From Sphingobacteriaceae bacterium (GTDB lineage: Bacteria; Bacteroidota; Bacteroidia; Sphingobacteriales; Sphingobacteriaceae): 64,000 nucleotides of DNA. The stretch is from the NCBI GenBank assembly GCA_029266635.1, contig JAQSWM010000002.1, forward strand, positions 186,001 to 250,000. The letters run 5' to 3'. Position 1 is the stretch's first letter. Every line of letters starts with the position of its first letter. The position numbers were made by a program, and so were the translations under genes. Of this stretch, positions 1 to 64,000 are shown one piece after another. The notes under the pieces were generated by a model that had not been told where the DNA came from, searched no databases, and was given only the letters and a program-made list of their open reading frames with translations.

Positions 1-1
1 A

Positions 2-85
2 GCTGTTGGCTTGTTCGATAAACTTCTTCAAAAAGGGGCTAAGTTTATTAAAGACGAAATCAAAGACGAGGATTACATCAGCTAA
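2..85 (+). CDS. ftsA: C-terminal end of FtsA (partial)
   Basis: The window opens inside a reading frame that gives 27 residues (AVGLFDKLLQKG..., ending EDYIS) and stops at 83-85. FtsA is the actin-like membrane anchor of the Z ring and normally lies directly upstream of ftsZ. The position and the GLFDKLL-type amphipathic tail fit this. Only the tail is visible, so the call rests mainly on synteny. Confidence 0.6.
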   Translation, partial: AVGLFDKLLQKGAKFIKDEIKDEDYIS

Positions 86-200
86 TTTTCAACATTGCCG
101 GAGTTTTCAACAATCTTAACAATTGTGGAAAACGGCTGTGCAAAATTATTTAATATTACAGTTAAGAACAGGGAAATCTACATCACTTATTATCAGGAAT

Positions 201-1832
201 ATGCAGTTTGAAATGCTAAAAGAAAAATCGTCGATCATTAAAGTGATCGGTGTTGGGGGAGGTGGCGGCAATGCCGTGAACCATATGTACAGACAGGGAA
301 TTACAGGCGTTGACTTCATTATTTGTAATACGGATGCGCAGGCGCTCGAGCTTAGCCCTATTCCGAATAAAGTGCAACTGGGCGCAAGCCTCACCGAAGG
401 GATGGGCGCTGGTTCAATTCCTGAAGTGGGCAAAAACTCAGCAATTGAAAATATCGACGACATCAAGCAAATGCTGGGAAGCAACACAAAAATGCTTTTC
501 ATCACTGCCGGAATGGGTGGTGGGACTGGAACAGGTGCAAGCCCGATCATCGCAAAGGCAGCCAAAGAACTTGATATCCTGACTGTCGGAATAATTACTA
601 CTCCCTTTTCTTTTGAAGGCAAGCGCCGTAAGCAACAAGCTGAAGCAGGTCTTGAGGAATTCAAAAAGTATGTAGATTCTTACCTGGTAATTTCAAACGA
701 CCGCTTACGCGAGATTTTCGGAAACTTAACCCTGAGTGCAGCCTTCGCACAAGCCGATAATATTTTAACAACAGCAGCAAAAGGCATCGCCGAAATAATC
801 ACCATTCCTGGTTACATAAACGTTGACTTTAAAGATGTGCGCACTGTAATGCAGGAAAGCGGCGTCGCGATAATGGGCAGCTATTCCGCAGAAGGCGAAA
901 ACCGTGCTTTGAAAGCTGTGGAAGGTGCTTTGGCTTCTCCGCTATTGAAAGATAACGAGATCGAAGGCGCACGCTACATCTTGTTAAACATCAGCTCTGG
1001 ATCAAAAGAAGTTTCGATGGATGAGGTAAGCGTTATTACTGATTACATCCAGTCGGAAGCAGGCCTGGCCGCAGATTTAATCTGGGGTAACTGCATCGAC
1101 GAGACTCTTGAAGACAAAATATCAGTAACCATCATCGCTACAGGCTTCCAGACCATGGAAGAGCGTGCAGTAGAGAAGAGCCAGCAACGCAAGATTTCTT
1201 TGTTGACAACCGAGAAAGTTCCATTGATTACTCCGGTAAATACGTTCATTGAGCAGCCTGAAGAGGATTTAGCTTCGGCTGATGGCCCGATGCTGAAAGG
1301 CAAAGAGCCGAAAGAAACCAAAGAGAAACAACCTGATTTGTTTGCCAGCATTTTTGGTGCACCACAAACTGAGGAGGAGGCGAACAGCGGTGTTGTGAAG
1401 TTCTCTCTTGCTGAGGAAGAGCCCAAAGCAGTGGAAATACCGGCTGTGGAGTTCGGCTTAAAAACTGCCGAGCCAGAGTATGATTTTTCTAAACCACTTA
1501 ACGAAGTAAAACAACCGGAACCAGAACCCGAGCCAGAGCAAGAAATGGTGGCTCTGAATCCGGATGAAAATAAAACTGATGAGTCTATTGAGGAGCAACT
1601 CAGGAAGTCTAAAGAGCGTATTCTGCGCTTGAAAGACTTGAGCATGAAACTCCGCACAAGCAATGGCCTGGTAGAACTTGAGAATGAGCCTGCTTACAAA
1701 CGCAAGCAAATGGCTTTACAGCAGGTGCCGCATTCGTCAGAGTCGCAGGTTTCAAGGTTTACACTATCCAATGAAGATGGGATAACTGAGATCCGCCCAA
1801 ACAACTCATTTCTGCATGATAACGTAGATTAA
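201..1832 (+). CDS. ftsZ: Cell division protein FtsZ
   Basis: Tubulin-like GTPase that polymerises into the cytokinetic Z ring. With the start at 201 (MQFEMLKEK..., preceded by AGGA) the protein has 543 residues. The N-terminal nucleotide-binding glycines lie at 18-23 and the tubulin signature GGGTGTG at 106-112. The GTPase core ends near residue 330. A long tail rich in Glu, Pro and Lys follows, as is usual in Bacteroidota, where FtsZ is much longer than the roughly 380 residues of E. coli. The frame is open upstream to an ATG at 123, but that extension (MWKTAVQNY...) does not look like FtsZ. It follows ftsA by about 115 bp, completing the usual division-gene order, and two hairpins follow its stop. 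Confidence 0.97.
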   Translation: MQFEMLKEKSSIIKVIGVGGGGGNAVNHMYRQGITGVDFIICNTDAQALELSPIPNKVQLGASLTEGMGAGSIPEVGKNSAIENIDDIKQMLGSNTKMLFITAGMGGGTGTGASPIIAKAAKELDILTVGIITTPFSFEGKRRKQQAEAGLEEFKKYVDSYLVISNDRLREIFGNLTLSAAFAQADNILTTAAKGIAEIITIPGYINVDFKDVRTVMQESGVAIMGSYSAEGENRALKAVEGALASPLLKDNEIEGARYILLNISSGSKEVSMDEVSVITDYIQSEAGLAADLIWGNCIDETLEDKISVTIIATGFQTMEERAVEKSQQRKISLLTTEKVPLITPVNTFIEQPEEDLASADGPMLKGKEPKETKEKQPDLFASIFGAPQTEEEANSGVVKFSLAEEEPKAVEIPAVEFGLKTAEPEYDFSKPLNEVKQPEPEPEPEQEMVALNPDENKTDESIEEQLRKSKERILRLKDLSMKLRTSNGLVELENEPAYKRKQMALQQVPHSSESQVSRFTLSNEDGITEIRPNNSFLHDNVD

Positions 1833-1865
1833 AGTCATCGGATGACTTCAAGTCATCCGATGACT
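1833..1865. repeat. Perfect 15-bp inverted repeat directly after ftsZ
   Basis: AGTCATCGGATGACT, a TCA loop, then AGTCATCCGATGACT, starting at the first base after the ftsZ stop codon. Each arm is itself nearly palindromic. No T-run follows, so this is not a simple intrinsic terminator. It may stabilise the ftsZ mRNA 3' end or add to the terminator just downstream. Confidence 0.8.
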
Positions 1866-1876
1866 GAACGAATAGA

Positions 1877-1909
1877 GCCTTTATCACGAAAGCTGATAAA
1901 GGCTTTTTT
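1877..1909. terminator. Intrinsic terminator of ftsZ, probably bidirectional
   Basis: GCCTTTATCA pairs with TGATAAAGGC around a 7-base loop, followed by TTTTTT. It lies between ftsZ (plus) and the convergent VOC gene (minus). Confidence 0.85.
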
Positions 1910-1916
1910 GTTGCAC

Positions 1917-2267
1917 TTAACTTTGGTGAAGGCTGAGCGTATTGCCATCCGGGTCTTTGATGGTGGCAAATCTCCCCCATGGAGTAGTGTCAATTGCTCC
2001 AACCTGAATGCCTTTCTCTGTCAGTTCGGCTACGTCCTTGTCGATATCGTCTGTTGCTATTACGAGTGCCTGCATGCTTCCTGCCGGCATTTTGTCGAAC
2101 CAATCTACCAGGGTCAGGCTTGCGCCGCCATCGGGCAGGCCCAATTGTATCCACTTTTGGGTTCCGAAGTCAGCTTCTGCCAAAAGCTGTAAGCCAAGTT
2201 TCAAATAAAATTCTTTTGACCGTTGCTGATCTGTTACAGGTACCGAAATAATTTCGACTGATTTCAT
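1917..2267 (-). CDS. VOC-fold (glyoxalase/bleomycin-resistance) protein
   Basis: A 116-residue protein of the vicinal oxygen chelate fold. It shows the usual beginning (SVEIISVPVTDQQRSKEFY), a central segment GGASLTLVDWF and the ending WGRFATIKDPDGNTLSLHQ, where the last strand carries the DPDGN motif. One module of this kind works as a dimer. Family members include glyoxalase I, ring-cleaving dioxygenases and antibiotic-binding proteins, so the substrate cannot be told from sequence. It is a single gene, convergent with ftsZ. Confidence 0.85.
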   Translation of the reverse strand: MKSVEIISVPVTDQQRSKEFYLKLGLQLLAEADFGTQKWIQLGLPDGGASLTLVDWFDKMPAGSMQALVIATDDIDKDVAELTEKGIQVGAIDTTPWGRFATIKDPDGNTLSLHQS

Positions 2268-2279
2268 AGTGATTTAAGT

Positions 2280-3341
2280 TTAGCTCGCTTTATCTACAGG
2301 TTGCTCGGCAATTTCTTTCGCTTCTTTAAGTTCGTTGTCGTCTGCTCTGGTGGCTTCCTGCTGTATCTCTGCAACTCTCGTCAGGGCTAAATGAGTGAGA
2401 GTTGCAAAATGGTCAGATCCATTCTTCGGCATCCGCTTCATGCTAACCAGCCCGAACTCTTTAGAGCAGAATACGTAATCGAGCGGAAAGCGAATAAACC
2501 AATGGTGCGCTGAAAAGGTATTGTAGAACCCGCGTCCCCGGCGAGGATCAAGCAACTCACTCGTTTTTCGGAACAGTTCTGTTGTGTAGCTCCAGGCAAC
2601 ATCGTTTAGGTCGCCGATCACCAGGCATGGCAACTTGTTCTTCTTCACCTCAAATGCTACTTTCATCAATTCTTTGTCTTTGGCTGTAGAAGTGAGGCTC
2701 TCGCCCGGCACGGGCGGTTCCGGATGCAAGCCGTATAGCTGGAACTTTCTTCCCGAAGGAAGTTTAACAACTGCTTCAATAGACGGTATATCATCCTTGA
2801 CCCTGAAAAGTATTTTTTCACGTTCAAGTTCAAGCCTGCTGTAGAATAGCAATCCGTATGTGTTCTCCAACGGATACAGCAGTTGGTACGGGTATGACTT
2901 GTCAAGTGTTTTCCTAACCGCATTTGCCCACGCTAAATTTGTCTCAAGCAGGAAAATTACGTCGGGGTTAGCTGCTTCGATCTGTTGCACAAGCCGTTCA
3001 TAATCTTGATTATCCTGTAATACGTTGGCCGCAAATATCCCGAAGGCATCATCGCCTTCGTATTCCCGAACCGCGACCATTTCTTTTTTTGAAAGTAGAG
3101 TGTAGGGCCAGATTTTATAAACTAAATAGATGATTGAACAGGTTAATCCACATACAAGTATTTCCTGGAATGTAGAGTCAGGCTGCCAGACAAACCAGCC
3201 GGCTGAAACACATAATGAGACAATTAGCTTTTGAAAACGCGGATACTCCAGGACTTTAAATATCCAGTAGTCATTTTTGATAAGGGAAAGGAAAACTGAG
3301 ATGATTACGATTAGGCTTATAACTGCCAGAACTATTTCCAT
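2280..3341 (-). CDS. Membrane-anchored endonuclease/exonuclease/phosphatase family protein
   Basis: A 353-residue protein with two or three N-terminal membrane segments (about residues 3-20, 35-52 and 60-78), followed by an EEP-fold domain. Visible motifs are ANVLQDNQDYERL, then PDVIFLLET (metal-binding Glu), YGLHPEPP, VIGDLNDVAWS (catalytic GDLND) and the terminal GSDHFATL. In this family the DNase-I-like domain hydrolyses phosphodiester or phosphomonoester bonds, and this layout places it outside the inner membrane. The last 30 residues are charged and probably disordered. The substrate is unknown. Confidence 0.88.
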   Translation of the reverse strand: MEIVLAVISLIVIISVFLSLIKNDYWIFKVLEYPRFQKLIVSLCVSAGWFVWQPDSTFQEILVCGLTCSIIYLVYKIWPYTLLSKKEMVAVREYEGDDAFGIFAANVLQDNQDYERLVQQIEAANPDVIFLLETNLAWANAVRKTLDKSYPYQLLYPLENTYGLLFYSRLELEREKILFRVKDDIPSIEAVVKLPSGRKFQLYGLHPEPPVPGESLTSTAKDKELMKVAFEVKKNKLPCLVIGDLNDVAWSYTTELFRKTSELLDPRRGRGFYNTFSAHHWFIRFPLDYVFCSKEFGLVSMKRMPKNGSDHFATLTHLALTRVAEIQQEATRADDNELKEAKEIAEQPVDKAS

Positions 3342-3440
3342 GTAATAAATATCGCGATAGATTTGAAAACAAAACCTCTGTTTTTTGCCTTCACCAAAAC
3401 AAGTATTTTAACACTATTTCATTGAATAAGTTCTCCAAAG

Positions 3441-4115
3441 ATGTTTTTCCCGATAGGCGATGATAATGTAAAAGGCAGATACACGCCTATTGTAACCTAC
3501 TTACTAATAGCTGTAAACTGCTATATTTTCTGGCAGCAGCTCCAATTCACCCCGGAGCAATTGAGCCGGTTCTTTTATTCGTACGGCAGTATTCCGGCGA
3601 TGATCTGGAAAGCCGAGAACCTGCATACCTTGTTTACGAGTATGTTCCTCCACAGCGGCTGGATGCACATTATTGGTAACATGCTTTTCCTTGCAATTTT
3701 CGCGGATAACATAGAAGCTACAATTGGTAATTTTAAGTTTTTGCTGTTCTATTTAGCAGGAGGTGTATTTGCCGCCCTGGTGCATTGCTTTGTATTGAGT
3801 GGCAGCACTATTCCATGTATCGGTGCATCTGGAGCTATTTCGGCAACGCTCGGAGCTTATCTGGTGATGTTTCCGTCATCGCGTGTGCGGGTGCTGTTCT
3901 TCATTTTTGCCTTTAGAGTTTCTGCCTTTATTTTCCTCGGGCTTTACATAATTGAGCAGGTGATGGCTGGCGTGGAGTCGCTAAAGTTGCAGGCGGCCGA
4001 CAGCTCGGGAGTGGGCTATTGGGCGCACATCGGAGGCTTCGCGTATGGTTTTGTGAGAGGCTGGTTTTTCAGGAGAAACATTCCGAAGAGCGCTTTCTCC
4101 AGGCGCTTTCAATAA
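3441..4115 (+). CDS. Rhomboid-family intramembrane serine protease
   Basis: A 224-residue polytopic membrane protein. The rhomboid features are HSGWMHIIGN (oxyanion-site Asn80), the GASGA box with catalytic Ser130, and His196 in YWAHIGGFAYG of the last helix, together forming the Ser-His dyad. Rhomboids cut transmembrane substrates inside the bilayer. It is a compact form without an extra cytoplasmic domain. It diverges from the EEP hydrolase gene, with about 100 bp between them for promoters. Confidence 0.93.
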   Translation: MFFPIGDDNVKGRYTPIVTYLLIAVNCYIFWQQLQFTPEQLSRFFYSYGSIPAMIWKAENLHTLFTSMFLHSGWMHIIGNMLFLAIFADNIEATIGNFKFLLFYLAGGVFAALVHCFVLSGSTIPCIGASGAISATLGAYLVMFPSSRVRVLFFIFAFRVSAFIFLGLYIIEQVMAGVESLKLQAADSSGVGYWAHIGGFAYGFVRGWFFRRNIPKSAFSRRFQ

Positions 4116-4164
4116 AGTTGTTACGATGAAATGATTCCGATATCCAATATCTTAGCATAAGATA

Positions 4165-5394
4165 ATGGAAAAAGAATTAGAGATAAAAAGAAGGAAGTTT
4201 TTGGGCCAGATCTCTGCGGCCGGCGTTTTAGGTGCAATTGGCCTGAGCCCGATCCCGGTCAGTGCAAAGCAGAGTTACAGTGAACAGCCGGAAAGCGGCT
4301 ATGCATTCCTCACGCCGCCCTACCTGCAAAATCCTATGCCCAACTCAATGTCCATCATGTGGCTAACCAACAAGAAAGGTGTTAGTTGGGTTGAGTTTGG
4401 CGAAGGTTCGCATTTGAACAAAAAAGCTACATCTGAACATGACGGCTTAATTGATGCTTTCAACACCATCAATTCAGTCACTTTAGCTGATTTAAAGCCC
4501 GGCACGCAGTACTCATACCGTGTTGTGTCGAGAGAGACCTTGCCTTCCAAGCCCAATAATCTGCAATTAGGCGAGGCAATTTATAGCAAGACCTTCTCTT
4601 TCACCACTCCTCAACGTGATCCCGAGACTGTCTCTTTCCTGATGATCAATGATATCCATGATCGCCCGGAGAGCATCCCTCATTTGATGAAGCTTGGTGC
4701 GCAAAAGCCCTACGATTTTGTGTTTTTTAATGGTGATGTTTTCAATCAGCAAAACGATCAGCAGCAGATAGTCGATCATATGTTGCTTCCGGCAACCCAG
4801 GTTTTCGCCAGTGAAAAGCCTTTTATCATGTCACGCGGCAATCACGAAACCCGCGGTCCGTTCGCCCGTGATCTCGGTGATTACTTCATGAATAGAGACG
4901 AAAGATTTTACAGCGCCTTTGAGTGGGGACCGGTGTTCTTTATAGTTCTTGATACGGGAGAAGACAAAGAAGATAATGATAAGGAATATACCGGTCTTGT
5001 TGCCTTCGACGACTACCGGAAGAAGCAGGCGAAGTGGCTGGAGAGCGTTATGCAAATAAAGGCATATAAAAAAGCGAAATATCGGGTTGTGCTGATGCAT
5101 ATCCCGATTTATTACTCCGGCGACTGGCATGGAACCATGCACTGCCGCGAGTTGTTTGGACCGCTTTTTAACAAATACAAAGTAGACGTCACGCTGTCGG
5201 GGCATACGCACAAGTATGGTTTTCATGAGCCAGTGGCTGGGGATCATAGCTATCCGATAATCATCGGCGGTGGACCCCAGGACGGGCGACGAACCATTAC
5301 CCGTATTGAGGCTGACGCTAAAGCCCTCACCATCAAAATGCTTCGCGATGATGGTGTTGAGGTAGGAAATCTAGCGATACCAGCGAAGGCTTAG
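4165..5394 (+). CDS. Tat-exported calcineurin-like metallophosphoesterase with N-terminal Fn3-like domain
   Basis: A 409-residue protein. The N-terminus has a twin-arginine signal (RRKFLGQ, residues 9-15, then a hydrophobic stretch and AKQ), so export in folded form is likely. Residues about 45-150 resemble the beta-sandwich domain of purple acid phosphatases. The catalytic part shows the metallophosphoesterase motifs INDIHDR, FNGDVFN, SRGNHETRG, VVLMHIPIYYSGDWHG and LSGHTHKYG, which supply the dinuclear metal ligands. It probably acts on phosphomonoesters or diesters in the periplasm. The last protein gene before the tRNA and the mobile element. Confidence 0.92.
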   Translation: MEKELEIKRRKFLGQISAAGVLGAIGLSPIPVSAKQSYSEQPESGYAFLTPPYLQNPMPNSMSIMWLTNKKGVSWVEFGEGSHLNKKATSEHDGLIDAFNTINSVTLADLKPGTQYSYRVVSRETLPSKPNNLQLGEAIYSKTFSFTTPQRDPETVSFLMINDIHDRPESIPHLMKLGAQKPYDFVFFNGDVFNQQNDQQQIVDHMLLPATQVFASEKPFIMSRGNHETRGPFARDLGDYFMNRDERFYSAFEWGPVFFIVLDTGEDKEDNDKEYTGLVAFDDYRKKQAKWLESVMQIKAYKKAKYRVVLMHIPIYYSGDWHGTMHCRELFGPLFNKYKVDVTLSGHTHKYGFHEPVAGDHSYPIIIGGGPQDGRRTITRIEADAKALTIKMLRDDGVEVGNLAIPAKA

Positions 5395-5441
5395 CAGTGG
5401 ATCAACATTTTAAAATTTCTGTTATTGAGCGGAATTTTTGC

Positions 5442-5449
5442 TAAGTTTG
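5442..5449 (+). promoter_or_regulatory. Candidate -7 element of the tRNA promoter
   Basis: TAAGTTTG fits the Bacteroidota -7 consensus TAnnTTTG and lies 25 bp before the tRNA 5' end. A TTG at 5425-5427 is closer than the usual -33 spacing, so the upstream element is uncertain. Confidence 0.5.
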
Positions 5450-5474
5450 CACTCGCAAAAACGGAAGTTTAGCA

Positions 5475-5551
5475 GCGCCTATAGCTCAGTCGGTTAGAGT
5501 AGAAGACTCATAATCTTTTGGTCCCTGGTTCGAGCCCAGGTGGGCGCACCA
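5475..5551 (+). tRNA. tRNA with anticodon CAT (elongator Met, or Ile2 after lysidine modification)
   Basis: A 77-nt cloverleaf can be folded by hand: acceptor GCGCCTA with TGGGCGC, D arm GCTC/GAGT, anticodon stem GAAGA/TCTTT around loop CTCATAA (anticodon CAT), T arm CCTGG/CCAGG with loop TTCGAGC, and an encoded CCA. The first acceptor pair is G:C, whereas initiator tRNAs have a mismatch there, so this is not the initiator. CAT could be read as Met, or as Ile if the C is modified. The 3' end adjoins the integrase region, making it the likely integration site. Confidence 0.93.
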
Positions 5552-5572
5552 AAGCACCTCCCAAAGAGGGTC

Positions 5573-5611
5573 AAACGCCTGTAAATTATCTGATTTACAG
5601 GCGTTTCTGTT
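5573..5611. terminator. Intrinsic terminator after the tRNA
   Basis: AAACGCCTGTAAAT pairs perfectly with ATTTACAGGCGTTT (14 bp) around a 6-base loop, followed by CTGTTTT. It ends the tRNA transcript and lies inside the presumed attL region. Confidence 0.85.
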
Positions 5612-5646
5612 TTAACGCCTACCAATCTTTCCCAAAGTTTCCCTAT

Positions 5647-5797
5647 CTGTCTGGTACCAATCAGAGTACCAAATATTAGTATTTACTTTTATGGTACTCT
5701 AATAGGGCGTAACTAACTGTAGTAAAGATAGTTACATGGGTATAAATTGCGATAATTTGACCCGTTTTGCCCCTGTTTGATACGGCTGTCCGGTACC
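5647..5797. other. Repeat-rich putative attL / integrase arm-site region
   Basis: Between the tRNA terminator and the integrase there are several small repeats: direct repeats CTGTCTGGTACC (5647-5658) and CTGTCCGGTACC (5786-5797); the inverted pair AGAGTACCA (5663-5671) / TGGTACTCT (5692-5700); and GTAACTA (5709-5715) / TAGTTAC (5729-5735). Tyrosine integrases bind such arm-type sites beside attL, so this is their expected place. They could also belong to the int promoter. Confidence 0.45.
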
Positions 5798-5848
5798 TGT
5801 TTGCAGTTGCCGAATGCCAAAGAGTATGAAAACGTATCAAATAAGATT

Positions 5849-7072
5849 ATGAAAACAACAAGCACATTCGGGGTCCACTTCAAAGTTAGGACAGAGAGAA
5901 CAAAGGACGGTAAAGCGCCTGTTTTTTTAGGGCTCGTAATTAATGGTGAAAAAAGTTACATCTCACTCAAGAACTACCAGGTGGATGTAAAGCACTGGGA
6001 CAAAGACAAGGGTTCTGGAAAGAGGACTAGTACAGAAGGACGTAAAATAAACGAGTATCTCGATGATATAAGGATGAAAGTACGTGACTGCTATCAAGAC
6101 TTGCAGTCAAAAGGCCGTATTATTTCGATGGAGACATTTAAGGATGCTTTTCTGGGAAATGGAGATCCGGAATATACCCTTAACAGATTGATCAGCTATC
6201 ATAACGAACAGGCCAAAACAGTATTGGAATGGAGTACCTTGAAACATTATTATGTTACACAGCGGTATCTAGAGAAATTTCTCCAAGGTCAGTTCAAGAA
6301 GAAGGACATCTTTCTGCATGAGATCAATTACAAGTTTGTTGTAGACTTCGAATGTTACCTGAGGAATCATAAGCCTATCGATCATCAAAAACCGATGAAT
6401 AACAATGGTGTGATGAAGCATTTAATCCGTTTGCGGAAGCTTACAAACCTCGCAATAAAACTGGAGTGGATTAAAAACGACCCTTTTAAAAACTACAAGT
6501 TTAAATACCAAAAGATTGAGAAAGACTTCCTTACCGAGAAGGAGCTTCAGAAGCTTGAGACGAAATCGTTCGCCGTAGACCGTCTCAATATGGTGAAGGA
6601 TCTGTTTGTCTTTTGCTGCTATACTGGATTGGCCTATGTAGATGTGATGAACCTTACATCTGATCACATTATTACAGGTATTGATAACGGCAAATGGATT
6701 AAGACTTATCGCCAGAAAACATTAACTCCAGTTAATACTCCGCTACTACCCAAAGCCCAAGCCATTCTGCAAAAATACGCTGATGACCCCCGAGCGATAG
6801 CAAATAGACGACTGTTCCCGTCTTTATCTAATCAAAAGGTGAATAGCTATTTAAAAGAGATAGCTGATATCTGCGAGATTAAAAAGAACCTGACCTTCCA
6901 TGTAGCGAGACACACCTTTGCTACAACGGTAACTCTTTCCAATGGTGTTCCGATTGAAACGGTAAGTAAGATGCTCGGGCATTCTAAGATTGCTACTACC
7001 CAGATTTATGCGCGTGTCCTGGAGAGAAAAGTAAGTGAAGACATGGCTAAGCTGCGCCTCAAGTTAGGATAG
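5849..7072 (+). CDS. Tyrosine recombinase (ICE integrase)
   Basis: A 407-residue site-specific recombinase expected to integrate and excise the element at the adjacent tRNA. It has an N-terminal Arm-type domain (FGVHFKVRTERTKDG...), a core-binding SAM-like domain (about 110-200) and a catalytic domain. Visible catalytic residues are the Lys of TYRQKT, His351 and Arg354 (HVARHTFAT), His377 (MLGHSK) and the nucleophile Tyr387 (QIYAR). The first Arg of the family is replaced: TGLAYVDVMNL has Ala where many recombinases have Arg, a variant common in Bacteroidota ICE integrases such as IntDOT relatives. I chose the ATG at 5849; the frame is open to 5777 but the extra 24 residues look non-coding. 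Confidence 0.93.
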   Translation: MKTTSTFGVHFKVRTERTKDGKAPVFLGLVINGEKSYISLKNYQVDVKHWDKDKGSGKRTSTEGRKINEYLDDIRMKVRDCYQDLQSKGRIISMETFKDAFLGNGDPEYTLNRLISYHNEQAKTVLEWSTLKHYYVTQRYLEKFLQGQFKKKDIFLHEINYKFVVDFECYLRNHKPIDHQKPMNNNGVMKHLIRLRKLTNLAIKLEWIKNDPFKNYKFKYQKIEKDFLTEKELQKLETKSFAVDRLNMVKDLFVFCCYTGLAYVDVMNLTSDHIITGIDNGKWIKTYRQKTLTPVNTPLLPKAQAILQKYADDPRAIANRRLFPSLSNQKVNSYLKEIADICEIKKNLTFHVARHTFATTVTLSNGVPIETVSKMLGHSKIATTQIYARVLERKVSEDMAKLRLKLG

Positions 7073-7101
7073 TGCGTAGAATTATCTTAAGGTCGTATTT
7101 T

Positions 7102-7142
7102 CAAACTTTCGGCAATAAAAATAATATACTGCCGAAAGTTTG
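7102..7142. terminator. 13-bp perfect inverted repeat between int and AbiEii genes
   Basis: CAAACTTTCGGCA (7102-7114) and TGCCGAAAGTTTG (7130-7142) pair perfectly around 15 bases. The genes on either side are convergent, so a bidirectional terminator is the simplest reading. The core CGGCA-N15-TGCCG also occurs at the other end of the AbiE pair (8990-9014), so a protein-binding site is possible too. Confidence 0.7.
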
Positions 7143-7143
7143 A

Positions 7144-8208
7144 CTATAATCTTTCGCGAAGCAAATAAATTTGATACCAGTAAAAGAACGCTTCAGGATT
7201 ACCTTTTTTAAGCTTGTTTAACTTAGAGTTGAATGACTGGTCAATGGCCAAATTTTTTACATCTTCCGCCTTGCTAAACTTTTCGAGCTTATTATGCTTC
7301 AACTGCAACACAGTAGCTAAATAGGCTGCTTTTGAAGCATCCGTTATAGCACGATCTAGATGATAATTTTCCGAAAAAATGAAATGCTTAACTTGATTGA
7401 TGCCTTTGTTTAAAGCATTAAAATCACCCTTACCCTCTGCACCACGTGTAGTAATGTGTAACGCGGTCTCATAAATATCGTTTAACACTCCATTAACGTC
7501 AGTTTCGCACTTACGATAGCCAATTTCGGTTAAAGCAAATATCTCGAATGTTTTAGCTATGATTGAAGTATCTTTCACGACATCAAGTAGGCTACCGATA
7601 TCAAACAATTGCTTCATAATCTCCATTGTTTTTAGGTCTCCGCTTTTTTCATAAGGTATCCCTGTGGTATTTGGCGCAAAGGCGGTCAGCTTATCGCCCA
7701 AAATGTCTTCATGGCACGGTACTCTGACCATGTATGGTTCCCCGTTTTGCTTTACGAAAGTGGAATCAATTGGCCAGTCAATAACTTTAGCATAATGAGG
7801 GTCTTCAAACAAAATATCAAGTAAAACATAGTCTTCGTCAAGATTAGATTTATGAACGGGCTTGTAAATAAATTTGTAATGCGCTTTTTCAATATCTGAA
7901 TTTGCTTTCCGTTCCTGAAGTTCAAAACGAATAAATCCTTGGTCTGCTAAAAATTTGTGGAACTGCTCTTCCAAGTGTTGGTCTTTACTAGCAATGATAT
8001 CAATATCTATGGAAAGACGCTTTGTGCTCCCTAACAAAAGCATTAGTGCAGTACCGCCTTTGAACACAAATTTAAGTTCTGACGCTACAAGTCCTTCAAG
8101 CAGCAGTAGTGCGCGAATAACCTTTTCCACCAAAATTTTGTCCGCTTTGTTATTCTTTTTAGAGACCTCCGTGAGCCATTCAAGGGTTAAGCTTTCTTTC
8201 GAGATCAT
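7144..8208 (-). CDS. abiEii: AbiEii/AbiGii-type nucleotidyltransferase toxin
   Basis: A 354-residue protein of the DUF1814 nucleotidyltransferase family. The signature is clear: KGGTALMLL, GSTKRLS, then DIDII, giving the G-S loop and metal-binding aspartates at about residues 50-70. A second conserved patch (HEDILGDKLTAF) lies mid-protein. In AbiE systems this toxin arrests growth of phage-infected cells and related enzymes modify tRNA 3' ends. The sister gene just upstream supplies the antitoxin: the toxin ATG at 8208 overlaps the end of that gene (8215) closely, implying co-transcription and translational coupling. Confidence 0.85.
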   Translation of the reverse strand: MISKESLTLEWLTEVSKKNNKADKILVEKVIRALLLLEGLVASELKFVFKGGTALMLLLGSTKRLSIDIDIIASKDQHLEEQFHKFLADQGFIRFELQERKANSDIEKAHYKFIYKPVHKSNLDEDYVLLDILFEDPHYAKVIDWPIDSTFVKQNGEPYMVRVPCHEDILGDKLTAFAPNTTGIPYEKSGDLKTMEIMKQLFDIGSLLDVVKDTSIIAKTFEIFALTEIGYRKCETDVNGVLNDIYETALHITTRGAEGKGDFNALNKGINQVKHFIFSENYHLDRAITDASKAAYLATVLQLKHNKLEKFSKAEDVKNLAIDQSFNSKLNKLKKGNPEAFFYWYQIYLLRERL

Positions 8209-8214
8209 ATCATT

Positions 8215-8964
8215 TTAAGGATTAGAATGTTGGGTTTTGAACCCTCCCTCTGAAATATATTTTTTTAGTTCAAACTTCCGGCCTTTTCGATCAGCATAAC
8301 GCATCAGCCGATTCTCATTGATCGTGTATTTATAATAGGCATTTTGGTAAATTGCACGTAGTTCTCCACCAGCCAAGAAGAGAAACTCTAAATCGCAGTA
8401 AACATCTACCAGCATTTTTTCGATTGTTATAACTGGTAGATTATCTCGTTCGCCCAGCGGGCTTTCTGTCGTCAAGTTCCTGATTACTAGGGGTAGCCGA
8501 AAATCTGGTAATACGTTGTTTAATAAACTTTCTGATGGTTGCAGGAAGACGCCGCTGAATTCCTCCTTAAGCCGATAGTAGGCTGATTCTGCTACGTCTC
8601 GTTCAACATCTACCAAAATAAAATGGTAGCTGCTAAGGTGCTGGGCGAATTCGTTCAGTAAGCCCGTGTCCCATACACAGTAATTGATTAACGGGAATTG
8701 TTTTCGAAGAAATTTACTTATCTTCAAGACTCTGGCGGGCATTTCCGGTTGATAAATTTTACCCCCACCAAGCTGGTATCTACCTCGTCCGCTTCTGCTA
8801 ATCACACCATCACTTACTAAATCGTGTATCCGCCAATTAATTGTAGCATTCGGTAAACTTGGCTCTTTTTCTCGGAAAAAGTGGCGAAGATCATCTAGGG
8901 TAATAGAATTATTCTTACCAAAGTAAGTTTCCAGGTCAGCTATGTACTCTTGCTTTTTGATAAT
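8215..8964 (-). CDS. abiEi: AbiEi-like antitoxin with N-terminal winged helix; start codon uncertain
   Basis: Partner of the toxin. The first in-frame start of a usual kind is GTG at 8805 (196 residues), but that would cut a helix-turn-helix domain: the frame stays open and protein-like upstream, giving TINWRIHDLVSDG just before the GTG and LETYFGKNNS further up. The frame is open to about 9046 but contains no ATG, GTG or TTG; an ATT at 8962-8964 is one candidate. I therefore draw the gene from 8964. The C-terminal part carries LPVITIEKMLVDVYCD. Known AbiEi proteins repress their own promoter through the winged helix and neutralise AbiEii. Either a rare start codon is used or the 5' end is damaged. 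Confidence 0.7.
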   Translation of the reverse strand: MIKKQEYIADLETYFGKNNSITLDDLRHFFREKEPSLPNATINWRIHDLVSDGVISRSGRGRYQLGGGKIYQPEMPARVLKISKFLRKQFPLINYCVWDTGLLNEFAQHLSSYHFILVDVERDVAESAYYRLKEEFSGVFLQPSESLLNNVLPDFRLPLVIRNLTTESPLGERDNLPVITIEKMLVDVYCDLEFLFLAGGELRAIYQNAYYKYTINENRLMRYADRKGRKFELKKYISEGGFKTQHSNP

Positions 8965-8989
8965 GCACGTCCGTAAGTAATCAAATATA

Positions 8990-9014
8990 CGGCAGTTAAC
9001 TGATATTTCTGCCG
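8990..9014. promoter_or_regulatory. Candidate AbiEi operator (CGGCA-N15-TGCCG)
   Basis: CGGCAG and CTGCCG flank 13 bases just upstream of the antitoxin frame, extended by TGCCGAAAATTTG, which matches 12 of 13 bases of the arm at 7130-7142. Known AbiEi proteins bind inverted repeats in their promoter, so an autoregulatory operator is likely here. Confidence 0.5.
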
Positions 9015-9046
9015 AAAATTTGTTGGGGTTTTTAGAAGGTTTAGAA

Positions 9047-9301
9047 GTTTAGAATATGTTGTATCAGTGTCAATAAAACCGAATACTGAAAGACTAATCT
9101 TAAGTATCGCAGATAGTTAAGAAAGTTTTTACCGGATTAAAAAAAGCTATCAAAGCTACTGTAATTGTCATGAGAATAAACCTTCAGGTGATAATCTGTT
9201 AAGCCACCAAAATCAAAGAAGAAAAATCGGGCAAGAGAATGTGGAATAAATAGCGAAGCGGTTTATGCCGCAAAAGCTCTTTACGGGTTTTTCTTCGCGG
9301 G
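9047..9301. other. Intergenic stretch between AbiE promoter and CBASS 3' end
   Basis: No gene recognised. It holds a weak inverted repeat, GAAGAAAAA (9219 region) with TTTTTCTTC (9286 region), and a small GCGG/CCGC hairpin near 9260-9273 that could act as the CBASS operon terminator. The expected abiE promoter should lie in its left part. Confidence 0.5.
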
Positions 9302-9808
9302 TTAACTTTGCTGGACCAGATTGTCGTCATAATCTGTATTTGCGGCGTATAGCTCAATCAACTTCTTGCTTCCGATAGATACAAATGCTCGTAATTGGAA
9401 ATGTTCTTCCGATCCGCCTATGATTATTAGGATTGGTTCTGGACATTTATATATTGTTGACTTTGCTATGTCTTGCATCTGTTGGATATCCTGACCACTT
9501 GGAGTAGGGGAATTAAATGGGTGGAAGTGCCATTCGCCAAGGTAATAAAATCCTCGCTCCCAGTTTTCATCCAGGAGCTTCTTCAAGCCTCTAGTCCCTC
9601 TTTCAAACCAAGAAAAACTCCCTCGGGAATCGGATGTGGGACCTGTTATTTGTTTTATAGACGCAAGACTCTGCCCCTGGTCGTAGTTTCCAATTAAAAT
9701 TCCCCCTGTTTCCTGCCGATAAGCGACTGATGCATATGCTTCCATTTCCATTCTTATTGGAAGGACGATTTCGACGGAGAATTTTTTATCCTTTGATCTG
9801 AAGACCAT
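9302..9808 (-). CDS. cap3: CBASS Cap3: JAB/MPN+ isopeptidase
   Basis: A 168-residue JAB-domain metalloprotease. The active-site set is complete: Glu33 in ETGGILIG, His94 and His96 in EWHFHP, Ser104 and Asp107 in PSGQD, i.e. the JAMM pattern HxH...SxxD. In type II CBASS, Cap3 reverses the conjugation made by Cap2, freeing the CD-NTase C-terminus. It is last in the operon, starting 2 bp after the cap2 stop. Confidence 0.92.
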   Translation of the reverse strand: MVFRSKDKKFSVEIVLPIRMEMEAYASVAYRQETGGILIGNYDQGQSLASIKQITGPTSDSRGSFSWFERGTRGLKKLLDENWERGFYYLGEWHFHPFNSPTPSGQDIQQMQDIAKSTIYKCPEPILIIIGGSEEHFQLRAFVSIGSKKLIELYAANTDYDDNLVQQS

Positions 9809-9810
9809 TA

Positions 9811-11613
9811 TTAGTCATTATTAATCCCGATGCCAGCAAAATCGCCACGGTCATCGTATTTCTTTTCTACAACAGAGAGCTGAGTACCAGCTCCTGTTAA
9901 AAAGTGCTTTTCTATCACCTTAAAAGCCGCTCCAACTAACATTTGAATGTCATCTATACGAGCGGGAAATAAGGGATGCCAGCAGCCAATTCCTTCGATA
10001 ATTTCAGATTCGCCTCTAGCTGTCTCTGATTCCTTCTGAAGCCAAGTCGCCATCCTACGTTCAAAATCATCTTTGAGATTATTTGTCTCAGAACCTGGTC
10101 TCATATAACAGTAAAGTCGTTCTGCATTATAGCCTGTGGAAACGGAGAAGAAATGCGAGTTTTTAGGTGAAGGTTGATTACTTAATAGCTCAATCACCTC
10201 ATCCTCTGCCGTCGCATCAATAACAACATCAAAATCATCCAGAAAACCATGTTGTTTAGAAAAAATAGTATTTATGCTCATGTTTCTAAAATCAACTCTC
10301 TGAAACGGGAACAGCGAATTTAAGTGTCGACTCAGTGCCTCAGCTTTGTTTTTACCGACGTCTTTCACCGTCAATGTGTGACGGGAGAGATTGCCGGCAT
10401 GAAATTTATCGAAATCGATTATTGTTAAATTTTTACAGCCCAATCGACCAAACACCTCAGAAAAAGTAGCGCTAAGAGCACCCGCCCCAATAAATAAAAT
10501 CCGACTATCTCTTAACCCTTGATCCACTCGCCCTCTACTGGTGAGTTGTGCTTCGTTCCAATTTTCAGTTTTTATCCAGTTAATAATATTATTCGGAGAA
10601 AGTAGTATAGAAACCTGTCTTTTCCATAATGTTTCGTTATCTCGAAACCCCGTGACTTTTGGTGCCCTAGGCACCTCAAAGGCGAACCAGTGAATTAACT
10701 CTTTTGTTCCCCCAATACTTGAGGAAACAGGAAACCCTAGAATTACCACATTTAGCACTAATCTCTTTCTTTGTAGCTTTGTATAGGCTCGCAGTATAGT
10801 ATTGAAAAGATCTATTCCCTGATCTAAACAAACATTTGACAATTCTTTGAAGTTGCTGGCCATCTGCCAAGGCTTTATTATAGGAATATCACTTAGCATA
10901 ATCCATGCTCCAGTTTTTTGTTTCTGGCCTTTTTCCTGAATGTATTTACCCCAGAAATTGTCAGAATTATCTTCCCAAGGCGGGAAAAAGCTGGTTATAG
11001 GATAGGTTTCTGATTGGTGTCCCAAGCCACAATACGTAAATAGACCGCTTCTCTCTTCTCTATTTTGCCATTTTTCGAAAGAATGATTGTCTTCGTTAAA
11101 CACAAACCGAAAACTAGTTGCGTCCGGGTAATCCGGCAGTTCGAACGGATCTCCAACTTCCGCAAGGGTATCAGTTGCAGCTGCAACTAGCCACATTAGG
11201 CAGCGTTCCACATGCCATCTCAGACGCGTGCGAGCATGAAAAGGCTCGGTTGAATATCTTTTCCTACCCCAACTTCCCTGAGTCGTATCTAAACACACTT
11301 TTCCATCTCGCCATTTGATGCCCTCACGTAACCGATTGTAATTCTGGTGGTGAAAAGTGTACTTAATGCCCTTATCTGCATCAGGAAAAAAGTTAATACT
11401 TCCTCTTGGGTACTCGTCGTCAACGAAAATATGCCACTCTGTAGAAGGTGGTACAAGATCACTTTGAACCGTATCTATCGTTAATCGGGCAATAAGATGC
11501 CACTGGTTAATATTGTCGTCCCAAATGAAGTCATTCAAGCGTTCATAACCAACGATATCTTCGAGCAGCCGTCGCCCGAGCTTTAATTCTTTTGAAGTCT
11601 CCCTTTCAGGCAA
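9811..11613 (-). CDS. cap2: CBASS Cap2: E2-E1 fusion conjugating enzyme
   Basis: A 600-residue ThiF-type protein. The N-terminal E2-like part has a candidate catalytic Cys107 in GKVCLDT. The E1-like half begins with a nucleotide-binding loop (ILFIGAGALSATF, about residue 370), followed by TIIDFDKFHAGNLSRH, and carries a second candidate catalytic cysteine at about residue 542 (GIGCWHPLFP). Cap2 enzymes adenylate the CD-NTase C-terminus and attach it to target molecules, which primes the synthase. The start overlaps the end of the CD-NTase gene by 8 bp, so the two are probably translated in step. Confidence 0.92.
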   Translation of the reverse strand: MPERETSKELKLGRRLLEDIVGYERLNDFIWDDNINQWHLIARLTIDTVQSDLVPPSTEWHIFVDDEYPRGSINFFPDADKGIKYTFHHQNYNRLREGIKWRDGKVCLDTTQGSWGRKRYSTEPFHARTRLRWHVERCLMWLVAAATDTLAEVGDPFELPDYPDATSFRFVFNEDNHSFEKWQNREERSGLFTYCGLGHQSETYPITSFFPPWEDNSDNFWGKYIQEKGQKQKTGAWIMLSDIPIIKPWQMASNFKELSNVCLDQGIDLFNTILRAYTKLQRKRLVLNVVILGFPVSSSIGGTKELIHWFAFEVPRAPKVTGFRDNETLWKRQVSILLSPNNIINWIKTENWNEAQLTSRGRVDQGLRDSRILFIGAGALSATFSEVFGRLGCKNLTIIDFDKFHAGNLSRHTLTVKDVGKNKAEALSRHLNSLFPFQRVDFRNMSINTIFSKQHGFLDDFDVVIDATAEDEVIELLSNQPSPKNSHFFSVSTGYNAERLYCYMRPGSETNNLKDDFERRMATWLQKESETARGESEIIEGIGCWHPLFPARIDDIQMLVGAAFKVIEKHFLTGAGTQLSVVEKKYDDRGDFAGIGINND

Positions 11614-12754
11614 ATCTTTTCTTGTCTACGTCTGAATTCTCTTTTCTCTGACTAAAACCTCCAGGCGGAGTTGAAAGGTTGCGATTATCAGAATCGTCGT
11701 CATCGCCTTCGTAAGGAGGGAATTTATCACCGAATAGTTCTCTCCACTTATTCACTTGATCTTTAAGCTGAATACTATTTAAAGCTTCTCTAGCTACTTC
11801 TGCATATGATTTTACCGAATCATAGAAACTGACAAAATCATTAGAAGAAACACGCTTCCATACATCATGAGCCGGAACCCCTCTATCAGGTAGTATTGGT
11901 GTTTGGATTAGCAACCTTTCAGAGTAATAATTGGACACAATAGCTTCTAGTGTTTTGCAAACACCTTCGGCTACTGAAGTAATATTATCTGGACAGCAAT
12001 CGCCAATCATATGTTCAATTGGATAACCTTTCGGATATTTTAAGTTCGTGAGCCTTAAAGTCCTCCACCACTTAAGCGCTTTAACCACATTTACGTAGTG
12101 TCTATTAGTGTTTCTGTTTTTGTCCCGTGTCCAACGAATTTGTTCTAATGGATGGGTCTCTACCCATTCTTGGGCTTCACGGTCCGGAATCCATAAGGGA
12201 TCTGTCTTCCATTCGGCCTCAGCTCTCACGGCTTCCGATAGACTTACATATCCTCCTTGGGGTTCTGTCCAGCTTTTAGTTAATCGCCATTCATAACTGC
12301 TTGTGAATTCTTCCAAAATAAGATTGGAGGTTACACTGCGAGACTGCAGGGCCGCAGTATCAACTTCAGACGGTGCAGAGGTAATAACTATGTCAAGATC
12401 TACATAAGAAAGCTCAATTCCAATTGAGCGGCCTTGCATTTTATACTTTCCAGCATAGTGCTTTTCTACAAAGGGAACAAATTTATCAAGCGCTTCCTGC
12501 GGCGTAAGTTCGCTACGATCTAAATTCGTTACAACGATCACGTCCACATCTGCTCTTTTCCCATTGAGCGGCCTAACAGCTGTAGCTCTTCTGTAGCTTC
12601 CCTGAAGAAATGTGGAGACAATTATAGATTTCAGATCATCATCCGCATTAAGCCTATCGCGTAGGGTCTTGTGCCCTCTAATAAGGTCTTCCTTTTGAGA
12701 GAGAGTTAGCCTTATATCTGATAAAAAATCATTGAAGTAAGAGTCTATCTTCAT
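11606..12754 (-). CDS. cdnD-like: CBASS CD-NTase (cGAS/DncV-like cyclic oligonucleotide synthase)
   Basis: A 382-residue signalling nucleotidyltransferase. The core motif is FLQGSYRR (Gly52-Ser53) followed by ADVDVIVV (Asp69, Asp71), with the third acidic site in YVDLDIVI (about 119-121). On phage infection, CD-NTases make cyclic di- or trinucleotides that switch on the effector. The C-terminus is a flexible, charged tail ending DKKRFA, the end that Cap2 would conjugate. I cannot assign the clade or product by eye, but a SAVED-domain effector next door argues for a cyclic oligonucleotide sensed by SAVED. The gene starts 11 bp after the effector stop. Confidence 0.92.
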   Translation of the reverse strand: MKIDSYFNDFLSDIRLTLSQKEDLIRGHKTLRDRLNADDDLKSIIVSTFLQGSYRRATAVRPLNGKRADVDVIVVTNLDRSELTPQEALDKFVPFVEKHYAGKYKMQGRSIGIELSYVDLDIVITSAPSEVDTAALQSRSVTSNLILEEFTSSYEWRLTKSWTEPQGGYVSLSEAVRAEAEWKTDPLWIPDREAQEWVETHPLEQIRWTRDKNRNTNRHYVNVVKALKWWRTLRLTNLKYPKGYPIEHMIGDCCPDNITSVAEGVCKTLEAIVSNYYSERLLIQTPILPDRGVPAHDVWKRVSSNDFVSFYDSVKSYAEVAREALNSIQLKDQVNKWRELFGDKFPPYEGDDDDSDNRNLSTPPGGFSQRKENSDVDKKRFA

Positions 12755-12765
12755 TTGTTTAAGAT

Positions 12766-14316
12766 TTACGGTATTTCTATTATGGGATGGTATCCACCAT
12801 CCCTCTGGTTCTCAAAATCATATTCGTATAGCACGATGTTACCTAATTGCTTTATTCGCTGCCCTAGATAAAATGCGAATGCATTTGGCGCGGAAATAAA
12901 TAAGTGAATAGTTCCAGTATTACCAAGTTTTCGTCGTTTTGCTCGAACACCTGCTATCAATTCTTCGACTGCTGCAACTATTTGGCTCGCGTCTTTGATG
13001 GAGGCCACACCAGTTTTAGGATTTATTACGAAGTGAAGGCAACTTGAAACGTTCTGTAATTTTCTTTGAATATGAGCTTGAACGTCATCACGAATATCGT
13101 GTGTCACGCTGATTGATAGTGCTAAGTCAAGTTCTGAATCAAGTATTTTTTCCTCTTCAAGTGTCAATAATGGTTGTGAATAGGTGTTTATTTTTTCCGC
13201 CTCGGCTCGCCACAGAAGCTTGCCCGAGAATGTCTTTTGGATTATCGTTATGTCGAGTCCTCCGTATTTACTGTCCATATAGTAACCAAAGAGCATTGCT
13301 ATGGAAAGATGGGTATCTAAATGAACAATGATTCTTTTTTTTGACAAAATAGCTTTCTCTGAAAGATGAGCGAGTTGCTCGTTGATATACCCGGTACCTG
13401 AAAATTCTTCTAAAATGAAACGCCCGGAAAAGCAATGTAAGAAGCACTGCAGCGCATGAACTTCTAATTCCAAAGTTTCAGCTCCCCTTTGAAAACTTCG
13501 GATACCGATAATAAAAGAATCCTCTTTAGCTTCTTCGATCTCTTCCAACAATTCCTCACGGCGGCAGATATCTAAGAGTTCATCCTTCGTAAAGATGTTC
13601 TTTCCATCTTTATGTAGTTTTTGAATAAGGTCGCCATATTTGCTAGACTGTTGATTTTCGGGAACTGGTTTGAATCCTGAATGCTTAAGACGGTCATTCA
13701 AATTTTCCCTCAGTAGTTGTGCATCGTAATTGTGTCTGATCCTCAGTGGCGTTAGTATTAGTCTGAGTTCCCTGTCATCGTTAATTCCCAAGTGCTGCTT
13801 CCATGCTGCGCGGATTTTACCGTACTTTGAATTCTCGCCACCCTTAAATAAGACTTCCAGCCTAAGCCCTCCGTTATTCCCGAGTAGGTTCCGCAATTCA
13901 TCACTATGATCAAGGGTCCAGGCATTTACAATATAGTACCTGCATGTAAGATATTTGGCAGGGTCTTTTAGATAATTTCTATAAAGTCGTTGAAGAAGTG
14001 ATTCCCTTTCTGCGCCGATAAATTCAGGATCCATTAAAGCATGGCAGGTAAAACCGCGGGCATGATCAACGTGAAACTTTAATTGATAATAATCCTCTTC
14101 AATGGATGATCCAGATTCCATAATCGGGGGATCGTAAAAGACGACAACATCGTCAAAGCCGAAAGTGCTATCCATTTCCCAAGCAACCTTTTTGATACAA
14201 GTATGAGAGTGATTTAACCCACAGGCTTTTAGCCAGAAAAACTTAGCTTGATAGTCATCACCATCTTGTCGTGCTATTACATTTCTTCCCACAATTCTAA
14301 AGTGCTTAAATAACAA
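12766..14316 (-). CDS. cap4-like: CBASS effector: PD-(D/E)xK-like nuclease fused to SAVED domain (Cap4-like)
   Basis: A 516-residue effector. The C-terminal third has the SAVED pattern: IHLFISAPNAFAFYLGQRI, then IVLYEYDF and a final GGYHPII. SAVED binds the CBASS second messenger. The N-terminal part looks like a restriction-type nuclease fold, with Glu47 (VAWEMD), Asp55/56 (FDDVVVF) and the QxK motif Gln78-Lys80 (YYQLKFHV). The predicted action is DNA degradation after ligand-driven oligomerisation. First gene of the CBASS operon. The start is TTG at 14316; no ATG is available and a TAAATTTG box overlaps this codon, so GTG at 14292 is a possible alternative. Confidence 0.85.
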   Translation of the reverse strand: MLFKHFRIVGRNVIARQDGDDYQAKFFWLKACGLNHSHTCIKKVAWEMDSTFGFDDVVVFYDPPIMESGSSIEEDYYQLKFHVDHARGFTCHALMDPEFIGAERESLLQRLYRNYLKDPAKYLTCRYYIVNAWTLDHSDELRNLLGNNGGLRLEVLFKGGENSKYGKIRAAWKQHLGINDDRELRLILTPLRIRHNYDAQLLRENLNDRLKHSGFKPVPENQQSSKYGDLIQKLHKDGKNIFTKDELLDICRREELLEEIEEAKEDSFIIGIRSFQRGAETLELEVHALQCFLHCFSGRFILEEFSGTGYINEQLAHLSEKAILSKKRIIVHLDTHLSIAMLFGYYMDSKYGGLDITIIQKTFSGKLLWRAEAEKINTYSQPLLTLEEEKILDSELDLALSISVTHDIRDDVQAHIQRKLQNVSSCLHFVINPKTGVASIKDASQIVAAVEELIAGVRAKRRKLGNTGTIHLFISAPNAFAFYLGQRIKQLGNIVLYEYDFENQRDGGYHPIIEIP

Positions 14317-14703
14317 ATTTAATATTTTAAGGATGAGTTTACTAAGTATTCCTTTTGCTGTTGATAACTTGTTTTTTGTTTAATGCAAGGGAAAGAAATA
14401 ACTAGTGAGGAGTATTAATCTATATTTTTTATTGAAAGATTAAAAGAAAAAGTCGGAGTTCGGATCGACGAAAAAAGCTCAAATTCCGCCAATTCCGCCA
14501 CTCCCTTCCATCTCCGCCACCTCTGTTTTGTAGCCATTTAAAACGGTCTTAACTTCATTATTTCACGGCCGAAGGCGTGAAAAGCAAGATGTATTTTTGT
14601 ATCCAAAAACAATCTTGCCCTTCCTTCCAGAGTCAGTCGGGAGGTTCATTAATAGGCCATCTGCGGAACTTGCTGTCCGTGGACAAATGAAGGAGGACAA
14701 GAC
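14317..14703 (+). other. oriT: Putative origin of transfer (oriT) region
   Basis: A 387-bp gap between the divergent CBASS and mobC genes. It holds three CCGCCA copies spaced in a pyrimidine-rich stretch (14486-14520); a hairpin with arms TTTCACG (14561-14567) and CGTGAAA (14576-14582); and a second, longer one, GCAAGAT (14584-14590) with ATCTTGC (14612-14618), enclosing TTTTTG/CAAAAA. Inverted repeats directly upstream of a relaxosome gene are the usual oriT arrangement, so I infer that the relaxase nicks here. A strong Shine-Dalgarno (AGGAGGA) precedes mobC. Confidence 0.55.
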
Positions 14704-15108
14704 ATGCCAAGAAGAAAAGCTGAAGAAAGTAAGTTGCTCCAGCACAAGATCCAGACCCGCGTAAACCAGACGAAGTTTAAGCAGCTAACAGAGCTGGCCA
14801 AGAAGGCAGCCAATGGAAGTACAAGCGATCTTCTGAGAGATATACTCTACAATCGGGAAATAAAAGTTAGGACGGTTGACAAAAGCCTCTCCGAACTCAT
14901 GCCCGAGTTGATCCGGTTGAGAAGAGAGGTAAACTCGATCGGGAATAATATCAATCAAATTACAAGGTACTTCCATCAATCACCGGACGAGACGCGGAAG
15001 GTTTTTTACGCTATGAGGGTGGCAGGACTATATGACAGTACTGGGTCGAAGATTGAAGAACTGCTACAGCTAATAGCCGATTTGGGAAAGCAATGGTTGC
15101 AAAAATAA
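14704..15108 (+). CDS. mobC: MobC-like relaxosome accessory protein
   Basis: A 134-residue basic protein. It shows the ribbon-helix-helix-like N-terminus (RVNQTKFKQLTELAKKA) and the MobC segment RREVNSIGNNINQITRYFH. MobC proteins bind oriT and help the relaxase open the DNA. The gene overlaps the relaxase gene start (15093), which supports translational coupling, and has AGGAGGA just upstream of the ATG. Confidence 0.88.
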   Translation: MPRRKAEESKLLQHKIQTRVNQTKFKQLTELAKKAANGSTSDLLRDILYNREIKVRTVDKSLSELMPELIRLRREVNSIGNNINQITRYFHQSPDETRKVFYAMRVAGLYDSTGSKIEELLQLIADLGKQWLQK

Positions 15109-16346
15109 TTATCGGCAAACATATCGGCGGCATATTGGGCTACAATGAGCACAAGGTTCAGAAGGGCTCTGCTGAATTTCTTTGGGCAGAGAATTTTGCA
15201 TCTGATGCTCAGGACCTTTCCCTGAAGCAAAAACTTCGTCAGTTCGAGGCTTATATAGAACTGAACAGAAGGACTAAGACGAACGCGGTGCATATATCTC
15301 TCAACTTCGACAACATGGATCAGCTAAATAATGAATTACTGAAAAAGATTTCTCAGCAGTATATGGAAGCGATTGGCTTTGCTGATCAACCCTATTTACT
15401 GTACCGGCATTTCGATGCAGCTCACCCGCATGTCCATATGGTCACCACTAACATCCAAAGCACCGGAGAGCGAATAGATCTTCATAATATAGGAAAGCAC
15501 AAATCTGAACGTGCAAGAAAGCAGTTGGAGAGCGATTATGGACTGGTTAAAGCTGAGGGCAAGAAAAATCAGGAAGATCAGATCATCAAACCCGTGAACG
15601 TTAAGAAGGCAGTGTACGGAAGTGACGAAACCAAACAGGCCATATCCAATATTGTCCGGGCAGTAGTTAGAAACTGGAAGTTTACCTCGCTTCCAGAGCT
15701 AAATGCCATCCTTATCCAGTACAATGTAATAGCAGATCCGGGTAAGGAAGATTCAACGATGTTCCGAAAGAATGGTCTGGTGTACCGAATGTTAGATTCT
15801 AAGGGACACAAGATAGGTGTCCCGATAAAAGCAAGTAGCATTTACGGGAAACCAACTTTGAAGTTCCTGGAGAAACGCTACAAGCTAAACGAAGAACTAA
15901 GACGTCCCGTCAAGCAACAGCTCAGGCAGGTTTTGGGTTCTGCTATACAACTTGCGCGAACCCAAGAAGACTTTCAAAAGCATCTATCACGAAACGGCGT
16001 TGAGGTGATATTCAGAAAAAATAACGAGGGAAGAGTTTATGGAGTCACCTTTTTGGATCATGATTTCAGGACTGTTTTCAACGGAAGTGCCTTAGGGAAA
16101 AGCTATAGTGCCAACGCATTGATGGAAGCTTTTTCAAAAGTCAAAGACTTACAACCTACGGATAAGGGGAGTTTTCAATCCGGTTCCCTAGTGCCTGATG
16201 GTCATCAAATTGCACCTAAAGTTCCTGATCCGATTTATAACAGTGAAATTATAAGTGCCCTTCTTAAACCAGAATACCCTGAAGCGCCCAACATGAACTT
16301 TGGGCCAAGGCGGAAAAGAAGGAAGAAACGTAACCATTTATCCTAA
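15093..16346 (+). CDS. mobA-like: Relaxase / mobilization nuclease (VirD2-like family)
   Basis: A 417-residue nuclease expected to cut one strand at oriT and pilot it into the recipient. The His-rich metal site is plain: YRHFDAAHPHVHMVTTN (His106, His111, His113, His115). The N-terminal block MVAKIIIGKHIGGILGYNEHKV carries candidate nicking tyrosine Tyr17. The C-terminal part, after about residue 180, has a basic stretch and ends in a cluster of Arg and Lys. The neighbours MobC and the coupling protein complete a mobilization module. Confidence 0.92.
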   Translation: MVAKIIIGKHIGGILGYNEHKVQKGSAEFLWAENFASDAQDLSLKQKLRQFEAYIELNRRTKTNAVHISLNFDNMDQLNNELLKKISQQYMEAIGFADQPYLLYRHFDAAHPHVHMVTTNIQSTGERIDLHNIGKHKSERARKQLESDYGLVKAEGKKNQEDQIIKPVNVKKAVYGSDETKQAISNIVRAVVRNWKFTSLPELNAILIQYNVIADPGKEDSTMFRKNGLVYRMLDSKGHKIGVPIKASSIYGKPTLKFLEKRYKLNEELRRPVKQQLRQVLGSAIQLARTQEDFQKHLSRNGVEVIFRKNNEGRVYGVTFLDHDFRTVFNGSALGKSYSANALMEAFSKVKDLQPTDKGSFQSGSLVPDGHQIAPKVPDPIYNSEIISALLKPEYPEAPNMNFGPRRKRRKKRNHLS

Positions 16347-16351
16347 TAGTT

Positions 16352-18340
16352 ATGAACACGGGAGAAAACGAACAAGGCCTTCGAAAAATAACAGATTTTA
16401 CCCGCCTGCTAAGTATTGCAATACTGAGTATTCACTTTTATTTGTTTTGCCATCAGGCTTTCGAGCAACTGGACCTCACATCCAGGATAACAGATAGAAT
16501 AATTGGGAATTTTTCGAAGATGCCCATTTTTGCCACTGGCTTCGCTTCCCGAATTGCTGCCCTGATTCTCCTGATTATTTCCCTTGTAGGTGCAAAAGGC
16601 AAGAAAAATGAAAAGATCGGGAAGAAATTGATAGCTATTTACATTTTTTCCGGATTTGTCTTTTATTTCCTAAGCCCGGCCAGCTTCCTCGTAAACACCC
16701 CAGGCTTGAAGCAGGCTTTATTATACATCGTACTCACTTCTCTTGGCTATCTGCTCATACTAACGGGCGGTACGCTACTTTCCCGTCTTCTAATGCTGTC
16801 GTTAAGTAATGATGTCTTTAATAGAGAGAATGAAACCTTCCCTCAGGAGGAACGACTTTTGGAAAATGAATTTTCCATTAATCTTCCCGCCTCATACCAC
16901 TATAGAGGAAAAGTGAGGAAGAGCTGGATAAATATTATCAATCCTTTCAGGGGAACTTTAGTGATGGGTACTCCGGGATCAGGAAAATCGTACTTCGCCA
17001 TTCGGCATATCATTACTCAGCATATTCAAAAGAACTTTTGCATGTTCATTTACGATTTTAAATATGACGACCTTACCCGTATTGCCTATAACACGCTTTT
17101 AAAGACAAAGGGAAATAACGCCAGGTTCTATGTGATTAACTTCGAGGATCTCTCCAAAACTCATCGTTGCAATCCGCTTGATCCCCGTAACATGATTGAT
17201 ATTACTGACGCTACGGAAGCTTCAAGGACTATTATGCTGGGCCTTAACCGGGAATGGATTAAAAAGCAAGGCGACTTTTTTGTGGAATCCCCTATAAATT
17301 TTGTTACCGCTATTATCTGGTTTCTCCGGAAATACAAAGGCGGCAAGTACTGCACGCTTCCACACGTAATCGAACTGATGCAGGTGGAATACAAATACCT
17401 CTTTGCCGTATTGAGTCGGGAACCGGAAATTGAAGTACTGATTAATCCATTCATTTCAGCTTGGCAGAACGAGGCGTATGATCAACTAGAGGGGCAAGTG
17501 GCGAGTGCAAAAATCAGCATGGCGAGATTAGCTTCCCCTTCTCTCTACTATGTGCTTTCCGGAAACGACTTCACCCTCGATTTAAATAATCCCCAGGAAC
17601 CGAAGATTATCTGTATGGGTAATAATCCGCTAAAGCAGCAGGTATACGGGGCAGTGTTGAGTCTTTATATTTCACGAATGATCAAGCTTGTCAACCAAAA
17701 GAACATGCAAAAGTGCAGTCTGATCTTTGATGAGTTCCCGACGATTTATTTCAACCATATCGACAGCCTAATTGCGACCGCCCGATCAAATAGGGTAGCA
17801 ACGACTCTGGCAGTTCAGGATTACAGCCAGCTAAAAAAAGATTATGGAAGAGAGCAGGCAGAAGTAATTCTCAACATCGTAGGTAATGTTATAGCGGGAC
17901 AAGTGACCGGAGATACCGCGAAGCAGCTTGCAGAGAGGTTCGGAAAGATAGTTCAGCAAAGGCAGAGCGTTTCTGTTAACAGCACAGACACTTCTGTCAG
18001 TAAATCAACTCAGCTAGAATTTGCCATTCCTGCTTCAAAAATTTCAAGTTTATCATCCGGTGAATTCGTAGGTATGGTTTCGGACGACCCCTTAAATAAG
18101 ATCGACTTGAAGGTCTTTCATAGCGAGATCCAAAATGACCATCAAGCATTAAAAAGAGAGGAAGAAAACTATCACGATATACCCAGGATAAGAAACGTTG
18201 ATCCAGGTGAAGTTGAGCACAACTACTACCAAATTAAGCAGGATATTCAGAACCTGCTTTGGAACGAATTTGACGATAAAACTGCGGGCACAAGCCCCGG
18301 TACCAATAGCGGAAGAAAGTCGCAAGGCCTGCAAATTTAA
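16352..18340 (+). CDS. Type IV coupling protein (VirD4/TraG family ATPase)
   Basis: A 662-residue protein linking the relaxosome to the mating channel. The N-terminal third has about four membrane helices (starting near residues 22, 62, 92 and 128). The ATPase domain has the Walker A motif GTPGSGKS at about 205-212 and the Walker B segment SLIFDEFPTIYF. In Bacteroidota elements this gene is often called mobC or traG, but it is distinct from the VirB4 ATPase further on. It begins 6 bp after the relaxase stop. Confidence 0.93.
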   Translation: MNTGENEQGLRKITDFTRLLSIAILSIHFYLFCHQAFEQLDLTSRITDRIIGNFSKMPIFATGFASRIAALILLIISLVGAKGKKNEKIGKKLIAIYIFSGFVFYFLSPASFLVNTPGLKQALLYIVLTSLGYLLILTGGTLLSRLLMLSLSNDVFNRENETFPQEERLLENEFSINLPASYHYRGKVRKSWINIINPFRGTLVMGTPGSGKSYFAIRHIITQHIQKNFCMFIYDFKYDDLTRIAYNTLLKTKGNNARFYVINFEDLSKTHRCNPLDPRNMIDITDATEASRTIMLGLNREWIKKQGDFFVESPINFVTAIIWFLRKYKGGKYCTLPHVIELMQVEYKYLFAVLSREPEIEVLINPFISAWQNEAYDQLEGQVASAKISMARLASPSLYYVLSGNDFTLDLNNPQEPKIICMGNNPLKQQVYGAVLSLYISRMIKLVNQKNMQKCSLIFDEFPTIYFNHIDSLIATARSNRVATTLAVQDYSQLKKDYGREQAEVILNIVGNVIAGQVTGDTAKQLAERFGKIVQQRQSVSVNSTDTSVSKSTQLEFAIPASKISSLSSGEFVGMVSDDPLNKIDLKVFHSEIQNDHQALKREEENYHDIPRIRNVDPGEVEHNYYQIKQDIQNLLWNEFDDKTAGTSPGTNSGRKSQGLQI

Positions 18341-18447
18341 TATGATCTATGTAATGTTAAATTTCACACATTGAGCTGTAAATGTGCACTTTAAACAATT
18401 TTAACAATACTTGTGTTATATTTTTGCACACCTAAATTCTCAGTCTT

Positions 18448-19023
18448 ATGATAAAGGCAAGCTATAGTGACAAAAGCCTTGTGCTTGATATTCTAACCAA
18501 ATCTTTCGACACTAATAAGAGTGTAAATTACATTGTGAAACAGGACAAGAAGAGGGTTCAGAGAGTAAGAGCCTTGATGGACTATTCTTTTGAAGTATGT
18601 TACCTGTTCGGAGAAGTATATCTGTCAAACAATAAGAAGGCATGCGCCTTAATCCTTTACCCCGACAAAAAAAAGGCTACCCTTAAATCCATTCTTCTGG
18701 ATATTAAGTTGATCCTTTCATGCGTAGGCCTCAGCAATGTTAAAAAGGCACTCAGCCGCGAATCAAAAATCAAGAAGATCCAGCCGAAAGAACCGATGTA
18801 TTATATCTGGTTCATCGGAGTTGATCCTGCGTATCAGAATTCAGGAATTGGGACAGAGCTTCTTAATGAAGTGATCGAAGATAGCAGCAGGAAAAAACGT
18901 CCCATCTACCTGGAAACCTCAACCACCAAAAACCTTCCCTGGTACAAGAAATTTGGTTTTGACATCTACAACGAGCTCGACTTGAGTTATAAACTATTCT
19001 TTCTTAAGCGTGATGCAGCTTAG
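18448..19023 (+). CDS. GNAT-family N-acetyltransferase
   Basis: A 191-residue acetyl-CoA-dependent transferase. Motif A is visible as FIGVDPAYQNSGIGTELLNEV, where QNSGIGT binds acetyl-CoA. The C-terminal NLPWYKKFGFDIYNE is typical of the family. The substrate is unknown. A TATTTTTG box at 18419-18426 could be its -7 element. It lies between the coupling-protein gene and the regulators, so it may be element cargo rather than a transfer gene. Confidence 0.85.
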   Translation: MIKASYSDKSLVLDILTKSFDTNKSVNYIVKQDKKRVQRVRALMDYSFEVCYLFGEVYLSNNKKACALILYPDKKKATLKSILLDIKLILSCVGLSNVKKALSRESKIKKIQPKEPMYYIWFIGVDPAYQNSGIGTELLNEVIEDSSRKKRPIYLETSTTKNLPWYKKFGFDIYNELDLSYKLFFLKRDAA

Positions 19024-19043
19024 CCACCCTAAAACCTTCCTTT

Positions 19044-19994
19044 ATGTTAGTGTTTGGAACCGAAATGCATCTCGTGACATCCGTTTTCGTCATTCTCGAA
19101 ACCGTAATGTTTTTCTACCAGCTGTTTCATTACCTGTACCGGCCGCAGGATAAACAACGGTTGTGGTATCTTATTCTTCTGTCTTTACTTATCATTTACA
19201 ATATCACCGGCGGGCTCTTTCCCGATCCCCAATTAAGCATACCGATTGTAACGCAAAACATTATAGCATATGGAAGTGGCTTTTTGATGGCCTCGTACTT
19301 TCCGTATTATTTTTATAAAGCATTCGAGCTGACCAGGCTTCGTTTTCATGCTTTGTTTGGCGTGCCACTTTTTCTCATTCTTCCTTATATCGTATTTTTT
19401 GTAATAGCTTATTCGTTCAACGGGAACTTAGAATTTGCTATCAGGTATGGAGTTATTATCCCGTTTTTCTATTCCATAATACTTTTATGGGCGATAACCA
19501 AGGCCGTTATGCTGAAATACAGGGAACGTACTAATCAGAATAATACTGTTGAAATTTTGGGGGTGTATTGCGCCGTAATTCCCTGGGCATCGATGACGCT
19601 CTTATCGTATTTTCATGCAAGCCAGCTTTTGGAAGTGGTCATAACAAATGGCGGTTTTATTGTGGTTACGGTTTTATTTATCTCTCGATCCATAACCAAC
19701 GCGAGACTAGAGTATCAAAGGTTATTAGAACTAGGCTCTATCAGCATTGTAAATCCCGCCTCCTCTGGAGGCGATAAGTGCAGAGACTATCAGTTGACTC
19801 CCCGGGAAATCGAAATTGTGCAACTGATTCGTGAAGGGCATACTTACGAAAAGATAGGTGAAAAGCTTTTTATTTCGAAGAGGACTGTAAGCAAGCATGT
19901 CCAGAATATTTTCGAAAAGGTGGGAGTTACAAATAAGGTGGAACTTCTCAATAAGATCGATCAAAGCCCAAATCACCCTTCCATTTCTGTCTAA
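19044..19994 (+). CDS. Membrane-bound LuxR-type transcription regulator
   Basis: A 316-residue protein. The first 230 residues have about seven hydrophobic segments, and the last 70 form a LuxR/FixJ helix-turn-helix (LTPREIEIVQLIREG, then ISKRTVSKHVQNIF). This suggests a sensor in the inner membrane that contacts DNA directly. The trigger is not evident. It follows the GNAT gene by 20 bp and precedes the RteC gene, so it may control excision or transfer. Confidence 0.82.
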   Translation: MLVFGTEMHLVTSVFVILETVMFFYQLFHYLYRPQDKQRLWYLILLSLLIIYNITGGLFPDPQLSIPIVTQNIIAYGSGFLMASYFPYYFYKAFELTRLRFHALFGVPLFLILPYIVFFVIAYSFNGNLEFAIRYGVIIPFFYSIILLWAITKAVMLKYRERTNQNNTVEILGVYCAVIPWASMTLLSYFHASQLLEVVITNGGFIVVTVLFISRSITNARLEYQRLLELGSISIVNPASSGGDKCRDYQLTPREIEIVQLIREGHTYEKIGEKLFISKRTVSKHVQNIFEKVGVTNKVELLNKIDQSPNHPSISV

Positions 19995-20107
19995 GCCCAT
20001 ATATTTCAATGAAATACGCTCTTTTACGTATGCGATTTACTATAAAAGACGTATTTACAAGCGCTTTAAAATCATAGAAATTTGAGTTAAACATCTAATA
20101 ATTGTCT

Positions 20108-20962
20108 ATGAAAGATTTTATGACCTCGCTGAATGCTGCATGGGACTTTGAGCTTCAGGAAATTCAGGCGACAGAAGAACACATTGTAAAAGTTTGTGAA
20201 GCAGCACTCACTATTACAAGAAAAGCGCTTGCAGGATTACGAACCCATCTGCTGAGAGCAGAATTTAAGGACAAAGAAGAAGAAATATGGTTTTTCAAGG
20301 AAGCTAAACCTCAGCTACTTAGCAAACTTATTTATTACGACAAATTGTACCATCTTGAACTACGGCGTCCTATAGGTCGGGAGAAGTTAGTCAGGAAGTA
20401 TCTTGAAAACGAAATACTGCACCTGGAACGCAGTTATGAGGTCTACAGTGATTTTTACCTGTACTTTAGGATGGGGCAGACTTCAAATGATGAGCAATAT
20501 TTCATGCGAAGTAAATTATCAAACTATAATGACTGTGAGGCTCATGGATTTGACTCGGATCCTAATCTTTCAACTGGCTATGACTGTAAAGTAGCCCAGA
20601 TACTAGCACAGGATATGCTGGTGACGTACCTTAACAAGGAAATATATAAATTAAAAGAACGCTCGGCTCCTGGTCACGATCTCGGTTATCCTTATCATCG
20701 TCTCGAATGGACGGGCTCCAAGACTGGCTTAGTCGAATTGATTTATGGATTAGCCCAATCTGAAGTTTTTAACCATGGAAAAACGGATTACAAAGAAATT
20801 GCCCAATATTTCGAAAAGGTTTTCAATATATCCCTCGGGAATATCTACAAGACGTTTGAAAAGATCAGAATGCGGGAATGCGGCCCTACTACTTTTTTAG
20901 ACAACGTGAAAGTTAAGTTAGTAGATTATACGGAAAAGTTTAATGAGTATAGGGCTAATTGA
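20108..20962 (+). CDS. rteC-like: RteC-domain protein (putative excision/transfer regulator)
   Basis: A 284-residue protein resembling RteC of the Bacteroides conjugative transposon CTnDOT. Family landmarks are EEIWFFKEAKPQLLSKLIYY, a following ELRRP, and a C-terminal winged-helix-like segment around GLVELIYGLAQS with FEKVFNISLGNIYKTF. In CTnDOT, RteC activates excision genes. No RteA/RteB two-component pair is present here, so the upstream membrane LuxR protein may replace it. I use the ATG at 20108 rather than TTG at 20102. Confidence 0.8.
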   Translation: MKDFMTSLNAAWDFELQEIQATEEHIVKVCEAALTITRKALAGLRTHLLRAEFKDKEEEIWFFKEAKPQLLSKLIYYDKLYHLELRRPIGREKLVRKYLENEILHLERSYEVYSDFYLYFRMGQTSNDEQYFMRSKLSNYNDCEAHGFDSDPNLSTGYDCKVAQILAQDMLVTYLNKEIYKLKERSAPGHDLGYPYHRLEWTGSKTGLVELIYGLAQSEVFNHGKTDYKEIAQYFEKVFNISLGNIYKTFEKIRMRECGPTTFLDNVKVKLVDYTEKFNEYRAN

Positions 20963-21360
20963 ATACCGGGTTCGAAAAGTTTATGATAAAAACAAAACTT
21001 ACTGAAGCGCGTTTTGCGAATAATGTACGCCAGCATTGCTATTTCCCGGGGAATAAGAACATTGTCTTGGTTATCTTTAAAAGAAGCGGTGTAAACTATA
21101 TTGTAAGTTTTGGGCTATTTTTTTAGTTTTCATCTTACAACTTAGAGGTAAAGTAACGCGATATAAGTGAATAGCAATAAGGTACATTGAATTAATGAAA
21201 ATTAAAAAAAAGTAAGATTTTTCGCCGGATGTTTCTCCAGCGTTTCTTCAGATTTTCCACTTTGCAATGTTATTGCATCCTTAATCGTATTACTTTTGTT
21301 CATTGGAAAGAAACATTTTAGAATTCTAAGTTGTAGGTAGTAAAGCTTATATTTGAGCGC
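20963..21360 (+). other. Intergenic region upstream of the metal-efflux operon
   Basis: About 400 bp without a convincing gene. A 47-codon frame at 20983-21126 (starting MIKTKLTEARF) is open but has no recognisable features. The right part carries the czc promoter and a palindrome, described separately. The rest is AT-rich. Confidence 0.6.
21263..21298 (+). promoter_or_regulatory. czc promoter with Fur/Zur-type operator
   Basis: A perfect palindrome TGCAAT-GTT-ATTGCA (21263-21277) lies 13 bp before TACTTTTG (21291-21298), which fits the TAnnTTTG -7 element. The palindrome would cover the -33 area, a place suited to repression. The operon contains a Fur-family gene (27384), the obvious candidate regulator. 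Confidence 0.6.
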
Positions 21361-21672
21361 GTGAAAAGTTTTTGCCACATAATTAGTTTGATGATACTGG
21401 TACTATGTTTTGTGCCATGTGCTGACACGGATTTAGATAAGGGCAAAGATGAAATTGAAATAAGCACCACACATGGTACATCAGACAATCATACAGCAGA
21501 CTTTTGTTCTCCTTTTTGTCAATGTTCCTGCTGTACTAGTCCTATTGTGACATTATTTAATAATTATATTTTAAAAGCCCCGGTAATTGTAATAACCTCT
21601 TGTTTTGAGCATTTGCCGGGACGATTGCTTGATAGTCCTTTTTCAGTCTGGCAACCACCCCGGTTAAGCTAG
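21361..21672 (+). CDS. Small Cys-rich periplasmic protein (DUF6660-like) preceding CzcA
   Basis: A 103-residue protein starting with GTG. It has a signal-like N-terminus (FCHIISLMILVLCFVPC), an acidic middle and the cluster CSPFCQCSCC, a likely metal-binding site. Small proteins of this kind precede CzcA/CusA genes in many Bacteroidota. The function is unknown; a periplasmic metal-handling or sensing role is an inference. It is the first gene of the czc operon. Confidence 0.7.
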   Translation: MKSFCHIISLMILVLCFVPCADTDLDKGKDEIEISTTHGTSDNHTADFCSPFCQCSCCTSPIVTLFNNYILKAPVIVITSCFEHLPGRLLDSPFSVWQPPRLS

Positions 21673-21753
21673 TAACCCCTACCTAAATGGCTTAGGCCAT
21701 ATCTTTCAATTTCTTGTTGAAAAGTCTTTCTATTTACTTAATCATAACAGTTC

Positions 21754-24700
21754 ATGTTAGATAAAATTATTCTTTATTCCATCCGGAATAAGATAGTTGT
21801 CGGTATTGGTGTGTTGCTCCTAATCATTTGGGGAGTATATTCTGCTTTAAAAATTCCGATTGACGCTGTTCCGGATATTACTAATAACCAAGTTCAGGTA
21901 ATTACTACAGCTCCCACGTTGGCAACTCAGGAAGTGGAGCAGTTTATCACGTACCCCATAGAACAGAGCCTGGCAAATATTCCCGGATTGGTCGAAATGC
22001 GCTCGATTTCCAGGTTCGGACTTTCTGTAATTACCGTAGTTTTTGAAGACGATGTTGACATTTACTTTGCCCGGCAACTAATCAACGAGCGCCTTAAAGA
22101 GGCAGAAGAGCAAATCCCGGAAGGTATGGGAGAACCGGAACTAGCCCCGGTTAGCTCTGGGCTTGGAGAGGTTTATCAGTACATGCTGCACCCGAAGAAA
22201 GGAAGTGAGCATAAATACTCGGCAATGGATTTGCGCACAATGCAAGACTGGATTGTCGCAAGGCAACTCTACGGAATTGAAGGCGTTGCTGAAATAAATT
22301 CCTTTGGTGGTGTTTTAAAACAATATGAGGTAGCGGTTAATCCAAATCAATTGAAATCACTTAACGTGAGCATTGCCGAAATCTATGAAGCACTTGAGAA
22401 AAATAATCAGAATACCGGAGGCGCATACATCGATAAGAAACCAAACGCCTATTTTATCCGTGGCATCGGATTAATAACATCCCTGGAAGATATTGGGCGG
22501 ATAGTAATTAAAGAAGTTAGTGGTGTTCCGGTTCTGATTGGAGATGTTGCAAAAGTCCAGTTCGGAAATGCTATCCGGTATGGCGCGATGACCTACAATG
22601 GTGAAGATGAAGTGGTGGGTGGAATAGTAATGATGTTAAAGGGCTCAAACAGTGCTGATGTAGTAAAAAGGGTGAAGGAAAAGATGGAGACCGTTAAAAA
22701 GAGCCTTCCTGCGGACATTGAGATAAAGCCTTACTTAGACCGAACGTCCTTAGTAAACCGGGCAATATCCACGGTAGAAACTAATCTTATTGAAGGAGCT
22801 TTAATCGTAATTTTTGTCCTGGTTCTGTTCCTGGGAAATCTTCGCGCCGGATTGATTGTCGCATCGGCAATTCCTTTATCCATGTTGTTTGCTCTGGGCA
22901 TGATGAATGTGTTTGGGGTATCAGCCAATCTAATGAGCCTAGGTGCCATTGACTTCGGATTGATTGTCGACGGTGCAGTTATCATCGTTGAGGCCACGAT
23001 GCATCATCTTGCACTTAGAACTGTTCATACAAAGCTGACCCAAAAGGAGATGGATGAAGAGGTGTTTATATCAGCTTCCAAAATCCGCCAAAGTGCAGCT
23101 TTCGGTGAGATTATCATTCTGATAGTTTATCTCCCAATTCTAACGCTGGTGGGTGTAGAAGGAAAGATGTTTGGCCCAATGGCTCAAACTGTGGGCTTTG
23201 CAATTCTTGGTGCATTGATATTGTCGCTTACCTATATACCAATGGTTTCAGCGCTATTTCTACCTAAAAAGATCTCCCATAAAAGAAATATATCAGATAA
23301 AATGATGGATTTCTTTCAAAGAGGTTATACACCACTGTTGCGTAAATCAATCAAACTTAAAAAGCTTGTTGTAGCAGCTTCAATAGCACTTTTGGCTATG
23401 ACTGCATTTATCTTTTCAAAGATGGGGGCTGAGTTTTTACCGCAGTTGCAGGAAGGAGATTACGCATTCCATTGTATTTTACCCCAAGGATCTTCCTTGT
23501 CTCAAAGCATTGAAACTTCAATGCATGCCTCCAGGATTCTTAGAACTTTTCCGGAAGTAAAAGAAATAGTCGGAAAAACTGGAAGTGCAGAGGTTCCTAC
23601 CGATCCGATGCCGCCTGAAGCAAGTGACTTAATTATTGTCCTGAAGGATAAAAGAGAATGGACGACAACTAACGACTACAATGAACTGGCAAGGCTGATG
23701 GAAGAAAAGCTGGAAGCTATCCCAGGTGTATTTTTTGAAGCCAATCAGCCGATTCAAATGCGATTCAATGAGCTGATGACAGGCATCCGGCAGGATGTAG
23801 CGGTAAAGATCTTTGGCGAAAATATAGATACCCTAGCGGCCTTGGCTCCGAGAGTAGGGAAAATTATTCAATCTGTTGAAGGGGTAAGTACACCTCAAAT
23901 AGAACAAACAGCTGGACTCCCTCAAATTACTATTCAATATGACAGAGGACGAATAGCCAGTTATGGCCTTAATATCGAAGATGTAAACACGATGGTAAGC
24001 ACTGCTTTTGCAGGAGGAACAGCAGGTGTGGTATTCGAAAATGAGAAGAAGTTTGACTTAGTGGTTCGTTTGGATTCTACTAACCGTAATTCCATCGAAG
24101 ATGTAGCCACACTTAGTATCCCAACTAAAGGCGGATTTCAAATTCCGTTAAGTCAGGTAGCGTCGGTGTCCTTTAAAGAAGGTCCTGCCCAGATAAGCCG
24201 TGAGGATGCTAAAAGACGGGTAGTTATTGGTTTCAATGTAGAAGGCCGGGATGTTCAATCGGTAGTGAGAGATATTCAAGACAAGCTTTCAAACAGTTCC
24301 GTCTTGCCAACAGGATATTACTTTACGTATGGTGGAACTTTTGAAAATCTTGAAAAGGCAACTGCTCGTTTGCAGATTGTAGTACCAGCTGCATTGTTGC
24401 TGATTTTTATACTCCTTTATTTCACATTCGGTTCGATAAAAGAGGCGCTTCTGATTTTTACGACTATTCCAATGTCAGCAATAGGCGGAGTTTTCGCTTT
24501 ACTATTACGAGGAATGCCATTTAGCATCTCAGCAGGTGTTGGATTTATTGCATTATTCGGTGTAGCTGTTCTCAATGGAATAGTGCTGATCGGAACGTTT
24601 AACCAATTGCAAAAGGATGGCATTCAGAATATTTACCGGCGAGTCATCGAGGGAACTAAGATACGTTTGCGACCGGTTCTAATGACCGCCACTGTTGCTT

Positions 24701-26082
24701 CCCTCGGATTCTTACCTATGGCACTTTCTAGCGGTGCCGGAGCTGAAGTTCAAAAACCGCTCGCAACAGTAGTAATCGGTGGATTGATAACTGCAACCAT
24801 TTTGACCCTGATTGTGCTTCCTTTATTCTACCTCATATTCATTAATATTAAAATGCGACCAGGTTTTTCATTCAGAAAAGTAGCGGGCATCATTACTTTG
24901 CTTGTAATGTCACAGGTGGCGACAGCTCAAACGCAGCCTCAATCAGTAAGAGCGCCTTTTTCAGAAGTGTTTAATACAGCTTTAGAAAACAACTTGACAC
25001 TTAAGGCATCTCAACTCCAGGCTGAGCAAAGTTCAGCTTTAAGAGGAACATGGCTGGATCTACCTAAAACAGGATTTTTTGTTGAAAATGAAGATATCAA
25101 TCCTACTGATAAGAACGGCCTGCTTAAGATAGGACTATCGCAAGGTGTTGAGTGGCCCGGCTTGTATAAAGCCAGACGGGATCTCTTACAGCAACAGGCC
25201 CGATCTACTCAATTAGCGATGCAGGTCCAAAGACTGGAAGTGAGACGCAACTTGCTAAGCGGCTATTATACTTTATGGTATCTGGAAAGTAAAAAAACTA
25301 TCTGGCAACGCTTAGATAGCATGTATCGCTCAGTTGCAAAAGCCGCTGCATTGAGGGTCAAGATGGGCGAAAGTGCAGGCTTAGATAGCATTTCAGCAGT
25401 AGCCAGAGCAAGAGAAGCCTCCATCCAATTAAATGCAATTGCCAGAGATATCCAGGCACAACAGGAAGTGCTAAAGCGCTGGACGAACTCCAGTATTAAT
25501 TATCTCCCCGAACAAAGGGAGCTTCAAAAAGTTGAGGTAGATTTCCTGGTCGACTCCTTGCTATCTCACCCGGAAATCAATTTGCAAAGGCAGCGAAGCC
25601 TTATTGCGGAAGCAGAATTAGGTGTTCAGAAACAGTCGAATAAACCAAGCTTAGATGGCCGGTTCTTCTCTCAACGGCTGTATGGAATTCCAAACCCGTA
25701 CTCAGGCTTTTCAGTATCGGTCGGCATTCCTCTTTTCGGCCGAGGTACATATCGGAGTTCTATCAGAGCAGCGGAACTCGAAAGAGACTATCAGCAAACA
25801 TTGGTGAATGCCCAGATTGTGACTTTACAGTCCAGCTATAGCCAGTTGTTTCAGGACTTTAAGAAAAACGAGGAGTCATTGGAGTATTATGAAACTGGCG
25901 GAATGAAGCAATCTGAAGCTATTATTCGTGCATCAAATCTGGCTTATCGTGGTGGTGAAATAAGCTTCTCAGAGCTCAGTCAATACATCAGTCAGGCGTT
26001 AGACATCCAGAAGAACTACATAGAAACCGTGAATCAGTACAATCAGGCTGCCATCCAACTAAATTACTTTTTAAACAAATAA
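21754..26082 (+). CDS. czcA: Heavy-metal RND pump CzcA/CusA fused to CzcC-type outer-membrane channel
   Basis: A 1442-residue fusion. Residues 1 to about 1040 are a complete heavy-metal RND permease with 12 membrane helices, the family N-terminus (IPIDAVPDITNNQVQV) and the proton-relay segment GAIDFGLIVDGAVIIVEA near 396-412. The rest is a TolC/CzcC-like outer-membrane factor of about 400 residues. Between them (about 1041-1060) lies RKVAGIITLLVMSQVATAQ, which looks like a signal peptide with an ATAQ cleavage site. It would export divalent cations such as Zn, Co or Cd, or monovalent Cu/Ag; the neighbouring Zn-type ATPase and Fur/Zur-like gene favour the former. Such fusions recur in Bacteroidota. 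Confidence 0.93.
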   Translation: MLDKIILYSIRNKIVVGIGVLLLIIWGVYSALKIPIDAVPDITNNQVQVITTAPTLATQEVEQFITYPIEQSLANIPGLVEMRSISRFGLSVITVVFEDDVDIYFARQLINERLKEAEEQIPEGMGEPELAPVSSGLGEVYQYMLHPKKGSEHKYSAMDLRTMQDWIVARQLYGIEGVAEINSFGGVLKQYEVAVNPNQLKSLNVSIAEIYEALEKNNQNTGGAYIDKKPNAYFIRGIGLITSLEDIGRIVIKEVSGVPVLIGDVAKVQFGNAIRYGAMTYNGEDEVVGGIVMMLKGSNSADVVKRVKEKMETVKKSLPADIEIKPYLDRTSLVNRAISTVETNLIEGALIVIFVLVLFLGNLRAGLIVASAIPLSMLFALGMMNVFGVSANLMSLGAIDFGLIVDGAVIIVEATMHHLALRTVHTKLTQKEMDEEVFISASKIRQSAAFGEIIILIVYLPILTLVGVEGKMFGPMAQTVGFAILGALILSLTYIPMVSALFLPKKISHKRNISDKMMDFFQRGYTPLLRKSIKLKKLVVAASIALLAMTAFIFSKMGAEFLPQLQEGDYAFHCILPQGSSLSQSIETSMHASRILRTFPEVKEIVGKTGSAEVPTDPMPPEASDLIIVLKDKREWTTTNDYNELARLMEEKLEAIPGVFFEANQPIQMRFNELMTGIRQDVAVKIFGENIDTLAALAPRVGKIIQSVEGVSTPQIEQTAGLPQITIQYDRGRIASYGLNIEDVNTMVSTAFAGGTAGVVFENEKKFDLVVRLDSTNRNSIEDVATLSIPTKGGFQIPLSQVASVSFKEGPAQISREDAKRRVVIGFNVEGRDVQSVVRDIQDKLSNSSVLPTGYYFTYGGTFENLEKATARLQIVVPAALLLIFILLYFTFGSIKEALLIFTTIPMSAIGGVFALLLRGMPFSISAGVGFIALFGVAVLNGIVLIGTFNQLQKDGIQNIYRRVIEGTKIRLRPVLMTATVASLGFLPMALSSGAGAEVQKPLATVVIGGLITATILTLIVLPLFYLIFINIKMRPGFSFRKVAGIITLLVMSQVATAQTQPQSVRAPFSEVFNTALENNLTLKASQLQAEQSSALRGTWLDLPKTGFFVENEDINPTDKNGLLKIGLSQGVEWPGLYKARRDLLQQQARSTQLAMQVQRLEVRRNLLSGYYTLWYLESKKTIWQRLDSMYRSVAKAAALRVKMGESAGLDSISAVARAREASIQLNAIARDIQAQQEVLKRWTNSSINYLPEQRELQKVEVDFLVDSLLSHPEINLQRQRSLIAEAELGVQKQSNKPSLDGRFFSQRLYGIPNPYSGFSVSVGIPLFGRGTYRSSIRAAELERDYQQTLVNAQIVTLQSSYSQLFQDFKKNEESLEYYETGGMKQSEAIIRASNLAYRGGEISFSELSQYISQALDIQKNYIETVNQYNQAAIQLNYFLNK

Positions 26083-26092
26083 AAATATTAAA

Positions 26093-27373
26093 ATGAAACG
26101 ACCCATTATATTTCTAGCGCTACTGGCATTTCTTGCAGCTTGCAAAAGTGGCGAAAGCGGGGCCGGTAAAGAGGCGGAAACTGCGGAAGCCGGTCACGAA
26201 GAAGGTGGACATGAGGAAGGGAGCGAAACTGTTGTATCGCTTACCGCAGAACAAATTAAGACCGGGGGAATACTCTTAGGTGCCATCGAAAGCAAAAACC
26301 TTAGAAGCTCGATTAGAGCAAATGGGACTCTCACGGTTCCAGCCCAAAACAAAGCATTCATTACTTCGCTAAGTAGTGGGATTTTGCGGTCCTTAACAAT
26401 TCAGCCCGGAAGCTACGTTCGAAAGGGTCAGGTGGTAGCCACGATTGTTAATCCTGAAGCAACACAGACTCAGCAGGAATTACAAGACGTTAACGCTCAG
26501 ATTAAACTAGAAGAAACCGAACTGAACAGACAGCGAGTATTAGTTGCGGGTGATGCAGCGCCTTTAAAAAATGTACAGAGAGCCCAGGCTGAGCTTACCT
26601 CATTGAGAAGCCGGAGAAATGCTTTGCAAAAGCAACTTAGTGCTATGGGAATATCCCCCGGTTCTGTAAGCAGAGGAAGAATTAGTACGACAATAAATAT
26701 CACTGCTCCGATCAGTGGTACCGTTAGTAACGTGACTGCACAGATAGGATCTCCGATTGACCAAAGTACGCCTGTTGCTGAGATAGTAAATAACTCTCAA
26801 TTGCATCTTGACCTTTTCGTTTACGAAAAAGATCTTCCAAGTCTGCATCAAAATCAAACCATCCACTTCACCCTGACTAATAATCCCGGAAAAGAATATG
26901 ATGCTAAGATTTATTCAATCGGAACCGCTTTTGCAAATGAATCGAAAACCATCCCTGTTCACTCGATTGTGCTTGGAAATCATCCCGAACTGATCGAGGG
27001 AATGAGTATTACTGCTTTAATCAGTATTGGGCAAAGAATGACTACGGCGGTACCTACAGAGGCAATTGTGTCTGAAGAGGGAAAGGATTTCATTTTTGTT
27101 AAAACTACAGCTCCTGAAGAGACCCATAAAGAGGGCGAAAAAGGTTCTCATGTAGGAGAGGAAGAGCATGAAAATGGTGAAAAGCATGAGGAAGAGCACG
27201 GGAAACAAGAAAACCTATATTTTGAGAAAGTCCAGATTGTTAAAGGTGTTTCTGATGTTGGATATACCGAAATCACTGTAATGAAGACCATACCTCCCAA
27301 TTCTGTTGTGATAACAAAGGGAGCATTTTTTGTCCTGGCCAAGATGTCGGGGGGCGGTGGACACGCACACTAA
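26093..27373 (+). CDS. czcB: RND periplasmic adaptor (CzcB-like), His-rich
   Basis: A 426-residue membrane-fusion protein. The lipobox FLAAC puts the mature N-terminus at Cys17. It carries two His/Glu-rich stretches: near the N-terminus (GHEEGGHEEGSE) and at 330-375 (several H-E-E and HE repeats), both likely metal-binding. The lipoyl/barrel segment (PGSYVRKGQVVATIVNPEA), a coiled-coil hairpin with EELNRQ-type heptads, and the beta-barrel domain are in the usual order. It would dock the pump to the fused channel. Confidence 0.92.
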   Translation: MKRPIIFLALLAFLAACKSGESGAGKEAETAEAGHEEGGHEEGSETVVSLTAEQIKTGGILLGAIESKNLRSSIRANGTLTVPAQNKAFITSLSSGILRSLTIQPGSYVRKGQVVATIVNPEATQTQQELQDVNAQIKLEETELNRQRVLVAGDAAPLKNVQRAQAELTSLRSRRNALQKQLSAMGISPGSVSRGRISTTINITAPISGTVSNVTAQIGSPIDQSTPVAEIVNNSQLHLDLFVYEKDLPSLHQNQTIHFTLTNNPGKEYDAKIYSIGTAFANESKTIPVHSIVLGNHPELIEGMSITALISIGQRMTTAVPTEAIVSEEGKDFIFVKTTAPEETHKEGEKGSHVGEEEHENGEKHEEEHGKQENLYFEKVQIVKGVSDVGYTEITVMKTIPPNSVVITKGAFFVLAKMSGGGGHAH

Positions 27374-27383
27374 ATACATAGCC

Positions 27384-27830
27384 ATGAAAAGTAACTTGGA
27401 ACCGTACTTGATCAGCAAAAACATCCAGCCAACCGCTATGCGATTGCTCGTGTTTGATTTTTTGCTTTCTCAAACTTCAGCTATTGCACTAACAGATATA
27501 GAAAAAGGATTAGCGCCGGCTGACCGTATTACCATATATAGGACATTAAAGACCTTTGTAGAAAATGGTCTTATCCATGCTATAGAGGACGGAACGGGCT
27601 CAACCAAATATGCTATTTGTAAAGAGGAATGCACAGCAGAAGGTCATAATGATGTACATGTACACTTTTACTGCAATCAGTGCAAGGAAACCTATTGTCT
27701 GCCCAAGTCCCAAATTCCTGAAGTTAGACTACCGGCAACTTTTAAACTTGAAGAGCTTAGTCTAATAGCAAAGGGTGTTTGTGAGAAATGTCTAAACAAT
27801 GCAATTGAGTTGCATAGCAATAGCGGGTAG
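27384..27830 (+). CDS. Fur-family transcription regulator (Zur-like)
   Basis: A 148-residue Fur-fold repressor. It shows the winged helix with TIYRTLKTFVENGLIH, a regulatory HVHFYCNQC segment, and paired cysteines (CNQC and CEKC) forming a structural Zn site. The start used is ATG 27384; a longer frame from 27330 overlaps the adaptor gene. It is embedded in the metal-efflux operon, and a Fur-type palindrome lies at the operon's promoter (21263), so autogenous metal-responsive control is likely. Zn is favoured over Fe by the context. Confidence 0.87.
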   Translation: MKSNLEPYLISKNIQPTAMRLLVFDFLLSQTSAIALTDIEKGLAPADRITIYRTLKTFVENGLIHAIEDGTGSTKYAICKEECTAEGHNDVHVHFYCNQCKETYCLPKSQIPEVRLPATFKLEELSLIAKGVCEKCLNNAIELHSNSG

Positions 27831-27853
27831 CTTTGTATCGATCATTACGAGTT

Positions 27854-28453
27854 ATGGATTTGACTATCAAATATTTCTGTGCATCGTTCTTTTTAGCCTA
27901 TATCATCGTCGCCTTTGTCTGGCCGACTTTGAGAACATGGAAAAGAACAGGTGTAAAGCCAATCACATTCGGCAATTCCGATTCTGCCCACGACTATATC
28001 GGCAGAGTATTCACAGGTCTCCTGGGCTTAATTGCTGCTGTCATAATCATTTATTGGCATGGAGATTTTTACGACTTTCTATTACCAGCTAGATATATTG
28101 AAATTTTCCATATACAAATGCTGGGGATTGCAATCTGCGCGATTTCATTCTTGTGGACAGTTATCGCACAGTCTCAAATGGGAGATGCTTGGACAATTGG
28201 AATTGACGAAGCTAAAAGCACAGAACTTGTAGTTAAAGGACTTTTCGGGGTATCGAGGAACCCGATTTTCTTAGGAATGATCCTAACGTTGATAGGATTC
28301 TTCTTCCTGATGCCAAACGCCATTACTCTTTTGGTGATGGTTACGGGCTACTTTATGATTCAAATCCAGATTCGTCTCGAAGAGGATTTTTTATTGAAAC
28401 AACACGGTGATCTATATGTGGACTATAAACTAAGAACAAGAAGGCTGTTATGA
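27854..28453 (+). CDS. Isoprenylcysteine-methyltransferase-like membrane protein
   Basis: A 199-residue protein with five hydrophobic segments and the C-terminal motif of the ICMT/phospholipid methyltransferase family (GLFGVSRNPIFLGMIL, later RLEEDFLLKQHGDLY), where the RNP and the E-E cluster bind S-adenosylmethionine. The substrate is unknown. Genes of this family often accompany czc operons in Bacteroidota. The ATG at 27854 was preferred to TTG 27833. The end overlaps the next gene by 4 bp. Confidence 0.78.
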   Translation: MDLTIKYFCASFFLAYIIVAFVWPTLRTWKRTGVKPITFGNSDSAHDYIGRVFTGLLGLIAAVIIIYWHGDFYDFLLPARYIEIFHIQMLGIAICAISFLWTVIAQSQMGDAWTIGIDEAKSTELVVKGLFGVSRNPIFLGMILTLIGFFFLMPNAITLLVMVTGYFMIQIQIRLEEDFLLKQHGDLYVDYKLRTRRLL

Positions 28454-29070
28454 AAACAGATGTCATCATTTCGGGAACTATTTTTATCAGTGTTCTGCAT
28501 GGCGTAATACCGAACCATTGGCTACCCGTTTTGGCTGTCAGCAGAAAAGAAGGATGGTCCTTATATGAAACGATTCAGATTACTTTCATAGCTGGATTGG
28601 CACATGCCATAAGTACAATTTTAATAGGAATTATTGTTGGAACTGTTGGCATAAGGCTATCAGAAAACATAGACCATTTTACCCATATCATCGGTCCTGC
28701 TTTACTTGTTGCCATGGGAATATACTTTTTGTGGAGACATCATACCCATAACCATTTCAAGTTGCGACAAGATGAAATTAAGCGGAGCTCAAAACCAAAG
28801 CTGATTTCCTTACTTATGGTGGCAATGTTCTTATCTCCCTGCCTCGAAATTGAAGCTTATTTCTTAATGGCGGGTACTGTTGGATGGCACATGATCGCTC
28901 TTATGTCGTTCCTGTACCTCTTCATATCCATAGCCGGCATGGTGGTTTGGGTAACTATCGCCTATAAAGGCTTATTAAAATTAAACTGGCATTCTTTAGA
29001 ACATAATGCCGGAATTATAACCGGTCTGACGTTGATTGCTACCGGATGTTTAACATTTTTCAAACATTAA
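28450..29070 (+). CDS. Six-helix membrane protein, NicO/UreH-like metal transporter
   Basis: A 206-residue protein with about six helices and His motifs typical of the nickel/cobalt permease superfamily: HGVIPNHWLP in helix 1, LAHAIST in helix 2, and HHTHNH between helices 3 and 4. The family moves Ni, Co or other divalent metals, or serves as an accessory protein in metal homeostasis. It starts inside the preceding gene (4-bp overlap) and ends 12 bp before the P-type ATPase, so it belongs to this operon. Confidence 0.72.
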   Translation: MKTDVIISGTIFISVLHGVIPNHWLPVLAVSRKEGWSLYETIQITFIAGLAHAISTILIGIIVGTVGIRLSENIDHFTHIIGPALLVAMGIYFLWRHHTHNHFKLRQDEIKRSSKPKLISLLMVAMFLSPCLEIEAYFLMAGTVGWHMIALMSFLYLFISIAGMVVWVTIAYKGLLKLNWHSLEHNAGIITGLTLIATGCLTFFKH

Positions 29071-29082
29071 AATATTACTACT

Positions 29083-31104
29083 ATGAGCAAAGACTGTTGC
29101 GAAAACGATAAAAATGATGGAGGGAAAAACCCAATAAATAAAACGGCTTCTGTTTCAAGCAATGCCGCGAAGGAGCAGCCAAGCCAGGAAGAACATAATC
29201 ACGATGATGGGCATGATCATGGGCATGACCCAGTAGTTGGGGCAGAGAAGCCAGCTTGGCTTGAGCATTGGGATTTACTTTTATCCCTTCTTATCCTAAT
29301 ATCTTTATTGGTTCTTGAATACGCTTTTAATATAGAATTGGAAAACCCGCTTTCACTGATAGTGAATGTTGTCGCCTATCTCCTTGCAGGATGGAATGTT
29401 TTAGGAATGGCGTTTCGTAAGGCGAAGCGTGGTGATATCTTCAACGAGTTTGTGTTGATGAGTGTAGCTACACTTGGTGCATTTTATATCGGAGAATATT
29501 CGGAAGGTGTTGCGGTGATGGTGTTCTATTCAATAGGGGAATGGTTCCAGGACTCTGCCGTAAGGAGAGCTAAAGCAAGTATCAAAGCTCTTTTAGATAT
29601 TCGCCCTGACGAAGTTACAGTCCATAGAAACGGAACCACACAGGTAATTAAGCCATCCGAGATCCAATTGGGAGAAAATATCCAGATAAAGCCGGGTGAG
29701 AAAGTAGCCCTGGATGGTGAGTTGTTATCTGATAGTTCATCGTTTAATACTGCTGCCTTAACAGGAGAAAGTAAGCCCGATACGAAATATAAAGGAGAGC
29801 AAATTTTGGCGGGAATGATCAACTTGAATACGGTGTCGGAAGTAAAGGTGACGGCTTTATTTAAAGATAGTAAGCTGAGCAAGATTCTAGAAATGGTGCA
29901 GGATGCTACCGCCCGAAAATCTCAAACCCAGTTATTCATTTCAAGGTTTGCTAAGGTATATACGCCAATAGTTTTCTTTCTTGCTCTTGCACTTGTAGTT
30001 CTTCCGTACTTTTTTGTCAGCGATTATGACTTTAATGATTGGCTGTATAGGGGATTAGTGTTTCTTGTGATTAGCTGTCCCTGCGCCTTAGTGGTATCCA
30101 TTCCTTTGGGTTATTTCGGAGGGATAGGTTTAGCCTCGAGGAACGGAATACTCTTCAAAGGTGGAAATTTTCTTGACGTGATGACAAAAGTCAATGCAGT
30201 TGTAATGGACAAGACGGGAACTCTTACCAAGGGTGTTTTCAAAGTCCAGCAAGTTGTTGCTGAGGGTTTGGATGAAAAGGAATTAGTAAGATTAACAGCG
30301 GCCTTAGAAAAGAACTCAACACACCCGGTTGGAAAAGCGGTGGTGGAATATGCTGGTGAACTTACAGGTAATACAACTGCCACAAATGTGGAAGAGATTG
30401 CTGGACATGGTTTAAAGGGCACAGTCGATGGAAGAGAAATTCTCGCGGGAAACTTGAAGCTCATGAAGAAGTTCAACGTTTCTTATCCTCAAGAAGTTGA
30501 AGGTATAGTTTATACCATAGTGGTTGTAGCTGTCAATAATAAGTATGCTGGCTACATAACGATTGCCGACGAAATTAAAGAAGACGCTTCTGAAGCAATT
30601 AAGGAAATGCACGCCCTAAATATCAAAACGGTGATGCTTTCCGGTGATAAACGGAGCGTAGTAGATGAAGTTGCTCGGCAACTAGCAATTGATGAGGCAT
30701 TCGGGGACTTATTACCTGAAGGAAAAGTCGAAAAGGTGCAGCAACTCAAAGACCAGGGATTACATATCGCGTTTGTTGGGGACGGAGTAAATGACGCTCC
30801 GGTAGTAGCCTTAGCCGATGCTGGAATTGCGATGGGTGGTTTAGGAAGTGATGCTACTATTGAAACCGCGGACGTTGTGATACAAAATGATCAACCATCT
30901 AAAATCGTTTCAGCGATAAAGGCGGGTAAAATCACCAGAAATATAGTTTGGCAAAATATCATCATGGCGATGGTAGTGAAGCTGATAGTCCTTGGTTTGG
31001 GTGCCGGAGGTGTAGCAAGTCTTTGGGAAGCTGTTATCGCCGATGTTGGGGTTGCTTTGTTGGCGATTCTTAACGCCGTTAGAATACAAAGAATGAAAGT
31101 TTAA
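29083..31104 (+). CDS. zntA-like: P1B-type heavy-metal-exporting ATPase (ZntA/CadA-like)
   Basis: A 673-residue ATPase for metal export across the inner membrane. Landmarks: an N-terminal His-rich tail (HDDGHDHGHDP) in place of a CxxC metal-binding domain, TGES in the actuator domain, the ion-binding CPC (SCPCALV, about 331-337), the phosphorylated Asp in DKTGTLTKG (about 376), the nucleotide-binding HPVG motif, and GDGVNDAP (about 566). CPC together with the His-rich N-terminus suits Zn, Cd or Pb. It would hand cytosolic metal to the periplasm for the RND pump. Confidence 0.93.
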   Translation: MSKDCCENDKNDGGKNPINKTASVSSNAAKEQPSQEEHNHDDGHDHGHDPVVGAEKPAWLEHWDLLLSLLILISLLVLEYAFNIELENPLSLIVNVVAYLLAGWNVLGMAFRKAKRGDIFNEFVLMSVATLGAFYIGEYSEGVAVMVFYSIGEWFQDSAVRRAKASIKALLDIRPDEVTVHRNGTTQVIKPSEIQLGENIQIKPGEKVALDGELLSDSSSFNTAALTGESKPDTKYKGEQILAGMINLNTVSEVKVTALFKDSKLSKILEMVQDATARKSQTQLFISRFAKVYTPIVFFLALALVVLPYFFVSDYDFNDWLYRGLVFLVISCPCALVVSIPLGYFGGIGLASRNGILFKGGNFLDVMTKVNAVVMDKTGTLTKGVFKVQQVVAEGLDEKELVRLTAALEKNSTHPVGKAVVEYAGELTGNTTATNVEEIAGHGLKGTVDGREILAGNLKLMKKFNVSYPQEVEGIVYTIVVVAVNNKYAGYITIADEIKEDASEAIKEMHALNIKTVMLSGDKRSVVDEVARQLAIDEAFGDLLPEGKVEKVQQLKDQGLHIAFVGDGVNDAPVVALADAGIAMGGLGSDATIETADVVIQNDQPSKIVSAIKAGKITRNIVWQNIIMAMVVKLIVLGLGAGGVASLWEAVIADVGVALLAILNAVRIQRMKV

Positions 31105-31122
31105 TATGTTAAAAGTATATCC

Positions 31123-31695
31123 ATGAAAAATAGAGCTATTGATATTATTGCTGCTTTCCTGTTCACAACAGCAGTTTTGAGCTTCGGCTATATGTCTTTT
31201 GGTATATGGCCAACGATGATCTTTATGTCTGGCTTCCTAGGAGGGTTTATTCTTTGGCTGATAGTTCCAGTGAAAACCTCATTTCAATCGATTAAAATCC
31301 CATTTTGGGTGACTTTCCTTTTGTTTATGGTGCATCGTGTCGAAGAGAAAGTATCCGGATTCTTCGCAGCTCTGTCAGATATCACTGATGTACCAACACC
31401 TGATATTATATCGGTACCAGTGATACTACTGGTACTAACTTCAGTTGGTGCGTGGTTTTTTGTTCCTTACCTGATGAAACGTAAACAGGCATTCGGCTAC
31501 TATCTGGCCTGGACATTTTTCTGCGCTATGGGAATAACGGAACTTGCTCATTTTGTGTTTCCGCTGTTTCTAGACGAGCCATATGGTTACTTTCCAGGGA
31601 TGGTGAGTGTGTTGGTACTAGCTCCTGCAGCTTGGTGGGGTATTGCACGATTTATCAAGAAAAGTGATGTTCGTGCAGCCGCTGACTTTGAATAA
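31123..31695 (+). CDS. HXXEE-domain membrane protein
   Basis: A 190-residue protein with five hydrophobic segments. The family-naming HxxEE motif appears as HRVEE at about residues 66-70, before ...KVSGFF. The function of the family is unknown; acidic and His residues within a membrane region suggest metal or proton binding. It lies 18 bp after the P-type ATPase and is probably the last gene of the operon. Confidence 0.72.
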   Translation: MKNRAIDIIAAFLFTTAVLSFGYMSFGIWPTMIFMSGFLGGFILWLIVPVKTSFQSIKIPFWVTFLLFMVHRVEEKVSGFFAALSDITDVPTPDIISVPVILLVLTSVGAWFFVPYLMKRKQAFGYYLAWTFFCAMGITELAHFVFPLFLDEPYGYFPGMVSVLVLAPAAWWGIARFIKKSDVRAAADFE

Positions 31696-31784
31696 TGAAT
31701 AGTAGAAAGCCATTATAACCATCTAGAACAATTCAAACCATTCACTGTCTAAAAGCTATGAAGATGAAGATACCATTTAACTTT

Positions 31785-32117
31785 CTAAACATTGCGAGGC
31801 GCGTAAATGATTATACAGGCTCCAATTAAAGCAATTGTTGCCCCTATGATATCATACTTATCAGGTTTGAATCCATCTACTTTCCATGCCCATAACAGAG
31901 CGAGAACAATGAAGATACCTCCATAGGTAGCGTATACACGCCCGAAATTGGCAGTTTGCCAGGTGGCTATTACCCCATACAGTGTGAGAATTATTCCACC
32001 CAGCAAACCATACCATAAAGGTTTATCTTCTTTGAGCCATAGCCAAACGAGATACCCTCCTCCAATTTCACATAGACCTGCTAAAATGAAGACTGCTAAT
32101 GATTTTATAATTTCCAT
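31785..32117 (-). CDS. YnfA/UPF0060-family small membrane protein
   Basis: A 110-residue protein with four helices and the YnfA signature: LAGLCEIGGGYLVW, YGVIATWQTANFGRVYATYGG and DIIGATIALIGACIIIY. The family is related to small multidrug transporters; a role in efflux is likely but the substrate is unknown. It ends the small minus-strand operon controlled from the MerR promoter. A sub-60-codon frame overlapping it on the plus strand (31757) is dismissed. Confidence 0.88.
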   Translation of the reverse strand: MEIIKSLAVFILAGLCEIGGGYLVWLWLKEDKPLWYGLLGGIILTLYGVIATWQTANFGRVYATYGGIFIVLALLWAWKVDGFKPDKYDIIGATIALIGACIIIYAPRNV

Positions 32118-32141
32118 ATCCGCGGTAAAGGTAATGGAAGA

Positions 32142-32432
32142 TTATAAATCTAATTCTGAGTACATGAATTCTTTTGCCCCCGGCTCCCCGGTAACTTTCA
32201 ATGTTACGTTATCCAAGCCGACCTGGACTTGAAAGTCGAAAAAAGGGCAACATTGGCGCTCTGTTTTTATGAATTCAAATACCATATCTAGATTTTCATT
32301 GCCCAGAAATCTATATGAGAACCCATGTTCGAGTTCTCTTCTTTCAACGACCTTACTTTTCAGCTCCCTAATAATGGTGGCTTTTCTTTTCTGTAGTTCA
32401 GGGCTTGTAAGCTGACACGCAAATGTTTTCAT
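32142..32432 (-). CDS. Small protein of unknown function in the MerR operon
   Basis: A 96-residue soluble protein. It has a helical, basic middle (RKATIIRELKSKVVERRELE), an FLGNENLD segment, and RQCCPFFDFQV with a paired cysteine that might bind metal. No family name can be given. Its place between a small CC-containing membrane protein and YnfA, under MerR control, suggests a part in metal or metalloid resistance. The gene ends 24 bp before ynfA begins. Confidence 0.7.
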   Translation of the reverse strand: MKTFACQLTSPELQKRKATIIRELKSKVVERRELEHGFSYRFLGNENLDMVFEFIKTERQCCPFFDFQVQVGLDNVTLKVTGEPGAKEFMYSELDL

Positions 32433-32437
32433 AACGG

Positions 32438-32698
32438 CTAATAGTTCTTTGATGTTTGTTGTTTACAACTACAGTCTGCAGAGCAGGAAGGACTCGTTTC
32501 GCTTTTTTTTAATCTTGAGTAAAAAAATAGAATAACAGCTGCTCCGATTAGGATAATCCCAATTTTTTCAAGGTAGAAAGCTACAGCTGTAAACGCAGCT
32601 ATTCCTATAGACATGCCTAAAAGAGGCAGGGAGCAGCATAATACACAAAGACCAATACCGGTCAGACCAATTTTCTTTACAATAGAATCTTTATTCAT
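32438..32698 (-). CDS. Small metal-transport-like membrane protein (MerT/MerC-like)
   Basis: An 86-residue protein with two hydrophobic segments. The first contains LCVLCCSLPLLG, whose vicinal cysteine pair followed by Pro recalls the Hg-binding helix of MerT/MerC. The tail CSADCSCKQQ gives a second cysteine cluster. It would carry a thiophilic metal, perhaps Hg or As(III), into the cell. No merA is seen, so the substrate is open. Directly behind the MerR-type operator. Confidence 0.72.
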   Translation of the reverse strand: MNKDSIVKKIGLTGIGLCVLCCSLPLLGMSIGIAAFTAVAFYLEKIGIILIGAAVILFFYSRLKKSETSPSCSADCSCKQQTSKNY

Positions 32699-32725
32699 TT
32701 GATTGCTTATTTAGTTTATTAATAG

Positions 32726-32759
32726 CAAATTTAAACAATGGAGTATACTCCACTGTCAA
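32726..32759 (-). promoter_or_regulatory. MerR-type operator/promoter for the minus-strand operon
   Basis: Read on the minus strand: TTGACA, then a 19-bp spacer containing the palindrome GGAGTATACTCC (32740-32751), then TTAAAT. The box TAAATTTG (32733-32726) fits the Bacteroidota -7 consensus. The overlong spacer with a dyad is the hallmark of MerR-regulated promoters, and a MerR gene starts 20 bp away in the other direction. Confidence 0.8.
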
Positions 32760-32778
32760 GAGCACAAAAGCAGAATTT

Positions 32779-33177
32779 ATGCTAATAGGAGAATTATCTG
32801 AAAAAACTGGGTTTACAAGGGATACGATCCGGTTTTATGAAAAGCAAGGATTAATTTCTGTTGGAAGAAAAGAACGAAGAGAGAATAATTACAAGGAGTA
32901 TTCGTCCGACACACTAAAGCGATTACTCACTATTAAAGTAATTAAAAGCTTCGGATTTACCCTGAATGAGACGGCTGAGTTTTTAGAACTCATAGAAAAT
33001 AACCGGGCTTCTTGTGACAATGTTGCTAACAAAGCAGAGGAAAAGGTGAAGCTTATAGAGGCGAAGATTAAGGAACTTCAATCACTTAAAGAACTGTTGG
33101 TTGACAGCGTTAGCCAGTGTCAGACTTGTTGCTCTCCGGGTTCATCTGAAAATTGTGCTCTTTTAGAAGTGAGGTGA
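32779..33177 (+). CDS. MerR-family transcription regulator
   Basis: A 132-residue regulator. It has the N-terminal MerR helix-turn-helix (MLIGELSEKTGFTRDTIRFYEKQGL), then RRENNYKEYSSDTLKRL, a dimerisation helix (about 77-110), and a C-terminal cysteine pair in CQTCCSPGSS that probably binds the inducer metal. Divergent from the small MerT-like operon, whose operator it should twist on metal binding. The Cys-rich end suggests a thiophilic metal rather than an organic inducer. Confidence 0.9.
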   Translation: MLIGELSEKTGFTRDTIRFYEKQGLISVGRKERRENNYKEYSSDTLKRLLTIKVIKSFGFTLNETAEFLELIENNRASCDNVANKAEEKVKLIEAKIKELQSLKELLVDSVSQCQTCCSPGSSENCALLEVR

Positions 33178-33336
33178 AAGGTACTGCTATTTCGTGAACG
33201 CAATCTTCAATTCATGAATCCACTTTCAATCTACTATGCTTCCTCTCTTGGGTAGCATTCGAAAATTTTAACCTTTTGAACCTGTGTCGCCTTTAATACA
33301 AAGACCTTTAGTAATTTCCTCCTTAAAAACCTTCGT

Positions 33337-34005
33337 TTATCCCGGATATTTGCTCCCGAACATGTCTTTATTATAGAGTGCAAAATTTTCGTTGAGCTTA
33401 GCAAAAACTTCCTTTTGATCCTCACGTAGCATCTCCTCTGAAATTATAGTTTTCATAACGTTTATATTACCTTGCTTTTCACCGAAACAGAAACCTTCAG
33501 AATTTACACATACAAAACTTATGTTAGCGTCTCCGGCTTCAAAAAAGTTATATACGCCTTCGCTTTTTGCATCTGTTGGAGCTGCTACAAAACCCCAGGC
33601 ATTTCTAAAGAAATATTGTCTGATTATGTCATCGTTTGAAGACTTCATATCTTTTACTATTCGTTCTCTGTATCTTTTAAAAAAATGAGGTGGATGGATA
33701 GTTGTCAAGTTCATACCTATAGCTAATGCGGCAGCATATTTTCCCTCTGGACGATTATAAATACCGCAAATATTAATAAGCGGTTTTTCCCGATCACTTC
33801 TTTTTGCTGCATATAAAGTAACTACAAAAAGGTTTTTCTTCTCTCTTGTGAGGCAATCATAGGAGTGGGTAAACGGATACCGACTCGCTTTTAATACCTT
33901 TCTCTTAAAATCTTTGTGACAGTAGTCGATTTTACTTTTCAGCGTACGTACATCACTATCGAGTTCTTTATGAATTTCATATAAAGTCATTGAAGGAACT
34001 ATCAT
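33337..34005 (-). CDS. Unrecognised protein (222 residues)
   Basis: I do not recognise this gene. It is soluble, basic and without signal or membrane segment. It begins with a helical stretch (IHKELDSDVRTLKSKI). Notable segments are THSYDCLTREKKNLFVVTLY, TTIHPPHFFKRYRERIV (a His/Arg-rich patch that could be catalytic or nucleic-acid-binding), and NISFVCVNSEGFCFG. It lies downstream of another unknown gene on the same strand, between the metal cargo and the transfer operon. Confidence 0.7.
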   Translation of the reverse strand: MIVPSMTLYEIHKELDSDVRTLKSKIDYCHKDFKRKVLKASRYPFTHSYDCLTREKKNLFVVTLYAAKRSDREKPLINICGIYNRPEGKYAAALAIGMNLTTIHPPHFFKRYRERIVKDMKSSNDDIIRQYFFRNAWGFVAAPTDAKSEGVYNFFEAGDANISFVCVNSEGFCFGEKQGNINVMKTIISEEMLREDQKEVFAKLNENFALYNKDMFGSKYPG

Positions 34006-34113
34006 AACAATATTATTTTAATAAATGAGCTGGTGGGCAATGGTAAGATATGCCTGAATAGTAATTACTTAATTCATCTGTCTATGTTTAGGCAATTGGT
34101 TTTGCCTTGCATG

Positions 34114-34569
34114 TTATCGACTTCGGTTAAGGCGATAGTCACCAAAGGGGTTTTCGTGTTCGTCGACCTCGGCAAAAACTTGAGTGAAAATTTCTAGCTT
34201 AGTTTCTGCGTCAAAAGTTGTGTTATTGTCCCGTTCTGCACCTAGGATGTAGAATTCCCAATCTTCTGCACTAATCTTATGCATATTATCAAACAGAAGT
34301 TTCGCAAGTTCCAACTCCTCGGTTGAAGCCTTCGACAGGTCTGTCCATTTATAATATCCAGCAAGTTTAGCGATGAGATGCTGTGCCTTCATTAGGCTAA
34401 AATTATCTTCATCGACGTCGAAATCTAAGAAAAGACCATCAATATCAAAATACCTTGGATTGTACTGGTAACGATAGTCGTTCACCTCAGTATCAAAATA
34501 AGAGGTTTGAGTTTTGTAATCTTTGTGGAGATTTTTAGCTTGTAGCTTAAAGAAGTCGATCGGTGTCAT
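34114..34569 (-). CDS. Unrecognised acidic protein (151 residues)
   Basis: I do not recognise this gene. It is acidic and probably all-helical, with FFKLQAKNLHKDYKTQ at the start, aromatic-rich DIDGLFLDFDVDEDNFSLMK, and ELAKLLFDNMHKISAEDWEFY. It precedes the 222-residue gene on the same strand with a 108-bp gap. An acidic/basic pair of this kind could be a toxin-antitoxin or inhibitor pair, but nothing in the sequence proves it. Confidence 0.7.
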   Translation of the reverse strand: MTPIDFFKLQAKNLHKDYKTQTSYFDTEVNDYRYQYNPRYFDIDGLFLDFDVDEDNFSLMKAQHLIAKLAGYYKWTDLSKASTEELELAKLLFDNMHKISAEDWEFYILGAERDNNTTFDAETKLEIFTQVFAEVDEHENPFGDYRLNRSR

Positions 34570-34972
34570 AATACATACCTTAATGTTACCAACTTATTAT
34601 CTATGATTTTTAGCGTTCGTAATCTTGATTAGACAATAAGCTTGGTACGGTTTGCATTATTAATCCATTGGCTGATGAAATCTTTGCACGAACGAGCAGG
34701 CTTGCCACAAGCACGTGGCAATTATAACTAGAAATTTTCACACGTCAAAGGACAATACTTGTCTATGTCTCAGTTTCTTCTGGAATCAGATTGCTAAAAG
34801 ATGTTTTTTAAAGTGCAATACCAAATCTAAAAAATCTTAGCTTTTTGACCATAAACTACTCTAATATTCGGCCATTTGCGCCACTTTAAGTCACAATCGC
34901 TGGTGATATTTTAAACTCCCCAGCAAGGCCTCTTCCCAGTCCCCACCTTTGGGTTAACAAAATACAAATGCT
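34570..34972 (+). other. Divergent intergenic region upstream of the transfer operon
   Basis: About 400 bp without a gene. It contains a hairpin TTGCCAC (34702-34708) / GTGGCAA (34715-34721) and AT-rich stretches that should hold the promoter of the tra operon. No clear TTG/TAnnTTTG pair stands out, so the promoter may need an activator. Confidence 0.55.
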
Positions 34973-35503
34973 ATGTTATCTCAAATCTCCTGGGGGCAAT
35001 ACGTTGCCTACGTCGCAGTAGCAGGACTGCTTTACTACCTCACTATAATTCTCCTCTATTATCGCAGCAATCTGCTGCTCTTCTTCAAAGATCCTTTGAA
35101 TTCGCAGAACCGATTGGGGAGTGATTTTAGCCCGGACGAGAAGATACGAGACATTCTGGGCAAACCGACGGCTTCCGTCAATGAGAATGTCGTTTCTTCA
35201 TCCGAGCTGCAGTTTTATGAACATGAGACCAGGGGAGAGTTAAGCGACCAGTCCTCAACTTCCATTATAGAAGACAAAGGAAGCTTTCTTTCTGACCTGA
35301 ACGAAAGCCTGATAATCCTTAAAGAGGCAGAAGGGACTAAAGAGGAATTCTGTGCCTTGTTCCAGGTAGTATCCTCGAAGTATAATGCACTTGCCCAATC
35401 AAGCGAGCGGCAAGCTACGGTATCGGTAGTCTCGGACCTTATCTCTGCCAAGGAACTTAATTTCTCACTAACTCCACAGGAAGTGGATAAACTCTGGGCA
35501 TAA
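34973..35503 (+). CDS. First gene of the transfer operon, single-pass membrane protein
   Basis: A 176-residue protein with one N-terminal membrane helix (YVAYVAVAGLLYYLTIILLYY) and a hydrophilic cytoplasmic tail that ends in a helical part. No enzymatic motif is seen. Similar small membrane proteins open the tra operon of Sphingobacteriaceae elements, just ahead of the DUF4134 gene; the exact role is unknown. Confidence 0.7.
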   Translation: MLSQISWGQYVAYVAVAGLLYYLTIILLYYRSNLLLFFKDPLNSQNRLGSDFSPDEKIRDILGKPTASVNENVVSSSELQFYEHETRGELSDQSSTSIIEDKGSFLSDLNESLIILKEAEGTKEEFCALFQVVSSKYNALAQSSERQATVSVVSDLISAKELNFSLTPQEVDKLWA

Positions 35504-35534
35504 GCAAATTGAAAATCACCAAAATCTATATGTT

Positions 35535-35873
35535 ATGAAAAATCAATTCAAATGGTCTGCAAACCGGACCGGAACTATGAAGGCTGGAATTACAAGCTTC
35601 ATTTTATTTCTCATCGCTTTTCAACAAGGCTATGCTCAGGACGGCAACGCTGGTATCACCGAAGCCACCGGAAAAATACGAGGCTATTTCGATACCGGCA
35701 CTGATCTGATGTATGCCATCGGGGCAGTTGTTGGTTTGGTTGGCGCAATAAAGGTCTACCAGAAATGGAATAGTGGAGACCATGACACAGGTAAAGTAGC
35801 CTCTGCCTGGTTTGGCAGCTGCGTATTTCTGGTGATCGTAGCAACAGTACTTCAATCATTTTTCGGGATATAG
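35535..35873 (+). CDS. traE: DUF4134 conjugal transfer protein (TraE-like)
   Basis: A 112-residue protein with a cleavable signal (SFILFLIAFQQGYAQ) and two membrane helices: ATGKIRGYFDTGTDLMYAIGAVVGLVGAI and CVFLVIVATVLQSFFGI. Length and hydropathy match the VirB2-like pilin candidate of Bacteroidota conjugation systems. The central KVYQKWNSGDHD is typical of DUF4134. It overlaps nothing and is followed 2 bp later by the DUF4133 gene. Confidence 0.85.
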   Translation: MKNQFKWSANRTGTMKAGITSFILFLIAFQQGYAQDGNAGITEATGKIRGYFDTGTDLMYAIGAVVGLVGAIKVYQKWNSGDHDTGKVASAWFGSCVFLVIVATVLQSFFGI

Positions 35874-35875
35874 TT

Positions 35876-36199
35876 ATGGCGAGCATCTATCACATCAACA
35901 AGGGCGTAAATAAGCCTATCGAATTTAAGGGCTTGAAAGCGCAGTATATTACTTATCTCGCAATCGGACTGGTTATCCTCCTTCTACTTTTTTCTGCGAT
36001 GTACATTCTCGGGATCAACCTCTTTATCTGCATCGTAACGATAGCCATTTCCGGAACAGCTCTGTTTATGATCGTTTTTCGTCTCAGCCATAAGTACGGG
36101 CAATACGGCCTTTTGAAGAAAGCTGCAAGGCGATACGTCCCAGCAGCTATTAAGGCAAGATCAAGAAAGGTTTTCAAATTCCTGTTCAGGAAAGATTAG
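35876..36199 (+). CDS. traF: DUF4133 conjugal transfer protein (TraF-like)
   Basis: A 107-residue protein. The start (YHINKGVNKPIEFKGLKAQY) is the DUF4133 signature, followed by two membrane helices and a basic tail. It corresponds to the VirB3-like inner-membrane subunit and sits directly before the VirB4 ATPase gene (8-bp gap), the standard order. Confidence 0.87.
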   Translation: MASIYHINKGVNKPIEFKGLKAQYITYLAIGLVILLLLFSAMYILGINLFICIVTIAISGTALFMIVFRLSHKYGQYGLLKKAARRYVPAAIKARSRKVFKFLFRKD

Positions 36200-36207
36200 G
36201 AGGACTT

Positions 36208-38682
36208 ATGGCAAATGCAATTGAAATAGAGAAAATGCTGCCGATTTATAAGGTAGAGAATAACTCCATTCTATCTATGTTCGGCGATATAACCATCGCT
36301 TACAAAATATCTCTGCCAGAAATCTTCACTCTCTCTGTTAGTGAGTATGATGCATTTCACAAGGCTTGGGTAAAAGCTATCAAAGTACTGCCAAAACACA
36401 GTTGTTTCCATAAGCAGGACTGGTTTATGGCAGATAATTACAAAGCAAATTTCATCGACAGATGCGGCACTTCCAGCTTTTTATCCGGAACAAGCGAGCG
36501 CTTCTTTAATGAGCGGCCTTATTTGGACCACCAATGCTATGTCTTTCTATCAAAGAAGCCGGAAGGTAGGCGTTTAGCAAGCTCTGCTTTCTCAAATCTG
36601 TTCAGACGTTCTGTCGTTCCGTCTCAATCTTTGGATCAGCATTTCGTAGACGAATTTTCAGATAAAGCCAATCAGTTTGAGCGGATACTTACTGATAGTG
36701 GATTCGTTCAGCTTAAGCGTTTGCATTCGGATGAGCTGGTTGGCACAAAAGAGAAGGCCGGCATATTGGAACGTTATTGTTTTCTCCTCCAGACGGAGTC
36801 ACTTCCAAGTATCAGCGACATTCATTTAAAAGATGAAATACGGATCGGTGATCGCTATTGTCAGCTATTTACCTTATCGGATACAGAAGCAATGCCCTCC
36901 CTTTGCGGTTCGCGCATTAACTATGATAAATATAGCACCGATAGAACTAAATGCAGTATCGGATTTGCCTCTCCATTAGGACAGCTGCTTAACTGTAACC
37001 ACATCTATAATCAATACATTTTCATCGATGATGCAGCAAAAACAATGAAGCAGCTGGAGGCCAAACGACTTCGGATGCAGTCATTGTCAGCCTATTCTCG
37101 GGAGAATGCAATCAGTCGAGATGCGACCCAAGATTTTCTTAACGAAGCAATCAGTCAGCAGCGACTTCCTGTCAAAGCACATTTTAATATTCTTGCCTGG
37201 ACGGATAATCCCAATGAAAAGAAAGAGTTGACTACCCTTGTCTCTTCAGCGATGGCGCAACTTGACGCAACAGCAAAAAGGGAAACGGATGGAGCACCGC
37301 AGATTTGGTGGGCGGGTCTGCCAGGGAATGAAGCAGACTTCCCGATGAACGATACGTTCGACACGTTCGCGGAACAGGCCTGCTGCTTTCTTAATCTCGA
37401 AACCAATTATAAAACTTCTATCAGCCCGTTTGGAATTCGCCTGGGAGATCGATTGACAGGAAGACCTGTCCATGTAGATATTTCCGATGAACCGATGAGG
37501 CTTGGAATCTGCACCAATCGCAATAAGTTTATACTTGGGCCCTCAGGTTCAGGTAAGTCTTTTTTTACCAATCATATGGTGAGAAGCTATTACGAGCAGG
37601 GAACCCACATCGTCTTGGTTGACGTCGGCCACAGTTATAAAGGCTTGTGTGAAATGGTTGGAGGATACTACTTCACCTACGACGAAGCAAATCCGATCAG
37701 GTTCAATCCGTTCTACATCAGTAAAGGAGACGTTCTCGATACCGAGAAAAAGGAAAGTTTAAAAAGCTTAATACTTGCCCTGTGGAAGAAAGAAGATGAA
37801 GTACTGGAAAGGCCGGAGTACGTCGCCTTATCGAATGCTATTCAGGGATACTATGAAAAGCTAAGATCCAACACTGAGATTTTCCCCTGCTTCAATACCT
37901 TCTATGATTATCTCAGGACTGAGTTTTCTGCTCAATTGAAAGAAGACAACGTAAAGGAAAAGCATTTCGACCTGGATAATCTACTGTATGTTTTGAAGCC
38001 TTTCTACAAGGATGGAGAGTTCGGATACCTTTTGAATGCGACCGAAAATCTGGAACTACTGAGGGAGCGCTTCATCGTCTTTGAACTGGATAACATCAAA
38101 GATCACCCCATTCTCTTTCCCGTCGTTACACTCATTATCATGGAAACCTTCATCAGTAAGATGAGAAAACTGAAGGGAGTTCGAAAGATGATACTGATTG
38201 AGGAAGCATGGAAAGCCATCGCAAAAGAAGGTATGGCCGAATACATCAAGTACCTCTTCAAAACGGTGAGGAAGTTTTTTGGCGAAGCAGTGGTGGTTAC
38301 GCAGGAAGTAGAAGATATCATCAGCTCGCCGGTTGTGAAAGAAACCATCATTAATAACTCGGATTGCAAAATCCTCCTGGACCAATCGAAATACCAGAAT
38401 AAGTTTGACCTCATACAGGATTTACTAGGGCTGACGGAGAAGGAGAAAGTCCAGATTCTTTCAGTCAACAAGGCTAATGATCCACAGAGAAAGTACAAGG
38501 AGGTTTTTATCAGCCTTGGAGGACAGCTGAGCAAAGTCTATCGAACGGAGGTAAGCCCGGAGGAATATCTCGCATATACTACCGAGGAGAGTGAAAAACT
38601 CAAAGTCCAGCAATACACCCAAAAGTATGGCAGCATTCAAAAAGGAATAGCTGCACTGGCAAGGGATTTACAAACTAAATAA
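36208..38682 (+). CDS. traG: TraG, VirB4-type conjugation ATPase
   Basis: An 824-residue ATPase that powers assembly of the mating channel. The Walker A motif GPSGSGKS is at about 444-451 and the Walker B segment KMILIEEAWKAIA at about 660-672. The N-terminal half is the usual VirB4 domain. The C-terminal domain ends in KVYRTEVSPEEYLAYTTEE. It is the largest gene of the operon. The Shine-Dalgarno AGGAGG precedes the ATG. Confidence 0.94.
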   Translation: MANAIEIEKMLPIYKVENNSILSMFGDITIAYKISLPEIFTLSVSEYDAFHKAWVKAIKVLPKHSCFHKQDWFMADNYKANFIDRCGTSSFLSGTSERFFNERPYLDHQCYVFLSKKPEGRRLASSAFSNLFRRSVVPSQSLDQHFVDEFSDKANQFERILTDSGFVQLKRLHSDELVGTKEKAGILERYCFLLQTESLPSISDIHLKDEIRIGDRYCQLFTLSDTEAMPSLCGSRINYDKYSTDRTKCSIGFASPLGQLLNCNHIYNQYIFIDDAAKTMKQLEAKRLRMQSLSAYSRENAISRDATQDFLNEAISQQRLPVKAHFNILAWTDNPNEKKELTTLVSSAMAQLDATAKRETDGAPQIWWAGLPGNEADFPMNDTFDTFAEQACCFLNLETNYKTSISPFGIRLGDRLTGRPVHVDISDEPMRLGICTNRNKFILGPSGSGKSFFTNHMVRSYYEQGTHIVLVDVGHSYKGLCEMVGGYYFTYDEANPIRFNPFYISKGDVLDTEKKESLKSLILALWKKEDEVLERPEYVALSNAIQGYYEKLRSNTEIFPCFNTFYDYLRTEFSAQLKEDNVKEKHFDLDNLLYVLKPFYKDGEFGYLLNATENLELLRERFIVFELDNIKDHPILFPVVTLIIMETFISKMRKLKGVRKMILIEEAWKAIAKEGMAEYIKYLFKTVRKFFGEAVVVTQEVEDIISSPVVKETIINNSDCKILLDQSKYQNKFDLIQDLLGLTEKEKVQILSVNKANDPQRKYKEVFISLGGQLSKVYRTEVSPEEYLAYTTEESEKLKVQQYTQKYGSIQKGIAALARDLQTK

Positions 38683-38688
38683 GTTACC

Positions 38689-39381
38689 ATGAAGAAATTA
38701 ATGATTCTGATGCCAGCCAGTATGATTGTGCTGATGGTGTCTATGCCTGTGGGACATGCAAATGCACAGGTAGCAATTTTAGAAGTCATAAAGGCTGGGG
38801 TAAAAAAGGTTATCAGAGCCGTAGATTTGAAGATTCAACGGATGCAGAACGAGACCATCTGGCTGCAAAATGCGCAGAAGGTGATGGAGAATCAGCTTTC
38901 TAAATTGAAGCTCACCGAAATATCACAATGGACAGAGCGGCAAAGGGAGCTCTACAGTAAGTACTATACAGACCTATGGAAGGTGAAATCTGCAATAACA
39001 TACTACCAGCGAATAAAAGAAATCACCACCAAACAGCTCTTTCTGGTCGAGGAGTATAAAAAAGCCTGGTATCTGGCCAGACAGGATAAAAATTTCAAGC
39101 CGGAGGAATTGGACTATATGTATGATGTTTACACCGGAATTCTTAATGAAAGCGCCAAAAACCTTGACCAGATCCTTTTGATAATAAACTCTTTCAAGAC
39201 TCAGATGACCGATGCAAAAAGACTGGAGTTGATAAATGAGGCTGCTGATCGGATTGACGAAAACTATACAGATCTGAAGCAATTCAATACCAACAATATC
39301 CTGATGAGCCTTCAGCGGGCGAAAGGTCAAAAGCAAATTCAGGAAGTTCAAAGATTGTATGGGCTGCAAATTTCTAACTGA
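38689..39381 (+). CDS. traI-like: TraI-like conjugal transfer protein (exported, coiled coil)
   Basis: A 230-residue protein with a signal peptide (SMPVGHANAQ cleavage) and long helices: QNETIWLQNAQKVMENQL and TYYQRIKEITTKQLFLVEEY. Proteins of this type follow TraG in Bacteroidota elements and are described as TraI or VirB5-like pilus components. It starts 6 bp after traG. The final stretch QKQIQEVQRLYG is also present, in altered form, in the two genes that follow, which suggests a shared origin. Confidence 0.75.
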   Translation: MKKLMILMPASMIVLMVSMPVGHANAQVAILEVIKAGVKKVIRAVDLKIQRMQNETIWLQNAQKVMENQLSKLKLTEISQWTERQRELYSKYYTDLWKVKSAITYYQRIKEITTKQLFLVEEYKKAWYLARQDKNFKPEELDYMYDVYTGILNESAKNLDQILLIINSFKTQMTDAKRLELINEAADRIDENYTDLKQFNTNNILMSLQRAKGQKQIQEVQRLYGLQISN

Positions 39382-39382
39382 T

Positions 39383-40012
39383 ATGAGAGTCTCAATAATC
39401 CTCCTTCTTTTACTTCTTTCCTCGATGGCTAAATCTCAGACTTGGGATGAGTTCTTCCGACAGAAAGCGACACAAAAGAAATACCTGTTGCAGCAACTAG
39501 CCGCTTTAAAACTTTATGCAGATTATGTGAGCAAGGGCTACCAGATCGCCGATAAAGGATTAAAAACAATTAAGGGATTCACCAAAGGAGAATTCGATCT
39601 GCACTCGGTATTTTTTGAGTCCTTGAAAAACGTGAATCCGGCACTAGCTGGAAATAAAAACATCGAGGAAATTCTTATCTGGCAGGCGGCGATCATAAAG
39701 GGGTATAATTCCCTTAACAGGGAGACTATAAAGTCGGGCAATGACAAAAGCTACATTGAAAGTGTACGGTCCAAAGTCCTTTCTGAGTGCGTGAGAGATG
39801 TAGATGACTTATTTGCTGTGATAAGCTCAGGAGTACTGGAAATGAAAGACGACGAACGATTGAAACGTATTGATAAACTTCATTCAGACATGCGTGACAA
39901 ATACCAGTTTACGGAATCTTTTGTAAGGCAGGTGAAAGTGCTTAATCTGCAGAGGGAACAGGAAAAACAGAATAGTGGAGCTTCGAAGAAACTCTACGGA
40001 ATAACTAACTAA
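39383..40012 (+). CDS. Exported helical conjugal transfer protein, paralogue 2
   Basis: A 209-residue protein; start ATG 39383 gives a proper signal peptide (SIILLLLLLSSMAKSQ). It is helical throughout, with KLYADYVSKGYQIADKG, KGEFDLHSVF and, near the end, MKDDERLKRIDKLH. The next gene shares all three landmarks (VSKGYTAI, EGNFNLHNAF, MSDDERLEAIDRI), so they are tandem copies. Annotated relatives are called TerB-like or transfer proteins; a structural role at the cell envelope is the best inference. Confidence 0.72.
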   Translation: MRVSIILLLLLLSSMAKSQTWDEFFRQKATQKKYLLQQLAALKLYADYVSKGYQIADKGLKTIKGFTKGEFDLHSVFFESLKNVNPALAGNKNIEEILIWQAAIIKGYNSLNRETIKSGNDKSYIESVRSKVLSECVRDVDDLFAVISSGVLEMKDDERLKRIDKLHSDMRDKYQFTESFVRQVKVLNLQREQEKQNSGASKKLYGITN

Positions 40013-40018
40013 CTTACC

Positions 40019-40642
40019 ATGAAAGCGATATTGATAATATGCATCATAGCAACAGGCTTCACTGCAAAGGCACAGTCAGTTGAAGTACAGCAATTATTAC
40101 TCAATTACGAGAAGCTGACGCAGCTAAAGAATATCCTGACAGACATGAAGAAAGGGTATGAAATAGTTAGCAAAGGCTACACTGCAATTAAGAACATTTC
40201 TGAAGGGAATTTCAATCTGCACAATGCTTTTATAAGTGGCCTGCTAGCTGTAAATCCTGCTATCAAGAATTATAAGCGTGTGCCCGATATCATCAATCAC
40301 CAAAAGAATATTGTAAAGGAATACCGTCAGGCCTTTAACCAGTTTAAAAACAGCGGAACATTTAGCTCGTCAGAAATCGACTACCTCGGGAACGTGTACA
40401 CCAACCTGTTTAATCAAAGTCTGCAAAATCTTGATGAGCTTGCTACAGTTATTACCGCTTCAAAACTTAGCATGAGCGATGATGAACGATTAGAAGCAAT
40501 CGACCGAATCTTTGCTGATACAGAAGATAAGCTCCAATTCCTCCGGGACTTCAATAGGAAGACGAATATTCTGGTGATTCAAAGAACCAGAGAAAAGCAG
40601 GATATCGCGACAAGCAAAAAGCTCTATCAGGTAAATCAATAA
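40019..40642 (+). CDS. Exported helical conjugal transfer protein, paralogue 3
   Basis: A 207-residue protein with a signal peptide (AILIICIIATGFTAKAQS) and mostly helical sequence. It is homologous to the preceding protein: GYEIVSKGY, NFNLHNAF, NLDELATVI, MSDDERLEAID and ATSKKLYQ line up in order. The gene begins 6 bp after its paralogue's stop. It lies directly before traJ, so it is part of the same transfer operon. Confidence 0.72.
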   Translation: MKAILIICIIATGFTAKAQSVEVQQLLLNYEKLTQLKNILTDMKKGYEIVSKGYTAIKNISEGNFNLHNAFISGLLAVNPAIKNYKRVPDIINHQKNIVKEYRQAFNQFKNSGTFSSSEIDYLGNVYTNLFNQSLQNLDELATVITASKLSMSDDERLEAIDRIFADTEDKLQFLRDFNRKTNILVIQRTREKQDIATSKKLYQVNQ

Positions 40643-40651
40643 GCTGACATT

Positions 40652-41860
40652 ATGAAAACGTTGAAAATTTTAATCATCATTTTGATGATTACAGGGATGG
40701 CTTTGCCTCAAAAGTCCTTTGGTCAAGGTACAGCGACCGATATCCAGGGCCTGCAATCTGTGCTCGATCAGGTGTACGACGATATGATTCCCCTTTGCAG
40801 TAAACTCATCGGCGTTGCCCGAGGAATAGCCGGATTTGCGGCGCTGTGGTACATCGGAGCGAGAGTATGGAGGCAAATCGCAGCCGCAGAACCAATCGAT
40901 TTCTACCCGCTGCTCCGACCATTTGCTCTGGGCATGGCAGTAATACTTTTCCCTGCGGTATTGTCAATGATGAACGGTGTTCTGCAACCTATTGTATCTG
41001 CTACCGGCGGAATGGTTAAGGATTCAAATAAAGCGATTGCCGCTCTGCTAAAGAAAAAAGCGGATGCGATTAAGAATAGCGACACCTGGAAAATGTACGT
41101 AGGTGAAGATGGCTCCGGCGACCGTGATAAGTGGTATAAGTACACCCATCCTGAAAACTCCGGTGAAGAGGAAGGAGTATTCGAAAGCATCGGCAACGAC
41201 ATCAGGTTCTGGATGGATAAACAGTCTTACAATTTCAGAAACTCCATCAAGCAGTGGATGAGCGAAGTCCTGCAGGTATTATACGAAGCCGCCGCTCTAT
41301 GCATAAATACAATTAGAACCTTTTATCTCATTGTACTGGCTATCCTGGGGCCTCTGGTTTTTGGGTTCGCCGTCTTCGACGGATTCCAGCATACGCTTAC
41401 AGTTTGGATCGCCCGATATGTAAATGTTTTCCTTTGGCTGCCGGTATCCAACATCTTCGGTTCCATTCTCGGGAAAATTCAGGAAAACATGTTGAAGCTG
41501 GATATTTCACAGGTTGAAAACTCTGGCGATACATTCTTCAGTTCGACTGATACGGCCTACCTGATTTTTATGGTCATTGGAATCATAGGCTATTTCACAG
41601 TCCCCAGTATAGCCAACTACATAGTGCATGCAGGCGGAGGAAATGCACTTCTTCAAAAAGTAAACAGTCTGGTCAGCAATACCACTAACAGTGTACTATC
41701 AACCGCGAGTTCCGGCTCTGGAATGATGGCGGATACCCTCGGAGATCAAAGAGGAAGAATGACACAGGGAATGGCAGCTTTTTCAAATTCATCCGGGTAT
41801 TTCCAGAACGGTAAAGAAAACTCTTCAAAATTCCAGCACGATAAGCTATCAGGAAATTAA
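40652..41860 (+). CDS. traJ: TraJ, VirB6-like polytopic transfer protein
   Basis: A 402-residue inner-membrane protein with a signal-like N-terminus (ALPQKSFGQG), about six membrane helices and a hydrophilic C-terminus rich in Ser and Gly. Family landmarks are YDDMIPLCSKLIGVARGIAG, EPIDFYPLLRPFALG, and WIARYVNVFLWLPVSNIFG. VirB6-like proteins form part of the inner-membrane channel. It is followed 19 bp later by traK. Confidence 0.87.
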   Translation: MKTLKILIIILMITGMALPQKSFGQGTATDIQGLQSVLDQVYDDMIPLCSKLIGVARGIAGFAALWYIGARVWRQIAAAEPIDFYPLLRPFALGMAVILFPAVLSMMNGVLQPIVSATGGMVKDSNKAIAALLKKKADAIKNSDTWKMYVGEDGSGDRDKWYKYTHPENSGEEEGVFESIGNDIRFWMDKQSYNFRNSIKQWMSEVLQVLYEAAALCINTIRTFYLIVLAILGPLVFGFAVFDGFQHTLTVWIARYVNVFLWLPVSNIFGSILGKIQENMLKLDISQVENSGDTFFSSTDTAYLIFMVIGIIGYFTVPSIANYIVHAGGGNALLQKVNSLVSNTTNSVLSTASSGSGMMADTLGDQRGRMTQGMAAFSNSSGYFQNGKENSSKFQHDKLSGN

Positions 41861-41879
41861 CCACTAAAACATCAATGTC

Positions 41880-42497
41880 ATGTTTCAACAACTTAAAAAC
41901 ATCGATACAGCGTTCCGACACGTGAGGACCTTCAGTATCATAATGGTTTTAGTCTGCATGCTTATTTCAGGCTTCTCCCTTGTAAAAAGCTATCAGGCAA
42001 TTTCGACTGCTCAAAGCCGGATCTACATCCTGGCTAACGGAAAAATTCTGGAAGCGATTGCGGCAGAAAGAAAGGATAATATTCAGGTAGAAGCGAAAGA
42101 TCATGTAAAAACTTTCCATGAGTATTTCTTTTCTCTCGACCCGGACGACAAAGTGATAGAAGGAAACATAAGTAAGGCGATATACCTTGCAGACGGCTCT
42201 GCTAAGTCTCAATACGATAATCTGAAGGAGAACGGCTATTATTCCAACTTAATTTCCGCCAATATCAGCCAGGAGATCCAGGTAGACAGTGTTCAGTTGG
42301 ATGTCAATCAGTACCCTTATTTCTTCCGGTGTTTCGCTACTCAAAAACTGATCAGAGCAACATCTACCGCTACAAGAATTCTGATTACGGAAGGATTTCT
42401 CAGAAACGTCAGCAGATCCGACAACAATCCGCATGGATTTCTCATCGAACGCTGGAAGACAATAAGTAACAGGGATACTACTGCTCAAAACCACTAG
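41880..42497 (+). CDS. traK: TraK, VirB8-like transfer protein
   Basis: A 205-residue protein with one N-terminal membrane helix (FSIIMVLVCMLISGFSLV) and a periplasmic domain. Family landmarks are FQQLKNIDTAFRHVRTFS, then LANGKILEAIA and HVKTFHEYFFSLDPDD. VirB8-like proteins nucleate the secretion complex. Gene order traJ-traK-traL is the standard one. Confidence 0.87.
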   Translation: MFQQLKNIDTAFRHVRTFSIIMVLVCMLISGFSLVKSYQAISTAQSRIYILANGKILEAIAAERKDNIQVEAKDHVKTFHEYFFSLDPDDKVIEGNISKAIYLADGSAKSQYDNLKENGYYSNLISANISQEIQVDSVQLDVNQYPYFFRCFATQKLIRATSTATRILITEGFLRNVSRSDNNPHGFLIERWKTISNRDTTAQNH

Positions 42498-42499
42498 TC

Positions 42500-42724
42500 A
42501 TGCTATTTATGAAAAATCTAAATGATAAAAAGCTAAGCAGCAAGCAGGAAGACCTGGCTCAAAGAATCGCTGCAAAGATTATTAAACTTCAGCTTCTAAT
42601 AGCTGGTTGGCTGAATGTCAGAACCGCACATTTCTCCAAAGTTCAGAAAGAAATCTTCCTGCTTGTTATCAGCGCCTTTTTTGGCGCCATAAGCTTGTAT
42701 CTCATATTCCATTCAATCCAATAA
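42500..42724 (+). CDS. traL: TraL-like small membrane protein (DUF3989 position)
   Basis: A 74-residue protein (71 if it starts at the ATG at 42509) with a basic N-terminal half and a single C-terminal helix (EIFLLVISAFFGAISLYLIF). Length, topology and position between traK and traM match TraL. The sequence is too short for a firm family call on its own. Confidence 0.72.
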   Translation: MLFMKNLNDKKLSSKQEDLAQRIAAKIIKLQLLIAGWLNVRTAHFSKVQKEIFLLVISAFFGAISLYLIFHSIQ

Positions 42725-42746
42725 TTAATCATTTAAATCAATAGCT

Positions 42747-43910
42747 ATGAAAAAGCAACTATCGGCGGAAACGCTAAGGAAACGGAAATTTTTAATGGTG
42801 TTGCCACTACTGGTATTCCCCTTTATGACGATGGCCTTCTGGGCATTAGGTGGTGGAAAAGGAATGCCTGACAAAGACCTGGCGAAGCAATCAAAAGAAG
42901 GATTTAATACGAATCTTCCGGATGCAAAGTTCAACCAGGAGGAGAAGAATGATAAATTCAGCATCTACCAGATTTCAGCAAGAGAGTCGGCAAACGCCGA
43001 TGAAGAATCAGTTTTTAAAAGCCTTGCAATCCCCGAGGACGCAGATGCGGTTGATCCGAACGAACAGAAGATCAACGAAAAGCTGGCACAAATCACAACA
43101 GAGTTGAACCGAACAACACAGTCGTCGGGAGATTCTTATTCAACAGCCCGAATTGCGGCCTATCAACAATCTTCTAATATGGGTTCAGACGTAAACCGGC
43201 TCGAAAACTTAATGCAAAGCTTACAGGGCGGGAATGAGGATGATAAGGAAATGGCCCAGCTAAACTCAATACTTGAAAAGGTACTCGAAATTCAAAATCC
43301 ATCAAGGGTACGAGAAAAACAAAAGGAGAATTTAACGGAGAGATCAATCGGTACTTTTTCTGTTCATGTAGCGAACGGCCAGGAGGAGAAACAAAGTCTG
43401 TATGCTCTGGCCAGAAATATTAATGCCCGGTACGCGGAAAGCACCGGAAACGCCATTGAAGCAACCATTCACCAGGATCAGGAAATTGTAGCCGGTTCCG
43501 TAATAAAATTGCGCTTGCTGGACAGCATTTACGTTAGAGGTACGCTAATTCCGAGAAACGAATTTATTTATGGGATTGCTTCTATCGATGATGAGCGTTT
43601 GAAAATTGATATCCCCACTCTCCGCTATAAAAATTCCATTCTTCCGGTCTCTCTTTCTGCCTTTGATCTTGACGGTCTGGAAGGGTTATACATTCCGGGA
43701 GCAATAACCCGTGATGCTTCGAAAAAGGGAGTCGAGGATGCAGTGCAAAGTCTGCAAATAATGACAATGGATCCCTCTGTATCTGCACAGGTAGCTGGTG
43801 CAGGAGTTCAGGCCGCAAAAGGTTTGTTCAGTCGCAAAGTAAAGCAGGTAAGAGTAAAGTTGAAGGCGGGATATCAACTGCTCCTCAGAGACAACAGTCA
43901 AAAAAACTAA
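42747..43910 (+). CDS. traM: TraM, VirB10-like transfer protein
   Basis: A 387-residue protein: short cytoplasmic N-terminus, one helix (MVLPLLVFPFMTMAFWALGG), a long polar linker, and a C-terminal domain with ATIHQDQEIVAGSVIKLRLL and RGTLIPRNEFIYGIASIDDERL, which are TraM landmarks. It would span the periplasm, linking inner and outer membrane rings. Next to traN as usual. Confidence 0.9.
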   Translation: MKKQLSAETLRKRKFLMVLPLLVFPFMTMAFWALGGGKGMPDKDLAKQSKEGFNTNLPDAKFNQEEKNDKFSIYQISARESANADEESVFKSLAIPEDADAVDPNEQKINEKLAQITTELNRTTQSSGDSYSTARIAAYQQSSNMGSDVNRLENLMQSLQGGNEDDKEMAQLNSILEKVLEIQNPSRVREKQKENLTERSIGTFSVHVANGQEEKQSLYALARNINARYAESTGNAIEATIHQDQEIVAGSVIKLRLLDSIYVRGTLIPRNEFIYGIASIDDERLKIDIPTLRYKNSILPVSLSAFDLDGLEGLYIPGAITRDASKKGVEDAVQSLQIMTMDPSVSAQVAGAGVQAAKGLFSRKVKQVRVKLKAGYQLLLRDNSQKN

Positions 43911-43920
43911 TTCATTAGCC

Positions 43921-44706
43921 ATGAAAACATTCAAGTCAATAATAGTGCTGGCATTGATCTGCATAGCGAATCTAGTCAGCGCTCAGGATACTATTTATGT
44001 TAGCCATAACAAAACAACTGCAATAGAATTTCCTGCGAGGATTGCCAACCCGGTAAACGCCGGTCGTCATCTCATTGCTGCTGCTAAAGGTGATAATGTG
44101 CTTACTGTTAAAGCCTCAAAAGGCTTTCTCCCCTCCCAGATTCTTATAACAACAGAAGACGGGGAAGATTATCATCTCCCCGTCGCCTTCTCTTATGGCC
44201 GGGCTGGTCAGTTTTATCGTTTGGCTAACCGCCAGGAAACTGTAGCAGCAGATGCCCGACGGCAAACGCCAGAAGAAGAAGTCAGCTTAAAACTAGCATC
44301 AGGTAGAGTCCGAAATGTAGTAAGCAGCGACAAAAAGGGCAGAGTAAAAGCTGAACTCGGACAGATATCAGTGTCAGGGAATACTCTCTTTTATAAGTTG
44401 AAAATCGAAAACAACTCGAGTATTAACTATGATCTCGATTTCGTCCGCTTCTACGTCCGGGATCTCAAAACACCGAAAAGGACAGTTACTCAAGAACGGG
44501 AAATTCATCCGACGCAATCCATTGGAGCAACGCAAAATACTATCACAGCCGGAGGATCGGGCCTATACGTGTTCGCCTTCGACAAGTTTCCTCTTGCAAA
44601 AGGCCAGGCGCTATTCACGGAGATTTACGAAAAGAACGGAGCCCGGAACTTGTACTTAAAAGTGACAGCAAGAGAAAATGTAAAGGCGCAATTACTAAAG
44701 GAATAG
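43921..44706 (+). CDS. traN: TraN, VirB9-like (DUF4138) transfer protein
   Basis: A 261-residue exported protein with signal peptide (ALICIANLVSAQ) and the DUF4138 pattern: TTAIEFPARI, VKASKGFLPSQILITTEDG, then FVRFYVRDLKTPKRTVTQE. In Bacteroidota elements TraN forms the outer-membrane part of the channel with TraM. It ends 3 bp before the next gene. Confidence 0.9.
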   Translation: MKTFKSIIVLALICIANLVSAQDTIYVSHNKTTAIEFPARIANPVNAGRHLIAAAKGDNVLTVKASKGFLPSQILITTEDGEDYHLPVAFSYGRAGQFYRLANRQETVAADARRQTPEEEVSLKLASGRVRNVVSSDKKGRVKAELGQISVSGNTLFYKLKIENNSSINYDLDFVRFYVRDLKTPKRTVTQEREIHPTQSIGATQNTITAGGSGLYVFAFDKFPLAKGQALFTEIYEKNGARNLYLKVTARENVKAQLLKE

Positions 44707-44709
44707 AAG

Positions 44710-45795
44710 ATGGAATTCGATCATGAAAACGCTGCCAATCTGCGCAACTATTTTGAAAGTGAGTACTCGCAGGGGAAAAAGTGGTTTGCATACGCCCCCG
44801 ATTCAGTTATTAAGGGAAAGTGGGATGTAAACTGCTTTTCCAGCCATCTGGATGCCTTGCAGTATGCGCATGATAATACCTCTGCCTGGGAGATTATAGA
44901 AACCGGTTATGTAACAGACGCTATCTATCACCTGAAAAACATTTTAAATATCAAAACAGCGCAGAATGAGGATAAACACATTCAATACTCAAAATCAATA
45001 ACATCTATGAATACGCAAAATTTAGAATTCCTTCAATCCAGCTTAAAGTATTTTGGATTCGGAGACAAACTTAACGAGGAACTGAAGAAAAATATTGAGC
45101 AACAAAAAGGAGAATTTCAGCTCCACCTGCAGATTCCCCATTTCAATAATAAGATGGACTACACTCTCCATTTCAAAAAATCTGATTCTACAGAAATGTA
45201 TTTCTTCAACCGGATGGATGCTAAACTGCAGAACGGAAAACCGGAGGAAGAAAAAAGTCAATCCTTTTATGTGAATAAAGGGAACGGGATTACAGCAAAG
45301 GAGGCGTTTAATCTCTTGGAAGGCCGATCCGTTTTTAAAGACCTTGTAAACAAAGAGGGACAAAAATACAGTGCATGGCTAAAGCTAGATTTTGAGAATG
45401 CTGATGATAAAGGCAATCATAAACTAAAACAGTTTAACGAGCATTACGGCTACGATCTGGAAAAGACCTTAGGTAATTTTCCTATTAAGGAACTTGCTGA
45501 TCCGGAACAAAAGAAACAGCTTCTGCAGTCGCTCGAAAAAGGCAATGTGCAACAGGTGACGATGAAGCAGGGTGAAAAAGATTTGAAGTTTTTCATCGAG
45601 GCCGTTCCGCAATTCAAGAACATAAATGTTTACGATCAGAAGATGCATGCTGTAAGAAGGCAGAACGTTCAGATTTTCGGAAAGTCTGAATCAACCGGAG
45701 AAAAAGTTTCTCAGAAGCAAGCCCAAAAGAAGGATGCCGACCCGGAGCAGCCGAAGCAAAAGCAATCCCGTAAGCGAAAACTGTCTTTGTCGTAA
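44710..45795 (+). CDS. ICE-associated protein of unknown function (361 residues)
   Basis: A soluble, highly charged protein with a Lys/Gln/Glu-rich basic tail (SRKRKLSLS end). Segments of note are FLQSSLKYFGFGDKLNEELKK, GNGITAKEAFNLLEGR and FNEHYGYDLEKTLG. The pattern (helical region, then a repeat of beta-type segments and a basic end) recalls the DUF3945/DUF4099-type proteins of Bacteroidota elements, but the assignment is tentative. Its distance of 3 bp from traN suggests co-expression with transfer genes. Confidence 0.65.
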   Translation: MEFDHENAANLRNYFESEYSQGKKWFAYAPDSVIKGKWDVNCFSSHLDALQYAHDNTSAWEIIETGYVTDAIYHLKNILNIKTAQNEDKHIQYSKSITSMNTQNLEFLQSSLKYFGFGDKLNEELKKNIEQQKGEFQLHLQIPHFNNKMDYTLHFKKSDSTEMYFFNRMDAKLQNGKPEEEKSQSFYVNKGNGITAKEAFNLLEGRSVFKDLVNKEGQKYSAWLKLDFENADDKGNHKLKQFNEHYGYDLEKTLGNFPIKELADPEQKKQLLQSLEKGNVQQVTMKQGEKDLKFFIEAVPQFKNINVYDQKMHAVRRQNVQIFGKSESTGEKVSQKQAQKKDADPEQPKQKQSRKRKLSLS

Positions 45796-45799
45796 TCCA

Positions 45800-45825
45800 G
45801 GAGCCCGAGAGGGCTTCTTTAGTTT
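45800..45825 (+). terminator. Terminator of the transfer operon
   Basis: GGAGCCC pairs with GGGCTTC (one G-T pair) around GAGA, followed by TTTAGTTTT. It lies 5 bp after the stop at 45795. Confidence 0.8.
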
Positions 45826-45885
45826 TCACGCATTTTTTAATAAAAGCGCAATTCTATATCTTAGTTATTCCATAAGCTTACTTAT

Positions 45886-46404
45886 ATGAAAAAGATACTA
45901 ACCTGCTTACTACCAATCTTTTTAATTGTATCCTGCTCATCTGAAAAGCTAGATCGGGAGAAAGCTCTGAAACTTCTGCAAGAAAATCATCAATCCCAGG
46001 CCGCCACTTACAATATATTTGTTTCAGACCCTACATATGCTAAAAGAATGCTTGATGCGGGATTGGAGAGCGAGGGTCTTTTAACTGTCCAACGAACTCA
46101 AAATCTTAGTGATGCCGGGAAACCGTTAATCACCTTCACTGAAAAAGGAAAGGCGTACCTGGTTCCGCAAACAGAGGAGGATAAAAAAGATAATGTACAA
46201 AGGGTTAAAATAGCTGATGAGACCGTAGAAGAAGTTATGGGCATACAAATGTTAGACGGCGATAAAAAGGCTGTTGTTGAATATACGACCTCTTATAGGA
46301 ATGTTACTCCGTTTGCTAAGCTGTCAAAAAAGAAGTTGGATGAGAAGGAGAGCCGTAAGGCTAGTCTTGTTTTGTATGATGATGGGTGGAGGTTGGAGAA
46401 GTGA
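45886..46404 (+). CDS. Putative lipoprotein of unknown function
   Basis: A 172-residue protein with a lipobox (FLIVSC, Cys17), so it is probably anchored in a membrane. The mature part has EKALKLLQENHQSQ, a beta-rich centre (QRVKIADETVEEVMGIQ), and ends VLYDDGWRLEK. A separate unit after the tra terminator. Unknown role; lipoproteins of this sort in ICEs can act in surface exclusion, which is a guess. Confidence 0.7.
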   Translation: MKKILTCLLPIFLIVSCSSEKLDREKALKLLQENHQSQAATYNIFVSDPTYAKRMLDAGLESEGLLTVQRTQNLSDAGKPLITFTEKGKAYLVPQTEEDKKDNVQRVKIADETVEEVMGIQMLDGDKKAVVEYTTSYRNVTPFAKLSKKKLDEKESRKASLVLYDDGWRLEK

Positions 46405-46694
46405 ACTCGGAACTTTAATATATGTAATCCGCCTTTCTCACCACTCCAAGCAAAGATACCGACGCCACGCGAAGCGTAAAGGCTATACAAGCGGATTCAT
46501 TAGTCATCGGTGCTTTTTGGCCATCCGGCCTTGACGCTTCGCATGGCTACCGCTCTTTGGTGCCTACGCAGTGAGAATGGGTTGGATTGTTCGATAACAC
46601 GACGTGTTAGAAACGAAACGTGGTGAGCTCAAACAAGGGAACAAGTTGGTTTTGTTGGTGAACTTTCGCATCTTGGCTATCTAAACTCAAATTC
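46405..46694. other. Intergenic region with a 20-bp imperfect inverted repeat
   Basis: No gene recognised. Arms at 46464-46483 and 46528-46547 match in 18 of 20 positions (core GCGAAGCGT / ACGCTTCGC) and are separated by 44 bp, giving a large potential stem-loop. A smaller AACAC/GTGTT hairpin lies near 46595-46608. Confidence 0.6.
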
Positions 46695-46874
46695 ATGAAT
46701 AACTACAACAAACTGAAAGATCTACTTGCGTCCATTGAAGCCGATGCTGACAAGTTTTATAACAATGGTAACAGTGCGGCTGGAACGAGAGTTCGGAAAG
46801 GATTACAAGAGATCAAAACGCTTGCTTCAGATATTAGGAAAGAAGTGACCGAAATCAAAAACGAAGAGAAATAA
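46695..46874 (+). CDS. Histone H1-like small protein (59 residues)
   Basis: An open frame of 59 codons starting MNNYNKLKDLL, with ADADKFYNNGNSAAGTRVRK, then GLQEIKTLASDIR and a Lys/Glu-rich end. The pattern of N/S-AAGTR-RK-LQE-K is that of the short histone-H1-like proteins widespread in Bacteroidota, which bind DNA or bacterial chromatin. A hairpin terminator follows the stop. Located in the element rather than next to chromosomal genes. Confidence 0.78.
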   Translation: MNNYNKLKDLLASIEADADKFYNNGNSAAGTRVRKGLQEIKTLASDIRKEVTEIKNEEK

Positions 46875-46879
46875 GTGAG

Positions 46880-46903
46880 AGGAGCTCGAGGGCTCCTTCT
46901 TTC
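46880..46903. terminator. Terminator after the H1-like gene
   Basis: AGGAGC (46880-46885) pairs with GCTCCT (46892-46897), followed by TCTTTC; between two convergent genes. Confidence 0.7.
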
Positions 46904-47132
46904 ATAACCTACACCTCGACTCAATGGCTCGGCCAATGGCGTGAACCAAGTCTGAGGACAAGCCAGTACCGTTTCCTTCTATCAACCAACTTTTTCCGTT
47001 TCTGAGCAACGTCAATGAGGCTCCTTCAAAAACGATCGGTATCTCAACTGTGCCTTTGGTAATGAGTCGCTCATTTTCTATCTGAAACCAGTAGTCCTTA
47101 CCTTCAAACGTTAATCTCAGCGGCATTCCCAT
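46902..47132 (-). CDS. Small protein of unknown function (76 residues)
   Basis: A 76-residue protein with a beta-rich start (RLTFEGKDYWFQIENERLI), then IPIVFEGASLTLLRNGKSW and a helical end (LSSDLVHAIGRAIESR). No family recognised. The compact fold with a hydrophobic core suggests a real protein. Convergent with the H1-like gene. Confidence 0.6.
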   Translation of the reverse strand: MGMPLRLTFEGKDYWFQIENERLITKGTVEIPIVFEGASLTLLRNGKSWLIEGNGTGLSSDLVHAIGRAIESRCRL

Positions 47133-47384
47133 ATTCGCAAAAATACCAAAGTTCCATCTTCAATCCTGTCGGTCTAGTCATTCAAGATCATCATTCTTAA
47201 TCATCAGCACAAAGTTAGGGCTGCATCCGGACACAGGTGCGCTTCGCCAAAGTAGTATTAAAAAAATGGGTATCCGCTTGTGGCGGAGCCTCCACATTTT
47301 TTGAATCTCCACTTTGCCCTTAGTCCTTATTCAGTCCTGCAGGAGCGCCATAATTAATTCATTAAACTTTTAAATCAGCTAATT
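47133..47384. other. Intergenic region before radC-like gene
   Basis: Contains a hairpin with AAAAAATG (47262-47269) and CATTTTTT (47296-47303) arms and inner TCCGC/GCGGA pairing, a probable bidirectional terminator, and a 10-bp palindrome TCCTGCAGGA (47336-47345) in the likely promoter of the radC-like gene. Nothing coding seen. Confidence 0.55.
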
Positions 47385-47855
47385 ATGGAAAAGCTACAAA
47401 ACCAGATTTCATTGTTCCAGGTATCAGAAATTCAAGTGTCTTATAAACCAAAGTTCAAAGCGTCAGAAAGGCCAAGAATATGCTGCTCCAAAGACATCTA
47501 TGAAATCTTGTACCAGAATTGGGATATGAATAAGATGGAATTACAAGAACAATTTAAAGTCATCCTCTTAAACCGTGGGAACAAGGTATTAGGAATTTTT
47601 GAAGTTTCGACTGGAGGAATGGCTGGAACAATAGCTGATCCTAAACTAATTTTCGGAACCGCTTTAAAAGGCTGTGCTAGTTCAATCATTCTGGCTCATA
47701 ATCATCCGTCAGGAAATTTGAAACCTAGTCAGGCAGATATCAATCTTACCAGGAAAATCAAAGACGGAGGTGAGCTATTGGATATAACTGTCTTAGATCA
47801 CCTAATAGTTACCTCTGATGGGTTTTACTCGTTTGCAGATGAAGGGCTGGTATAA
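47385..47855 (+). CDS. radC-like: RadC-like JAB-domain protein
   Basis: A 156-residue protein of the RadC/DUF2466 JAB family without the N-terminal helix-hairpin-helix half. The metal site is complete: Glu52/Glu55 region, His105 and His107 in AHNHPSG, Ser115 and Asp118 in PSQAD. Short RadC proteins are common on Bacteroidota mobile elements, with unknown biological role. It is the last clear ICE-type gene in the window. Confidence 0.9.
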   Translation: MEKLQNQISLFQVSEIQVSYKPKFKASERPRICCSKDIYEILYQNWDMNKMELQEQFKVILLNRGNKVLGIFEVSTGGMAGTIADPKLIFGTALKGCASSIILAHNHPSGNLKPSQADINLTRKIKDGGELLDITVLDHLIVTSDGFYSFADEGLV

Positions 47856-47866
47856 GCCCTTTTTTA
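47842..47866 (+). terminator. Intrinsic terminator of radC-like gene
   Basis: AAGGGCT (47842-47848) pairs with AGCCCTT (47855-47861), then TTTT. The hairpin overlaps the stop codon (47853-47855). Confidence 0.82.
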
Positions 47867-47964
47867 TTCACCCGGCTTGTAGAGTAAACTTCCTCTTGTC
47901 CACACAGCCATAATAGAGATTCGTTAAAATAGAAATTTCATTCTATGCCTACTCAATTAAGAGT

Positions 47965-48300
47965 CTACGCAGCAGTTACCATTCTTTGGCATTCTTCGGC
48001 GCAAGCCCTACAAGCTTTAGCACATTCCTGACAATGTTCAGTGTGGTGATTAGCACATTCGTTTCCGCATTCTTCACATATCTTGACGCAGATTCTACAG
48101 ATTTCCATCGCGTAAGTACTTCCCATGCTCATCAATTGTGCGGCCGAGTAGCAGATTGCAGAACACTGCATGTCTAATTCGATGCAACGCGCCATCATTT
48201 TCACATCGTCTTCCTTCGTACAAGAACTTGCACAGTGATTACATATTGCAGCACATTCTAAACATGCTTCAATGCAACTTTTCCATTCGTGATATCCCAT
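47965..48300 (-). CDS. Cys-rich four-helix-bundle copper-binding protein (Csp-like, DUF326)
   Basis: A 111-residue cytosolic protein full of cysteines in CxxxC patterns: CIEACLECAAICNHC, CSAICYSAA, CRICVKICEECGNEC and CQECAKACRACAEEC. The spacing matches copper-storage proteins, whose cysteines face the core of a four-helix bundle and hold many Cu(I) ions. It lies at the downstream end of a long minus-strand run, suggesting that metal storage is coupled with efflux. Confidence 0.9.
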   Translation of the reverse strand: MGYHEWKSCIEACLECAAICNHCASSCTKEDDVKMMARCIELDMQCSAICYSAAQLMSMGSTYAMEICRICVKICEECGNECANHHTEHCQECAKACRACAEECQRMVTAA

Positions 48301-48379
48301 TTCGCTAGTTTTTATTATTCTTCACCCTTATAACATGAGGAGTAACCAGTGGTTCTATCTTTTTGAGTTTATGGACAAG

Positions 48380-48829
48380 TCATTTAGATACCGCTTGAAA
48401 TAGTTTGTCGGGATTTGAAACCAGGTCCGCACTAACTTCTCCAAAATCACCTCTCAAATACTTTAATGCAAATCTTTCCCTATCAATTTCTTTAAATGAC
48501 CGTACCCCTAACTTTCGGAACAGAGGAAGTGGCGGACACCAACCCTGAACTCCATGCTGCAACAGAAAAGTAAGAACAACTCCCGGCAAAATGAGCCATT
48601 TCTTATGTACCGTTGCTGCAAGTAATACACCGATTCCGGCAAGTGTGCTGGCGTTTGTAATCAGCATCCGGTCCATGTACCATTCTTTCTCCAGCTCAGC
48701 AATACGTTGCGACATTGTGGATTTATCCGCTGTAGCGTATTTACGGATATTATCTCTCAACTGAAGTTCAATTTCATCGTTTATTGAATCGGGAGTGTTT
48801 CGTTCAACTCTGTCTTGTTGCTTAGTCAT
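48380..48829 (-). CDS. DUF2892-type membrane protein
   Basis: A 149-residue protein. An N-terminal hydrophilic helix region is followed by RMLITNASTLAGIGVLLAAT and a second helix (LPGVVLTFLLQHGVQGWCPPLPLFRKLG), the DUF2892 pattern of the YgaP/rhodanese-linked inner-membrane proteins. The tail is charged. The conserved WCPPLP near the membrane may hold a functional Cys. Neighbouring sulfur genes make a link to sulfane sulfur plausible. Confidence 0.78.
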   Translation of the reverse strand: MTKQQDRVERNTPDSINDEIELQLRDNIRKYATADKSTMSQRIAELEKEWYMDRMLITNASTLAGIGVLLAATVHKKWLILPGVVLTFLLQHGVQGWCPPLPLFRKLGVRSFKEIDRERFALKYLRGDFGEVSADLVSNPDKLFQAVSK

Positions 48830-48867
48830 AGATATAGATGTTTTTTATTTGCAATTAATTTTTCTTG

Positions 48868-49578
48868 TTACTGGCTATCACTTTTTTTCGAGTATAGGTG
48901 ATCGGGCGCACCATGACGAATTAATATCCAGGCTATAATCAGGAAAATGACAGATATTCCTAAAAAGCTGTAGTTCCAAATCACAATATCGGTTGTGATT
49001 TCCCGAACATTATGTAGCTTTAAAATGTGATGGTTGATAACGCCTTCAACTATATTGAATATACCCCAACCAAGGAATAATCCGCCTATGAAGGTTTTCC
49101 AGGAAATTATGACATCGGTCCTGAAAAACAGCTTCACTAACAAGAACAGTCCTATGAGTACAACTATAAGGCAAAAGAAGTGGAAAATGCCATCCCAAAA
49201 CATATTGACACTTTTGTTTAGAAGTGTGGTTGGAGGTATTTTATTCGACAACATTTCGTGCCATTGAAGAATTTGGTGAAGTATTGTTCCGTCAACGAAA
49301 CCACCGATGCCTATCCCTAATGTAGTCGAGGCTGAAATTAAGGGAACCACCGTAATTTTTTGTTTATGTTCAGCAGGATGTCTTTTCTCTCTAGCGGCAG
49401 TTAAGATGGAGAGCAAAATAACGATGCCAGCCAGCACTATAAAAGCGAGCATCATTGTGAACAGATTAGGGTAAAATGTACTGTCGAAGATCGCCTTTTG
49501 CAGATCCTGATTGCACGTAGTACATGAATAGGCTTTTTCGCCAGCGAGCAGAAGTAAGGATAATAGAACTTTCTTCAT
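48868..49578 (-). CDS. DUF2243 membrane protein
   Basis: A 236-residue protein (start ATG 49578) with a signal-like N-terminus followed by SCTTCNQDL, then four or five helices. DUF2243 landmarks are GGFVDGTILHQILQWHEM, KSVNMFWDGIFHFF and FNIVEGVINHHILKLHNVRE, with conserved His that could bind metal. Function unknown. The cysteines at the N-terminus are unusual for the family and may face the periplasm. A GGGCGCACCA match to the tRNA end lies inside its 3' end (48904). Confidence 0.8.
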   Translation of the reverse strand: MKKVLLSLLLLAGEKAYSCTTCNQDLQKAIFDSTFYPNLFTMMLAFIVLAGIVILLSILTAAREKRHPAEHKQKITVVPLISASTTLGIGIGGFVDGTILHQILQWHEMLSNKIPPTTLLNKSVNMFWDGIFHFFCLIVVLIGLFLLVKLFFRTDVIISWKTFIGGLFLGWGIFNIVEGVINHHILKLHNVREITTDIVIWNYSFLGISVIFLIIAWILIRHGAPDHLYSKKSDSQ

Positions 49579-49628
49579 GATAGCGATCAACTTATACTTG
49601 AACTGTTCCGCAAAAGCTTTTGTTTTCT

Positions 49629-50201
49629 TTATTGTAAAAGCAAGCCCTTGATAAAATCGTTCGTTTCCTTAGAATCGTAATCTGCCAGTCCTTCATGCTG
49701 ATAAACCAGCTCCCCATTTTTGTTAATGATTATTGTTGTTGGTAAAGTTCCCTTAAAGACTTGTTCAGGAACTATTCCTGCGGGGATATATGTAGAAAAC
49801 CGATAGCGGTTCTTTTTAAAAAAAACCTCAGATTCCTGTAATTCGCCATCCACATTTGCCATAATGAACAGAAGATCTTCCTCACCCTTGAAATGCTCCG
49901 CGAGTTTATTGATAGATGGCATTTCAGCAAGACATGGCGGACACCATTTCGCCCAGAAGTTGACGAAAATAACCTTTCCTTTAGCGTCTGCCACGTCAAT
50001 TTCCTGGCCACCGACAGACCGGAAAATCGCAGAGGGAACAACAGACTGATTATTAGCTTTTGCAGGAACAAAATCTGGCTCATACAAGCCAGATTTTATA
50101 AGTCCTTTTAGAATAAAGCTTTTTGCTTCAGGATTGAGAGCAATTACTGCAAGCACCACCATACTGATGATGAAGCCGATATTCGATTTGATATACTTCA
50201 T
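49629..50201 (-). CDS. TlpA-family thioredoxin-like protein
   Basis: A 190-residue protein with an N-terminal membrane anchor (FIISMVVLAVIALNPEA) and a thioredoxin fold with the active site WAKWCPPCLAEMPS. In the periplasm it would reduce disulfides or hand electrons to Cys-containing proteins. The gene starts 1 bp before the stop of the adaptor gene, so it is co-transcribed with the RND pump. Confidence 0.9.
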   Translation of the reverse strand: MKYIKSNIGFIISMVVLAVIALNPEAKSFILKGLIKSGLYEPDFVPAKANNQSVVPSAIFRSVGGQEIDVADAKGKVIFVNFWAKWCPPCLAEMPSINKLAEHFKGEEDLLFIMANVDGELQESEVFFKKNRYRFSTYIPAGIVPEQVFKGTLPTTIIINKNGELVYQHEGLADYDSKETNDFIKGLLLQ

Positions 50202-50202
50202 T

Positions 50203-51303
50203 TTACTTCTTTATTTGAACAGCAGCACCCTCTTCCAGTTCTTCCGTTCCCGATTTTAAAATTCTGTCTGCAGCGGTCAGATCTCCAAAAACCTCCTGCA
50301 TTTCTTTTTTTCTGATTCCGAGTGCTACAGGAATTCTTTCAACGACTCCATTTTCAATCTTTAACACAAACACTCCCGATTGAGCCTGAACCACACTGCT
50401 TGCGGGTAACCATAGAGTAGAATCCGGTCGTTTAAGCATCAGGTTTACCTGCGCATATTCGCCTCCTGCCAAAGTTTGATTCCGGTTATCTACATCGAAC
50501 TCGACGGCTATCGATCGGTTTTGCTGATCCAGTAGACCACTGTTTCTCGACAATGATGCTTTGTGGGCTTTTCCGGGGCGATTGCTGACCGTAAAAGTAG
50601 CAAGGGTGTTTTTGGTTACCGAATGCGCGTGTTTTTCAGGAACGGAAACGGTTAGTCGCAGGCGTTCCTGCTGAGCGATAGTAAACAATGGCGTAGAATT
50701 ATTCTCACCGACTAATGCTCCAACAGAAACATTTTTGGAAACGATAGTACCGCTGAACGGGGCTATAATTCTCAGGTAGTCTTTCAGCTGGGCAGATGCT
50801 CCGGTCGATGCCTTCGCCGAATGATAGGCCGCGCTGTCACTACGGAGTTGCGCCTTCGCCCGGTCTAGTTCAATTTCTGCTACGGCACCGTTCTTCGCGG
50901 CAGCTTTTTTAAGTCGCTGGTAGGCTTGCCTGCTATACAGGTAGCTCTCATAGAGCTTCCGTTCATTGGATTGAACCGACAGGTACTGCTGACTAATTTC
51001 AGGTGCCTCCAACACCGCCAGAAGCTGACCTTTTTTTACCCTGCTGCCCCTGTCTACATAAAGCTTTTTGACAAATCCTTTTGCCTTTGCAAAAACGTCT
51101 ACCTGCTCGAAGGGCTTAAGCTCTCCGGGTAGTGACAGCGGATAAACCGGCTGGTCTGATAATGGACTGGTTACTTCAACTATAGGTGTTGAACTTGCTT
51201 TTCTATCGGTTTTTGTTTCTTCACTTTTGCCGGTTGAACAGGCGCTTAAAACGGCTGCCAGTCCGGAGGCAATTACAACTAATGCTATATTTTTAGATTT
51301 CAT
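50203..51303 (-). CDS. RND efflux periplasmic adaptor (lipoprotein)
   Basis: A 366-residue membrane-fusion protein with lipobox LSACS (Cys22). It has lipoyl halves (GSRVKKGQLLAVLEAPE and IIAPFSGTIVSKNVSVGALV), a coiled-coil hairpin (about 95-165), and the barrel and proximal domains. It starts inside the last codons of the permease gene (11-bp overlap). Unlike the czc adaptor it has no His-rich parts, so the substrate class is probably different. Confidence 0.9.
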   Translation of the reverse strand: MKSKNIALVVIASGLAAVLSACSTGKSEETKTDRKASSTPIVEVTSPLSDQPVYPLSLPGELKPFEQVDVFAKAKGFVKKLYVDRGSRVKKGQLLAVLEAPEISQQYLSVQSNERKLYESYLYSRQAYQRLKKAAAKNGAVAEIELDRAKAQLRSDSAAYHSAKASTGASAQLKDYLRIIAPFSGTIVSKNVSVGALVGENNSTPLFTIAQQERLRLTVSVPEKHAHSVTKNTLATFTVSNRPGKAHKASLSRNSGLLDQQNRSIAVEFDVDNRNQTLAGGEYAQVNLMLKRPDSTLWLPASSVVQAQSGVFVLKIENGVVERIPVALGIRKKEMQEVFGDLTAADRILKSGTEELEEGAAVQIKK

Positions 51304-54300
51304 AAACTTCTTTTTTTGAGATGATTTTAACAGGTTCTTTCGTCAGAATTATTCTTTCGGGATCGTCCGGATCAAGGGAATTGCTCGCGAGCGTTGCTTT
51401 GCCACGAACCATGACAAACAGATGAGGAAGTACCAGTAAAGAGGTAATGGTTGAAAGGATCAGACCGCCTATTACCGCCTGTCCCAAAGGTGCAATCTGC
51501 TCGCCGCCATCACCCATTCCCAAAGCCATCGGGATCATTCCTGCGATCATAGCCAGGGTTGTCATCATGATTGGTCTTAGTCTTGAAGAGACTGCAAGGA
51601 AAGCTGATAGCGAAGCTTCCATTCCTCGTTTCCTGTTTAGTTCAGCCTGATTTATCAGCAGGACGGCATTAGAGACCGATACTCCCACCGACATAATTAT
51701 TCCCATGTAGGATTGAAGATTTAATGTACTTCCGGCGGCAAGCAAGATCAGTAAACTCCCACCTAAAACCGCAGGCACTACCGACAGGATGAGTGCGGAA
51801 ACCGCGAAGGATTGATAATAGGCTGTAAGTAAAAGGAAGATCACTACAACTGCAACCACCAGGCCAGTTTGTAATCCATCCATCGTCTCGCGAAGCAGCT
51901 GCAATGTTCCTTCGGTTTTAACGATCACTCCCCGTGGTGCTTCTCCGACATTATTCAAGGCTTGTTCAACAGCTTTCGAAGCGGAGCCAAGATCCTTGTT
52001 ATAGGTATTTGCTTGAACGGTTACGTACCGGTTAGGCCCCTGCCTGTTCACCTGACCGGGCTGTTTGGTTAAGCGAAGCGTGGCTACATCTTCCAAAATA
52101 GGTCGCGCTGATCCGGATTTCAAAGGCAGCGAACGCAGATTGTCGAGTGATTGCATTTCTGCTTCCGGGATCTGTAGCTGCACCTGGAACACCAATCCTG
52201 ATTTCGGATCTACCCAAAGGTTTTTGTTGGTGAACCGCGTGGAAGAGGTCGCTATAGTCAGTGCTTTGGAAACTTCCTGCATGCTTAACCCAAATTGAGC
52301 AACTAATTCCCTGTCGACATCTATTTGGACACTCGGGTACTGAACCGGCTCCACCACCCGTACATCTCTAAAGAACGGAGTTTTCTTTAGTTCCTCTGAT
52401 ATTTTTCCGGCGTGTTGAACAGCAGTTTTCAGAGGTCCGGCAGCCACCTTTATCTGAATGGGAGTATTTGCGCCCTGACTCATAATCTTTTGCACCATTT
52501 CCATGGGCTCGAAAGTCAGCTGCAACTCCGGATATTTGGAGTTGACTGCTTTTCTGAGATTTTCCTTCAATTCTTCAACAGATCCAGAATAGACTCCCTG
52601 ATCAATCGATAATTGAAGAACCGACTCATGAGACCCACTGGTAAACAGGAAGATCGGATTGATCGCAGTAGTCGAAGGCTGTAGTCCTACGTAGGCTGAG
52701 CTAATTTTTACGGCATTGTCCGGCAGTTGCTTTCTGATCAGCAGAGTAACATCTTTCAGATATTTTTCTGCCTTCTCGAGCCTTGTACCCTGCGGTGCTG
52801 CAATTCGCAATTGAATATCTCCGCTGTTACTGGCTGGCAGAATATCGGTTCCGATAAGTAAAGCGGAAAGGCTGATCATCGCTACCACAACGACAGCATA
52901 GAGCGCGACCACCTTCTTTTTGTTGTTTGCCGCTTTTCGGGTCAGTAGTAAATAAGAGCGTTTGAATTTCTCAAAACGGGTGAGTTTCTTCTTATGCAAG
53001 CTCGTTTGGTGATGATGAAAATTATCGGTTTTCATCAGCCAGTTGGCTAAAATCGGAACGAAGGTCTGCGAAGCGATGAAAGATGCAATCATGGCAAAAG
53101 CAACGGCTAAAGACAGAGGCAGGAACATGTCTTTAGGGATCCCGGTCATCATAAATGAGGGAACCAGTACAGCCAAAATACAAAGCAGGATCAGTAGTTT
53201 GGGGATGGATATTTCCAGGAGGGCATCCAGAATAGCCCGGTCTTTGGGCTTCTCCATTTCAAAATGCTGGTGAATGTTTTCGATGGTTACCGTTGCCTCA
53301 TCTACCAGGATGCCGATCGCCAGAGCAAGACCGCTCAGCGTCATAATATTGATCGTCTGACCGAAAATATAAAGCATGATCACCGCCGAGAGGATCGCAA
53401 TCGGAATAGTAAGCACCACAATCAATGCGCCCCGTTTATCGCCCAGGAACAGCAGAACCATTAATCCGGTAAGGATGGCACCGAGAATTCCCTCGTGGAC
53501 AAGATTATTCAAAGCTCTTGAGATGTAGCCGGATTGGTCAAATACATAGTTCACCTTCACATCCTCCGGAAGAGCAGCTTCCAGCATCGGGATTGACTTT
53601 TTCAGGTTGTCGACGACGGTTAGAGTAGAGGCATCTGCTTTTTTGATCACCGGAAGGTACACCGAACGCTTTCCGTTAATGACAGCATATCCGGTTGTGA
53701 TATCCGCTGCATCTTCTACCGTTCCGATATCCTTCACAAAAACCGTAGTTCCGGAGCCTGTTCGAAGCGGCATGTTCAAAAACTCTTCCGGGCCTTTCGC
53801 CATAGTATTTACCGGACTCATCAGATTTTTATCGCCGATTCGGATATTTCCGGCAGGAGATGGGAAACTGTTTTTGGCAATGGCGGTTGTCACTTCCTCT
53901 GCCGACAAACCGTAGGACTGCATCAATCCTGGATCTACTTTTACCACAATCGTGCGTACATTCCCTCCAAATGGAGCAGGCGCTGTAACACCAGGAATGT
54001 TTACAAACATCGGCCGGATCTTGGTGAGTGCTAATGTTTGTAGTTCCGTTATCGTCCGCTTGGGGCTCTCAAATACGAGTTGTCCTACAGGTTGCGAACT
54101 GCCATCAAACCGCACTACCTGCGGAGGAATAGCGCCGGGTGGCAGAAGCGCCATCGCACGGGATACCTGGGCTGAAAGTTCTGCAGAGGACTGCGCCATA
54201 TTGGTGCCCGGATAAAACGTCAGCTTCATCAGGGTAAAACCCTGAATACTTTTAAAGTCGATATCCTTAACACCGCTGACGAATATGAGCAGTTTCTGGA

Positions 54301-54499
54301 ATTCGTTGGCCATAAAACCGTCCATGTAGGCCGGAGTTAAGCCACCGTAGGGCATGGCGATGTAAATAGCCGGAGATTCTATTTCTGGGAATATATCGAC
54401 ATTGATCTTTTTTATTGCTGTGAAGGAAAAGTAGGCAATGGCCAGCACCGCCACCATCACCGTGATGGGTTTCCTCAGAGCAAGTCTTATCATGTTCAT
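51293..54499 (-). CDS. RND efflux permease (HAE1/AcrB-like)
   Basis: A 1068-residue inner-membrane pump with 12 helices. Landmarks: N-terminal RKPITVMVAVLAIAYFS, the proton-relay helix LSGLALAIGILVDEATVTIENI, and the internal duplication after residue 540. The helix-4 pattern (GLALAIGILVDEATV) is that of the hydrophobe/multidrug class rather than the heavy-metal class. Substrate not predictable. Between the TolC gene and the adaptor in one operon. Confidence 0.93.
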   Translation of the reverse strand: MNMIRLALRKPITVMVAVLAIAYFSFTAIKKINVDIFPEIESPAIYIAMPYGGLTPAYMDGFMANEFQKLLIFVSGVKDIDFKSIQGFTLMKLTFYPGTNMAQSSAELSAQVSRAMALLPPGAIPPQVVRFDGSSQPVGQLVFESPKRTITELQTLALTKIRPMFVNIPGVTAPAPFGGNVRTIVVKVDPGLMQSYGLSAEEVTTAIAKNSFPSPAGNIRIGDKNLMSPVNTMAKGPEEFLNMPLRTGSGTTVFVKDIGTVEDAADITTGYAVINGKRSVYLPVIKKADASTLTVVDNLKKSIPMLEAALPEDVKVNYVFDQSGYISRALNNLVHEGILGAILTGLMVLLFLGDKRGALIVVLTIPIAILSAVIMLYIFGQTINIMTLSGLALAIGILVDEATVTIENIHQHFEMEKPKDRAILDALLEISIPKLLILLCILAVLVPSFMMTGIPKDMFLPLSLAVAFAMIASFIASQTFVPILANWLMKTDNFHHHQTSLHKKKLTRFEKFKRSYLLLTRKAANNKKKVVALYAVVVVAMISLSALLIGTDILPASNSGDIQLRIAAPQGTRLEKAEKYLKDVTLLIRKQLPDNAVKISSAYVGLQPSTTAINPIFLFTSGSHESVLQLSIDQGVYSGSVEELKENLRKAVNSKYPELQLTFEPMEMVQKIMSQGANTPIQIKVAAGPLKTAVQHAGKISEELKKTPFFRDVRVVEPVQYPSVQIDVDRELVAQFGLSMQEVSKALTIATSSTRFTNKNLWVDPKSGLVFQVQLQIPEAEMQSLDNLRSLPLKSGSARPILEDVATLRLTKQPGQVNRQGPNRYVTVQANTYNKDLGSASKAVEQALNNVGEAPRGVIVKTEGTLQLLRETMDGLQTGLVVAVVVIFLLLTAYYQSFAVSALILSVVPAVLGGSLLILLAAGSTLNLQSYMGIIMSVGVSVSNAVLLINQAELNRKRGMEASLSAFLAVSSRLRPIMMTTLAMIAGMIPMALGMGDGGEQIAPLGQAVIGGLILSTITSLLVLPHLFVMVRGKATLASNSLDPDDPERIILTKEPVKIISKKEVYEI

Positions 54500-54505
54500 C
54501 TTGTT

Positions 54506-55879
54506 CTATTTGAATTGGTTAGAGAGATAGCTAAAGTCGCCTGATAGTTCCGAGCGGGCAATCACCTGATCCCAGAATTGCTGGTAGGCTTCAATGTTTA
54601 CCTTTTCGGATTGCTGAAGAAGTAACTGGATCTGCAGCAGTTCGGTCAGATTGATCAGACCATTCTGATAGCGCGATAAATACAGTTCATACGCTTTCCG
54701 GGCCTTATCAACCGCGCCATTGGTCTTTTCAACCCGCTTCTTACTTTCAGTTAAGCGGCTGTTAACAGATTGTAATCCGGTATTTAACTGCAGGCTCTGG
54801 GCCTCAAATCTTGATTGAGTAGCAGCTTGTTGTTGCTTAATCCGGTTTCGTTCTGTGATACTATTGAAGGCACTGCTGATATTCCAGGTCAGACCAAGGC
54901 CAATTAAATAATTACTATTCTGATTATTGAAACCAGACGACCATCCGGAATTTACGACGCCATCACTCCCAATGCCACTTCCTCGTGAACTAAGTCCCCC
55001 AAGAATCGACACGCTTGGAAACAGTTTTCGGGCGGCAACTTCAGTCCTTAACTTGTCATTCTCCAACTGATCCGAGATAACATTTAAGTAGGGATGACCA
55101 GTGGCTGATGTATCCGCAGGCGAAAGCGGAGTGGCTGAAAGATAGTTTGAAAAGCTAAAGCCAACGTTTTTTTCGTCAACAGGTACTAGCTCTGTCAAAC
55201 GGACTTTGCTTGCTTCAAGTTGACCCTTCCAGTCGTCGAGCTCTCCCAACGTTTGCAGGTAGGAAGAAGCGGCAAGCAGGGTATCTGCACCTGGTTTTAA
55301 GCCTGCTTCAGCCAAGGTCTTGGAAAGTTCTACGATTTCCTTGACGCGTTCCGCATTGTCTTTTGCCCATTGCAGTTTTGAGCCGGTATAGAGAATATCG
55401 GAATACAAGCGGCTTACCTTGGCCTGTACCGACAATTTAGTCGCATCAAAAGTGCTTTCTGCCTTTTGGATGTTCGCTTGTGCAGCCTGTATGGCTTTCC
55501 TTTGTCTACCGAATTCGAAAACGTGCCAGTCCATGAGAACTGACCCAAAAGTGTTTGCAGCGGCTGAAGCTCCGGAAATTGCCGGATTGCCACTTACATT
55601 GAATGTACCCGGTAAAGGGAAGAATGCACCTGTACTTCCGGCAAAAGTGCCGTAAGAGTTTTGCACCTGCAACTGTAAATTGGGTAGAAAGTCGTTTTGC
55701 AGTTCCCTTTTCTGATATTCTGATTCCCGTATCAGGGCCTGTTTTTCCGACAAGCCCGGGTACCCCGAAAAGGCGGCTTCCCACGCCTCCGAAAGGGATA
55801 GTCGTCTCTCTTGCGAGAAAGACTTAAGATTGACAAGCAGCATGAAAACCGCCGTCAAATAAAGCTTCTGCTTTATCAT
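54506..55879 (-). CDS. TolC-type outer-membrane efflux protein
   Basis: A 457-residue outer-membrane factor with a signal peptide (TAVFMLLVNLKSFSQE) and the two OEP repeats; landmarks are LSLSEAWEAAFSGYPGL, then LEASKVRLTELV and YQNGLINLTELLQIQLLLQQSEKV near the end. It completes the tripartite pump with the permease (6-bp gap) and adaptor. Confidence 0.92.
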   Translation of the reverse strand: MIKQKLYLTAVFMLLVNLKSFSQERRLSLSEAWEAAFSGYPGLSEKQALIRESEYQKRELQNDFLPNLQLQVQNSYGTFAGSTGAFFPLPGTFNVSGNPAISGASAAANTFGSVLMDWHVFEFGRQRKAIQAAQANIQKAESTFDATKLSVQAKVSRLYSDILYTGSKLQWAKDNAERVKEIVELSKTLAEAGLKPGADTLLAASSYLQTLGELDDWKGQLEASKVRLTELVPVDEKNVGFSFSNYLSATPLSPADTSATGHPYLNVISDQLENDKLRTEVAARKLFPSVSILGGLSSRGSGIGSDGVVNSGWSSGFNNQNSNYLIGLGLTWNISSAFNSITERNRIKQQQAATQSRFEAQSLQLNTGLQSVNSRLTESKKRVEKTNGAVDKARKAYELYLSRYQNGLINLTELLQIQLLLQQSEKVNIEAYQQFWDQVIARSELSGDFSYLSNQFK

Positions 55880-55964
55880 GCTTATAAAAATTTTAAGAAA
55901 TGAATAGAATTAAAGCTGCCTGTTAAGGCAGGAAATGATCAAGCCAGATTGGCTTAGGGAAGGA

Positions 55965-56456
55965 TCAAATCAGAAGTAATCTATTCTTTATATAGAGGGG
56001 TGTGCTATTGAAAGCAAATGACGCTTTCGAAAAATAAGTTGAAGCGGCGTTATGAAGAAGAGCGAGAAGCGCAGCTGCAATAAGGCCAAGAAGAGTAGGT
56101 AAAAATAATGCCAGGGGCAATACTGAATCCAGTGCTTTCCAGCTTTTTGCATCGACATTTTGAAGTGTCGTTTCATCATCTGCCGAGCATAACTGAGAAC
56201 TACCAACTTGTACCTCATCGTTTGTGGCCCTGATCTTCTTAACCCCACTAGCCATGCTAGATTCCGTACGAACTGAACCTTGAAGGAATGCTTCAATACT
56301 TTTCCTCACCGCACAGGTTGATAACAGCAAGCAAGTAACAAGTAGTCCCAAAATGATAGTTTTAAGGCTGCTTGCTTTCCTGACACTGCTTATTATCCCG
56401 GAGTTGAACATCGGCTGCAAAGATAAGGGCTTAAGGGGCAGAACCACAAGTAACAT
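55965..56456 (-). CDS. Small protein of unknown function upstream of the RND operon
   Basis: A 163-residue frame (148 if it starts at the Met 16 codons in). It has a lipoprotein-like stretch ILGLLVTCLLLSTCAVRKS, a polar middle, and a C-terminal helix (LALFLPTLLGLIAAALLALL). Small Cys-containing proteins often precede RND operons in Bacteroidota, so a genuine gene is likely although its role is unknown. Its ATG directly abuts the stop of the upstream gene. Confidence 0.6.
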   Translation of the reverse strand: MLLVVLPLKPLSLQPMFNSGIISSVRKASSLKTIILGLLVTCLLLSTCAVRKSIEAFLQGSVRTESSMASGVKKIRATNDEVQVGSSQLCSADDETTLQNVDAKSWKALDSVLPLALFLPTLLGLIAAALLALLHNAASTYFSKASFAFNSTPLYIKNRLLLI

Positions 56457-57884
56457 TTAAATTAGGTGGAAGTTTTGATAGTTCTTTACATGGAATGGAC
56501 AGTGCATTGCCAAGTACGAAACTACTGCGTCAAATAATTTGATCTTCGTATTCTGTCGGTTTTTTCCATATTTCTCCGGCACTCCCTGAGAGGTAATAAA
56601 AGCGGCACTATACACCTTCTCTTTGCTCACAGGTTCATCTCCGATAAAGAGTTGTTGAATTCTGCTTCCTTTCGGATTTTCGATCCTCATGAATACCGTT
56701 AATCCGAGACACCTTTTAACATATCCACCCATTTGGCCTAAGGGATCTGTTGAGAAAGTCCGTTCAAGATTTTCTTCCAGCATGTCCTTAATTTCCGATC
56801 CTGTAATTTCGACAGTGGAAATCTCAGGATTCATCGGGGCTAAATTATAAATATCCCACTTTGTAATAGGGCCGGCTGGGATTGGTGCGCCGTAGCGCCA
56901 TCCATTCGAGAAACAAACATCGGCTTTAGTCACTACCTGTACAGCCGAAAGAAGTAAATGGTCGGCAGAACTGTTCAAAGTGTCATACCTGTGCAAAACG
57001 GTTGAAGATTCACCAATAATTTGTTTTTGAAGAGATTCATACCGTTCCTGGCAAGCCTTTATCAATCCTTCTATTTCCTGATCCGGAGCCAAAGACTCCT
57101 GAACCTCTCTAAGTTGGTAGTTGAAACTTTTAATCCTCTTTGATTCTATTTCCAGTTCCAAATGTCCAAGAAACGAACCATGGCAACCACTTTGAATAAC
57201 AATTGTGTCATCCACCAAAACCGGGTCAAATAATCGGTTATGAGTATGGGCACTTAGGCAGACATCAACGCCCCGAACCTGCGATAGTATTTTGACATCT
57301 TGAGGGAAACCATTATGAGATAATAGTATCACAAGATCAGCACCCTGATCCCTTATTTCTTCAATAAATTTAGGCAGTTCATCAATGCCGGTAGTTACAC
57401 TTATTCCATCACTGAATTGTTCCGGCATTGTTTTGTCGATGATATTGGAGCAAATTCCAATGGTAGCTACTTTTATTTCTCCCACCTGTTGCAGAGAATA
57501 TGGCTTCAGCAGGCGCTCTTTTTCGGCATTATAAACGTTGATCCCTAGAATGGGATAGCTAAGTTGTTTGGACAGATGCAACAACTGCTGCGGGCCAAAC
57601 GCAAAATCCCAGTGCCCTACCATCGCGTCGAATCTTATTTCATTTAGGATTGGTATGAGAACTTCTCCCTTCGACTCAACTACGGGGAGCGTACCATGAA
57701 ATGTATCGCCGCCATCAAAAACAAGAGTATGAGGATTATCCTTTCTGATGCTTTTGATCAGAGTCTGAATCCTCGAATATCCCCCCGCAGTTCTTACAAC
57801 ATTTCCATTCCCCGTAAAAAATAGTTCAGGGTGTAGTTCTAAATATCCGTGAACGTCATTAATAAAAGCGATTGATAGTTTCAT
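56457..57884 (-). CDS. 5'-nucleotidase/SoxB-like metallophosphoesterase
   Basis: A 475-residue protein with the N-terminal calcineurin-like domain (FINDVHGYLE, VFDGGDTFHG, VGHWDF, LLSHNGFPQD and LSAHTHNRL giving the dinuclear metal site) and the C-terminal 5'-nucleotidase domain (ITGSEIKDMLEENLERTF). Family members hydrolyse nucleotides, and SoxB relatives release sulfate from SoxY-bound sulfur. No signal peptide is seen, which is odd for either role. The DsrE and rhodanese neighbours favour a sulfur-related task, but this is inference. Confidence 0.82.
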   Translation of the reverse strand: MKLSIAFINDVHGYLELHPELFFTGNGNVVRTAGGYSRIQTLIKSIRKDNPHTLVFDGGDTFHGTLPVVESKGEVLIPILNEIRFDAMVGHWDFAFGPQQLLHLSKQLSYPILGINVYNAEKERLLKPYSLQQVGEIKVATIGICSNIIDKTMPEQFSDGISVTTGIDELPKFIEEIRDQGADLVILLSHNGFPQDVKILSQVRGVDVCLSAHTHNRLFDPVLVDDTIVIQSGCHGSFLGHLELEIESKRIKSFNYQLREVQESLAPDQEIEGLIKACQERYESLQKQIIGESSTVLHRYDTLNSSADHLLLSAVQVVTKADVCFSNGWRYGAPIPAGPITKWDIYNLAPMNPEISTVEITGSEIKDMLEENLERTFSTDPLGQMGGYVKRCLGLTVFMRIENPKGSRIQQLFIGDEPVSKEKVYSAAFITSQGVPEKYGKNRQNTKIKLFDAVVSYLAMHCPFHVKNYQNFHLI

Positions 57885-57894
57885 ACATTGCTAT

Positions 57895-58344
57895 TTATGG
57901 ATGAACAATGGCCCAGCCCTCATGATGTCGAATAATAATTTCTCCATTACCGGAAGGGACATACGAAATAAAAGGGAACAATGCACTCTTGTCGATCTTT
58001 CTTTCCCGCAGAGTGTTTTCGCACATGGCAAGGATCACCCCTTTCTGTTGCAGATCTTTCAGTTTTGCCTCAAAAGCCCCCGTTTTTTCATACACCTTCA
58101 CACCGTCTCCAAAGACAATTAATTCGACTTGAAGCTTGCCTTTCAATCGCGGGTCTTCCAGTACATTTCTAATGTTTTTGAGCGTTCCGTTGATTTTTTT
58201 CTCGTCTCCATTGTTTAAAACGTATAAGGCTTTATAAGAATTCAATGTCGCTTTGGCCCCGGTAAATGGACTAGTTTCCTGAGTCCGTGCAGTGCTGAGG
58301 AAAACAAATGCAAAAAGTGTAAGAAGAATTGCTATTCTTTTCAT
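57895..58344 (-). CDS. Exported DsrE-family protein
   Basis: A 149-residue protein with a signal peptide (LLTLFAFVFLSTARTQ). The DsrE fold is seen in KALYVLNNGDEKKINGTL, VELIVFGDGVKVYEKTG and VILAMCENTLRERKID, where the Cys of AMCENTL occupies the usual sulfur-carrier place. DsrE proteins carry sulfane sulfur. Follows the MBL/rhodanese gene by about 60 bp on the same strand. Confidence 0.87.
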   Translation of the reverse strand: MKRIAILLTLFAFVFLSTARTQETSPFTGAKATLNSYKALYVLNNGDEKKINGTLKNIRNVLEDPRLKGKLQVELIVFGDGVKVYEKTGAFEAKLKDLQQKGVILAMCENTLRERKIDKSALFPFISYVPSGNGEIIIRHHEGWAIVHP

Positions 58345-58401
58345 AGTGTTATCTGATTATATGGTCAAGGAGGCTAGCGATGCTAACCCCTCAAATGCTA
58401 G

Positions 58402-59760
58402 CTATTTTTGAAACTCCTTTATCGCTTCGCTGATATCATACACTTCTGCTTTGCCTTTCAGCTTGGAAGAAAGCAGCGAACTTGCAGCGGCGCTACGATA
58501 GCCTCCGGCACAATGAACAGCGACCGGCTTATCCGTTGGAATTTCATTTGCCCGGTCACGGAGTTCCGCTAAGGGAATGGACAGGCTATTCGGGAAGATT
58601 CTTTGTTGTTTTATTTCAGACGGATTTCTCACATCAACGATAGTATATTCTTCCGGATTTTCCTTTAGGTTATTGAGATCTAAAAGTGCTTCTTCCTGCT
58701 CCGCAAAATCAAGAACAAAGCCTTCCTTTATCTGCATTTCATAACCAATAGATGCAGCCCGTTCGATCATCTTCTTTAATTGCTTTTCGTCTTTAGCCGC
58801 CAGGTAAAAGCTTTCTCCCGGTTTGATAATACTGCCCAGCCAGGTTTCAAACTTTTCTCCTTCCATGATATTGACTGAATGAGCAAGATGTCCTTTCTTG
58901 AAATCTTTGTCGTTCCTTACATCCACCACCCAAAGCTGCTTGTCCAGATCTTTTGCATCGCCTTCAGAACTGATCTTCTTCCCGATATGCACACCTGCCA
59001 CACTTGCTGAAAAATCAGGTGCTCCTTTTTTATTCAGATCAACATTGTAGGAAAAGTAAACAGGAATAAAAGGGAGGTCCGAGGTTAACTCTTTCACAAA
59101 TTGTTCTTCCGGCATGTCTTGCAACGACCAGTTATGCTGTTTTTCTTCGCCGATGGTAGAGCTGCTGGCATCTCCTAAAGCCTTTCCGCAAAGTGTTCCG
59201 GCTCCGTGTCCGGGATAGAGTACGACATCGTCGTCCAATTTTGCCAGTTTCTGTCTCAGTGAAAAATACATCTGCTTAGCGAGGTGTTCGCGTAAAGCTT
59301 CCTGCTCTCCTCCGAATTCACGAAGGTCGGGGCGGCCGCAGTCGCCTACAAACAAGGTATCACCGGTAAAAACAGCCTTGTCTTTTCCCTCATGTTCTAA
59401 AACGATGGAAATGCTGTCGGGAGAATGCCCGGGTGTATTCAAAGCCTTCAGCTTAATTTTCCCAAACTCGATTGTATCACCTTCATCAAAAGGGGTGATG
59501 GAATAACTTGCCTTCATCAGCTTGCTTCCGTAGACCTTAACTCGGGTTTTATTCTGGATTTCCCGGTGACTGCTTACAAAATCCGCATGAGGATGAGTCT
59601 CAATCACTCCAATTATTTCAGCCTTGTGCTCCTCCGCAAAGCGATAATATTGCTCAGGATTGCGCGATGGATCTATTAATACGATGCGATTTTCGCATTC
59701 ACTTAGAACTGCATAACTGTACTGGGCTAAATACTTGTCTTCAAACTGTTGTACTTTCAT
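58402..59760 (-). CDS. MBL-fold protein with two rhodanese domains (persulfide dioxygenase-like)
   Basis: A 452-residue protein (ATG 59760). The metallo-beta-lactamase half has ETHPHADFVSSH, FTGDTLFVGDCGRPDL and LYPGHGAG, the ETHE1/persulfide-dioxygenase metal set. The first rhodanese domain (about 245-335) lacks the active Cys (FYLAAKDEKQ in its place). The second has it: VAVHCAGGYRSAAASS. It should act on glutathione or other persulfides, moving sulfur to sulfite or thiosulfate. It diverges from the CoADR gene, and the shared promoter region has a 16-bp palindrome. Confidence 0.9.
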   Translation of the reverse strand: MKVQQFEDKYLAQYSYAVLSECENRIVLIDPSRNPEQYYRFAEEHKAEIIGVIETHPHADFVSSHREIQNKTRVKVYGSKLMKASYSITPFDEGDTIEFGKIKLKALNTPGHSPDSISIVLEHEGKDKAVFTGDTLFVGDCGRPDLREFGGEQEALREHLAKQMYFSLRQKLAKLDDDVVLYPGHGAGTLCGKALGDASSSTIGEEKQHNWSLQDMPEEQFVKELTSDLPFIPVYFSYNVDLNKKGAPDFSASVAGVHIGKKISSEGDAKDLDKQLWVVDVRNDKDFKKGHLAHSVNIMEGEKFETWLGSIIKPGESFYLAAKDEKQLKKMIERAASIGYEMQIKEGFVLDFAEQEEALLDLNNLKENPEEYTIVDVRNPSEIKQQRIFPNSLSIPLAELRDRANEIPTDKPVAVHCAGGYRSAAASSLLSSKLKGKAEVYDISEAIKEFQK

Positions 59761-59788
59761 TTGGATAGATTTTGTGTTTGTTCTCATA

Positions 59789-59863
59789 CAAAAGTATGTC
59801 CAGAATCACTTTTGTTCTGTGACAATTGTCACCGAGCTCCCTTCTGGATTTTGGGGAGATTTG
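59789..59863. promoter_or_regulatory. Divergent promoter with Crp/Fnr-type palindrome
   Basis: TGTGACAATTGTCACC at 59818-59833 (perfect core GTGACAATTGTCAC) fits the TGTGA-N6-TCACA pattern. Towards the MBL gene, TACTTTTG (minus strand, 59796-59789) fits TAnnTTTG. Towards the CoADR gene, GAGATTTG at 59856-59863 is a weaker fit. The palindrome centre is about 42 bp from either predicted start, the class II activator position. Confidence 0.65.
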
Positions 59864-59881
59864 AAGAAACAAAAGTAAAAC

Positions 59882-61558
59882 GTGAAATACATTATTATAG
59901 GCGCTGTAGCAGGCGGAGCCAGTACTGCAGCCAGGTTAAGAAGATTAAACGAACACGCAGAAATCGTCATTTTTGAGAAGGGTCAATATATCTCCTACGC
60001 GAATTGCGGGCTTCCTTATTACATCGGAAATGTGATCAAGGATAGAAACAAACTCTTCGTCCAGACAGCCACTTCCTTTGCTGCAAGATTCAATGTAGAT
60101 GTGAGAGTAAGTACCGAAGTGACCGCCATCAATCCTTCCGTAAAAACAGTAAGCGCCATTAATCTTTTGACCGGCGAAGAGTACACAGAATCGTATGATA
60201 AGCTAGTTTTATCGCCCGGCGCCAGTCCCATTCGCCCTGCATTACCTGGCATTCAGAATGAGGGAATTTTTACTGTTCGAAATGTAGGTGACACCGATTA
60301 TATTAAAGGCTACGTTACAGAAACAAAACCGCAAAAGGCCGTTGTGATTGGTGCAGGGTTTATTGGATTAGAAATGGCCGAAAATTTACATGAACTCGGT
60401 CTCGATGTAAGTGTGGTGGAAATGAGCAATCAAATCCTTGCCCCGGTGGATCTTCCTATCGCTGCTCTTGCGCAGAAACATCTTAGAGAAAAAGGGATTC
60501 ATTTACATTTGAACACTGCTGTAACCGGCTTTGAAAAAGAAGATGGCCGCTTGAAAGTGCAACTGCAGGATAAGGCGGACCTGGAAGCGGATCTGGTGAT
60601 CCTTTCGATCGGTGTCAGGTCGGACACAAAGCTGGCCGAAAATGCAGGTTTAAAAATAGGACAAGCAAGAGGGATATGGGTAAATGAATATCTCCAAACT
60701 TCCGATCCTGATATCTATGCTGTTGGGGATGCCATCGAATATGCTAACCCGATATCTGGTCAGACGACAATTACTTTTCTTGCAGGTCCGGCAAATAAGC
60801 AGGGTCGCATTTGTGCAAATAACCTGGTGTTCGGCAATAATCAGAAATACAATGGTTCGATCAATACCGCTATTGTGAAGCTTTTCGACCTGACTCTGGG
60901 AGCTGCTGGAATGGCTGTAAAACATTTGGAACGAAATAAAATCCCTCACCTCACTGCAACCATTCATGGAAATTCGCACGCGGGATACTATCCCGGTGCC
61001 CAACTCATGACTATCCAGATTGCTTTTTCTCCTGAAAACGGACAATTGTTAAGTGCCCAGGTTATTGGAGGAGAAGGAGTAGATAAACGGCTTGATGTGC
61101 TTTCTTCAGTAATCAAAAACAAGGGGACGATTTATGATTTGATTGAATTTGAACAAGCTTACGCGCCTCCATTCTCATCCGCTAAAGATCCTGTCAATAT
61201 GGTAGGCTTTGTAGCGGAAAATATTTTGCTCGACCGATTAAAAGTTATCGAATGTTCAAAGCTGAATTCAGTAGAACCCCATGCTGCACTAATTGATGTT
61301 CGTACCCCAGCCGAATTTGCAGGAGGAACTATTGAAGGAGCTATAAATATTCCGCTTGACGAGATAAGAAATCGCCTGTCTGAAGTGCCGGTCGACAGAC
61401 CGCTTTATATTTTCTGTCAGCAGGGAATGCGTGGCTACCTGGCACAACGAATTCTAGTTCAAAATGGGTTTGAGAATGTTACGAACCTTTCCGGCGGTTA
61501 CCTCTTGTGGAAGACGTATAAGGATGAGATGGAGCAAGCGGAAGCAGAAGTTTTGTAG
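59882..61558 (+). CDS. CoA-disulfide reductase with C-terminal rhodanese domain
   Basis: A 558-residue flavoprotein. It has an N-terminal FAD-binding loop (IIGAVAGGASTAARLRRL), active-site Cys42 in YANCGLPYYIG, a NAD(P)H-binding loop (VVIGAGFIGLEMAENLHELG) and a second FAD segment (YAVGDAIEY). The C-terminal rhodanese domain has the loop FCQQGMRGYLA. CoADR-rhodanese fusions reduce CoA persulfide/polysulfide, giving sulfide. It pairs functionally with the divergent MBL/rhodanese gene. The start codon is GTG or ATG near 59882; the call follows the conserved start. Confidence 0.92.
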   Translation: MKYIIIGAVAGGASTAARLRRLNEHAEIVIFEKGQYISYANCGLPYYIGNVIKDRNKLFVQTATSFAARFNVDVRVSTEVTAINPSVKTVSAINLLTGEEYTESYDKLVLSPGASPIRPALPGIQNEGIFTVRNVGDTDYIKGYVTETKPQKAVVIGAGFIGLEMAENLHELGLDVSVVEMSNQILAPVDLPIAALAQKHLREKGIHLHLNTAVTGFEKEDGRLKVQLQDKADLEADLVILSIGVRSDTKLAENAGLKIGQARGIWVNEYLQTSDPDIYAVGDAIEYANPISGQTTITFLAGPANKQGRICANNLVFGNNQKYNGSINTAIVKLFDLTLGAAGMAVKHLERNKIPHLTATIHGNSHAGYYPGAQLMTIQIAFSPENGQLLSAQVIGGEGVDKRLDVLSSVIKNKGTIYDLIEFEQAYAPPFSSAKDPVNMVGFVAENILLDRLKVIECSKLNSVEPHAALIDVRTPAEFAGGTIEGAINIPLDEIRNRLSEVPVDRPLYIFCQQGMRGYLAQRILVQNGFENVTNLSGGYLLWKTYKDEMEQAEAEVL

Positions 61559-61566
61559 GGAGATTC

Positions 61567-61599
61567 AAGGCCTGCGAAGGTGCAGGCCTTATTCTTTAA
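61567..61599 (+). terminator. Terminator after CoADR gene
   Basis: AAGGCCTGC (61567-61575) pairs with GCAGGCCTT (61582-61590), followed by ATTCTTT. It lies between convergent genes. Confidence 0.82.
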
Positions 61600-61623
61600 G
61601 AAATTGATCTGTAATCAATTCTT

Positions 61624-62427
61624 TTATTGATTTTCAATAACCTTATTTGTTGAAGTATGATAAATCGTTGAAAACGGAGGAACACTTTTTGTAATCCATA
61701 CGTTACCACCGATAATACTATGATGACCTATCACTGTGTGACCGCCTAAAACAGTTGCATTCGCGTAAATTACTACCGAGTCTTCAACAGTTGGATGTCG
61801 TTTCGTTTCAGCCAGTTCTTTTTCGACACTAAGTGCGCCTAAAGTCACACCTTGATAGACCTTAACATGTTTCCCTATTTTACAGGTTTCGCCGATCACA
61901 AGTCCTGTTCCATGATCGATGTAGAAATACTCGCCAATTTCAGCTCCGGGATGAATATCAATACCGGTTTGAGCATGAATGCATTCGGTAATAATCCGGG
62001 GAAGAAGGGGAATTCCAAGCTTTAAGAGCGAATGTGCAATCCGATAGAAGCAAATAGCAAAAAAGCCTGGGTAAGCTCTAACCACTTCGAAACGCGATTT
62101 AGCTGAAGGATCACCCTGAAAAATAGCATCTACATCTGTGTTTAGAACCCGGTATAGTTCAGGGATATTATCGAAAAACTGTTCTGCTTTTAATTCATTG
62201 TCACAGCTATCACAAGCTGTAGTCCCTTTGAATATTTTCAAAAGCTGCTCTTTTAACAAATCAAATCGATTGTCTATTTCCGCAGTGCTGGGGTAAATTA
62301 TTTTATTGTGCTCCGGATATAAAAGGAAAATAAGGTCTTGTACCCAACCTTTAATGATGTCGTTAGACGGAACAGACTCTACAACTTGTTGTTTCTCCTT
62401 CAGATGACGTAAAAGTTCCTGATTCAT
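61624..62427 (-). CDS. cysE: Serine O-acetyltransferase (EpsC/CysE-type)
   Basis: A 267-residue enzyme making O-acetylserine for cysteine synthesis. A helical N-terminal domain is followed by the left-handed beta-helix with GIDIHPGAEIGEYFYIDHGTGLVIGET, VKVYQGVTLGAL and TVLGGHTVIGHHSIIGGNVW; the His of DHGTG and the catalytic Asp/His are present. The N-terminal part holds CDSC, an unusual Cys pair. It is followed on the same strand by DUF302; next to sulfur-handling genes, it may use recovered sulfide. Confidence 0.92.
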   Translation of the reverse strand: MNQELLRHLKEKQQVVESVPSNDIIKGWVQDLIFLLYPEHNKIIYPSTAEIDNRFDLLKEQLLKIFKGTTACDSCDNELKAEQFFDNIPELYRVLNTDVDAIFQGDPSAKSRFEVVRAYPGFFAICFYRIAHSLLKLGIPLLPRIITECIHAQTGIDIHPGAEIGEYFYIDHGTGLVIGETCKIGKHVKVYQGVTLGALSVEKELAETKRHPTVEDSVVIYANATVLGGHTVIGHHSIIGGNVWITKSVPPFSTIYHTSTNKVIENQ

Positions 62428-62441
62428 CTGCTGTTATATAA

Positions 62442-62828
62442 TTAGAGTGAATCGATTGCTTCCTTCAATTTCAGGCTCACTTCGCCAGCTATTGCTTCCA
62501 GATTTTGATTTTGAACCGCAGACATCGTTTCCATAGGATTGACTGCAGATACTTCTACTTTACCGTCGGTGCGTTCCTGCACCAGTATATTGCAAGGTAG
62601 CAATACGCCGATTCTATACTCTTGTTCAATTGCATGGTAGGCCATTTTCGGGTTGCAAGCACCGAGAATACGGTACTCACGAAAGTCGACGTTAAGTTTT
62701 TCTCTGAATTTTTCCTTTAGATCTATTTCAGTAATGACTCCAAACCCTCTGTCTGCCAGTGCTTGTTTAACCTTTGTTAAAGCCGTTTCAAAAGTGTTGC
62801 TTACTTCCCTGGTATGATAATAATTCAT
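62442..62828 (-). CDS. DUF302 protein
   Basis: A 128-residue protein (ATG 62828; ATG 62837 is also possible). DUF302 landmarks are ALTKVKQALADRGFGVITEID, then LGACNPKMAYHAIEQEYRIGVLLPCN, with two cysteines 24 residues apart. The family is small and often found near sulfur or metal-stress genes. Upstream of cysE (14-bp gap), so co-transcribed. Confidence 0.87.
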   Translation of the reverse strand: MNYYHTREVSNTFETALTKVKQALADRGFGVITEIDLKEKFREKLNVDFREYRILGACNPKMAYHAIEQEYRIGVLLPCNILVQERTDGKVEVSAVNPMETMSAVQNQNLEAIAGEVSLKLKEAIDSL

Positions 62829-62950
62829 CTGGTCCATTGCTAAATGTTCACAATTAGAGATGGAACACTCCCTGGCGCATTAAGTTCTATGTTTCTGGCA
62901 AGTGAGGCAATTGCAATAAGTTTGCCAGGGGTACTAAAAACTGGAGAGGC

Positions 62951-62985
62951 AAAAAATCAAAAAGGATCCGTTTAAAGATCCTTTT
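62951..62985 (-). terminator. Terminator of the DUF983 gene
   Basis: AAAAGGATC (62960-62968) and GATCCTTTT (62977-62985) form a perfect 9-bp stem. Read on the minus strand, GATTTTTTG follows it. The stem includes the gene's stop codon. Confidence 0.75.
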
Positions 62986-63337
62986 GATATTTAATTGGCG
63001 ACAAATAATGAAGTAATATCGTCCTTGAACACCTAAAATTGATTGCCATGAGTAAGATAACGGGTGAGATGGTAATTGCCATCAAGAGCCATAAATTACT
63101 TTCTCCAACAGTATAAAAAGCGGCTATGCCCGCTATCACTAATTCCGCTACCGTAAATGCGTAACTAACGTACATCGCGGCGTAGAAGAAGCCCGGTTCT
63201 ATCTCGTATTTTTGATTACAGTATGGGCATCTTTCATGCATAGTAGCGTACTTCCAACTAAATATTGAGCTCTTATAAATATCGCCCTGTTTACACCGTG
63301 GACATTTTTCATTAATCACAGCTGATATCTTAGTCAT
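62972..63337 (-). CDS. DUF983 small membrane protein
   Basis: A 121-residue protein with an N-terminal Zn-ribbon-like motif (CPRCKQGDIYKSS, then CPYCNQKYE), followed by two membrane helices. This is the DUF983 layout. The two CxxC pairs could bind Zn. Function unknown. It lies opposite the DUF6132 gene, sharing a promoter region with a palindrome. Confidence 0.85.
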   Translation of the reverse strand: MTKISAVINEKCPRCKQGDIYKSSIFSWKYATMHERCPYCNQKYEIEPGFFYAAMYVSYAFTVAELVIAGIAAFYTVGESNLWLLMAITISPVILLMAINFRCSRTILLHYLSPIKYQKDL

Positions 63338-63403
63338 CTCGATCCCTTCCTTAAAGTTTTACACTAACACTGACCGGGGCTCGTAAAAGTTGCCCGACTA
63401 ATA

Positions 63404-63477
63404 CAAAAGTAAGGAGTTGATATAGCGTCTTTGGTGACAAAAGTTACCGAACCGTCTCGTTACCGAAATTAGCTTTG
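63404..63477. promoter_or_regulatory. Divergent promoter with Crp/Fnr-type palindrome
   Basis: GGTGACAAAAGTTACC at 63433-63448 resembles the site at 59818. TACTTTTG on the minus strand (63411-63404) and TAGCTTTG on the plus strand (63470-63477) both fit TAnnTTTG. The distance from the minus -7 element to the palindrome is 29 bp, the same as in the other promoter. Confidence 0.62.
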
Positions 63478-63494
63478 TAAGAAATTTGTTGACT

Positions 63495-63695
63495 ATGGAA
63501 TTTTTAAAAAGAAACACAGGGATAGTTTTAGGAATTGTACTTGGGATGTTAGCGGGATTTCTATATTGGAATTATGTGGGCTGTGTAAGCGGCACCTGCG
63601 CAATTACTTCCAGTCCGGTAAACAGCACTTTGTACGGAGCATTGATGGGTGGTTTGCTGGGTAATATGTTTAAAAAGGAAAGGAAGACTGAATGA
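63495..63695 (+). CDS. DUF6132-like small membrane protein
   Basis: A 66-residue protein (ATG 63495; a TTG at 63486 is possible). It has two short hydrophobic stretches (IVLGIVLGMLAGFLYW and LYGALMGGLLGNMFKK), with the pair GCVSGTCAIT between them; the paired cysteines may bind metal or sulfur. It is a small protein common in Bacteroidota sulfur contexts. Function unknown. Confidence 0.72.
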   Translation: MEFLKRNTGIVLGIVLGMLAGFLYWNYVGCVSGTCAITSSPVNSTLYGALMGGLLGNMFKKERKTE

Positions 63696-63705
63696 TATTT
63701 GGGCG

Positions 63706-64000
63706 CTATGACGTCCCTTTCTTTAGTCCAGGGATCATCCTAAGCTGCACAACCAAAGATGATAAGACAGTTAATCCACCGATTGTTGCTATAGCCGTGG
63801 AAAGGCCGAACGAATCTGCAAGGATTCCTGAAAGGATTGCACCAAAAGCATAGCCGGAATCTCTCCATAGTCTGAAAATACCGAGACTTTCAGCCCTTTG
63901 TTCGGGCCTCGTTTCATCTGCAATAGCGGCCAGAAAGGTTGGATATACCACCGCTGTTCCTATCCCTAAAATTACCGAGATAAGCACGTAAGAACTCAAC
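63706..64000 (-). CDS. MFS transporter, C-terminal part (gene cut by window edge)
   Basis: Ninety-seven or more C-terminal residues of a major facilitator superfamily transporter: GIGTAVVYPTFLAAIADETRP, LGIFRLWRDSGYAFGAI, then a last helix and a basic end. The upstream half lies beyond the window. Substrate unknown. Convergent with the DUF6132 gene. Confidence 0.85.
   Translation of the reverse strand, partial: LSSYVLISVILGIGTAVVYPTFLAAIADETRPEQRAESLGIFRLWRDSGYAFGAILSGILADSFGLSTAIATIGGLTVLSSLVVQLRMIPGLKKGTS

Follow-up and report, generated by a model that had tools for sequence, protein, structure and literature searches.

A probable mobile reactive-sulfur gene island with its own RND efflux-pump family in a Sphingobacteriaceae bacterium

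Staphylococcal cst-type systems detoxify persulfides by means of a CstB-like PDO-rhodanese, TauE and a CoA-persulfide reductase. To our knowledge, the exit of sulfane or elemental sulfur across the bacterial envelope is poorly understood. In Erythrobacter flavus a TsdA-SoxB pathway converts thiosulfate to zero-valent sulfur, with tetrathionate instead of SoxYZ as the proposed target of the SoxB-type enzymes (PMC7608252). RND genes beside sulfide or persulfide genes are already in print for Proteobacteria: an RND-SQR-adaptor operon (PSOX) in Azospira suillum that is strongly expressed, and gives a fitness signal in Bar-seq, while H2S is oxidised (PMC5358917), and RND genes in the neighbourhoods of sulfane-sulfur-responsive ArsR (PMC12423496 section 2.1). 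In the open-access literature no paper was found on the Bacteroidota combination described here or on a Crp/Fnr-type sulfur regulon.

The DNA analysed (the window) is a 64,000-nucleotide stretch of contig JAQSWM010000002.1, in which the eight front genes of a minus-strand run belong, as judged from sequence, to a mobile reactive-sulfur island with a specific efflux-pump family. On balance, and with some reserve, the genes at 49629-59760 probably form an arm of a sulfane-sulfur/thiosulfate detoxification island that is horizontally mobile, is controlled by a Crp/Fnr-type regulator and has its own RND pump. By sequence similarity the island, like cst-type systems, holds an MBL-rhodanese (3r2u, which we take to be CstB, E 4.2e-53), a CoA-persulfide reductase-rhodanese (8a56, E 4.1e-141) and TauE. 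Unlike them it has a Crp/Fnr-type regulator gene and operator pattern, and it adds an RND pump, DsrE, TlpA/DsbD, YeeE/YedE and a SoxB-like enzyme. The latter shares the SoxB fold and the HWxF and DPxxQxGG motifs with the Sox system (SoxB-SoxYZ-SoxXA) but differs in the absence of SoxY and of a leader peptide and in a score under the SoxB cut-off. The E. flavus enzymes are clustered with MBL-rhodanese as here, and its extra SoxB-like proteins annotated as 5'-nucleotidases resemble that of the island (PMC7608252), whereas the island enzyme is leaderless, its genome has no TsdA match and an RND-TlpA-DsrE module is present. Compared by gene neighbours, the proteobacterial RND partners in the two other reports are SQR or ArsR regulators, those here TlpA, DsrE, a SoxB-like enzyme and a Crp/Fnr-type site (PMC5358917, PMC12423496).

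Table 1. Features of the island and its immediate neighbours (window positions unless stated)
Feature	Position	Strand	Evidence
Csp3-like gene, adjacent, judged outside the sulfur unit	47965-48300	-	Csp3 5fig, E 5.4e-24
YgaP-TM-like gene, adjacent, judged outside the sulfur unit	48380-48829	-	YgaP-like_TM 18.1 bits, sub-threshold
DUF2243 gene, adjacent, judged outside the sulfur unit	48868-49578/49590	-	Pfam
TlpA-type membrane-anchored thioredoxin (WCPPC), last gene of recurrent unit	49629..50201	-	Pfam Redoxin/AhpC-TSA
RND periplasmic adaptor	50203..51303	-	TIGR01730, 216.9 bits (cut-off 94.9 exceeded)
RND permease, TlpA-associated clade	51293..54499	-	Pfam ACR_tran; clade comparison; residues
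TolC-family outer-membrane channel	54506..55879	-	Pfam OEP
Small membrane/lipoprotein-like protein (SCAVRKSI...YIKNRLLLI)	55965..56456	-	No Pfam match
Leaderless SoxB-type hydrolase, 475 aa (GHWDFAFG and DPLGQMGGYVKR)	56457..57884	-	Profiles, PDB, alignment, tree
DsrE-family protein, N-terminal signal peptide (by eye), conserved Cys (AMCENTLR)	57895..58344	-	Pfam; PDB 1l1s, E 3.7e-13
MBL-fold and double rhodanese (persulfide dioxygenase-rhodanese type), first gene of unit	58402..59760	-	Pfam; PDB 3tp9, E 1.9e-59; 3r2u, E 4.2e-53
TACTTTTG, putative Bacteroidota -7 element	59789..59796	-	
Palindrome GTGACAATTGTCAC, putative Crp/Fnr-type operator between divergent units	59819..59832		Shuffles, genome count
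Divergent CoA-disulfide/persulfide reductase-rhodanese fusion	59882..61558	+	Pfam; PDB 3icr, E 3.6e-167; 8a56 CoA-persulfide reductase, E 4.1e-141
Island middle: hexapeptide acetyltransferase, DUF302, DUF983, DUF6132, end of MFS-like gene	61624..64000		Pfam; MFS-like label by reading
Crp/Fnr-family regulator gene, end of island	contig 260841-261551		

Eleven close-packed genes occupy 47965-59760 of the minus strand in the order given by the initial annotation (ORF list), with gaps from MBL to Csp of 57, 10, 0, 85, 6, -11, 1, 50, 38 and 79 bp, the TlpA-DUF2243 gap of 50 bp falling to 38 bp if DUF2243 starts at TTG 49590. The MBL-rhodanese ATG lies at 59760, the reading frame staying open up to 59787. 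Pfam, run on selected families only, found MBL and rhodanese (two stretches), DsrE, Metallophos and 5_nucleotid_C, OEP, ACR_tran, HlyD_D23, Redoxin/AhpC-TSA, DUF2243 and DUF326, while thioredoxin, small rhodanese, DUF2892 and MFS labels in compared loci were assigned by reading. Two names given earlier do not hold, the 'small Cys protein' being a small membrane/lipoprotein-like protein, counterpart of the small protein ahead of TolC in related loci, and 'DUF2892' being a sub-threshold call (YgaP-like_TM 18.1 bits, Pfam cut-off 25.3). The recurrent sulfur module comprises eight genes (MBL-rhodanese, DsrE, SoxB-like, small membrane protein, TolC-RND-adaptor and TlpA); 25 members of the DsrE family were listed. 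Conservation of order had been suggested as a check on the run, and small-TolC-RND-adaptor-TlpA with DsrE and/or a SoxB-like gene is repeated across several genera; as such the run is more than chance. The single function proposed for it probably stands for the RND pump, TlpA, DsrE and sulfane-sulfur genes, because the set recurs and one operator type heads the island units, but is unsupported for copper and the last three genes.

The supposed 5'-nucleotidase-like gene is of SoxB type. SoxB (TIGR04486) is the best NCBIfam model (314.9 bits, profile 114-550 of 556), below the curated cut-off of 550 and the 836 of Paracoccus SoxB, and SoxB 2wdc is the best PDB sequence (E 7.8e-48). The active-site motif is GHWDF/DPLGQMGGYVKR against the canonical SHWEF/DPYYQQGGDMVR, the nucleotidase type being GNHDF, with H91 and W92 conserved without exception across 20 sequences; His-Trp replacing nucleotidase Asn-His, and DPxxQxGG, presumably have SoxB active-site roles. 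A true 5'-nucleotidase is disfavoured by this motif and by the tree, against which stand tied fold Z-scores (41.0 for 2wdc, 40.6 for 5'-nucleotidase 3ive) and a nucleotidase-type paralogue scoring 281 bits, such that the SoxB model does not separate the two. By eye no signal peptide is seen, the protein starting MKLSIAFINDVHG with an in-frame stop upstream and relatives beginning alike. In Pelobium, the closest relative, the SoxB-like gene is split between two frames, a point against the reading preferred here. The leaderless clade covers Bacteroidota and Alphaproteobacteria. The 71-row alignment omits nine of the 70 family members, all shorter than 455 aa and either fragments or split genes; the tree, made by a quick method, omits nine near-identical rows and carries long-branch and composition warnings. 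In it the 38 'leaderless' rows are set apart by a branch with an SH-aLRT of only 73, or 37 rows with 97 once a long Sporosarcina row is excluded. If this holds, a group of '5'-nucleotidases' in more than one phylum would be re-annotated as leaderless SoxB-type enzymes. SoxY (PF13501) is absent from the bacterium's own genome, from all 200 relatives at the cut-off (one sub-threshold match) and from 12 further genomes or plasmids, both positive controls being detected, and TsdA (PF21342) has no match in the own genome, while 7 of 12 genomes or records searched were positive. Both the classical Sox and the TsdA-SoxB pathways are thus incomplete in this genome.

In the gap from which the MBL operon and the CoA-persulfide-reductase-like gene diverge sits a 14-bp palindrome (GTGAC-N4-GTCAC). 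It occurs once in the window against a shuffle mean of 0.03 (3 of 100 shuffles hold one) and three times in the genome, each copy inside the sulfur island and with a promoter-like TTTG at fixed distance; copies also fall within the sulfur island in Pelobium (3/3), a second relative, G016 (3/3), and a Pontibacter plasmid (4/4). Beginning 22 nt past the operator, TACTTTTG fits TAnnTTTG, which we take to be the Bacteroidota -7 consensus. Of 15 sites, 12 have TTTG precisely at +26, six of these 12 being homologous pairs of this genome and Pelobium, compared with a shuffle mean of 0.15 and maximum of 2 (2000 runs); a generic sigma-70 scan was uninformative, with 24 matches against 24.6 expected. 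The operator is not universal, with none in G113 and five in G065, of which none is at its sulfur cluster. The palindrome is held by 96 of 200 relatives, by eye with no excess over a backward control, and among 30 fetched of 75 class-wide operator-promoter composite loci, 17 have a rhodanese, MBL-rhodanese, TauE or YeeE/YedE-type gene and 13 lack a clear sulfur gene. A sulfur-only motif is ruled out by these 96 relatives and 13 loci. Judged by distribution and spacing only, the three sites probably mark a single Crp/Fnr-type regulon that spans about 26 kb and extends past the window; if so, the short operator-promoter signature would locate sulfur islands, as in the 17 of 30 loci.

The run of eleven genes makes up no more than the left arm of an island that continues past the window to about contig 261551 with a YeeE/YedE pair, second MBL-rhodanese, TauE, DsbD, TlpA, thioredoxin and the Crp/Fnr regulator. 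Across 27.7 kb the block shares 90% identity with Pelobium, compared with 78% for the rpoB region, and homology begins at 49639, the end of TlpA forming the left edge; this identity and edge point to horizontal transfer. Sulfur handling would thus move as a unit between Bacteroidota families. The left neighbour is, by its tra genes (TraG P-loop, CtnDOT_TraJ, Transposon_TraM, coupling protein, DUF4138), a putative CTnDOT-type conjugative element. Within the Pelobium-shared block, to the right of the sulfur genes at a distance of 2 kb, are probable copper/heavy-metal genes (reading of translations), a neighbourhood that pulls towards copper.

The initial annotation had all eleven genes acting jointly in copper-thiolate export and copper storage, a reading now highly improbable. 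The Csp3-like gene is real (solved Csp3 5fig; Csp1 model under cut-off, 41.1 of 100 bits), on the same strand and with gaps of 38-79 bp. However, Csp and the YgaP-TM-like gene have no match in 57 other loci or 20 pump loci (BLASTP E 1e-4 and 1e-6), where DUF2243 occurs once (L052, 30%). Since they are absent from related clusters, save that DUF2243, and lie beyond the shared block, which stops at TlpA, the three are judged to be neighbours, not members, of the sulfur unit, and the copper-storage gene looks like an unrelated one. These absences and an RND permease without copper ligands (see below) disfavour copper-thiolate export or storage; to the contrary, on a Sphingobium plasmid DUF2243 adjoins DsrE in a sulfur cluster with a leaderless SoxB-like gene.

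In the detoxification island favoured here, cytoplasmic MBL-rhodanese would oxidise persulfides to sulfite/thiosulfate, the CoA-persulfide-reductase-like protein would reduce persulfides or polysulfides, and the leaderless SoxB-like enzyme may release sulfate and sulfane sulfur by hydrolysis of a thiosulfonate (R-S-SO3-) that derives from thiosulfate or polythionate. Periplasmic DsrE and TlpA would carry or reduce sulfane sulfur, with electrons supplied by the island DsbD, and the tripartite pump may take up and expel surplus products, candidates being polysulfide, zero-valent sulfur or thiol conjugates. What the sequences give is a recurrent set and order, a shared operator pattern, horizontal identity, a predicted leaderless SoxB-type enzyme without SoxY and a TlpA-linked RND clade. 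The stronger proposal, a mobile SoxYZ-free pathway joining a cytoplasmic SoxB-type thiosulfohydrolase to an RND clade expelling zero-valent or sulfane sulfur, with a Crp/Fnr-family sulfur sensor and class II operators, is doubtful and put forward tentatively; if true, it could explain how elemental sulfur is expelled from bacterial cells.

The RND clade was delimited by scoring the best three RND candidates per genome. TlpA lies in the same run as RND at least 61% identical in 16 of 18 genomes (15 have it immediately behind the adaptor, and in G038 it lies upstream), compared with TlpA or sulfur genes in none of six neighbourhoods fetched from 17 weaker matches (at most 51% identity), a TlpA linkage of Fisher p 2e-4 with kinship ignored. 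All 18 clade neighbourhoods were read, and within the stretch read 14 hold one or more members of the set DsrE, SoxB type, MBL-rhodanese, YeeE/YedE, TauE and DsbD, G054 and G111 have TlpA and no listed sulfur gene, and G098 and G077 have neither. Among 46 SoxB-like loci in named genomes, some of them partial, 18 also have the RND clade (at least 63% identity) and 28 have no clade pump. Hymenobacter plasmids again combine pump, TlpA and sulfur genes, and the Pontibacter plasmid again has sulfur genes. That the pump is a general drug or organosulfur exporter hitch-hiking in a mobile stress island, co-localisation being accretion, would fit the island's mobility, the two clade members without TlpA or sulfur genes and a best NCBIfam permease model of multidrug type (HAE1, NF033617, 522 bits, cut-off 1250 not reached), but the TlpA linkage, similar gene order across different families and the pump's place inside an operator-headed unit make this improbable.

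It is equally improbable that the pump exports metal-sulfide or metal-thiolate complexes formed when sulfide or persulfide rises, guarding against metal toxicity rather than serving as a sulfur exporter as such. In its favour, sequence comparison with PDB permeases ranks the heavy-metal pump ZneA first and MdtB second, probable heavy-metal genes share the Pelobium block, and the A. suillum authors propose metal-sulfide export for their RND-SQR-adaptor operon (PMC5358917). On the other side, in an alignment of distant proteins, positions 573/623/672 (which we take as CusA copper-Met numbering) are R, I and I in the window RND and every clade row, against M, M and M in CusA, the CusA/CzcA model (TIGR00914) gives 391.6 bits against a cut-off of 701, and the recurrent partners are thiol/sulfur proteins. 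Deletion of the sulfide-induced Azospira RND-SQR operon left the H2S oxidation rate unchanged (PMC5358917), which counts against the sulfur-export reading preferred here. If sulfur export holds, the RND clade gains a sulfur substrate amenable to testing. Relative to the HAE1 Asp-Asp and Lys relay, D407 is kept, D408 is replaced by E and K940 by S, with R971 kept; rows L128_15978 and L140_15413 of the conserved-residue list are not clade members. The AlphaFold model of the RND permease is poor (pLDDT 53.7) and was left out of the reasoning. A second RND in G054 lies outside the clade.

All eleven genes of the minus-strand run proposed in the initial annotation were found; one neighbouring pair overlaps by 11 bp, and no gap is longer than 85 bp. 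Their 5′ to 3′ order is MBL-double rhodanese, DsrE, SoxB-type hydrolase, small membrane protein, TolC, RND permease, adaptor, TlpA, DUF2243, YgaP-TM-like protein and Csp. On its left lie genes for CTnDOT-type conjugation together with a RadC-type gene; on its right a CoA-persulfide-reductase-like fusion gene is placed divergently. The small protein preceding TolC is resembled by a second small membrane protein carrying SCPLKKAI, encoded in another sulfur unit.

Coordinates of the features discussed (the window is positions 186001-250000 of contig C16 in a 3.6 Mb genome; L numbers are fetched loci)
Feature	Position	Remark
CTnDOT-type conjugative element	window 12000-47855	coupling protein, TraG, TraJ, TraM, DUF4138
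RND permease fused to TolC domain	window 21754-26082	1442 aa; cargo of CTnDOT-type element
P-type ATPase	window 29083-31104	cargo of CTnDOT-type element
Palindrome GTGACAATTGTCAC	window 59819-59832	separates the divergent units; shuffled windows average 0.03 copies
GTGAC-N4-GTCAC copies	contig 245819, 255921, 260428	
Second small SCPLKKAI protein	contig 259358-259759 (L009:11358-11759)	between thioredoxin and TlpA
Crp/Fnr-family gene	contig 260841-261551	
Probable copper/heavy-metal block	contig 263572-270596 (L009 from 15572 into L177)	right of sulfur genes; translations read
Second RND unit, genome G054	L128:13500-19000	divergent, not of the clade; adjoins clade pump
DUF2243 beside DsrE, Sphingobium plasmid	L152:3712-4963	
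Broken SoxB-like gene, Pelobium	L041:8713-10108, also L051	two reading frames
SoxB-superfamily paralogues, marine Flavobacteriia	L066, L068, L073, L075, L078, L080, L083, L085, L092; L069, L072, L074, L076, L085, L093	

The pump of the run belongs, on sequence comparison, to a sulfur-linked RND clade. In a search of 200 relatives that scored the best three candidates of each genome, 35 hits reached E 1e-200 or better, divided by a gap in identity between 61% (18 hits in 18 genomes) and 51% (17 hits). TlpA lay in the pump run in 16 of the 18 relatives at 61% identity or more, directly after the adaptor in 15, and in the stretches read one or more of DsrE, SoxB type, MBL-rhodanese, YeeE/YedE, TauE and DsbD lay near the clade pump in 14/18; two exceptions (G098 and G077) had neither TlpA nor a sulfur gene. 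None of the six loci fetched for the 17 pumps at 51% or less had TlpA or any of these sulfur genes, so that TlpA linkage differs between the groups (16/18 vs 0/6; Fisher p 2e-4, ignoring the relatedness of the genomes). When the search was started from the SoxB-like gene the clade pump was present at 18 of 46 loci. The pump has none of the three Met ligands of CusA, lacks the full AcrB relay and falls below the cut-off of both the heavy-metal and the multidrug RND models. In one clade-pump genome, a second RND unit was observed alongside (G054, see table).

The block shared with Pelobium ends at TlpA, so in the loci scanned DUF2243, YgaP-TM-like and Csp adjoin the sulfur genes in this copy alone, and the copper link suggested for the run receives little comparative support. 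DUF2243 may nevertheless have a sulfur role, since on a Sphingobium plasmid it adjoins DsrE in a cluster of sulfur genes that includes a leaderless SoxB-like gene.

The third gene had been called 5′-nucleotidase-like, which agrees with the fold of its product, whereas the sequence points to a SoxB-type enzyme. SoxB is both the NCBIfam model that scores best (315 bits, under the cut-off of 550) and the best PDB sequence match, and the protein has the His-Trp pair of SoxB (GHWDF) as well as the DPxxQxGG motif; nucleotidase-type paralogues carry GNHDF at the position of the former. The predicted structure (pLDDT 89.5) matches SoxB 2wdc with Z 41.0 (473 residues, rmsd 2.2), on a par with 5′-nucleotidases (3ive, Z 40.6). 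No signal peptide was seen by eye, the N-terminus being the first strand of the fold; the protein is thus classed from its sequence as SoxB-type but leaderless. In a 62-row family tree built by a quick method, the leaderless proteins make up a single clade that spans Bacteroidota and Alphaproteobacteria (37 rows, SH-aLRT 97); a protein from a Bacillota plasmid joins next to it by a long branch, and with that protein included the support is only 73. Plasmid-borne relatives lie amid sulfur genes in Hymenobacter, Bradyrhizobium, Pontibacter, Sphingobium and Sporosarcina. The Pelobium copy is broken within a block that is about 90% identical. Islands of marine Flavobacteriia hold further paralogues of two types, one lipoprotein-like with GNWEV and one nucleotidase-like with GNHDF, in many cases adjoining DsrE, DoxX or a TsdA-like cytochrome.

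No SoxY was found in the genome of the window, nor over the cut-off in any of 200 relatives (one sub-threshold match), in a search that drew no positive from its 14 named controls. In a second search both canonical sox plasmids showed SoxY, and none of 12 genomes or plasmids with leaderless or long SoxB-like genes did. TsdA was present in 7 of 12 records searched, with no match in this genome, Pelobium, G016, G065 or the genome of L064. The Sox and TsdA-SoxB pathways are therefore both incomplete here.

The sulfur island, of about 26 kb, contains all three copies of GTGAC-N4-GTCAC in the genome. These head the MBL-to-TlpA operon with the divergent reductase gene, a TauE/MBL/YeeE-YedE unit and a thioredoxin/TlpA/DsbD unit. 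Sites likewise lie inside the island in Pelobium (3/3), a Pontibacter plasmid (4/4) and the related genome G016 (3/3; upstream of MBL-rhodanese, upstream of YeeE, and in the gap separating TauE from a Crp-family gene). TTTG stands exactly 26-29 nt past the palindrome at 12 of 15 sites (shuffles: mean 0.15, maximum 2, 2000 runs), which amount to about nine independent cases because the three Pelobium sites are homologous to the three here. Taking the Bacteroidota -7 element to be TAnnTTTG, the palindrome is, at this spacing, centred near -42, where Crp/Fnr activators sit at class II promoters. The units of the island probably form one regulon under a putative Crp/Fnr-type regulator, although the bare palindrome, found in 96/200 relatives, counts against this reading. 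Also against it, genome G113 has no operator site and G065 has five, none at its sulfur cluster. Class-wide, the composite operator-promoter pattern gave 75 matches in 55/395 genomes vs 11 for the backward control; among 30 loci fetched, 17 had a rhodanese, MBL-rhodanese, TauE or YeeE/YedE-type gene and eight a Crp-family gene. A composite site read upstream of a peroxiredoxin-like gene (L194) hints that related regulons include thiol peroxidases.

Judged by their families, the MBL-rhodanese (matching 3r2u, which is CstB) and the CoA-persulfide reductase (matching 8a56) would deal with cytoplasmic persulfides, TauE and YeeE/YedE would probably move sulfite and thiosulfate, and electrons would reach the periplasm via DsbD and TlpA. 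DsrE, which has a signal peptide and a single conserved Cys, may carry sulfur in the periplasm, and a cytoplasmic thiosulfonate would be the most likely substrate hydrolysed by the leaderless SoxB-like enzyme. Since RND pumps as a rule take their substrates from the periplasm or the outer leaflet, the simplest role for this one would be expelling surplus sulfane sulfur or its conjugates. A metal-sulfide role, as proposed for the Azospira RND-SQR operon, is a possible alternative; in Azospira, deletion of that whole operon left the H2S oxidation rate unchanged (PMC5358917). RND genes near sulfur genes are already in print (PMC12423496), so what would be new here is the set of genes brought together, along with the clade of leaderless SoxB-type proteins and the operator pattern.

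Pelobium manganitolerans (Bacteroidota) is the nearest named relative at the sulfur locus, sharing 27.7 kb at 90.0% identity from window 49639 to contig 263300 and, beyond it, 7.4 kb at 88.4%, whereas DNA identity in the rpoB region is 78.4%, in line with a mobile island. On the left the shared block stops at the 3′ end of TlpA, and different genes follow in the Pelobium copy. The probable copper/heavy-metal block, which includes a protein with TCPMHPEV and a His-rich P-type ATPase-like protein, falls in the 7.4 kb segment. Flavobacterium hibernum has 18.2 kb in common with Halpernia at 97.1% and 5.5 kb with Pedobacter at 95.5%.
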